From NCBI GenBank assembly GCA_016342495.1, contig JAEIOG010000053.1:1-34219 (forward strand): 34,219 nt of DNA. The letters are read 5' to 3'. The position numbers were made by a program, and so were the translations under genes. Source of the stretch: Phycisphaerae bacterium. Its GTDB lineage: Bacteria > Planctomycetota > Phycisphaerae > Sedimentisphaerales > SM23-30. The notes under the pieces were generated by a model. It made no database searches. It was not told the DNA's origin and worked only from the letters and a program-made list of their open reading frames with translations. This document shows, in pieces, positions 1-34,219 of this stretch (positions are counted from its first letter, which is position 1; the number at the start of each line of letters is the position of its first letter).

Positions 1-90
1 GCCAGAACTAAAGTTGAGTTTGGCGCGAAAGTTTCTATCAGTCTGGTCGATGGCTTTTGTCATTGCGATACGATTAACTTTGATAGTTAG
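1..90 (+). pseudogene. Transposase fragment (IS5/IS1182-like DDE), truncated at window edge
   Basis: Frame 1 reads 29 codons to a TAG at 88-90. The peptide contains VEFGAKVSISLVDGF, which resembles the segment of IS5/IS1182-type DDE transposases that reads (I/V)EFGAK(I/L)..S.V.GY followed by a 'SWDAYNE' block. Here the equivalent of that block is NFDS and then a stop, and I cannot follow the family pattern beyond it. It is therefore either a decayed remnant or the truncated end of an element lying mostly outside the window. The remaining bases to 128 hold nothing I recognise. The call rests on a short motif, so the family name is tentative. Confidence 0.45.
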
Positions 91-128
91 CGCTTATGTG
101 AATATTTGCATGGTGATGGCCTATGTGG

Positions 129-1814
129 TTATTTCTTGATTTTTGGTTTCATGTCAGGCATTTTTGCAACTTTATACCCCGATTCTTTGCATGTTGTAAA
201 CTCACCAAAAGGGCGATCAGGGAAAGAATCAAGGTGTATTTTTAACATTTTTTTCATTTCAGTAGCAATTTCTGGATATCTATCATAAACATTGATGTTT
301 TCTTCCGGGTCATTTTTTAGATCGTAGAGCTGATCGGTCTGCCAGATATTCGGATTTACAAGAGTTGCGTGGTAACCCAGATGGGAATTTCGGGTCAGGT
401 ATGGCCTATCAAGAGGTGGCTGTCCTGTGAAATTAGTGAACTTTTCATCTCGATTGATTTTGTCTTGTACTGCTTTTGGATATCGAATCGCAATATATTT
501 CCAGTCTCTGGTTTTGACGCATCGGGAATGTCCCAGTTCACCAAAGAGTGATTGGTGGATCGGTTTTTTGGAACCATTAATAACGTTTTTGAAGCTCAAG
601 CCGTCGATATGGTAATTGGAGGGTTTTTTTATGCCACAGATATCCATGATTGTGGGAGCGAAATCAATATTAGCGATGATTTCATTATAGCTTTGACCAG
701 GTTTTATGTTTTCTGGCCAATACATGATCATAGGTACCTTCATTCCATAGTCGTATAAGGTAGCTTTTCCATGCCTGAAACTGCCGTGGTCGGAAATGAA
801 AACAATCAGGGTGTCTTTTTCTATTTTAAGTTTTTTCAGTTTGTCGAGAATTGCACCGATGCCATCATCAAGCCATAGCGCAAAAGCCATATTTCTTTTT
901 TTACCAGCAGCGGCGTTGCGTTCGAAGACGCTTTTTCGACTGGGTAGAATATCAAAGTCTTTTTCGACATAACCTTCGCCAGTCATGTGAGGGTCCGCAT
1001 TGAGAGCGGTATAGAATTTGCCTTTATCCTGGCTCCATGGCGCAGGGCCATGATGTAGTGTTGTGGAGAAGTACAGGTAAAATGGATTTTTTCTATTTTG
1101 TTCCATGAACTTAAAAGCTTTTTCTACAGTCCAATCAAGATTATGAACATTGAGATCGTCATTGTGTAGTTCACGGAGGTTGGCAGGGTAAATGCCATCG
1201 GCATAATCAAAGCCGTAGGATTTAATGGCATCGCACCATTTCTGGTGATTGTGTTGCATTTTTTTATTGACTTCAGGATCTTTTGGATCAGCATTTTGGG
1301 GATAAGGTAGCAGACCATTTTTGGCCCAGTTGTTTTTCTCGAGCCAAAGATGGTTGATTAGGTGTGATTTGCCGACAAATCCGGTTTTGTACCCATTTTT
1401 TTTGAGTAGTTTAGCTATATTCCATTTATCTTTTTCCAGTTCGCAACTGTTTTCTACTTGCGTTGGTTTATTATATGGGTGCAATCGCATAAATGCCGGG
1501 CCCTGGCATCGTCCAGGGTAGCGTCCTGTCAGGCAAGTATATCGAGATGGTGAGCAGACGGTACTGGTAATGTTGGCGTTATTAAATATCAGGCCCTGGC
1601 GGGCCATCAGGTCAATTCTGGGGGTATGGACATCTCCGCCGGTATAGCCCAGGGTGTCCCAGCTTTGGTCGTCAGTGATAATGAAAATGATATTGGGTTT
1701 TCGCTTAATCGATCCTGTTTTATCAGATGTAGTTGATTGGGCAAAAATATTAGGGGTTTTTGGTGCAAATATCACCATAGCGGCAGTTTTTTTTAGAAAT
1801 TCACGTCTTTTCAT
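129..1814 (-). CDS. Secreted sulfatase (S1 family, FGly type)
   Basis: Predicted to hydrolyse sulfate esters on a glycan outside the cytoplasm. The 561-residue protein starts with a twin-arginine-like leader (MKRREFLKK, then a hydrophobic stretch to about residue 25). The alkaline-phosphatase-superfamily metal site begins at TDDQSWD (D48/D49). The formylglycine signature C-S-P-S-R starts at C87, so it is a Cys-type sulfatase needing a maturation enzyme. A second metal motif, SDHG, lies near residue 339, and the fold is complete to the C-terminus. The ATG at 1812-1814 has an AAGG about 11 bases upstream. It is divergent from the pseudopilin-sulfatase-mannosidase run, and one palindrome (1912-1927) lies about 100 bases upstream of its start. 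Substrate specificity cannot be read from the sequence; the length and N-terminal pattern fit many planctomycete polysaccharide sulfatases. Confidence 0.93.
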   Translation of the reverse strand: MKRREFLKKTAAMVIFAPKTPNIFAQSTTSDKTGSIKRKPNIIFIITDDQSWDTLGYTGGDVHTPRIDLMARQGLIFNNANITSTVCSPSRYTCLTGRYPGRCQGPAFMRLHPYNKPTQVENSCELEKDKWNIAKLLKKNGYKTGFVGKSHLINHLWLEKNNWAKNGLLPYPQNADPKDPEVNKKMQHNHQKWCDAIKSYGFDYADGIYPANLRELHNDDLNVHNLDWTVEKAFKFMEQNRKNPFYLYFSTTLHHGPAPWSQDKGKFYTALNADPHMTGEGYVEKDFDILPSRKSVFERNAAAGKKRNMAFALWLDDGIGAILDKLKKLKIEKDTLIVFISDHGSFRHGKATLYDYGMKVPMIMYWPENIKPGQSYNEIIANIDFAPTIMDICGIKKPSNYHIDGLSFKNVINGSKKPIHQSLFGELGHSRCVKTRDWKYIAIRYPKAVQDKINRDEKFTNFTGQPPLDRPYLTRNSHLGYHATLVNPNIWQTDQLYDLKNDPEENINVYDRYPEIATEMKKMLKIHLDSFPDRPFGEFTTCKESGYKVAKMPDMKPKIKK

Positions 1815-1911
1815 TTTACGTACCTTATTTTAGATGTTTATTAATGTATTAATTTGTCCAGGTTAAATATAGGCTGTGAATAGGAGTTTGAGGCGGAGGT
1901 GGAATCGTTAT

Positions 1912-1927
1912 AATTGTAAATACAAAT
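1912..1927. promoter_or_regulatory. Palindromic operator candidate 1
   Basis: The sequence AATTGTA-AA-TACAAAT is an inverted repeat with 6 of 7 arm positions paired around an AA centre. It is one of four sites in the window with a TGTA-AW-TACA core. It lies in the 424-base divergent region, about 100 bases upstream of the minus-strand sulfatase. The arms are separated by only two bases, so it would not form an RNA hairpin; a protein-binding site is the better reading. A similar 'TTTGTA..TACAAA' palindrome type is known for AraR-like GntR/LacI regulators, and such a gene sits at 26883-28031. Confidence 0.55.
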
Positions 1928-2075
1928 ACTTTTATGTGTTTTATGTTTGCGGGGTACTCCTGATGTATTAGGGTTATTTTAGTTGTATAAAAATCTGATA
2001 TTACCATATTTTTTATTTTATTAATATTTGAAAATTAGAAAATAAGACTTATTTTTGCTAAATAATATAGGTTAA

Positions 2076-2088
2076 GGGGGGGGGGGGG
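2076..2088. repeat. 13-base poly-G tract in divergent control region
   Basis: Thirteen consecutive G residues sit in otherwise A/T-rich DNA, between the two palindromes of the divergent region and about 150 bases upstream of the pseudopilin start. Homopolymers of this length are prone to slipped-strand length change and also to sequencing error. The rest of 1815-2238 holds the two palindromes; I see no further gene there and no convincing -35/-10 pair. Confidence 0.9.
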
Positions 2089-2114
2089 TGTAAAAATTTC
2101 ATTTTATCTATTGC

Positions 2115-2128
2115 TTTGTAAATACAAA
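2115..2128. promoter_or_regulatory. Palindromic operator candidate 2
   Basis: TTTGTA-AA-TACAAA is a perfect inverted repeat with 6-base arms and an AA centre, nearly the same as the site at 1912-1927 (centres about 202 bases apart). It lies about 110 bases upstream of the pseudopilin gene. Two sites in one control region fit cooperative or looped binding by a dimeric LacI/GntR-type regulator; that mechanism is inference. Confidence 0.6.
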
Positions 2129-2238
2129 TATGTTACAAAAGGTAAGTGGTTAGTTTTTGTTTTTTGCTTTTATGAGCAAAATATTGGATCGTTTTGTTGA
2201 TTAATACGATTTTATTAAAATGAAAGGTATGGTGTAGG

Positions 2239-3057
2239 ATGGATGCCAGGTCATCAAGGAGAACGGGTTTTACTTTGATAGAATTACTTGTTGTGATATC
2301 AATTATTGCTTTACTAGTGTCGATTTTGATGCCAGTATTGAGTAAGGCGAGAGAAAAGTCAAAAGCGGCTGTGTGCATGGCTCATTTGCGTCAATGGCAT
2401 AGCATTATTCTATTTTTTGGCGGTGATAATAATAATAAATTCCCGGATGCCGATTGGGATAATGATGGTTCTAGTGACCCGCATGGTCAGTGGTGGATAC
2501 AGCCATTGCTTCCCTATAGTGATAATCCGGAAATTTTGGTATGCCCGACAACTACTCGAAGGCCAATAGTTGGTAATCAACAGCTTAATGTGTTGCCTAA
2601 GCTTAAAACTGAATGTTGGGCCAGCAGAGCTCCATATTCAAAGCCAGATCCTATTGGCGGGATGATCACTTATGGTAGTCTGGCACCTAATGGTTGGATA
2701 ATGAATAATGCTCAAGGCGGTTGGAGTGCTGCCGGAGATTATTTCTGGAATAATCTTGATATTCCTCGTGCGTCAGAGGTTCCTTTATTTATTGATTGCC
2801 GCTGGGTGGATGCCTGGCCTGTCGATACTGATCTGGCTTCAGTAACCGAAGATGCTCGTACTTCACAGATGCACCAGTATGTGTTGAATCGCCACAATGG
2901 AGCGGTTAATAGTGTTTTTGCAGATGGTTCATCCAGAAGAGTGGGTCTTAAAGGGCTTTGGAGTCTCAGATGGCATAAGAAATTTAAGAGGTCTAACGCG
3001 CAGACTGCTGACGGGGCAGAATGGTATTGGATGAGCAGTTTTACTAATGATCATTGA
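2239..3057 (+). CDS. Prepilin-like protein with H-X9-DG C-terminal motif
   Basis: A type II/IV pseudopilin-like protein of 272 residues. Residues 10-25 carry the prepilin peptidase/methylation signature [16 protein letters not shown], with cleavage expected after G10, followed by a hydrophobic helix and a polar 'LSKAREKSKAAVC' stretch. Near the C-terminus is H-N-G-A-V-N-S-V-F-A-D-G, an exact H-X9-DG motif, typical of the large planctomycete families of stand-alone prepilins. It would be inserted in the inner membrane, and its final location and role are unknown. The gene is first in a run with a sulfatase (42-base gap) and a GH38 homologue, suggesting a part in polysaccharide handling. The ribosome site is modest: AAAGG about 12 bases upstream of ATG. 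No other pilus or secretion gene is nearby. Confidence 0.88.
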   Translation: MDARSSRRTGFTLIELLVVISIIALLVSILMPVLSKAREKSKAAVCMAHLRQWHSIILFFGGDNNNKFPDADWDNDGSSDPHGQWWIQPLLPYSDNPEILVCPTTTRRPIVGNQQLNVLPKLKTECWASRAPYSKPDPIGGMITYGSLAPNGWIMNNAQGGWSAAGDYFWNNLDIPRASEVPLFIDCRWVDAWPVDTDLASVTEDARTSQMHQYVLNRHNGAVNSVFADGSSRRVGLKGLWSLRWHKKFKRSNAQTADGAEWYWMSSFTNDH

Positions 3058-3099
3058 TTTTGGTGATTATGTTGGGATTATGATAAGGAATTAATATAA

Positions 3100-4683
3100 A
3101 TGTTAAGGCGAAATTTTTTAAAAATTGTTGGTATTGGCGTTGGTATCGCTGTGACGGGTGAATCTTTTGCGGCCAGCTTTGTGTCAAAGTCCAAAATGCC
3201 TAATTTGTTGTTTATTATGACGGACCAACAGCGATGGGACGCTTTAAGTCTTGCAGGTAATCCTGTAGTTAAGACTCCCAATATTGACAAATTGGCTAGT
3301 GAAGGTGTGTATTTTGAAAGGGCTTATACTCAGTGTGCGGTTTGTGGGCCAGCCAGAGCTTCGATTTTGTCAGGCCGTGCGGTAGAAAACCATGGTGTGG
3401 TGACAAATGATCATGCTAATCCGGGTAAAAGTGAAGATGTTTTTGCGGTGAAATCTTTTGATGAGATTCTTCATCGGAAGGGTTATCTCAGTGAATATTA
3501 TGGTAAATGGCATTGTCCAGATCATCGTGCGAAGATTTATCGAAATGCGGTAGAAGTCTGTCATGGTGATAGTCCTTTTGGTTTACCTTTATTTGGCAGA
3601 TATAGAAAGTTTTTAGATAAAAACCTTAAACGCAGAAAGCCTGGTCAGGGCGAACAAGTATCCGGTTCGTACAATTGGATATATAAGATGGATCCGATTG
3701 ATCGTAGATTTAATTTGCCAAGTGATACAGATATTAAGGTTGTTCAGCCTGACAATCATGGCAAATTGCTTGTGCCAGCGGAATTGTCGCCAACGGCTTA
3801 TCAGGTTTCCGAAGTAATGGATGCTTTAGATAAGGTAGGTAGCAAACCATTTAATATTACTTGTTCAATCACATATCCTCATGCGCCCATGATACCAACA
3901 GAGCCTTATTATCAGATGTACAAGCCTGAAGATATGCCAGTTCCGGTTAGTATTGATGATGATATGAAAAATAGTCCTTATAGTGATGCCAATGGTAGAA
4001 AACGTTTGCCAGAATACCGTGATAAAGAAAAAATCAAGTATATGATTTCTAATTATTATGGTTTGATTAAAGAAATTGATGACTGGGTAGGCAAGCTTAT
4101 TAAAAAACTGGAAGAAAAAGGCCTGGCTGAGAATACATTGGTAATATTTACCAGTGACCATGGTGAAATGCTTGGTTCGCATGGTATGAGGGAAAAGAAT
4201 GTATTTTATGAAGAATCAGCCCATATTCCTTTGGTTATACGTTTTCCTGGTAGAATTAAACCAAATTCAGTTGTTAAGCAACCGATTTCGCAAATAGATT
4301 TGTTTGCAACTATTCTTGATTATATGCAGGCAGGGGACCATGAGTCTGATGGTAAAAGTTTGCGTCCATTAATTGAAGGGGAAGATAAAACGGATAAGTT
4401 TATTGTTTCGGAATGGCTATGGCATGGAGATAGGGTGCCTTGTTATATGGTTGTAAGCGGTGACTGGAAATTGTTCTGTCCGCATACGCCAGAATCTAGG
4501 ATTGTTAATGTTTTGTATAATCTTAAAGATGACCCATATGAAATGAATAATCTTATTGGGAAGAACCCTGATAAGCTGAAGTATGCTGCTCAGGTAGAAA
4601 AGATGAAGGCAATGCTGGTGTCGTGGTTGGTCTCGATTGGCTCTAAAAATGTTGATGGAGTAAGAAAAAGGAAGATGATTTAG
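3100..4683 (+). CDS. Secreted sulfatase (S1 family, FGly type)
   Basis: Predicted glycan sulfatase of 527 residues. MLRRNFLK followed by a hydrophobic segment to about residue 25 looks like a Tat-type leader. The metal site starts at MTDQQRWD (D42, with Q43 where many family members have a second Asp). The formylglycine motif is C-G-P-A-R from C82. A second metal motif, SDHGEMLGSHG, is near residue 350. The TDQ variant and the CGPAR core resemble choline-sulfatase/iduronate-2-sulfatase-like branches rather than the CSPSR branch of the divergent neighbour, so the two enzymes probably attack different sulfate positions (inference). AAGGA lies about 10 bases before the ATG. It sits 42 bases after the pseudopilin gene and about 80 bases before the GH38 gene, so co-transcription is likely. 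Confidence 0.93.
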   Translation: MLRRNFLKIVGIGVGIAVTGESFAASFVSKSKMPNLLFIMTDQQRWDALSLAGNPVVKTPNIDKLASEGVYFERAYTQCAVCGPARASILSGRAVENHGVVTNDHANPGKSEDVFAVKSFDEILHRKGYLSEYYGKWHCPDHRAKIYRNAVEVCHGDSPFGLPLFGRYRKFLDKNLKRRKPGQGEQVSGSYNWIYKMDPIDRRFNLPSDTDIKVVQPDNHGKLLVPAELSPTAYQVSEVMDALDKVGSKPFNITCSITYPHAPMIPTEPYYQMYKPEDMPVPVSIDDDMKNSPYSDANGRKRLPEYRDKEKIKYMISNYYGLIKEIDDWVGKLIKKLEEKGLAENTLVIFTSDHGEMLGSHGMREKNVFYEESAHIPLVIRFPGRIKPNSVVKQPISQIDLFATILDYMQAGDHESDGKSLRPLIEGEDKTDKFIVSEWLWHGDRVPCYMVVSGDWKLFCPHTPESRIVNVLYNLKDDPYEMNNLIGKNPDKLKYAAQVEKMKAMLVSWLVSIGSKNVDGVRKRKMI

Positions 4684-4762
4684 TTTTGCTTAAATTATAT
4701 GAATTATTTGAAGAAATATTAGGATTGATTGAATAGGCAGGTTGGATAGGGCAATTTGTATT

Positions 4763-7702
4763 ATGGGAAAAGAAATTATTTCAAATAAGGTGAAATTAAC
4801 TAGCAATGAATATGAAATGCTAGAGATTAAAACGATAAAAAGAGTTGGTAAAAAAACTCAATGTCATTTCATATCTAATACGCATTGGGATCGGGAATGG
4901 CGTTTTTCTATGCAGCGTACGCGTCACATGCTGGTATATATGATGGATATGTTATTGGATATTTTTGAAAAAGAGCCACAGTTCAAATCATATCACCTTG
5001 ATTCGCAGACAGTGCCTTTGCAGGATTATTTGGAGATACGTCCAGAAAAAAAAGATATTTTAATGCAACTGGTAAAAGAAAAGAAGCTTTTTGTAGGGCC
5101 ATGGTTTTGTTTGCCAGATGAGTATTCGCTGGGCGGTGAATCGCTTATTCGTAATCTTCTCTTAGGTCACAAAATAGCCAAGGGTATGGGGCATGTTAGT
5201 AAGACCGGTTATTCACCTTTTGGCTGGGGGCAGATTTCGCAGATGCCACAAATTTATAAAGGTTTTGGTATAAACTTTGCTGCTTTCTATCGCGGTGTAA
5301 GTACAGAGGCAGCGCCAAATTCAGAATATCTATGGCAAGGCGCTGATGGCACAGAGATTGTTGCTTCCCGTCTCGGGATGCGTCCTCGATATAATGTATG
5401 GTATGTGGTTCAAAGGCCTGCATACTGGCAACAGGAAGATGAGAATAATCGTGTGATTCCATGGTCGTGTGGTTCTGGCCCATTTAAGTTTGTAGGTGAG
5501 CAGTATCAGGATTTTGATGCCCAATATGCGCGTCCGAAATATAATTATGATAAATCAGTGATTCCTGCCAGGGCAAAGCAGGCGATGGAGGAGCAGGATG
5601 GTGACTGGACAACAGATCATCGTTTCTGGTCTTGTGGTCATGATTCATCCTGTCCGGATATCCGTGAAGTTCAGATGATTAAAGATTGCAATGATGCTCT
5701 TGAAGGCAGTTCGGATGTTTTTCACAGTAGCTTTGAAGAGTTCCAGAAGCAGATTCTGGAAAATGTCTCTGATAAGTTGCCAACATTGAAAGGTGAGATG
5801 CGATATTATTCTGATTCGAAAGTTACAAGTCCATTGTTTGGTTGGATTATCTCGGCGCGAATGGATGTGAAGATGGATAATTTCAAGACTGAACGTGAGT
5901 TGATACAGTATGCAGAGCCACTTGCCGTATATGCAAGTATGCTGGGAGCTGGTTATCCTCAGGGGTTTCTGGATAATGCCTATAATTGGTTATTGCAAAA
6001 TCACGGTCATGATTCTATCGGTGGATGCAGTCGTGGTATTATTAGTGATGATATGTTATTTAGAACTCGTCAATGTCGAGAAATATCAAGTTGTGTTGCT
6101 GAAAGGGCACTGCTTGATATAGCTGGTGCTATAGATTATTCTGGTTATCAGGATGAGCAAATTGCATTGTTTGTTTATAATCCGGCTTCATTTAGTCGTG
6201 ATGAGGTTGTTTCTTTGAAGTTGGAAATTCCAAGAGATTATCAATCAGGAAGTTTTGAGATATTTGATGCTGATGGCAATGAAGTTGACCTTCAAATTGA
6301 AGGTTCAGATGATTCGTTCCAGATTGTGCAATCGCCTAATGATACGGCAAATGCTTTTATGACAAAGCAATATCGAGCCAAGGCAAAGCTTAACGATATT
6401 CCTGCGATGGGATATAAAACATTTTTTGTGAAGCCTATTGGTGAACAAGATGTTGTTCCTTCTCGTCCGGCAAGTATGGTGACCAATATAAATACGATGG
6501 AAAACGAATGTCTGCGAGTTGTAATTGAGGCCAATGGTACAATGACTATTACTGAAAAGCAGACAGGTAGGGTTTTTGAACGTATGGGTTATTTCCGTGA
6601 TACAGCTGAGGTGGGTAATCCCTGGCAGCATGAAGATGTGGAATATATGCAATCTTTTACCACGATTAATGAAAGAGCTGAGGTTTGTCTGGTCAAGGAT
6701 GGTGCTTTGGAAGCATCTTACAGGGTTGTGATTGATTGGCTACTGCCGGAATCAAGGTCTGTTGGCGATAAATCCCGAAGTGATAGAAAGAAAGTTGTAA
6801 AACTTATTAATACAATAACTTTACGCAAAGGGCAAGAGTGGGTTGATATAACAACGGAAGTTGACAATACAGTTGAAGATCATTATTTGCAAGTTGCTTT
6901 TCCATGTGGGGTAGTGGCTGATAAGGTTTTTGCTCAAGGACAATTCGATGTGCTTGAGCGTTCTGTGAAATTGCCTTATTCGGAAAAATACCGTGAGCCA
7001 CCTCAATCTGAAGAGCCCATGAATTCGTTCATTGATATTACAGATGGTCAAAATGGTCTTGCTATTATTAATGAAGGTATGAAAGCTTATGAGGCGACAG
7101 ATCAGAATTGTCCAGAATTACGTCTTACTTTGTTACGCAGTTTCCCTTTACGTATTTGTGTTACACAAGAAATGACTGATTATAGCCAAGTTGATAAAAG
7201 TTCGCAGTGTCTGGGTGTTCATAAATTTCATTATGCGGTAATGCCACATCAAGGAGATTGGCAGCAAGCTGGTTTGTGGAAAGCTTCTGAACAGTTTAAT
7301 TTGCCTTTGGTTATTGCTCAAACGGCACCAGTTCAAGATGGAACAGAGTCTTTGGAGAAATCTTTCCTTGAAATCTCCCCAGATGATTTGCATGTCAGTG
7401 CAGTCAAACGCAGTGAAGATGGGCTGGGCTGGGTTGTACGGTTGTTCAATCCATTTGAAAAAACTGTTAAGGGTAAAGTCAGGCTCAATGGAGGTCTATG
7501 TAATGTGCGGTCATTGCAATCTCCAGTTGAGAGAGTGCGGTCTGAATTTAAGCTCTCTGATCAGGCTGGATGGCCATGGAAAGAGATTCGTCTTGTTGAT
7601 TTGGAGGAAAATGATGGCGATAAGGTGTGTTTGGATATGGCAGGTTGGGTCGATGTTGAAATAGGTGAAAAGAAGATTGTAACGATGAAATTTTTGGCCT
7701 AA
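4763..7702 (+). CDS. GH38-family alpha-mannosidase homologue with altered active site
   Basis: A 979-residue protein of glycoside hydrolase family 38 (exo-alpha-mannosidases). The N-terminal block SNTHWDREW supplies the usual zinc His and Asp (H41, D43). The family block GPWFCLPDEYSLGGESLIRN and the His motif NHGHDSIGGCS (H416) are intact, followed by the C-terminal beta-sandwich half. The segment normally reading GY(L)PDSFG, which carries the nucleophile and zinc-ligand Asp, here reads GYSPFGWGQISQMPQIY: the Asp position is Phe (codon TTT 5219-5221). Activity is therefore doubtful or non-canonical. No signal peptide is obvious, so a cytoplasmic site is likely. I prefer ATG 4763, preceded by ATAGGG; a TTG at 4742 is in frame but poorly placed. 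It is the last gene of the 2239-7702 run. Confidence 0.88.
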   Translation: MGKEIISNKVKLTSNEYEMLEIKTIKRVGKKTQCHFISNTHWDREWRFSMQRTRHMLVYMMDMLLDIFEKEPQFKSYHLDSQTVPLQDYLEIRPEKKDILMQLVKEKKLFVGPWFCLPDEYSLGGESLIRNLLLGHKIAKGMGHVSKTGYSPFGWGQISQMPQIYKGFGINFAAFYRGVSTEAAPNSEYLWQGADGTEIVASRLGMRPRYNVWYVVQRPAYWQQEDENNRVIPWSCGSGPFKFVGEQYQDFDAQYARPKYNYDKSVIPARAKQAMEEQDGDWTTDHRFWSCGHDSSCPDIREVQMIKDCNDALEGSSDVFHSSFEEFQKQILENVSDKLPTLKGEMRYYSDSKVTSPLFGWIISARMDVKMDNFKTERELIQYAEPLAVYASMLGAGYPQGFLDNAYNWLLQNHGHDSIGGCSRGIISDDMLFRTRQCREISSCVAERALLDIAGAIDYSGYQDEQIALFVYNPASFSRDEVVSLKLEIPRDYQSGSFEIFDADGNEVDLQIEGSDDSFQIVQSPNDTANAFMTKQYRAKAKLNDIPAMGYKTFFVKPIGEQDVVPSRPASMVTNINTMENECLRVVIEANGTMTITEKQTGRVFERMGYFRDTAEVGNPWQHEDVEYMQSFTTINERAEVCLVKDGALEASYRVVIDWLLPESRSVGDKSRSDRKKVVKLINTITLRKGQEWVDITTEVDNTVEDHYLQVAFPCGVVADKVFAQGQFDVLERSVKLPYSEKYREPPQSEEPMNSFIDITDGQNGLAIINEGMKAYEATDQNCPELRLTLLRSFPLRICVTQEMTDYSQVDKSSQCLGVHKFHYAVMPHQGDWQQAGLWKASEQFNLPLVIAQTAPVQDGTESLEKSFLEISPDDLHVSAVKRSEDGLGWVVRLFNPFEKTVKGKVRLNGGLCNVRSLQSPVERVRSEFKLSDQAGWPWKEIRLVDLEENDGDKVCLDMAGWVDVEIGEKKIVTMKFLA

Positions 7703-7720
7703 TATAAAGGGGGTAGATTG

Positions 7721-7734
7721 AATGTAAATACATT
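7721..7734. promoter_or_regulatory. Palindromic operator candidate 3
   Basis: AATGTA-AA-TACATT is a perfect 6-base-arm inverted repeat with an AA centre, sharing the TGTA-AW-TACA core of the sites at 1912, 2115 and 8024. It begins 18 bases after the stop codon of the GH38 gene. The two-base centre argues against a terminator hairpin. Confidence 0.55.
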
Positions 7735-8023
7735 TATTTGGTATTGTAGCATTTTTAGCTTTAGATTTCTTTAAGACTTTTGGTTGAAAATTCGCTAAAT
7801 AGAACTTTAATTTATGTCGATATATATTAAAGTTAGGTTTTTCGTGGAGTGTCCAGAGTTGTAGTTAGTTTGTATTAATTATTAAATCATATTTTACTTA
7901 TTGGTTTATAAGTTATTGATAATAAATGATTTATATGTTAAATGGCTGTGTGATTTATGTTGCAATACGATCATTGATTACAAACTTTAGGTGTTTTGTA
8001 GGAAGATTGGGTTGTATTGAAAT

Positions 8024-8041
8024 TAAATGTAATTACATTTA
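8024..8041. promoter_or_regulatory. Palindromic operator candidate 4 (perfect 18-mer)
   Basis: TAAATGTAATTACATTTA is a perfect 18-base palindrome, the longest of the four related sites. It ends 33 bases before the -35 box of the promoter at 8075-8103, and its centre is about 305 bases from site 3. A regulator here could act alone or together with site 3 through a loop (inference). Confidence 0.6.
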
Positions 8042-8074
8042 TGATATGAATTATCGCAAAAATTGCTATTATTC

Positions 8075-8103
8075 TTGACAACTGAAGATGGAATTTGTAT
8101 TAT
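8075..8103 (+). promoter_or_regulatory. Sigma-70-type promoter for the module-protein gene series
   Basis: TTGACA (8075-8080), a 17-base spacer and TATTAT (8098-8103) form a near-consensus housekeeping promoter about 220 bases upstream of the ATG at 8323. The intergenic stretch 7703-8322 otherwise contains the two palindromes and A/T-rich DNA. I see no small gene or known riboswitch in the long leader, though the leader length leaves room for one. Confidence 0.6.
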
Positions 8104-8322
8104 GGGGTATATTGCATATTTCTGTATGCGGTAAAAACAGTTCTCGAAAAGTCTGCACTAATTTGCATTCTTTCTAAAAGTCAAAAGTGGTTGTTTTATG
8201 TTTTTTATATTACCAAATGCGTCCGAGCATTTATTATGTGCGTAATAAATTGTTAATTATGGTTTTTATGTGAGTAACATCTGTGTTTTCGAAAAATGTT
8301 GGAATTTTTTAGGAGAATGATT

Positions 8323-9840
8323 ATGAAGAAGCTTTATTTATTGTTTTTGTTGTTAGCTATGGTTGGTTTTGCAAGTGCCGCCACGGTATGGAATCCTGCC
8401 GCCAATGAGATTGTCCCGCCAGCTACAGGCAATTGGGGTATTGGAGCAAACTGGACTAATGAAGTGCCAGGTGTCGCTGATCCCAAAGCCGTCTTTAATG
8501 TTCCAGATGCAGCTGATTGTATTGTCTCTGACAGTCAGACCTTGACTGATCTGGTTCAAGGTGATGGTGGTCCCGGTGGGGTCATTCGCATCGTTAACGG
8601 GGGAAACCTTACAACTACAGGTGGCTGGATGTCAGTTGGCTATAATAATACAGCTACACTGATTGTCGAAAAAGGTGGCGAAGCTACTTTTAATGGCCAT
8701 TGCTGGTGGGGAATGAAAAATGGTGGTGATGGTACAGTTGTTCTTGATGGCGGTAATATCACTGGTAATAACAGTTTTGGTCTTGGAGAGTATTTTGGCC
8801 CCGAGCATGGCCAATGTAAGGTTTATATTAAGGATGGTACCCTGAGTGTGCATCACTGGTCTGGTGCGATAGATAGTGCCCACCCTGTGTTCTGGAATGA
8901 CTCGTTAATTGATATTGAATATGGCACTCTAATTGTTCGTAATGATACCTCTGTAGCAATTGCACAGGCTTATGTCGATGCTGGTAGAATTACTGGTTTT
9001 GGTATCGAAGGTAATGTTACAGTTGAGAACGTTGATGGCGCTATTGTTATGACGGCAACAAATGACCCAATGAATCCTTCGCCAGTCAGTGTTGTTATTC
9101 CTACTGGCGATGTTACTTTGAGCTGGACTAATCTGGTTGCAACTGATCCTAATGGTGTTCCTACTGGCGAAGATGTAACTGTTGATGTATGGTTTGGTAC
9201 CGATCCCAATAAGCTTGACTTAGTTAATTATCCACAAGTTATTACGGATGGCCTTAACACAACTTCTGTTGGTGTTTCTGCTGCTGTTCCTGCTGCTTAT
9301 TACTGGCAGGTTGATACCACTATTGGTGGTGAGACTATTGTAGGCCATGTTCATAGCTTCCTGGCGGCTAATGATTTCCCACCAGTTCCAAATGCTGGTC
9401 TTGATATGATTACCTGGTCGGGCAAAGAAACTCAACTGGATGCTGATGCTGGCGACGATGGCAGTTCAGCTGTTACATACGCCTGGACCGCTGAAGCTCC
9501 TGAAGACGTTACAGTCACTTTCTCAGATACCACAATCGAAGACCCAACTGTGACAATCGATAATGCTTCTGAAAATGCAGTTGTAACCGTTACCTTAACT
9601 CTTAATGTTCATGATGTAAATAATCCAACTGATATTCCAGACAGCATGAGAATTACTGTTTATGCAGATGCCTGTCAGGCAGCTCGTATTGGTCAAGGTA
9701 AGGCTGAAAATTATCTGGCTGACACAAATGGCGATTGTATAGTCGATATAACTGACCTGGCTCTATTGGCCGGGCAATGGCTCTCTGACTATGCTTTGGA
9801 ATTTGCAATTGAAGTTCAAGAAGAGGCTGCAATTGAATAA
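8323..9840 (+). CDS. Secreted modular protein: shared N-terminal module, Fn3-like, PKD-like, dockerin-like
   Basis: A secreted non-catalytic protein of 505 residues with no enzyme motif that I recognise. After a signal peptide (MKKLYLLFLLLAMVGFASA) comes the shared ~225-residue module beginning ATVWNPAAN and containing NWTNEVPG, LVQGDGGPGGVIRI and GYNNTA blocks; its regular Gly/Asn repeats suggest a beta-helix or beta-roll. Residues about 250-350 form a fibronectin-like domain (VWFGTDPNKLDL, YYWQVDT), about 352-450 a PKD/cadherin-like domain (NAGLD...LDADAGDDG), and about 455-490 a DACQAAR stretch with one dockerin-like calcium loop, ADTNGDCIVDITDLALLAGQW. AGGAG sits 7 bases before ATG 8323, which decides the start over nearby in-frame ATGs at 8296 and 8317. 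It is first in the series and a tandem paralogue of the next gene. A role as surface or scaffold glycan-binding protein is inference. Confidence 0.82.
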   Translation: MKKLYLLFLLLAMVGFASAATVWNPAANEIVPPATGNWGIGANWTNEVPGVADPKAVFNVPDAADCIVSDSQTLTDLVQGDGGPGGVIRIVNGGNLTTTGGWMSVGYNNTATLIVEKGGEATFNGHCWWGMKNGGDGTVVLDGGNITGNNSFGLGEYFGPEHGQCKVYIKDGTLSVHHWSGAIDSAHPVFWNDSLIDIEYGTLIVRNDTSVAIAQAYVDAGRITGFGIEGNVTVENVDGAIVMTATNDPMNPSPVSVVIPTGDVTLSWTNLVATDPNGVPTGEDVTVDVWFGTDPNKLDLVNYPQVITDGLNTTSVGVSAAVPAAYYWQVDTTIGGETIVGHVHSFLAANDFPPVPNAGLDMITWSGKETQLDADAGDDGSSAVTYAWTAEAPEDVTVTFSDTTIEDPTVTIDNASENAVVTVTLTLNVHDVNNPTDIPDSMRITVYADACQAARIGQGKAENYLADTNGDCIVDITDLALLAGQWLSDYALEFAIEVQEEAAIE

Positions 9841-9864
9841 AAATAGTTTTGGTTATTTTGCTGG

Positions 9865-9885
9865 TATCTGAGGTTGTCTCAGATA
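9865..9885 (+). terminator. Intercistronic hairpin
   Basis: TATCTGAG-GTTGT-CTCAGATA is a perfect 8-base stem with a 5-base loop, 24 bases after the stop of the first module gene. No clear T-run follows, so it is more likely a transcript-stabilising or partial termination element than a full terminator. Confidence 0.5.
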
Positions 9886-9945
9886 ATCACAACTTTATTA
9901 TTATTCAGTAAATATTTACTGATATATTTTCAGGAGTAGACAAAA

Positions 9946-11472
9946 ATGAAGAAACTTATGTTATTATTAATTTTATTGTTTATGGCTGTTGCTGTTGAAG
10001 CGGCTACTGTTTGGAATCCTGCAGCCAATGGAATTGTTCCTCCGGCTACAGGTAAATGGAGCGATGGGGCCAACTGGACAAATGGGGTTCCTGATGCTGT
10101 GGATGCCCAAGGTGTTGCCTTGAATGATGGCAAAGCCGTATTTAATGTAGAAGGTGCCGCTGAATGTATTGTGGATTATCCTGATGCTACCTGTACTCAA
10201 ATTGTATCGGGCGATAACGGTCCTGGTGGCGTGCTTCGTATTGTCGACGGAGGATTTATTACTACCAGAAAAGACTGGTCAAGCATGGGCTATAGCAACA
10301 CAGGCACATGGATAGTTGAAGAAGGCGGAGAGATGTATATTGGCAGTCACCTGTGGACGGCCTTAAGGGCTACCGGTGTTGGAACTTTAATCATCAATGG
10401 CGGAACGATTAAAATTGCAAACGCTTTAGATCTTGGCCGAGATGCTGGTTCTGTTGCAAAGGTATATCTTAATGAGGGATATCTGCAGACTCGCTACTTC
10501 CCAGATGACAGCGACAATGAGGGTTCTGTTTTAGATATCAGATACGGTACTTTTGCAACTACGAATAACTATACTGCCACAGATAGCCCTCTTTGGAAAC
10601 GTATAAATGCGGGAACTATAGTCGCTTTTGGTGGCACAAGCACACTGAATGTTGAAAGAAAAGATGGCTTAACGCTTGTTACCGCTGTTGATCCAATGAA
10701 TGTATTTCCTGCTGATGGCGATGTTATTCGTAATGGCGATGTAACTTTGACCTGGGATAATCTTGCTCCACTAGATCCTAATGGCGTTGCTACCGGTGAA
10801 GATGTAACTGTTAATGTTTGGTTCGGTACCGATCCAAACAAACTTGACCTTGTACAATATCCACAGGTTGTTACCGACGGTGTAAACACAACTTCAGTTG
10901 CTGTTACCGCTGGTGTTGCTAAATATTACTGGCAAATTGACACAACTTTTGCTGATGGTACAGTTCAAGTGGGCCATGTTTACAGTTTTCTGGCAACCGA
11001 TGATTTCCCACCTGTTACTGATGCTGGCCTTGATGTGATTTCATGGTCTGGTAATGAAGTGCAACTAGATGCTGATGCTGGTGACGATGGTACATCGACT
11101 GTAACATATGCCTGGACATATGATGCACCTGAAGGTACTACCGTTACCTTCTCAGATACAACAATCGAAGACCCAACTGTCACGATTGACAAAACAACTG
11201 AAGGTATGGTTAATGTTACTTTGACTCTTGCTTGCTATGATGCAGCGAACCCAACACCTGTATCAGATAGCCTGACAGTGTCGGTTTATGACAATGCCTG
11301 TCAGGCGGCTCGTGTAGGAGACAATCAAGCAGGTAATTATCTAGCCGACACTAATGGCGACTGTGTAGTTGACCTAAATGACTTTGCTTTATTGGCAAGC
11401 CTGTGGATGGATGATTATACTATGGAAAACCCAATTACTGTTCTTCCTGAAGCTGAAGGAGTAATTGAATAG
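9946..11472 (+). CDS. Secreted modular protein, tandem paralogue of the preceding gene
   Basis: 508 residues with the same domain order as the upstream gene: signal peptide (MKKLMLLLILLFMAVAVEA), shared module starting ATVWNPAANGIVPPATG, Fn3-like domain (VWFGTDPNKLDLVQYPQVV), PKD-like domain (DAGLD...LDADAGDDG), then DNACQAARVG and one dockerin-like loop ADTNGDCVVDLNDFALLASLW near residue 467. The C-terminal half is much closer to the upstream paralogue than the N-terminal module is, including near-identical DNA around the TIEDPTVTID segment. The module carries an insertion near NGVPDAVDAQGVALNDG. CAGGAG lies upstream of the ATG with good spacing. Both paralogues end in a short acidic tail finishing with I-E. 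Function unknown; likely non-catalytic and surface-associated. Confidence 0.82.
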   Translation: MKKLMLLLILLFMAVAVEAATVWNPAANGIVPPATGKWSDGANWTNGVPDAVDAQGVALNDGKAVFNVEGAAECIVDYPDATCTQIVSGDNGPGGVLRIVDGGFITTRKDWSSMGYSNTGTWIVEEGGEMYIGSHLWTALRATGVGTLIINGGTIKIANALDLGRDAGSVAKVYLNEGYLQTRYFPDDSDNEGSVLDIRYGTFATTNNYTATDSPLWKRINAGTIVAFGGTSTLNVERKDGLTLVTAVDPMNVFPADGDVIRNGDVTLTWDNLAPLDPNGVATGEDVTVNVWFGTDPNKLDLVQYPQVVTDGVNTTSVAVTAGVAKYYWQIDTTFADGTVQVGHVYSFLATDDFPPVTDAGLDVISWSGNEVQLDADAGDDGTSTVTYAWTYDAPEGTTVTFSDTTIEDPTVTIDKTTEGMVNVTLTLACYDAANPTPVSDSLTVSVYDNACQAARVGDNQAGNYLADTNGDCVVDLNDFALLASLWMDDYTMENPITVLPEAEGVIE

Positions 11473-11490
11473 CAACTTTATAATTTGATG

Positions 11491-11522
11491 GGCATCTGGG
11501 AAGGTCCCAGATGCCTTATTTT
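11491..11522 (+). terminator. Strong hairpin with T-rich tail
   Basis: GGCATCTGGGA-AGG-TCCCAGATGCC is a perfect 11-base stem with a 3-base loop, followed by TTATTTT. It fits an intrinsic terminator, or an attenuator between the second and third module genes, since the next gene starts only 28 bases later and shows no clear promoter of its own. Confidence 0.72.
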
Positions 11523-11549
11523 CAGTATATGTTTTTTAGGAGTGAGAAA

Positions 11550-12356
11550 ATGAAGAAGTTAATGTTAGTATTGTTAGTGTTATCAATGGCTGTTACTGCA
11601 AATGCGGCAACCGTTTGGAATCCTGCAGCCAATGGTATTTCTCCACCAGATGTAGCCAACTGGGGTGATGCAGCCAACTGGACTAATGAAGTTCCCGGTG
11701 TCAATGATACTAAAGCTGTATTCAATGTTAATAATGCAGCAGAGTGCCAGATAACCAGTGCCCAGACTGTAAAAGATTTAGTTCAGGGTGATGGTGGCTA
11801 CGGTAGTGTTATTCGTATTACTAATAGCGCAACCTTTTCAACTACAGGTGGCTGGACAGGTATCGGCTATAACAACACTGCCCATTTGATCGTTGAAACC
11901 GGTGCGGCTATGAACATTGCTGGTCATTTATGGACAGGTATTTATTCTGGGGCTACAAGTACCATAGATATTAGCGGACTTGTATCTGTTGGTGGAAATC
12001 TTGGTATTGGCTCTATTAACGCTGTAAGTGCTGGCGGTGGTGCTGGAACAATTAACGTCCTTGATGGCGGCGTTTTGGCTCTGGACCATTGGAATGGTGA
12101 TGGCAATGGTTCTATTCAGGCTGGCTCACTTATTGACATTAATGGGACCGGTACTATTACGCTACAAGGTGACTGGGTAAATTCAGTAGATAATTATATT
12201 GCTAATGATCGCCTTGCTGGTAATGGCATTATTGGTAATGTAGACGCTACATTTACAAATGGCGTTACTACCATTACTGCTGTCCCTGAGCCTTTAACAA
12301 TGAGTTTGTTAGGTTTAGGTGGTATGTTTATTGTGAGACGTCGTCGCTCAAATTAA
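11550..12356 (+). CDS. PEP-CTERM protein with the shared N-terminal module
   Basis: 268 residues: signal peptide (MKKLMLVLLVLSMAVTANA), one copy of the shared module (ATVWNPAANGISPPDVANW, NWTNEVPGV, LVQGDGGYGSVIRI, GYNNTAHLIVE), and then a PEP-CTERM sorting tail: VPEP, a short hydrophobic helix, and a terminal RRRRSN. PEP-CTERM proteins are normally processed by an exosortase, which is not in this window. This member is essentially the module alone plus a sorting tail, the minimal surface-displayed form of the family. The start is set by AGGAG 8 bases before ATG 11550; an earlier in-frame ATG at 11511 lies inside the upstream hairpin and has no ribosome site. Confidence 0.88.
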   Translation: MKKLMLVLLVLSMAVTANAATVWNPAANGISPPDVANWGDAANWTNEVPGVNDTKAVFNVNNAAECQITSAQTVKDLVQGDGGYGSVIRITNSATFSTTGGWTGIGYNNTAHLIVETGAAMNIAGHLWTGIYSGATSTIDISGLVSVGGNLGIGSINAVSAGGGAGTINVLDGGVLALDHWNGDGNGSIQAGSLIDINGTGTITLQGDWVNSVDNYIANDRLAGNGIIGNVDATFTNGVTTITAVPEPLTMSLLGLGGMFIVRRRRSN

Positions 12357-12385
12357 GTGGTAGTTGATTAAATAAATCAGAAATC

Positions 12386-12404
12386 AAAGAGTCGGCTCTT
12401 TTTT
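12386..12404 (+). terminator. Short intrinsic-terminator-like hairpin
   Basis: AAAGAG-TCGG-CTCTTT forms a 6-base stem with a tetraloop and runs directly into further T residues. It follows the PEP-CTERM gene by 30 bases. The rest of the 155-base gap to the next gene is A/T-rich, with no promoter that I can assign confidently. Confidence 0.6.
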
Positions 12405-12511
12405 GGGCTGGCTCTTTTCTTAATTATATAGTTTATTATCAGTAATATTTTGACGATAAAGTAATATAGAGGGTTATGTTAGTTGCAGTTTTGCAAAGGA
12501 GATTTTGAGAA

Positions 12512-14671
12512 ATGCTCAACATGATTTTGAAATTATGTGTAGTGGTATTAGTATTGACTGGCGGGGTTTTGGTTAATGCTGCTTCAACTGTGTGGGATCC
12601 GGCAGCTAATGATATATATCCACCGTCCCAGGCAAACTGGAGTGATTGGCATAACTGGACCCAGAAAGTTGTCCCGGGTGACTTTAAGGTTGTTTTTAAA
12701 GTATCAGGAGCTGCTGATTGTATTGTTAATAATACCCAAACTGCAACCCAACTGGTTCAAGGTGACAATGGCCCAGGCGGAATGATTTGTATCAAAAATG
12801 GTGGCAATCTTACTGCTGGTACAACTCCTGTCTGGACGAGCATTGGCTATAACAATACAGCAAAGGTTCTTGTTGAACAAGGTGGGGTTTTCAGTGTAAA
12901 AGAACATCTTTGGATAGGATTTACCGCAGGTGCTATAGGGACATTACAAATTGATGGCGGGGTCGTAAATGTTGCACAGATGATAGGGTTGGGTTGGTCT
13001 GGAGGAACTGGATATATTAATCTGAATGATGGTGTTCTGAACCTTAAGGATATCCATGCTACAGATTCAATCAAAGGTGATTCGGTGATAGATATTGAAC
13101 TAGGTGTTATTATTATTGATGGGAATAAAAAAACAATTATTGATAATTATATTCAGGCCAGCAGAATAACTGCTTATGATGGAACTGGCAAGGTATATTG
13201 TGATTATAATGCGACCAATACCGGCAAAACGACGGTGTGGGCAGAGCCTGCTGAAATAGTTTTTGGTACAGGTGATATTAATGCGGATAATTTTATAGAT
13301 ATTTTAGATTTACAATTATTTATTGGGCAATGGTTAAGTGTTGCCCCTGGTTCTGAAGCTGACTTAACAAAGGATCAGAAAGTAAATATGGATGATTTGC
13401 ATATATTGGCAGGAAACTGGCATAGAAATGAATATAGTAAAACACTAACAGGAAAAATTATGTGTGGCTATCAGGGTTGGTTTAACACGCCCACCGATGG
13501 GGCAGGTCGTGGATGGGTGCATTGGGGAAGTGGCGGAAAATTTGAGCCCGACTATTGTACGATTGATATCTGGCCGGATATGAGTGAATATGATTCCGAT
13601 GAAAAATATGATACAGGTTTTCAAAATGCTGATGGCAACATTGCCCAGGTATTTAGTTCTTATAATGAAAAAACAGTGTTGAGACACTTTCAATGGATGC
13701 AGGAATATGGTATCGATGGTGTATTTCTTCAGCGATTTGCGACAGAAACTACACCGGGTTCCAGCGGTAGAAGTCATCGTGATCAGGTCATGCTCCATTG
13801 CCGCAAAGGTGGCAATCAGTATAATCGTGCCTGGGCAATGATGTATGATATATCAGGATTAGCAACAGGAGGAACCCAACGGGTAATAGATGATTGGAAA
13901 TATCTGGTTGATACTTTTAATGTCGGTCAAGACCCTGAAGATCTTGCATATCTTCATCATAATGGTAAACCTGTCATCGCTCTGTGGGGTATTGGTTTTA
14001 AGGACAGGGCATACACTCTTGATGAATGTCTGGCTATGGTTAATTTCTTCAAAAATGATCCAGTTTATGGCGGAATGACTGTTATGTTGGGGGTGCCAAG
14101 TTATTGGAGAACTTTATCGGGTGATTGTGTTAGTGATCCGAAAGTACATGAAATTATTTTAGCGGCAGATATTGTCAGTCCATGGGCCGTGGGCCGATAT
14201 AGCAGTGTTTCTTCCAGCGGTGTCCCTACTGCTAGTGGTATTGATAATTATACCAATAATGTAACCGCCCCGGATAAAATCTGGTGTGATTCAAATAGCA
14301 AGGAATACTTGCCGGTTGTTTTTCCAGGTTTTAGCTGGCAGAACCTCAAAGGCGAGAAGTTTGACCATATCCCTCGATTAGGAGGCAGGTTTCTCTGGCA
14401 TCAAATCTATAAGTCTATCAATGATGCCGGTGTTACTATGATTTATCAGGCGATGTTTGATGAAGTCGATGAAGGTACCGCTATTTTTAAATGCACCAGC
14501 ACACCACCAGTTGGCCCGACACCATTTTTACCAATCGGCAATGCCACATACCCACCTTATGATATTAGTGATGCCAACTTGCCCAGTGATCATTATCTAT
14601 GGCTTGTAGGGCAGGCAACCAGAATGCTAACAGGAGAAATACCTGTGACAGAGGCTATGCCAACACGGTGA
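12512..14671 (+). CDS. GH99/GH71-like secreted glycoside hydrolase with shared module and dockerin-like pair
   Basis: 719 residues. A signal peptide (to about residue 23) leads into the shared module (STVWDPAANDIYPP, LVQGDNGPGGMICI, GYNNTAKVLVE), then two dockerin-like repeats at about 252-312 (GDINADNFIDILDLQLFIGQW and LTKDQKVNMDDLHILAGNW). From residue 314 a bacterial GH99/GH71-like catalytic domain begins with KIMCGYQGWFNTP and runs through RHFQWMQEYGIDGVFLQRF to a carboxylate-rich MFDEVDEGTAIF near 647, the likely catalytic region. Characterised GH99 enzymes cleave inside alpha-mannans or glucosyl-mannose glycans, and GH71 enzymes act on alpha-1,3-glucan; the exact substrate here is unknown. 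AAAGGAG precedes the ATG. The next gene follows after 60 bases, so co-transcription is likely. Confidence 0.85.
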   Translation: MLNMILKLCVVVLVLTGGVLVNAASTVWDPAANDIYPPSQANWSDWHNWTQKVVPGDFKVVFKVSGAADCIVNNTQTATQLVQGDNGPGGMICIKNGGNLTAGTTPVWTSIGYNNTAKVLVEQGGVFSVKEHLWIGFTAGAIGTLQIDGGVVNVAQMIGLGWSGGTGYINLNDGVLNLKDIHATDSIKGDSVIDIELGVIIIDGNKKTIIDNYIQASRITAYDGTGKVYCDYNATNTGKTTVWAEPAEIVFGTGDINADNFIDILDLQLFIGQWLSVAPGSEADLTKDQKVNMDDLHILAGNWHRNEYSKTLTGKIMCGYQGWFNTPTDGAGRGWVHWGSGGKFEPDYCTIDIWPDMSEYDSDEKYDTGFQNADGNIAQVFSSYNEKTVLRHFQWMQEYGIDGVFLQRFATETTPGSSGRSHRDQVMLHCRKGGNQYNRAWAMMYDISGLATGGTQRVIDDWKYLVDTFNVGQDPEDLAYLHHNGKPVIALWGIGFKDRAYTLDECLAMVNFFKNDPVYGGMTVMLGVPSYWRTLSGDCVSDPKVHEIILAADIVSPWAVGRYSSVSSSGVPTASGIDNYTNNVTAPDKIWCDSNSKEYLPVVFPGFSWQNLKGEKFDHIPRLGGRFLWHQIYKSINDAGVTMIYQAMFDEVDEGTAIFKCTSTPPVGPTPFLPIGNATYPPYDISDANLPSDHYLWLVGQATRMLTGEIPVTEAMPTR

Positions 14672-14731
14672 TTTAATATTGGTACAATATATGGTTTGGA
14701 ATGTTTGAATGAATTAGCATAGGAAAAGATT

Positions 14732-17700
14732 ATGAGAAAAATACCTGTGAGCAGTATGCCTTTTTTGGTAGTGATATTTCTTACTGTTGGAACATTTGTT
14801 CATGCAGCGACAGTCTGGAATCCTGTGGCCAATGGGATTACCCCTCCGGTTTCTGGAAATTGGAATGAAGCAGGGAATTGGACCAATGGAGTCCCTGTTG
14901 CAACTGTTCCAGGCGAAGTTAAAGCCCAGTTTAATGTTGCTGATGCCGCTGAGGCGGTCGTTTCTGATACCCAATCTCTTGCTCATCTTGTCCAGGGCGA
15001 TAATGGTCCTGGTGGCGTGATTCGTGTTATTGGCGGTGGAACTTTGAATGCTGGTCCTATCTGGCATGCTATCGGGTATAATAATACCGCGAAATTGATT
15101 GTGGAAGCCGGTGCCATGGTGAATTTTGGTGGCCATTGCTGGTGGGGGATGCACACTGGAGCCGATTCTATTGTTGAGATTAATGGCGGAATTATCAATG
15201 GCTCGCAAAGTTTTGGTCTTGGCGAATGGTTTGGCGGAGAAGGTGATCACGGCCAATGTAAGGTTTATGTTAATGCTGGTGAGCTTAATATTCATCATTG
15301 GACTGGTGCGATTGATAGCGATCATCCGGTATTTTGGAATGATTCATTTATTGATATCAGCAATGGCTCGGTTACCATTATCGGTAATAAAGTTGATGAA
15401 GTGAATGCTTATGTAGCGGCAGACAAAATAATAGCTTTTGCTGGCACCGGGGAGGTGGTTGTAGAGTATAGCCAAATTACCGACAAAACTTATATAACAG
15501 CAATCTCGGGAAATGAAACTGACGCTCCACTACCTGACCCGGCATCGTTTGCAATAATGCCCAAAGCTCAGGGTGCTGAAACGATTGTGATGACTGCCAC
15601 AACAGGTTTCGATGATAGTGGCGTGGTTGAATATTATTTCGATGAGATTACAGGAAATCCAGGCGGTGCCGATAGCGGTTGGATCGCATATAATAGCTAT
15701 GCTAATACTGACTTGGCACCGGGTACATCATATACTTATACAGTTAAAATGCGTGACGCTTTTGGCAATGAAGGTGCAGCTTCGACCCCGGCAGGTGCAG
15801 CCACCTGGACTGCAGAGACTGTTACTATTACCTGGAACCCGGCGGCAAATCATATATATCCGCCAAACAAAGCCAGTTGGTCTGATGCAGGCAATTGGAT
15901 TGGAGCTACCTCCGGTATGCCCGATGGCAATTTTAAATATTCATTTAGTAAAGATAATGCCTCTGAATGTGTCGTAACTGAGGACCATATTTTTAATCAA
16001 CTGGTTCAAAATGTTAGTGGTTCCAGTGTTCTTCGCATAAAAAATGGCGGGAGCATTACAACAGGTAAAAACTGGTCTGGTATAGGGTACAATCAAAAAA
16101 CCAATATGATGATCGTTGAGAGTGGCGGTCAGGCTAATTTTGGCGACCACCTCTGGATCGGACTATATTCACCTTCTGTTGGTGTTTTAGATATAGATGG
16201 CGGAATTGTCAATGTTGCAGGTCAGCTCGGTCTTGGTTGGAATACTGGCAGAGGAACTGTAAGTGTTAAAAATGGTGGTGTCCTGAATCTAAATACCATT
16301 GATGGATCAAGGGCGATCGGTGATGGCTCAGTTGTCGATATTGAAAATGGATCTATTATCATTAATGGTGATAAAGTTTCGATTGTGGCTGACTACATTG
16401 CAACCAATAAAATTACAGCTTTTGGCGGTAATGGCAAACTTGTCTATGACTATAATTCGACCAACTCAGGCAAAACCACAATCAAAGCGATTGAAAATGT
16501 CCAAGGCGATATCGATGGCGATGGCGGTGTTGATATCGATGATCTGGGTATTTTGCTTCATAATTGGCTTTCTACACCTTGTGGCAACGAAGCTAATTTT
16601 GATTATCTTTGCAAAGTAGACTTACGAGATTTTGTGGTTTTGGCTAGAAACTGGTTAACTGGTTTACCAATGAAATGGCATATCGTCGAGACTGTTTACC
16701 CTACCGAGGATTATGTTATAAGTCCTTATTGGGCTGAAGATTTTGGTATTGTTGCTGATGGTATTACAGATGTTACCGAAGCGATTCAGACAGCTCTGAT
16801 TTCAATCAATAATCTTGGCGGAGGGACTTTATTCTTGCCTGCCGGTAAATATAAAGTTAGTGGAAATCTAACAATTCCTTCAAGAGTCACTTTACGTGGT
16901 GACTGGCAGAAACCCCAGGCTGGTAGTCCAATTGTCGGGACGATCTTGCAGGCTTATGCTGGTCGAGACGATGTCAATGGAATACCATTTATTGAACTAA
17001 GTAATAGTTCAGGACTTAGAGGTATTGCTATCTGGTATCCCGAACAAATGCCCACAGATATTCAGCCTTATCCTCCTACAATTCATGGTGGGGGCGTAAC
17101 TCTTGAAAATATTACGCTGGTCAATTCATATTTTGGATTCACGACTTATCTGGATGGCACTACTGCTTGTCCTTTTGTTCGTGGTGTTTATGGGACTCCG
17201 CTTTATATCGGAACCGAATATGATCGATTAGCTGACATCGGGCGAATTGAATCAATTCATTTTTCGCCTGCTTATTGGGCCGATTCAGGTTTGCCAAATG
17301 CGCCAACCGCAGGAGAACATGAAGCGTGGATATACAATAATGGTACCGGTATGATAGTTCGGCGTATTGACTGGTCCTATTCCTGTTATGTGACGGTTGA
17401 AGGCTACAATACAGGTCTGGCCTTAAGGCCATCGCGATGGGCAGAAGATAGTGGGAGTACTCCGAATGGCCAGTCTTATGGATTTAATCTTATTGGTTGT
17501 AAAACCGGGATATATATTGAAAAAAGCGCATACGCTGGTTATCAATTCACCCGGTTTAATATTAAGGGAGCCGAGACGGGGGTTTATCTGAGTAGCTCTG
17601 CGACTGAGGCAACTATGTTCCATACATGCATTATTGATGCTTCAGGTGATGCTGTTTTATGTGAGGGGACCGCAAAGATCATGATGATGTCATGTGATAT

Positions 17701-19198
17701 TCAGTGCGGAACATTGGATATTAATGGCGGCTATTTGTCAGTTATCAATTCTGACTTTGCAGTAACCGCGGGTAATCATATAGAGCTTGCCAGTGATGTT
17801 CATGGGGCTTCTATTCTTGGCAATCGATTTGCAGGTGGTGCTAAAATCGTAGACAGTACAAGTTATCCGGTGAATATAGATCATACAGATTTAGCTGTCG
17901 ATCCGCTACCAGATTATGATTACAAAAAACCTACCAAGTCTTATAAACCTGCAAAACCTGATGTTTTTGTTGTTACCAGATCTCCGTATAATGCGAAAGG
18001 TGATGGTGTCACAGATGATACCACAGCTTTTGAGATGGCATTGGCTGAGGCTGCTTTAAATGGCGGTGGAACAGTTTTTGTGCCAGGGTCTAATTATCGC
18101 ATAGATGGTAATCTTGTGATTCCTACTGGTGTTGAACTGAGAGGTGTTTTCGATATTGCTCATGATACCAGAGTAAAGGGGAGTTTGATAAATATTTATG
18201 GTGGTCGCAATGATGCTAATGGCACACCAACGATTCAGCTGGAATCTGACTCTGGTATTAGAGGTTTAACTTTTCATTATCCAGAGCAAATATATGATGA
18301 AACTGACACAGTTAATTATGGCATGAAGCCTTATCCATTTTTGATGCGTGGCTTGGGAGCTGATATATATATTATTAATATCGCTGCGACGATTCCATAT
18401 CAGATTTTAGATCTGGCAACTTTTCGTTGCGATCGTCATTATGTTGATTATGTTAAAACTACCGCTTTGAAAACTGGTATTCATGTCGGCAATGGTTCAA
18501 CTGATGGCCAGATTCATAATTGCCAGTTCAATCCATCGCTTTATACTCATCAAGGCTTGTACTATGACAGTATTCCTCTGGATACGTCAGATAATATCCA
18601 TAAAATTCTCTGGCGTGATGCAACACCTTATCTGTTTGGCCATATGGTTAATGAAGTTCTTCATGAGAATTTTGTTTTTGGTGGTGCTCAAGGTATGCAT
18701 CTTGTCGAAGAAAATGGTCAGGGCCCATCAGGTTATTGCCTGGGTATGGGTGTTGATCAATGTACCAATGCGTTCCAGATTGATAATATTGGCAGTAAAG
18801 GTCTTGATGTGATTAATTCTCAGATCGTGACTGTTAATGCAACTGCGGGTCGTTATCTTGAAGTCGGTGTAGACTTTAATGATACCTTCCGAATGTTTAG
18901 TTCAGCTGGTTGGGGCAGTCATCAGTATAGTGCTGTTGTTAATGGCGGTGATGTTAAACTTCAGCTATTCCATTTGGCCCGTGATGGTGAAACAGGTGCA
19001 TTTAAGGTTGCAAATAATGCTAATCTGGAAAACCTTGGCGGCGATTTGCGAGATTACCTTGGCACTGGCAGGCCTTACTTGACTATTGATTCAACCGCTA
19101 CAGCAAAGTTTGTTGGTAATATTATTAATACCACTTCTGCTCAAATCCCGACGGAGTCCTCCAATGTGATTAGCATTGGGAATCTGAGGGTGCAATAA
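14732..19198 (+). CDS. Secreted tandem beta-helix (pectate-lyase-3-like) protein with two shared modules
   Basis: 1488 residues. A signal peptide (to about 26) is followed by shared module copy 1 (27-262), an Fn3-like domain (about 265-365, with YYFDEITGNPGG), shared module copy 2 (about 368-588, TWNPAANHIYPP), and two dockerin-like repeats (about 592-645, GDIDGDGGVDIDDLGILLHNW). Two right-handed beta-helix domains of the pectate-lyase-3 type then begin near 669 (DFGIVADGITDVTEAIQTAL) and near 1086 (NAKGDGVTDDTTAFEMALAE). Each has the GGGT(L/V)F(L/V)P...(G)NL.IP..V.LRG block. Paired helices of this type occur in GH55 exo-beta-1,3-glucanases, and the same fold also hosts polysaccharide lyases and GH28, so the reaction cannot be named. 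Copy 1 resembles the 8323 gene and copy 2 the 12512 gene, pointing to domain shuffling. AGGAAAAG precedes the ATG. Confidence 0.83.
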   Translation: MRKIPVSSMPFLVVIFLTVGTFVHAATVWNPVANGITPPVSGNWNEAGNWTNGVPVATVPGEVKAQFNVADAAEAVVSDTQSLAHLVQGDNGPGGVIRVIGGGTLNAGPIWHAIGYNNTAKLIVEAGAMVNFGGHCWWGMHTGADSIVEINGGIINGSQSFGLGEWFGGEGDHGQCKVYVNAGELNIHHWTGAIDSDHPVFWNDSFIDISNGSVTIIGNKVDEVNAYVAADKIIAFAGTGEVVVEYSQITDKTYITAISGNETDAPLPDPASFAIMPKAQGAETIVMTATTGFDDSGVVEYYFDEITGNPGGADSGWIAYNSYANTDLAPGTSYTYTVKMRDAFGNEGAASTPAGAATWTAETVTITWNPAANHIYPPNKASWSDAGNWIGATSGMPDGNFKYSFSKDNASECVVTEDHIFNQLVQNVSGSSVLRIKNGGSITTGKNWSGIGYNQKTNMMIVESGGQANFGDHLWIGLYSPSVGVLDIDGGIVNVAGQLGLGWNTGRGTVSVKNGGVLNLNTIDGSRAIGDGSVVDIENGSIIINGDKVSIVADYIATNKITAFGGNGKLVYDYNSTNSGKTTIKAIENVQGDIDGDGGVDIDDLGILLHNWLSTPCGNEANFDYLCKVDLRDFVVLARNWLTGLPMKWHIVETVYPTEDYVISPYWAEDFGIVADGITDVTEAIQTALISINNLGGGTLFLPAGKYKVSGNLTIPSRVTLRGDWQKPQAGSPIVGTILQAYAGRDDVNGIPFIELSNSSGLRGIAIWYPEQMPTDIQPYPPTIHGGGVTLENITLVNSYFGFTTYLDGTTACPFVRGVYGTPLYIGTEYDRLADIGRIESIHFSPAYWADSGLPNAPTAGEHEAWIYNNGTGMIVRRIDWSYSCYVTVEGYNTGLALRPSRWAEDSGSTPNGQSYGFNLIGCKTGIYIEKSAYAGYQFTRFNIKGAETGVYLSSSATEATMFHTCIIDASGDAVLCEGTAKIMMMSCDIQCGTLDINGGYLSVINSDFAVTAGNHIELASDVHGASILGNRFAGGAKIVDSTSYPVNIDHTDLAVDPLPDYDYKKPTKSYKPAKPDVFVVTRSPYNAKGDGVTDDTTAFEMALAEAALNGGGTVFVPGSNYRIDGNLVIPTGVELRGVFDIAHDTRVKGSLINIYGGRNDANGTPTIQLESDSGIRGLTFHYPEQIYDETDTVNYGMKPYPFLMRGLGADIYIINIAATIPYQILDLATFRCDRHYVDYVKTTALKTGIHVGNGSTDGQIHNCQFNPSLYTHQGLYYDSIPLDTSDNIHKILWRDATPYLFGHMVNEVLHENFVFGGAQGMHLVEENGQGPSGYCLGMGVDQCTNAFQIDNIGSKGLDVINSQIVTVNATAGRYLEVGVDFNDTFRMFSSAGWGSHQYSAVVNGGDVKLQLFHLARDGETGAFKVANNANLENLGGDLRDYLGTGRPYLTIDSTATAKFVGNIINTTSAQIPTESSNVISIGNLRVQ

Positions 19199-19253
19199 TA
19201 ATATTAAGACTTTAATTATTTGCATTTGAACTATGGTTATAACTGAGAAAATT

Positions 19254-22200
19254 ATGGATAAACAAAAACTAAAAATGATGTCAAAAACCCTTCTTGTAAG
19301 ATATTTATTGTTTATGATGGTAGGGGGTCTATATTTTAATGCTTCTACGCAAGGTTCTTCTATAGTTGGTGATTTCAATGGTGATTGTATTGTAGATATT
19401 GAGGACTTGGCAATTACCACTTCGCAATGGCTCGGTGAACCATTCAATGCAGAAACAGGTTTGGTGGCACATTGGAAATTGGATGAAAGTGTAGGCGCAG
19501 GTTTTGATTCTTCTGGTTCGGGTTTGTATGCTATCCCTGCCGGACCAATCTGGAACCCTCAGGGAGGGTATTTGGATGGAGCTTTGCAGTTTGATGGTAT
19601 TGATGATTATATTTGGATAAGCCAGGGTTATCAGGGTGTCCCAGGTTCCAGTCCACGTTCTTGTACTGCCTGGGTCAAGGCAGTTGTTCCTCAGGGTGAT
19701 ATTTTTGCATGGGGAAATTTAGATGGTCCGGGGCAGGGTTGGGTCGTTAGAATTGATCAATGGGGTGCAATTGGAGTTGATGTTGGCCAAGGATATGTCG
19801 TTGGTTCACAAAATATAGCTGATGATTTATGGCATCATATTGCAGTTACATTTGATGGCACGACAACAGATGATATTACTCTTTATATTGATGGCCAAAT
19901 CGAAACAATTTCTGGTATTGTTTCTTGCCCTGTCAATACCCAGACATCTGGAACAGTCAAACTCGGAGTCTATTTACTACCTTTTCTCAAAGGGAATTTT
20001 TTTAATGGGTTAATTGATGAAGCACGAATTTATAACCGGGATTTGACTGATAATGAAGTCTGGAATCTGGCCAATAAAGGTTCAACAGATAATGCTAATG
20101 CTGACCTTAATTCTGATAACAAGGTAGATCTTGCTGATTTTTTAATTCTTTCTGATAATTGGAATGTTCAGAATCCAACCATTATTATCAGTGAGTTTTT
20201 AGCTAACAATAATAGCAAATCCCCTTTGGAGTCAGGTGAGATTTTGGATGGCAATAATCAATCATCCGATTGGTTAGAGTTACACAATGTATCAGATGCT
20301 GCTGTTGATTTAAGCCAATTGTATTTGACCGATAATGTTAATTTTAAAACTAAATGGCAGTTTCCAGCAGAATCAGGTCAGTCAATATTGCCGCCCGGTG
20401 GCTATCTTTTAATATTTGCTTCGGGAAAAACGCAGGCGGAAAACCCTGATAATTATCCTTATGTTGATTCTGCTGGATATCTTCATACGAACTTTAAGCT
20501 TTCTAGTAATGGCGAGTATCTGGCCCTTATTGCTTCGGATGGAGAAAATGTGATCCATGAATATAGTCATTTCGATTTGGGTAGCGATGAGTTTGGCTAT
20601 CCAGGCCAGGAAGAAAATATTTCCTATGGTATATATTATGAGGATTTTCGTTATTTCGCAGAGCCAACTCCCGGTAAGGCTAACTTGAATTCTATTATCG
20701 GATTTACCCAAAAGCCAGATATGAATTTTAAGGGTGGATGTTATGCAGATGCGGTAAATCTGGAAATTACTTGTCAGGACCCAGAATCTTTCATTATTTA
20801 TACAACAGACAGGAGCGCTCCCAGTTTGACCAATGGTATCGTTTATTCTGGTTCAATTCAGTTAGATAGCTTAACTACCATAATCGCTAAATCTTTCAGA
20901 CCAGGCTATCATTCTTCTGATGCCAGAATTGAAACTTATATTTTTATTGAGCAAGATGTGGCATCTTTTAATTCAAATTTACCAATTGTTGTTCTTGATA
21001 CATTGGGCCAGAGTATTCCGCATAAAGATGATGAGGACTTTGATGACCCATACACTGATTGCCGAGCAGTAATTATTGATACCGACCAGACAACAGGCAG
21101 GAGTGTAATTACTGGATCTGAACATTTTGCCGGTTTGGGGCAGATTCGCCGCCGTGGCGAAAGCACCTACGGTCAAGGCCATTATGCTTTTGAAATCCAG
21201 GATGAATATGGGATGGATAAAGAAGTTTCAATTTTAGGCATGCCCGCCGAATCGGATTGGATTATTACTTATGATACAATTGATAATTCTTTTCTTAAAA
21301 ACGAAGTGGCTTTTAACTGGTTCCGAAATATGGGCCATTATGCACCAAGACAGCGTTATGTCGAAGTCTATCTGAATACAGATGGTGGGAAAATTTCTAC
21401 TAGTGATTTTCAAGGGCTTTTTGTTGTTCGCGAGAAAATCAAACGCAATAATGATCGGGTAGATATTGCCCGTCTGGATAATTCCCATAATATCGAACCA
21501 CAGGTTTCAGGTGGATATATTATCAAATGTGATAAATTTAATACTGGCGATACTCTTCTTGCTGATGTTGAAACAGAACCTTACTCAATTCACACTACCG
21601 GCAATGGCAAGCCTATTCTTGCTGAACCCCAATCTGTCGAAGTAACCCAGCCACAGCTTGATTGGGTACAGAATTATTTAAGTGAATTTCATTCAGTTCT
21701 TTGGCAAAATGAAGATAGTAGCTTTTATCCTGGTTCAGAACTTCATTATTCCGATTATGTTGATGTTGTGTCATGGATTGATCACTTTATTGTCGAGCAG
21801 ACAGGTGCCGATTCTGATGCTTTCTGGGGCAGCTATTATACTCACAAAGACCGTAATGGTAAAATTTATTCAGGGCCAGTATGGGATTTTGATCGTGGAT
21901 TTCACAATAATGGCGGTGATTATGATCAGCCATACACTGCCTGGAGAAGTAATACAGCTATTTTTGGATCATGGCATCTGGAATTGCAGAAAGACCCGGA
22001 ATATAGAATCGCTCTTGCTGACCGCTGGTTCCTGCATCGTCAGGGTGTTTTGGGAACCGATCAGACGTTGGATCATATTAATCAGACAGTTGCCTTAATT
22101 GCCGAAGCAAGGTCCAGGCCACAAACTAAAGCTTATCCGAAGTCTTTTGCTGAAGAAACAAATCTATTCAAAAACTGGGTTACCAGCCGACTTGATTTTA

Positions 22201-24479
22201 TGGATAATGAAATTGCAAACCGATTTGCTGGTAAGCCACCTGTATTAAGTATACCAAGCGGGTATATCAATCAAAACGAAGTTATCGGTATTTCCAAACC
22301 TTCAGGAGTGCCAGGGGACATTTATTACACCCTCGATGGCAGTGATCCGCGTTTATCTGGTGGGGCAATTAATCCTGTTGCTTTGGTTTATGGTTCTGCC
22401 AACCAGACAACAGAGTCTCTTATTGGTATGCAGTATTCGATTTGGAAATATCTTTATGATGGTTCTGATCAGGGGACTGCCTGGCGCAATCTTGATTTCG
22501 ATGATAGTAACTGGGATAGTGGCCCCGGTCAACTTGGTTTTGGGAATGATGATGAGGACACTTATATTGGCCCTAAAGTTAATTATCAATTTACTGCTTA
22601 TTTCAGGCATATCTTAAATGTCTCTAATGTCAATGAAATTACTGGTTTGTCTTTTGATTTGCTTTATGATGATGGTGCAGTTATATATATTAATGGTCAG
22701 GAAGTAAAACGGATTGAAATGCCTGATGGCGAAATTTTTTACGATACATCCGCTAATGGTGGCACTAACAATAATAGATTAACCAGCTTTGCTGTTTCAG
22801 TCGATGCTTTAGTTGAAGGTGAGAATGTTATGGCTGTTGAAGTTCATCAGAGAAATTATAATAGCTCAGACATAAGCTTTGATTTGGCTCTTGAAGTAAT
22901 CCGAGCCCCGGCAGGTCAGTTAGCTTTTGATAAAAGCACATGCTTGACAGCACGCATCAAGGATGGAAGCAATTGGAGCGCTCAGTCTAAAGCGATTTAT
23001 GTTGTTGGCCCAGTCGCGGATAATTTACGAATTTCCGAATTGATGTATCATCCGGAGGATCCTAATACGGAATTTATAGAATTGCAAAATACAGGTGATG
23101 AAACGATCAATTTGAATCTTGTGGAATTTACCAAAGGTGTTGATTTTGTCATAGGTGATGTCGCCTTAGCTCCCGGTGAATATGCACTGATAGTAGAAAA
23201 TATTGATGATTTTAACAATAAATATGATATGGGTTTAAATGTCATTGGCCAATATGCCGGACGTCTCGATAATGATGGCGAGCATATTAAGTTTAATGAC
23301 CCATTGGGGATAGCAATCCAGTCATTTGATTATAAAGATAGCTGGTATGATTTGACAGATGGGTTGGGATTTTCTTTGACTATGGTTAATCCTTCCAGCC
23401 ATGATCTTCTGGATTGGGATAGCAAATATGGCTGGAGGTCAAGTCTTTCCCAGAATGGCACGCCGGGATATGTAGATAATGTATTGCCCGCAAACAGCAT
23501 TGTTATTAATGAACTGCTTGCTCATTCTCATACAAATGATCCTGATTGGATTGAGCTATATAACACTACTGATCAGGATATTAATATTAGTGGTTGGTTC
23601 TTAAGCGATAGTGCCATTGATAGCACAATTATTCTAAAATATGAATTTCCAATCAATACGATTATTCCAGCGAATGGTTATTTTGTATTGGTCCAGGATG
23701 AAACTTTCGGCAATATATCTGCTGATGGATGTCATGTTCCCTTTGCCTTTAGTGAGGCAGGAGAAACAGTTTATTTGTATTCTGGTGAAAATGGACAGGT
23801 CAATGGCTATTATCAGACTCAACAAAAATTTGATGCTTCTGATACCGGTATATCATTGGGGCGATATGAAAAAGCGGAGCTTTCTGGTGGTTATGACTTC
23901 GTTCGTATGGAACCTACAAAGGGCAGCATTAATAATGAACCTTTGCTTTCGCCTATTGTAATTACTGAAATATTTTATAAGCCGCCCTCTGGGACAGCAT
24001 ATGAGTTTATTGAACTGTATAACCGATCTGGCTCTGCCATTGCTCTTGTGACGGAAGTGTCGACAGAAATATCTGATAGTGAAACTGTTACTGAATATAT
24101 TTCGTGGCGTATTGAAGGTACAGGGTATGAATTCCCCAACAATACTACAATTGCTGCCGGAGAGCGAATCATTCTCGCAAAAGACCCCACTAAATATGCA
24201 TCAATTCCATGTAGATGTTTTGGGCCTTACGATGGCGAACTGGACAATGGTGGCGAAGAGCTGGAAATACGGATTCCTGGTGATAAAGAGTTTGATAAAC
24301 TAAGATATTGGATTCCTCTGGAAAAAATTGAATATAGTGATGGCAGTCATCCTGTTGGTTCTGACCCGTGGCCAATCTCTGCTGATGGCGGTGGTGATGC
24401 ACTGCATCGCAATAACATAAATATTTATGGAAGAGATTATTCTAATTGGTATGCTGCCAACCCCACACCAGGGAATTAG
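19254..24479 (+). CDS. Giant LamG / lamin-tail / CotH-kinase surface protein
   Basis: 1741 residues from the preferred ATG; an in-frame ATG at 19233 lacks a ribosome site. Approximate order, numbered from 19233: signal segment to 40; dockerin-like loop DFNGDCIVDIEDLAITTSQW (46-66); LamG (76-280); second dockerin-like loop NADLNSDNKVDLADF; lamin-tail domain 1 (316-); chitobiase-type C-terminal/Fn3-like linker; CotH-type kinase domain (about 575-1000) with GLGQIRRRGES near 635 and the metal-site motif GPVWDFDRGF near 882; a second chitobiase-like segment; an uncharacterised domain (QLGFGNDDEDT); and lamin-tail domains 2, 3 and 4 near 1262, 1422 and 1572. CotH proteins phosphorylate secreted or spore-coat proteins; the target here is unknown. 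Being last in the module-protein series suggests a substrate among its neighbours (inference). There is no shared N-terminal module. Confidence 0.85.
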   Translation: MDKQKLKMMSKTLLVRYLLFMMVGGLYFNASTQGSSIVGDFNGDCIVDIEDLAITTSQWLGEPFNAETGLVAHWKLDESVGAGFDSSGSGLYAIPAGPIWNPQGGYLDGALQFDGIDDYIWISQGYQGVPGSSPRSCTAWVKAVVPQGDIFAWGNLDGPGQGWVVRIDQWGAIGVDVGQGYVVGSQNIADDLWHHIAVTFDGTTTDDITLYIDGQIETISGIVSCPVNTQTSGTVKLGVYLLPFLKGNFFNGLIDEARIYNRDLTDNEVWNLANKGSTDNANADLNSDNKVDLADFLILSDNWNVQNPTIIISEFLANNNSKSPLESGEILDGNNQSSDWLELHNVSDAAVDLSQLYLTDNVNFKTKWQFPAESGQSILPPGGYLLIFASGKTQAENPDNYPYVDSAGYLHTNFKLSSNGEYLALIASDGENVIHEYSHFDLGSDEFGYPGQEENISYGIYYEDFRYFAEPTPGKANLNSIIGFTQKPDMNFKGGCYADAVNLEITCQDPESFIIYTTDRSAPSLTNGIVYSGSIQLDSLTTIIAKSFRPGYHSSDARIETYIFIEQDVASFNSNLPIVVLDTLGQSIPHKDDEDFDDPYTDCRAVIIDTDQTTGRSVITGSEHFAGLGQIRRRGESTYGQGHYAFEIQDEYGMDKEVSILGMPAESDWIITYDTIDNSFLKNEVAFNWFRNMGHYAPRQRYVEVYLNTDGGKISTSDFQGLFVVREKIKRNNDRVDIARLDNSHNIEPQVSGGYIIKCDKFNTGDTLLADVETEPYSIHTTGNGKPILAEPQSVEVTQPQLDWVQNYLSEFHSVLWQNEDSSFYPGSELHYSDYVDVVSWIDHFIVEQTGADSDAFWGSYYTHKDRNGKIYSGPVWDFDRGFHNNGGDYDQPYTAWRSNTAIFGSWHLELQKDPEYRIALADRWFLHRQGVLGTDQTLDHINQTVALIAEARSRPQTKAYPKSFAEETNLFKNWVTSRLDFMDNEIANRFAGKPPVLSIPSGYINQNEVIGISKPSGVPGDIYYTLDGSDPRLSGGAINPVALVYGSANQTTESLIGMQYSIWKYLYDGSDQGTAWRNLDFDDSNWDSGPGQLGFGNDDEDTYIGPKVNYQFTAYFRHILNVSNVNEITGLSFDLLYDDGAVIYINGQEVKRIEMPDGEIFYDTSANGGTNNNRLTSFAVSVDALVEGENVMAVEVHQRNYNSSDISFDLALEVIRAPAGQLAFDKSTCLTARIKDGSNWSAQSKAIYVVGPVADNLRISELMYHPEDPNTEFIELQNTGDETINLNLVEFTKGVDFVIGDVALAPGEYALIVENIDDFNNKYDMGLNVIGQYAGRLDNDGEHIKFNDPLGIAIQSFDYKDSWYDLTDGLGFSLTMVNPSSHDLLDWDSKYGWRSSLSQNGTPGYVDNVLPANSIVINELLAHSHTNDPDWIELYNTTDQDINISGWFLSDSAIDSTIILKYEFPINTIIPANGYFVLVQDETFGNISADGCHVPFAFSEAGETVYLYSGENGQVNGYYQTQQKFDASDTGISLGRYEKAELSGGYDFVRMEPTKGSINNEPLLSPIVITEIFYKPPSGTAYEFIELYNRSGSAIALVTEVSTEISDSETVTEYISWRIEGTGYEFPNNTTIAAGERIILAKDPTKYASIPCRCFGPYDGELDNGGEELEIRIPGDKEFDKLRYWIPLEKIEYSDGSHPVGSDPWPISADGGGDALHRNNINIYGRDYSNWYAANPTPGN

Positions 24480-24583
24480 AGAATTTGAAGTGATATATTG
24501 AACCTCTACCCATTGCCTAGACAGTGGGAAGGGGGGGCTGTTCCCTGCAAGAATAATCATCATGGAATATGGCATAATGCCTT

Positions 24584-24612
24584 AGCACGGCGCTGCCGCT
24601 TTGTGCTGTTTT
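24584..24612 (+). terminator. Hairpin between convergent genes
   Basis: AGCACGGC-GCT-GCC-(GCTTT bulge)-GTGCT forms an 8-pair bulged stem followed by GTTTTG, in the 157-base gap between the convergent CotH and symporter genes. The same gap has a weaker CCCATTG/CAGTGGG stem at 24509-24528 and a GGGAA/TTCCC pair at 24526-24545 flanking seven Gs; these two compete for the same bases. Terminator function for the plus-strand series is likely but not certain. Confidence 0.5.
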
Positions 24613-24636
24613 GCTTCATATAGATAACCTTACAAA

Positions 24637-26670
24637 TTAAGAGATTTTATTTTCAGAATCATACATATTCTCTTTTGGTAGATTTCTATACCAAAACAGG
24701 TAGACGCCGATCAAGGCAACAACAAAAAATATTGTCACTACCTTGGCCTCCTTAAAATTACCCATTACCAGCAAAACAGGTAACAGCAGTAATAAATATT
24801 GCCATGCAACAACAAATGGCAGGGCGACTAAATCGTAAAAATGCTCTCGTTTAACTTTAGCTCTGGTTTGGGCATCCAGAGAATTTTTAAGAGGTCCCCA
24901 GAATCCAAAAGGCTTGGTTTTTATATAAAAGTTTCTTAAAACTTCTTCATCTACCGGTTTTGTCAATAATGATCCTAATACAGCTCCAATTACACCCAGA
25001 ATAGTAATTGAGATAAATATCAATATGTCTTTTGGTATACTTTCTAGTATATTCCAGACCGAAGGCATAGCTTCCTGCATAGAAATCCACAAGTGAGCTG
25101 GTACAAATCTTTGTATTATTGCAAATAGCATTCCCATCGCCATGCCGCCGGCGAATCCCCAGCCATTATATCGCCACCAGTAAAATTTAATTAAGCCTGG
25201 AACCATAAAACCTGCTCCAAGACCCATCATCAGGAAACTCCATATATCGTCGATACTTTTGATATAATAGGCCATTGTATAGCCGGAAAAAGCAATAAAG
25301 AAAGTGAAAAACCAACTCATTCGGATTAATTCTTTGCTTGCTGCTTTAGGTCGAATAAAACCTTGATAGATATCTCTGGTTAAAAATCCAACAGCAAAAT
25401 TAACATTTGAATCAAATGTGGACATGCAAGCTGCCAGTAAGGCAATAAGTATAAGCCCCTTAAGTCCAGCGGGTATCGAATGAATAATTACGGCAGGTAA
25501 GATCTTTTCCGTATTTAGGTTACCCTTATAATTGGTCAACATCAGTTTGGTTTTCCAGTCATCACCTAATGTTGTTTGTAATTCTGAAACGAAATCGTTG
25601 GGATATTTTTCTGGGTTATTTGTTATATCGGATACTTTATTCTTCCATTGATGTTCTTCTGTTTCAGGGAATGCAATTTTAACAATCGCTGCTGATTCAT
25701 TAATTATTGCCTGGTTGGGGATCTTGTCATTGATTAAAAATATACCCAGAATTGTGCATCCGATCATCAAAGGCCACCGGAAAACCATCATATTAGCCCA
25801 TAAAAATGTTAAAGTCCCACATTCTCGGTCACTTCTGGCACCAAAATATTTGGGTTCGCCACCCCCTCCAAATCCATCGACAATCGCTGCTTTAAATAGA
25901 TAGAATATTGCTAGCATCCCAATGCTATTGTACTGTTCATACCCAGATGGCATATTAACTTTCCATTTTGGCACGCAGCTTATCCAGTTACTCATACCGG
26001 TAACTTTCTCTGCTAATGCTGGAAAATCACCAGTAAACCAAGTTTTGCTTATTGCTAATACGGTAATTACGATGACAGCTAACAAAATGATAATAGCCTG
26101 AAAAAGATCGGTAAATACCACTCCATAGAACCCTGAAGCTGCGGTATATAGACAAGCTATGCTAATAATAGTTAATGAGCAAACCCATGGCTGGAATGGG
26201 ACAAACATCGAGAAGAAAATGCCAACCGCAGTTGACATATAGCTTACCATCCCGATTATAAAAATAGGGATAGCGATCGCAGTAACGATTCTGGCTGCTT
26301 TGCCAGCGGCGCCATTGCCAAATCTAAAAATAGTCCATTCTGCCCCTGTGACGCAACCAGACCGGCGATGCCATTTTCCGCTCCAAATCATAATTGCCGC
26401 CATGTGGATTGCTAGCCCGCCTCTTAATGAAATCATCAATTCTTTAGGCCCAAGGAAAAAAAGTAATGAAATAATAACCGATGTCCCGGCAATATCAACA
26501 AATTGTGTCATACCCGACATCCCAAGAAGCCACCAGGGTAGTTTTCGGCCTCCAATAAAATAATCTTCAATGCTGGCCGACGCTCGCCTGTTTAAAATAA
26601 AAGCTAAAACAATCAGGAATGCAAAATAGATAATAATGAGGAAGTAGTCGAGATTGTTTAGATGATCCAT
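24637..26670 (-). CDS. Sodium:solute symporter (SSS family)
   Basis: A 677-residue multi-pass inner-membrane protein of the sodium:solute symporter family. The N-terminal helix is followed by the family block IEDYFIGGRKLPWWLLGMSG and the first core helices; about 13-15 hydrophobic segments are visible. A polar insertion at about residues 315-393, rich in charged residues and between helices, makes the protein longer than the usual 500-600. The late segment LIALLAACMSTFDSNVNFAV is typical of the family. It probably imports a monosaccharide or uronate released by the secreted enzymes, driven by sodium; the exact substrate cannot be told. GGAG precedes the ATG with good spacing. It is divergent from the GntR/LacI-type regulator, which probably controls it. 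Confidence 0.92.
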   Translation of the reverse strand: MDHLNNLDYFLIIIYFAFLIVLAFILNRRASASIEDYFIGGRKLPWWLLGMSGMTQFVDIAGTSVIISLLFFLGPKELMISLRGGLAIHMAAIMIWSGKWHRRSGCVTGAEWTIFRFGNGAAGKAARIVTAIAIPIFIIGMVSYMSTAVGIFFSMFVPFQPWVCSLTIISIACLYTAASGFYGVVFTDLFQAIIILLAVIVITVLAISKTWFTGDFPALAEKVTGMSNWISCVPKWKVNMPSGYEQYNSIGMLAIFYLFKAAIVDGFGGGGEPKYFGARSDRECGTLTFLWANMMVFRWPLMIGCTILGIFLINDKIPNQAIINESAAIVKIAFPETEEHQWKNKVSDITNNPEKYPNDFVSELQTTLGDDWKTKLMLTNYKGNLNTEKILPAVIIHSIPAGLKGLILIALLAACMSTFDSNVNFAVGFLTRDIYQGFIRPKAASKELIRMSWFFTFFIAFSGYTMAYYIKSIDDIWSFLMMGLGAGFMVPGLIKFYWWRYNGWGFAGGMAMGMLFAIIQRFVPAHLWISMQEAMPSVWNILESIPKDILIFISITILGVIGAVLGSLLTKPVDEEVLRNFYIKTKPFGFWGPLKNSLDAQTRAKVKREHFYDLVALPFVVAWQYLLLLLPVLLVMGNFKEAKVVTIFFVVALIGVYLFWYRNLPKENMYDSENKIS

Positions 26671-26712
26671 TCTGTAACGCTCCAGTAGTACAGGTGTTTG
26701 AATATTTTATAT

Positions 26713-26740
26713 ATTGTAATCAAATACGGAATAATGTCAA
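26713..26740 (-). promoter_or_regulatory. Sigma-70 promoter of the symporter gene
   Basis: Read on the minus strand: TTGACA (26740-26735), a 16-base spacer, and TACAAT (26718-26713), ending about 43 bases before the symporter ATG. It is a close match to the housekeeping consensus. Confidence 0.65.
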
Positions 26741-26800
26741 TGAAAAGTATATACAATCTATGCTTTTTATAAAAATCCATATAATGTTAGAACATTTGTC

Positions 26801-26827
26801 TTGTATATATTCAGATGAGAGTATAAT
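26801..26827 (+). promoter_or_regulatory. Probable promoter of the GntR/LacI-type regulator
   Basis: A consensus -10 TATAAT lies at 26822-26827, about 55 bases before the ATG. The upstream TTGTAT (26801-26806) is only 15 bases away, so the -35 assignment is uncertain. The TTGTATATAT at 26801-26810 and an inverted GTATATACAA at 26747-26756 resemble half of the TGTA-AW-TACA palindromes and could be weak autoregulatory sites. Confidence 0.45.
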
Positions 26828-26882
26828 GTATTAACAATTCCTATAAAAATAAATTATTAAACCTATAGAAAAGTTAATAAAT

Positions 26883-28031
26883 ATGGCCAAAGAAAAGAAG
26901 ATAATCAAGCATCAGGAAATTTATAACAGTATATGTAATAATATTTTAAATGGGCAATACCAGCCTGGTGAGTTGATTCCTACAGAAATAGAATTAGCAA
27001 AAAAATTTAAGGCTTCGCGCCCAACTGTAGGTCGGGCCATGCGTGACCTCGAACAAAAGGGATTAATCTTTAGAAAGCAGGGACGCGGTACATTTGTACG
27101 GGAGGCAACGCATTCGCGCGGACAGACTCTTGGAATTCTTATGCATTGGCAGGATGTTCAGACTGATACAAATCTGAGTATTTTTGGTGCTATGGTTCCG
27201 GAAATGTCCAGAGTTGCTTCAAGGATGGGCTATTCTCTTATGCTTAACGATTCCCATTCTACCGAAATTGAGGAGGTTGTGAAACGGGCCCAAAATATAT
27301 GCCAGCAATTGATTGAGCTTCAAGTGGCAGGTGTGTTTTTTACCCCTTTGGAACTTGGGCATGACGATTTGGCAGTTAATCAGGAGCTTGCTGATACTTT
27401 TGACCGGGCAGGGGTTGCTGTAACTCTGTTAGATCGTGATCTTGACGACACGCATATACGTAGTAAATATGATATTGTAGGTGTAGATAATGAGCATTCG
27501 GCATATGTTTTAACCAATCATCTTTGGGATAGAGGGTGTCGTAAAATTGATTTTTTGGTAGGCGATAAGGTTAGTTCTGCCTTAACGGACCGTCTTTGTG
27601 GTTATAGGCAGTTTCTTGCCGATCAACAGGTTGAGTTTGAGCCCCAACGTGTTCATCACTTTGATGCTAAGAAATATTTTACTGAGCCAGTTGGTTTTAT
27701 TCCTCAAGAGATCATTGATTTCGTCGAAAAGGTCAAAAGTGACGATGTTGACGCTGTTATGTGTGGTAATGATGCAACCGCTGCCCGATTGATACAATTT
27801 ATGACCAGAAATGGAATTCAGGTCCCTAAAGAAGTTAAAATTACCGGTTTTGATGATTTACCTATAAATGCTTATTTGCCTGTACCTTTAACTACTGTTT
27901 GCCAGCGACCCCAATTTTTGGCCTATGAAGCAGTGCGAACTTTGCTTAATCGGATTGAAGAGCCTGATTTTCCTGCTCGAGATATTATGGTGACAACCAA
28001 GTTGATTATACGGGCATCCAGTGGCATTTAG
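26883..28031 (+). CDS. GntR-HTH / LacI-type sensor transcriptional regulator (AraR-like architecture)
   Basis: 382 residues. The N-terminal 75 residues are a GntR winged helix-turn-helix: PGELIPTEIELAKKFKASRP, then TVGRAMRDLEQKGLIFRKQGRGTFV. From about residue 80 the protein matches the LacI/periplasmic-binding-protein sensor fold: QTLGILMHW start, IVGVDNEHSAYVLTNHLW, the C-terminal KITGFDDLPINAYLPVPLTTV, and a closing arm. This domain pairing is that of Bacillus AraR, a sugar-released repressor. It probably senses the sugar imported by the divergent symporter and controls the cluster through the four TGTA-AW-TACA palindromes (inference). The ribosome site before the ATG is weak (AGAAAAG, about 12 bases). 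Transport and regulator genes share a 212-base control region. Confidence 0.9.
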   Translation: MAKEKKIIKHQEIYNSICNNILNGQYQPGELIPTEIELAKKFKASRPTVGRAMRDLEQKGLIFRKQGRGTFVREATHSRGQTLGILMHWQDVQTDTNLSIFGAMVPEMSRVASRMGYSLMLNDSHSTEIEEVVKRAQNICQQLIELQVAGVFFTPLELGHDDLAVNQELADTFDRAGVAVTLLDRDLDDTHIRSKYDIVGVDNEHSAYVLTNHLWDRGCRKIDFLVGDKVSSALTDRLCGYRQFLADQQVEFEPQRVHHFDAKKYFTEPVGFIPQEIIDFVEKVKSDDVDAVMCGNDATAARLIQFMTRNGIQVPKEVKITGFDDLPINAYLPVPLTTVCQRPQFLAYEAVRTLLNRIEEPDFPARDIMVTTKLIIRASSGI

Positions 28032-28085
28032 GATTCGCCCAAGATCACAATATATAATACTCCCATGATATCAGCACGAAAAAAG

Positions 28086-28536
28086 TTATAGTTCAAACCA
28101 TAACCCTTTTGCAACAAATAACTTGTGATTTATTGTGCAAACTGTAATATAGTTGAGATTGTCCTTGTGCGTAAATCAGCTATCAAAAGTAAAGTCTCCC
28201 AGAATATCATTGGCAACACTCCAGTCAACCAGATGGCGGATAAGGACATTGTGGTTCTGAAATTCTATCTCTTTCTTCTGGCATTCATCCTTTTTATTGA
28301 TCAGCATTGAGGGTTTCGGCGTCCCAGTTAACTTCAGTGATAAAGCGATTCAGGCAGGATTGATCAGTGGTAAAAGCGAACTCCCGAGTTATCGCCGAAA
28401 CATTCTTTTTGCGGACAATAAACAAACCGGTGATGCATTCAGCAAAGTGACGTCGCTCCGGATCATTCTGAAAATGATAGCCGAATCGGTCCAACGCTTG
28501 CTGGACGACGGTAGGGTATTGTATAATAGATGGCAT
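28086..28536 (-). pseudogene. Decayed DDE transposase (IS701-like)
   Basis: Two pieces of one transposase lie head to tail on the minus strand. Piece A (28536-28294, with AGGAG before its ATG) gives an N-terminal domain with FGYHFQNDPERRHFAECITG and TTDQSCLNRFITEVNWD, followed by a TAA. Piece B, in another frame (28307-28086), gives a more C-terminal segment: DECQKKEIEFQNHNVLIRHL and DWSVANDILGDFTFDS, then TGA at 28178-28176, then FTHKDNLNYI. In intact relatives of this type the stop position is commonly Trp (FDSWFT), so a TGG-to-TGA change is likely. The middle part of the gene, including catalytic acids, is missing between A and B. No terminal inverted repeats could be defined. The rest of 28032-28682 holds nothing else that I can support. 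Confidence 0.75.
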
Positions 28537-28682
28537 CCAAAAATCTCCTATACGAGTTTTTTTGGGTGTCCTGCTACTAATATTTATCGGCCTATAACCC
28601 ATTTTTACCTTAATTATTTAATTTTGCAAAAGTTCAGTTAATATTTTTCAAAACAATTCCTTAAGCAAAAAACATACACTAA

Positions 28683-29459
28683 TTACCAAAATAGTCTCGT
28701 AGACCCTCCAGTACCCGATGGAGCCCATCCCGAATAATGATTATGCATTTCTGAAAAATCAGTCCAATTAACATGAGAATCCAGGAACATTACATTTCCA
28801 CCTTTAGCTTTCTGCCCACTCAGATGATTTGATGGGACAATACCCAATATGTCTGCTCCTCTGATATTATAGAAATCTTCAAGGTCTTCAACTGGCATCA
28901 GTGCCCCTTCCTGAGTCCAGACCAAGTCTGCAGCTAAAGGATGCCCAGATGCCATTTTTGCTGTTATCTTGGAGACATACATTTTTTTTCCTTTATATGG
29001 ACTTTGAGAATAAATCCATGTTTTGCGATTTGCATTGCCCCAATTGGCGAACCAGAAATAATCAGTAATATACCATCCTGTATCATTAGCATCAGAACCA
29101 TGCGATGCAGCATATTCATCAAGTGTTTTCAATGTCGGGGCATTGCGTTTGTGAGAAGGACAGAACAATGTATCAATTGTACCACCATTTTCTTTTCTGA
29201 TCAATTTAGCTAAGGGGACAGGGATATCAAAAGGCCACGACCCCACCTGTGCATCTGTAGTTTCTGGAAGCTTATCATTGTTTTCTGATGCATACATTTG
29301 CAATGTCAAACCATTCTGGTGCATATTACTTGAACAAACTGTTTTCTTAGCTGCTTCTCTTGCTCTGCTTAAGGCAGGCATTAATATAGAAACCAGCAAT
29401 GCTATAATTGAAATAACCACCAGTAGTTCTATCAAAGTAAAGCCATTTTTCTTTTTCAT
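28683..29459 (-). CDS. Prepilin-like protein
   Basis: 258 residues. [19 protein letters not shown] is the prepilin cleavage and methylation signature (cleavage after G6), followed by [19 protein letters not shown]. The C-terminal part, [19 protein letters not shown], is a loose version of the planctomycete H-X9-DG ending, with a longer spacing and DS in place of DG. The start is fixed by AGAGGAA just before ATG 29459; an earlier in-frame ATG at 29516 lies close to the upstream terminator and would place a non-leader stretch before the signature. It lies downstream of the LamG/dockerin-like gene on the same strand, separated by a strong terminator. A second, distinct pseudopilin sits at 2239-3057. 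Role unknown; likely inner-membrane or envelope-spanning. Confidence 0.88.
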
Positions 29460-29498
29460 TATAATTCCTCTAAAAATCATCATAATCAATGATTGATT

Positions 29499-29537
29499 AA
29501 AAATTCCGGAACCCACAACAAAAAATGTGGGTTCCGG
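29499..29537 (-). terminator. Intrinsic terminator after the LamG/dockerin-like gene
   Basis: CCGGAACCCACA and TGTGGGTTCCGG (29506-29517 and 29526-29537) form a perfect 12-base stem with an 8-base loop. Read on the minus strand it is followed by AATTTTTAAT. It closes the 31699-29570 gene about 33 bases after its stop and may limit, but need not abolish, read-through into the pseudopilin. Confidence 0.85.
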
Positions 29538-29569
29538 CTAAGTCTCAAAAGTTTCAGTTCATATAATGA

Positions 29570-31699
29570 CTATTCCGCGCTATCTACACAACTTGGGAAC
29601 AAGCCACAATCAAGCCAACTGGCTGATATGAGTGCGAAATCTGCAAGATTAACGATACAGTCGCCATCTAAATCTACAGGGTTTGGATTAATACAGAAAT
29701 CTCCAACAACATCAGAATAGCCCATAGCAATTTCTGTTGCAGTCATTGGATAGTTGTAAAGTTGGACAGTATCCAATGTGATAGTGGTAAAGTCTCTTAC
29801 TGACCAACCATCGCCATCATCATAAACTCTGCAAGCCAAAGCTACAGGAGAAATGGTAGAAGTAATAACACTCGAAACATTATCAGTGACAGCAAGCTTA
29901 CCATCAACATAAACTTTCTTTACACCAGCAAGGCTATCAAAAGTACCAACAACTTGATGCCATTGATCATCAGCAAGTTGCACATTTGAAGGACTACCAT
30001 CATCAGCGCCGGTTCCACGAGTTGTAAAGCCAGCTGAGCCACTGCCCCATACTTCGCGTAACTGCCAGCCTTGACCTTCGCCACGACGAGAAACAATTGC
30101 GTTCCACGAATACAATACATCAGTCTTGACCCATACCTTAATGGTACAGAATTCATTCATTGGATCAAAATAACTTGCCTGGGCAGGATCTGTCCATATT
30201 GCTGCATTATTAAATTTAACCGCACCATCAATAATACCTTCAACTGCTTCGACTGAACCGCTTTCTAAAAAGAACCACGATTCCGGCGTTGCAGCAACGG
30301 TGCTATTTGGGTCAGTGGCGCTATCTAAAAGCCATTCTGCCAATTTTAGCTTTTCAGTAATTTCAGCCGTTCCAGAATTAACCGGACCTGAGGTGTTAGT
30401 CACACTACACCAATAGGTGTTAGTCAACATTGCCGCATCAGCTATTGTGACTTCCAGCGTTGCGCTGTTAGTACCAACAGGATTCGATGTGTCGCCAGTT
30501 TCACCCTGGTACCACTGGTAGTCTAGACCAATTCCCAATGGATCTGTAGCATTAATAACAACATCGACAGTTTCACCAATTGCGGCAAAAACATCAGCAG
30601 GACTGCCAATTGCAATTACAGGTAGTGATAATTCTGTTTCAAATTTCCATACAGAACCCTGAACAATATCATTAGGATCTGTAGAACCTGCTACCAGAAC
30701 ACTATCAATACGCCAAAAATAAGTATTGTCATTATACATAGTTGGAGAGAAAGTAGTAGCAGCGGTATTGCCTACTAAATCTGCTGCTGTGATGTCAGCT
30801 GAGCCACCCAGATAAACATTATAGCTAACTGGAGAAGCGTCATCACCTGAAAGCCAGGACAAAGCTGAATCAGATGGAACGCCAGTTGCATTTTCAGCTG
30901 GGTTAGGATTTTGAGCGGACATCTTACTTTCAATTACATCATTCCATGTAGTGGCAAAACGTGCTTCATCAAATTTCCATTGTTTAACACCACGATATGT
31001 CCAGGTTTCAAATGACATATCCACACCTGATATTGTAGTGGTTTTTGATGCATCTTGATTATCTTCTGATTTGGCTAGATCAGGATCAATCCAAAATGTA
31101 ACATCATCAAAGGCATTCGGATTAAATTTTATTTTCATGACAATCAAATGAGTATTAACATCAATAGCAACACCTGGAGTGCCAATATTTGCTTCGATAC
31201 GTGTACCATGTTGTACCACAAAGCCATATTCATTATATCCCCAGGGATGGCCTAAAAACATATTTTCGCCACCATTTTGATATGTAGTAATACCAACCCA
31301 GCTATCTGAACCAGTATCGGCAGAAGCCTGAACAAGAAGACTGATATACAAGATACCATCCACAGGTCCACTACCAATATTCCCGGCATTCCAAAGGCCA
31401 GCTTGAGCAAAAGGTCCTACTGGGGTAAGATCGAGACGCGTTTCAAGCGTGGTATTACCATCGCCATCAATCTGTACTGCTTTTCCTGATGTAGGAAGAC
31501 CAGGATATGTCAATCCGGCAGAAACGACTTGACTGGTGTCACCATACCAGGCTATGCCAGGCAGATATCCAGTGCCGGTTACCGTCTGGCCAGCAATATT
31601 TCCCTCAGTGTAATCAAAGCCTTCATAAGACAATAATTCTGCATGTGCAACAACGGCCAAAGCCAAGCACAAAATCATACCAATTAATACACGATTCAT
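29570..31699 (-). CDS. Secreted LamG protein with Ig/Fn3-like domains and dockerin-like tail
   Basis: 709 residues, with the signal peptide MNRVLIGMILCLALAVVAHA. The N-terminal ~230 residues are a concanavalin-like region common in planctomycetes (LLSYEGFDYTEG... and a KFDEARFATTWNDV end). An Fn3-like segment (YNVYLGGSADITAADLVG) near 260-350 and an Ig-like segment (DYQWYQGETG) near 365-445 follow. A LamG domain occupies about 451-650 (LAEWLLDSA, DGAVKFNNAAIW, WHQVVGTFD). It ends with one dockerin-like loop, VDLDGDCIVNLADFALISASW, and a short Cys-containing tail. GGAGGAA precedes ATG 31699; seven earlier in-frame codons from 31720 overlap the ribosome site. Likely a surface glycan-binding protein with no catalytic motif seen. 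It is 169 bases downstream of the FecR gene and may be a target of the sigma factor. Confidence 0.83.
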   Translation of the reverse strand: MNRVLIGMILCLALAVVAHAELLSYEGFDYTEGNIAGQTVTGTGYLPGIAWYGDTSQVVSAGLTYPGLPTSGKAVQIDGDGNTTLETRLDLTPVGPFAQAGLWNAGNIGSGPVDGILYISLLVQASADTGSDSWVGITTYQNGGENMFLGHPWGYNEYGFVVQHGTRIEANIGTPGVAIDVNTHLIVMKIKFNPNAFDDVTFWIDPDLAKSEDNQDASKTTTISGVDMSFETWTYRGVKQWKFDEARFATTWNDVIESKMSAQNPNPAENATGVPSDSALSWLSGDDASPVSYNVYLGGSADITAADLVGNTAATTFSPTMYNDNTYFWRIDSVLVAGSTDPNDIVQGSVWKFETELSLPVIAIGSPADVFAAIGETVDVVINATDPLGIGLDYQWYQGETGDTSNPVGTNSATLEVTIADAAMLTNTYWCSVTNTSGPVNSGTAEITEKLKLAEWLLDSATDPNSTVAATPESWFFLESGSVEAVEGIIDGAVKFNNAAIWTDPAQASYFDPMNEFCTIKVWVKTDVLYSWNAIVSRRGEGQGWQLREVWGSGSAGFTTRGTGADDGSPSNVQLADDQWHQVVGTFDSLAGVKKVYVDGKLAVTDNVSSVITSTISPVALACRVYDDGDGWSVRDFTTITLDTVQLYNYPMTATEIAMGYSDVVGDFCINPNPVDLDGDCIVNLADFALISASWLDCGLFPSCVDSAE

Positions 31700-31868
31700 A
31701 AGAATTCCTCCATTAAACATGTGTTAAACATAACTAAACTTAATTCATAAACAAAACTACGATTACAACAAATTCCTATTACTCCTTTCTTTTTATATTA
31801 AATGTTGTTCATTTATATACATACATTACTGATATTACGATGCAAGAAATAACCCTTGCTTATTCTTT

Positions 31869-33539
31869 TCAATTTAGCACTAATACTGCCTCGGTCAGCA
31901 TGAACCAGTCAAAGGCAGTGCTATCACCTGCATCTGTTACCGCAAGTGTTAAAAATCTGTTATTGCTTTTGATGGGGACACTGACTCTGGAGGGTTTGTC
32001 ACGCCAGGACATGGTTATTTTTTTGCCCTGAATCGTACCATCGACTATTACATAAAACGAAACCTTGCCTCCATCGCTTTGCGGGTCAAATCCTCTATCC
32101 CTTTTGACTGTGTCAGAGATGCCGCATAATGTTTCAAAACTTACAATATCGATATTTGCCATTGAGCCTCTGATTGCATCAAGGTCAAATGTAATTGCCT
32201 GATTGGAATGCATGCCGATTGCAGGATTTACTTTGCTGACAAACTCTTTTCTTGCCAGCTGCAGCATATGTTTTTCGACTAAATTGGAGCAATGCCAGGC
32301 ACCATTTGCTATTGCTCCATGGTAAACGGGCCAACCATCAGGGAAATGGTAGGTGTTACCTATACTGTTTATTTTGATGGGACCATTTTGGCCATTAGGC
32401 ACAAAAACACCATCAATAAAAGGATTTTCTTCTACAGAATGATAGCCAGCTTCAGCGGGAATTGAAGACATTATTTCTGCCGAAGCATCTAGCTGCTGAC
32501 CAGTATCTGGATTAATTGCCCAGCCCAGTTCTCCGGTGCCAAAGCCATTGCCGCCCCCAACGATATCGGCTAAGTCCAGCCTTACCCCTGGCATTGCAAA
32601 CATATTTCGGTCAGGCAGAGCCCTGGCAAAACGAGCGGGCTGAAATTTCCGTGCAACATTTTTTTTTGTTTTATCCACGAATGCTGCCTGTGACGTGTGA
32701 AGAAACTTTGAATCTTCGAATAATAACGGATTAGAGCCACTTCGAAGAGCAACTTTGCCTTTGAATATATGGGTTTCTACTTGGCCCTGAGTATCAACTG
32801 AGACGCCAAATTCTGTGCCATAATCAATCACCGAAGCAAACTGAGACCGAACAGTAAATCCAATAGCGTTTTTTGGTACATTAGCTGAAAGTGAACCATA
32901 CTTGAGAAATACCTGGTTTGAATTTTCCAGTTCTACCCCACATGGACCTTGAAGAATAAGTTCTACTCCATCATTCATTGAGATACTTGCAAAACCCTCT
33001 TTTAGCTCAATTAGACCAGACCTTAGCTGATCATCAATATGACGTACAGTTGCCCATCGAGCATTCACTTCATCAGTTATACTGGCAATAATTGGCTTGG
33101 ATTTTGGTGCTGGTGTATTTTTAATGCCCTTCTCTGTCAAATTTAAGAATACCGCGAACATTATCATCGCTGCGACGCTACCCATTATCTTCCAGAATTG
33201 GCTACTTGAAAATTCCTTGCGAGGAACATATATGTTATTGCTATCTGTAGGTGTAGACTGAGTCGCTTTGCTCTTTATCTCACACTCTAAAATATCTTGA
33301 AGAAATATCTCTGCAAGCATTGTTTTTTCAGGAGCTTCTATATCTGCGATGTGCAAGTCCTCGCATACTTTCTCCATTCCAGTTGTTATATTAAGATATT
33401 CACAGTAATATCGCCTCAATTCTGGGAAATGTATAATATACTCGTTCAGTTGTTTGCTCTGTTCTGGCGTAATTGAACTGTCCAGCGAGCATTCAATCAG
33501 CTCACGAATTACCTGATATTTGTCTGTAGAATCATTCAT
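31869..33539 (-). CDS. FecR-type anti-sigma/sensor protein with C-terminal NPCBM-like domain
   Basis: 556 residues. The N-terminal ~100 residues are cytoplasmic and of the planctomycete FecR type (SLDSSITPEQSKQLNEYI, PELRRYYCEYL). A single membrane helix (FWKIMGSVAAMIMFAVFLNL) lies at about 113-135. The FecR domain at about 190-270 includes LQGPCGVELENSNQVFLKYG, SVIDYGTEFGVSV and HIFKGKVAL. The C-terminal ~150 residues, with IGMHSNQAITFDLDAIRG and FYVIVDG, fit an NPCBM-like carbohydrate-binding domain. The protein probably senses glycan outside the inner membrane and controls the adjacent sigma factor (inference). Its ATG overlaps the sigma gene's stop as ATGA, which implies translational coupling and decides the start; a further-upstream ATG at 33575 is disfavoured. 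Confidence 0.88.
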   Translation of the reverse strand: MNDSTDKYQVIRELIECSLDSSITPEQSKQLNEYIIHFPELRRYYCEYLNITTGMEKVCEDLHIADIEAPEKTMLAEIFLQDILECEIKSKATQSTPTDSNNIYVPRKEFSSSQFWKIMGSVAAMIMFAVFLNLTEKGIKNTPAPKSKPIIASITDEVNARWATVRHIDDQLRSGLIELKEGFASISMNDGVELILQGPCGVELENSNQVFLKYGSLSANVPKNAIGFTVRSQFASVIDYGTEFGVSVDTQGQVETHIFKGKVALRSGSNPLLFEDSKFLHTSQAAFVDKTKKNVARKFQPARFARALPDRNMFAMPGVRLDLADIVGGGNGFGTGELGWAINPDTGQQLDASAEIMSSIPAEAGYHSVEENPFIDGVFVPNGQNGPIKINSIGNTYHFPDGWPVYHGAIANGAWHCSNLVEKHMLQLARKEFVSKVNPAIGMHSNQAITFDLDAIRGSMANIDIVSFETLCGISDTVKRDRGFDPQSDGGKVSFYVIVDGTIQGKKITMSWRDKPSRVSVPIKSNNRFLTLAVTDAGDSTAFDWFMLTEAVLVLN

Positions 33540-34033
33540 CAAACGCCTCCAGCAGAAATAGCCCGGCGAACACAATCAAGCAGCAAGCCTTTAACACGCG
33601 AAAAGCGTTTATAAATAACATTGCTTGTCACGCCAACTTCTTCGGCGATTTTTTTAACAGAGACATCATGCACAAACCTTTTCTTGAAAAGATCCAGTTC
33701 TTTGGTGGGAAGTTTCTTTGCACATAGCTTTAATGCTTCATATCTATCGTCCATTTCAGAATAGAGATTATGATTTTCCTGAACGACTAAATCGATAGCT
33801 TCTACGCTGAGAATGAGTCGATTCCGCTTTTTTTTCTTTCGATATGTCAAAACCTGATATTTCGCGATTGTTATCGCCCAGGCAATAAAATTTGAACCTT
33901 GTTCAAAATCTTCAAAATTCTCCCACATATAGGTGACTGTGAGCTGTAGAACATCATCGGCATCAATTTTGTTCGGAACCATAGCCAGAATAAAGCTGTG
34001 AATTTTGTAGTAATTCGCAGTCAGTAAGCTCAC
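33539..34033 (-). CDS. ECF-type RNA polymerase sigma factor (planctomycete family)
   Basis: 164 residues from a GTG. Region 2 includes ADDVLQLTVTYMWENFEDFE and NFIAWAITIAKYQVL, and region 4 includes LPTKELDLFKKRF and VSVKKIAEEVGVTSNVIYKR, in the usual planctomycete/verrucomicrobial ECF pattern. It directs transcription of a target set, probably under control of the FecR-NPCBM protein it overlaps. The start is doubtful. The frame stays open upstream of the GTG through NSEDNRTPFVSLLT, which looks like the conserved family N-terminus, back to a TAG at 34114-34112, with no ATG, GTG or TTG in between; ATT at 34078 or CTG at 34090 are possible rare starts. The region 34034-34219 otherwise shows only A/T-rich DNA with no assignable promoter. 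Confidence 0.88.
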   Translation of the reverse strand: MSLLTANYYKIHSFILAMVPNKIDADDVLQLTVTYMWENFEDFEQGSNFIAWAITIAKYQVLTYRKKKKRNRLILSVEAIDLVVQENHNLYSEMDDRYEALKLCAKKLPTKELDLFKKRFVHDVSVKKIAEEVGVTSNVIYKRFSRVKGLLLDCVRRAISAGGV

Positions 34034-34219
34034 AAATGGAGTTCGATTGTCTTCAGAGTTGTGTTTTTCGTTTTTAATATTTATATCCAGTCTTAAACAT
34101 ATTAGATTCTGCTAATGAGGCTTCTAAATTAATAAGGCATTATTGAGCCTGTTGCATAAATAATTAGTTCTTTTTACAAGTGAATAATTCCAGCTTTTCG
34201 TTTATAATCTGGGCAATGG

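Follow-up and report, generated by a model that had tools for sequence, protein, structure and literature searches.

The window, a 34,219-nucleotide stretch of contig JAEIOG010000053.1 from a Phycisphaerae bacterium, contains five consecutive genes for secreted proteins over which six copies of a module of ~225 residues are spread, all on the + strand, as are the other features described here. Copy 1 (8380..9063; gene 8296/8323-9840) and copy 2 (10003..10689; gene 9946-11472) were delimited by profile and alignment, copy 3 (11607..12284; gene 11511/11550-12356) by profile, alignment and predicted structure (pLDDT 95.7), and copy 4 (12584..13249), N-terminal in gene 12512-14671, by profile, alignment and the model of its product P0004; copy 5 (14807..15508) and copy 6 (15824..16495), delimited by profile and alignment, are the first and an internal module of gene 14732-19198. 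The initial annotation had reported six copies in five consecutive genes, and alignment, profile and single-copy search found all of them in place; the gene starts that it gave, 8323 and 11550, are ATGs inside ORFs 8296 and 11511, and either could plausibly serve as the start. Aligned, the six copies have 34 invariant columns in common at a mean column identity of 57%, and the other copies are 38–47% identical to the copy at 11607. A profile built from the six copies recovered every copy from the genome (E 4e-101 to 8e-91, in-sample by construction) and a single copy (P0003) used as query recovered the other five (E 3e-59 to 6e-36); because both searches recover the copies at such E values, chance was excluded.

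The genes differ in what the module is joined to. Copies 1 and 2 are followed by tails of the same type, Fn3/PKD-like plus dockerin-like (9064-9837 in gene 8296 and 10690-11469 in gene 9946), the first of which is kept in cassettes of other genomes. The product of gene 11511 (P0003) consists of the module and a PEP-CTERM sorting signal (12279..12347; PF07589, 24.5 bits, cut-off 20.7) and nothing else; an exosortase is encoded in the genome, and the protein was classed as a PEP-CTERM/exosortase substrate. In P0004, copy 4 is followed by a type I dockerin (13271..13408; PF00404, 27.2 bits, cut-off 22.9) and a GH99-fold catalytic domain (13424..14668). Only this dockerin was over cut-off, those of 8296, 9946 and 14732 being dockerin-like by eye, and no cohesin (PF00963) that could act as a cellulosome-like partner was over cut-off in the genome (95% complete), so that the dockerins are without a known partner. 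The two modules of P0005 (gene 14732) are separated by a conserved spacer (15509..15823; Fn3-like by eye), which also lies between paired modules in L019, L024, G033 and G015, and are followed by a tandem pectate-lyase-like beta-helix domain (16664..19195; PF12708 twice). Homologues of this domain in Planctomycetota and Verrucomicrobiota/Pontiellaceae are 67–74% identical and all fused to the module; its PDB relatives are weak and local, and it was therefore given no enzyme activity. The different fates proposed for the module were thus borne out for the PEP-CTERM signal, the dockerin of 12512, the GH99 fold and the doubled PF12708 domain, whereas Fn3/PKD stays a tentative label for 8296 and 9946 (PKD_4 E 0.37). 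Recurrent neighbours are a sulfatase (3100..4683; PF00884), a GH38 alpha-mannosidase-like enzyme (4742..7702; PF01074 and PF07748), which adjoins modules also in G033, G015, G046 and L029, and a giant CotH/lamin-tail/LamG/dockerin protein (19233..24479; domain search and synteny).

The catalytic domain of P0004 matched human MANEA by structure (Foldseek E 2.2e-10) and by profile (E 5e-5), and a GH99 enzyme of B. xylanisolvens by VIA-align (Z 22.5). Its FDEVDEGT motif (glutamates E651 and E654) aligns with FNEWHEGT of MANEA with both ExxE catalytic glutamates present, and the glutamate pair is invariant in the nine domains aligned. Fold and glutamate pair are thus like those of GH99 endo-alpha-mannosidases/mannanases, but identity to GH99 is ~14% and the Pfam GH99 cut-off (PF16317) was not reached (11.3 vs 33 bits). 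The domain may belong to GH99, to GH195 or to a GH71-like family; GH195 is a relative of GH99 found in a diatom sulfated-mannan locus (PMC13063451).

For identification of the module itself, it was compared with Pfam, NCBIfam, PHROG and PDB sequences: no family of the first three was over cut-off for the window copies or their relatives, no PDB sequence matched the six-copy profile, and a wide module profile gave weak, unrelated PDB matches only. Among the papers searched, none turned up on the module by name, on tapirin with beta-helix, or on the T5SS/PEP-CTERM repeat. The sole library family matched by many members, and by more than any other, was that repeat (TIGR04393, rpt_T5SS_PEPC), with 15 of 79 members at E up to 1 (best 2.4e-5); against a cut-off of 23 bits, the best score was 17.7 bits among members scanned singly and 14.7 bits in the genome, the latter inside copy 1. 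Both repeat and module form glycine-rich solenoid-type coils, but the module has in addition a conserved W-rich N-cap, W83, an HxW motif and a C-terminal helix and strands, and is a domain of fixed length.

Structure predictions cover two of the six copies. Copy 3 (P0003) was folded by AlphaFold2 as a right-handed beta-solenoid, and copy 4 in the P0004 model has the same secondary-structure pattern at high pLDDT. Foldseek with the module model gave no significant match (best E 0.55; tapirin C-terminal domain E 7.8). VIA-align, where the absence of a family from the list proves nothing, gave as top match the tapirin C-terminal domain (Z 15.0, rmsd 3.0, 162 residues), with autotransporter stalks close behind (Z 12.6 and below) and pectate lyases and fucoidan lyase FdlA at about Z 5 to 9. 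With autotransporter stalks scoring near tapirin and no significant match in Foldseek, the fold does not favour one function over another. The description of the module as apparently uncharacterised stands in that no family was over cut-off, and is qualified by an ordinary right-handed beta-solenoid fold and sub-threshold kinship to the T5SS/PEP-CTERM repeat.

This kinship, with TIGR04393 as top family and copies 1 and 6 among the genome's three best matches, and autotransporter stalks of the same fold class would be in keeping with a structural N-terminal solenoid (stalk, spacer, or folding/secretion platform) of the T5SS/PEP-CTERM-repeat kind, without a specific ligand and spread by duplication and whole-locus transfer. 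Such an origin was considered unlikely, though the most serious of the alternatives: a plain stalk should vary its copy number and lose specific residues, whereas most enzymes carry one fixed-length module, the W4/W19/NW25 cap is present in nearly all 79 members, and one solenoid face is more conserved than the others. The stand-alone module-PEP-CTERM protein, which forms its own clade across genomes (support 100/98), would moreover be a stalk holding nothing. With outward orientation taken from hydrophobic alternation, not coordinates, and the face noticed before scoring, the mean entropy of outward positions was 1.32 on the most conserved face, which includes W83, H107 and W109, vs 2.13 and 2.41 on the others. 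The aromatic residues of this face fade in distant members (H107 in 43/79, W109 in 47/79). Together with the Y88/W142 column, W83, H107 and W109 form the putative binding face.

A second cassette was found in the same genome on contig 191, with diverged modules and other enzymes. Module identity was 39% within a cassette vs 28% between cassettes in a single genome (0/2000 shuffles). Within-cassette likeness is also expected from plain tandem duplication. The layout (module-PEP-CTERM, module-dockerin, module-dockerin-enzyme) is common to both cassettes. Recruitment to one ligand, as first suggested, proved too broad: since the modules are cassette-specific and the contig 191 cassette has different enzymes, it becomes one ligand per cassette.

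Four phyla contain relatives of the module: Planctomycetota, represented by one order of the sample, Verrucomicrobiota/Pontiellaceae, Bacteroidota and Neomarinimicrobiota. These relatives often have GH99, GH38 or GH92 enzymes and sulfatases as neighbours. Close ones from the other phyla likewise adjoin GH99-like enzymes, GH92, GH38 and sulfatases, and on a Persicobacter plasmid the module genes are surrounded by SusC/D, GH92 and GH71/99-like genes. Within the window's order, to which the co-occurrence test is confined, a GH99-like enzyme was present in 7/7 strong-module genomes vs 2/52 others (59 related genomes; Fisher p = 1e-7, uncorrected for relatedness). The module is fused to GH99, tandem beta-helix, sulfatase or GH3 catalytic domains, or to none, and is thus, as a CBM is, a discrete domain joined to carbohydrate-active enzymes. 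Surface sorting is kept by different systems, PEP-CTERM and exosortase here and T9SS tails in Bacteroidota, where GH99-like enzymes are without the module and separate T9SS proteins bear 1 to 5 copies; this arrangement is expected of surface glycan-binding proteins.

Alternatively, the modules may bind each other or a common partner, so that the enzymes of a cassette assemble with its PEP-CTERM-anchored and dockerin-bearing proteins into a surface complex. Cassette-specific module similarity, the layout repeated in two cassettes, dockerins whose genome has no cohesin over cut-off, and self-associating autotransporters such as Ag43 among the fold matches argue for such assembly. It was nevertheless judged improbable and, in its purely homotypic form, ranked lower because of the module-free enzymes in Bacteroidota, which module-module contact could not recruit; single-module proteins whose locus, as far as seen, has no further module gene (L025, L028) also speak against it. 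A carbohydrate-active, lyase-like beta-helix domain, degenerate or still active, is very improbable in spite of the pectate lyase and FdlA matches, as such Z values are near the usual background for these models, the module is short and its fusion partners are complete catalytic domains, and glycine and tryptophan make up most of its conserved columns, E97 being the clearest near-invariant acidic residue.

On balance, the module is somewhat better explained as a cassette-specific glycan-targeting domain of a new beta-solenoid family, working like CBM54 without shown membership in it. As a secreted right-handed beta-solenoid of this length with a tryptophan-rich N-terminal cap, it would direct the proteins of a polysaccharide-degradation cassette to their glycan. 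Proteins of the module-PEP-CTERM and module-(Fn3/PKD)-dockerin-like types would be surface-displayed, non-catalytic glycan-binding proteins, the GH99 and tandem beta-helix enzymes would be held by their modules on that polymer, in this case probably a sulfated alpha-mannan-like glycan, and every cassette would have a module variant of its own that suits its substrate. The common binding or recruiting role proposed earlier is favoured by the same enzyme classes in other phyla, by the two sorting systems and by the second cassette. Sequence family, predicted fold, architectures, synteny, co-occurrence and cassette-specific divergence are direct results of the analysis; ligand binding, the binding face and the substrate are inferred.

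CBM54 of chitinase ChiW is a beta-helix glycan-binding domain (PMC5132251). Like the module, CBM54 (ChiW, Lic16A, LamA) is an N-terminal, non-catalytic right-handed beta-helix of ~230 residues, joined to enzymes on the cell surface; unlike it, CBM54 is Gram-positive and has 12 coils, a self-cleavage motif and no aromatic patch (PMC5132251), and no sequence kinship was seen with module profiles against PDB sequences. Tapirins attach cells to lignocellulose (PMC9933333). The tapirin C-terminal domain (Caldicellulosiruptor, PDB 4wa0), the module's closest structural match, is 13% identical over the aligned part and comes from a different host group. SusE/SusF-type surface glycan-binding proteins resemble the module proteins in being non-catalytic, on the surface and encoded within a polysaccharide utilisation locus, but differ in fold and as lipoproteins vs T9SS or PEP-CTERM sorting.

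A wider claim is put forward more tentatively, at rather less than even confidence: that this is a new beta-solenoid glycan-binding family, diversified per cassette, which labels both the surface-anchored proteins and the secreted enzymes belonging to one polysaccharide-utilisation cassette and has moved among four phyla with its enzymes, the sorting signal being swapped (PEP-CTERM for T9SS). Planctomycetes and their relatives have many sulfatases and glycosidases and, to our knowledge, lack the SusCD organisation by which Bacteroidota loci can be read. A shared, cassette-specific module, if true, would give a handle to group the surface proteins and enzymes serving one substrate, and its fold would be an uncommon addition to the carbohydrate-binding modules; gene 11511, with its stand-alone copy, encodes a small protein and makes the binding question directly testable. 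If the family is indeed diversified cassette by cassette, module sequence would predict cassette membership and substrate.

One module, about 225 residues long, occurs six times in five consecutive forward-strand genes (called at 8296, 9946, 11511, 12512 and 14732), with copies 1 to 6 starting at 8380, 10003, 11607, 12584, 14807 and 15824 and the last two sharing a gene; alignment and profile matches bore out the arrangement described in the initial annotation. The alignment of the six copies contained 34 invariant columns (mean column identity 57%), and identity of the other copies to the 11607 copy was 38-47%. With the protein of gene 11511 (P0003) as single query the other copies were matched at E 3e-59 to 6e-36, and a six-copy profile recovered each copy at E <1e-90. 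Judged by their sequences, the copies are true homologues and a chance motif is excluded. A signal-peptide-like N-terminal segment was recognized by eye in every one of the five genes.

The module had been called apparently uncharacterised; when family databases were searched as proposed, no Pfam, NCBIfam or PHROG family matched it above cut-off, and the six-copy profile matched no PDB sequence. The only recurring kinship, below threshold, was to TIGR04393 (T5SS/PEP-CTERM-associated repeat), matched by 15 of 79 module members (E ≤1, best 2.4e-5), against at most one of the 79 for every other NCBIfam family; in the window's genome two of the three best TIGR04393 places, all three below cut-off, lay inside copies 1 and 6. 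The AlphaFold2 model of copy 3, built with a 44-sequence alignment (pLDDT 95.7, pTM 0.92), shows the succession of short strands expected of a solenoid, capped at its N terminus and with a single helix late in the chain; the same pattern was seen with high confidence for copy 4 within the model of its protein, so that the two copies modelled agreed. Foldseek returned no significant match to the module model; VIA-align, run on Foldseek's candidates, gave the top rank to the C-terminal domain of tapirin (Z 15.0, rmsd 3.0, 162 residues), followed by autotransporter passengers (Z 12.6 and below). Because of the predicted strand pattern and these matches the fold is read as a right-handed beta-solenoid, which by itself cannot separate a binding domain from a stalk.

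Partners of the module in the window were diverse. Gene 12512 encodes, in order, the module, a dockerin (27.2 bits, cut-off 22.9) and a GH99-fold domain (Foldseek E 2e-10; Z 22), in which FDEVDEGT lines up with the FNEWHEGT of human MANEA and both glutamates are thereby preserved; the Pfam GH99 model scored far below cut-off on this domain. Gene 11511 joins the module to a PEP-CTERM signal, and an exosortase is present in the genome. In genes 8296 and 9946 the module is followed by tails that are Fn3/PKD-like and dockerin-like and are also found in other cassettes (runs of module genes and their neighbours). Although a dockerin passes cut-off, no cohesin does in this 95% complete genome, which leaves the dockerins without a known partner. 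Gene 14732 combines two modules with a tandem PF12708 beta-helix domain (16664-19195) that is 67-74% identical to relatives in Planctomycetota and Verrucomicrobiota/Pontiellaceae and far more conserved than the modules attached to it; a full-length homologue shares its reading frame with a module in 4/4 sampled genomes having one.

In the species collection 17 loci carried the module (Planctomycetota, Verrucomicrobiota including Pontiellaceae, Bacteroidota (Marinoscillum, Mariniphaga) and Neomarinimicrobiota), and the plasmid collection held one, in Persicobacter. Its spread is patchy, since only 3 of 246 sampled Planctomycetota genomes matched at E 1e-10 or better, namely the window's own and two of its order. 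Near-identical Phycisphaerae-like module genes in MAGs labelled Halanaerobiaceae and Clostridia (L020, L021) probably lie on mis-binned contigs. Some elements of this arrangement recur in related loci, namely a pair of module-Fn3/PKD-dockerin-like genes, a gene with the module only, and module-enzyme genes, and the surrounding genes include GH38, a sodium:solute symporter, a GntR-type regulator, a CotH protein, a sulfatase and pilin-like genes. In one relative the module is fused to a GH3 enzyme that resembles beta-glucosidases and contains a PA14 insert (L079:5784-9623). In the window, a 1748-residue CotH-kinase/lamin-tail/LamG/dockerin-like protein (19233-24479) recurs beside module cassettes elsewhere, and pseudopilin-like (N_methyl) genes (2239-3057 and, on the reverse strand, 28683-29516) have counterparts adjoining cassettes in several relatives. 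An ECF sigma factor gene overlaps a FecR-NPCBM gene (31869-34033, reverse strand), a possible signalling pair.

Six diverged modules follow one another in a second cassette of the same genome (G000:C191:24940-37198; L074:4941-17199). Two of these genes join the module to PEP-CTERM and two to Fn3-like and dockerin-like tails; the other two carry a dockerin, together with a catalytic-looking region in one (a 1229-residue frame) and a sulfatase in the other. By eye the flanks of this cassette appear to hold GH127-type enzymes and an AraC-type regulator, and for this reason its substrate probably differs from that of the window's cassette. Where a genome had at least two such cassettes, modules from separate genes were 39% identical within a cassette and 28% between cassettes of that genome, a difference reached by 0/2000 shuffles; G051, a genome of fragmented contigs, ran in the opposite direction. 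Tandem duplication explains much of the within-cassette likeness. In the tree, module-PEP-CTERM copies from different genomes clustered (support 100/98), as did the second of the two modules in tandem beta-helix proteins (98/88); this grouping by protein type across genomes indicates that the cassette is old and that its members have kept separate identities.

Across 59 genomes of the window's order the module was counted in 7 (E 1e-20 or better, a limit set after the list was seen, next best 4e-17) and the GH99-like enzyme in 9, with all 7 within the 9 (Fisher p = 1e-7, uncorrected for relatedness of the genomes and with fusions contributing). On the Persicobacter plasmid the module genes, two with annotated T9SS tails, are surrounded by SusC/D, GH92, GH71/99-like and sulfatase genes. 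Docking of modules to one another is disfavoured in Bacteroidota, where GH99-like neighbour enzymes, as in Marinoscillum, lack the module. The binding role proposed initially is a prediction, and glycan targeting is the reading rated highest, because the module occurs on both surface-sorted non-catalytic proteins and enzymes of one locus, because surface sorting is retained although the sorting system changes, and because of those module-free neighbours and the five-copy array in one Bacteroidota protein (L027). Conservation was highest at those third-strand positions of the coils that are predicted to face outward, W83, H107 and W109 included (mean entropy 1.32 versus 2.13 and 2.41; orientation taken from hydrophobic alternation rather than coordinates, and the face noticed before scoring).

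The company of GH99, GH38 and sulfatase suggests that the window's cassette may act on a sulfated alpha-mannan-like glycan; as an analogy, such a glycan of diatoms is degraded by GH195 (a GH99 relative), GH92 and two sulfatases (PMC13063451). CBM54 of the cell-surface chitinase ChiW, a non-catalytic right-handed beta-helix, binds several polysaccharides (PMC5132251) and is similar to the module in size and to the beta-helix/solenoid architecture predicted for it, a likeness of kind rather than evidence of membership. Beta-helix carbohydrate-binding domains are already a known kind, within which the module is most suitably classed as a new family; if the glycan-targeting reading is right, it would work like CBM54.
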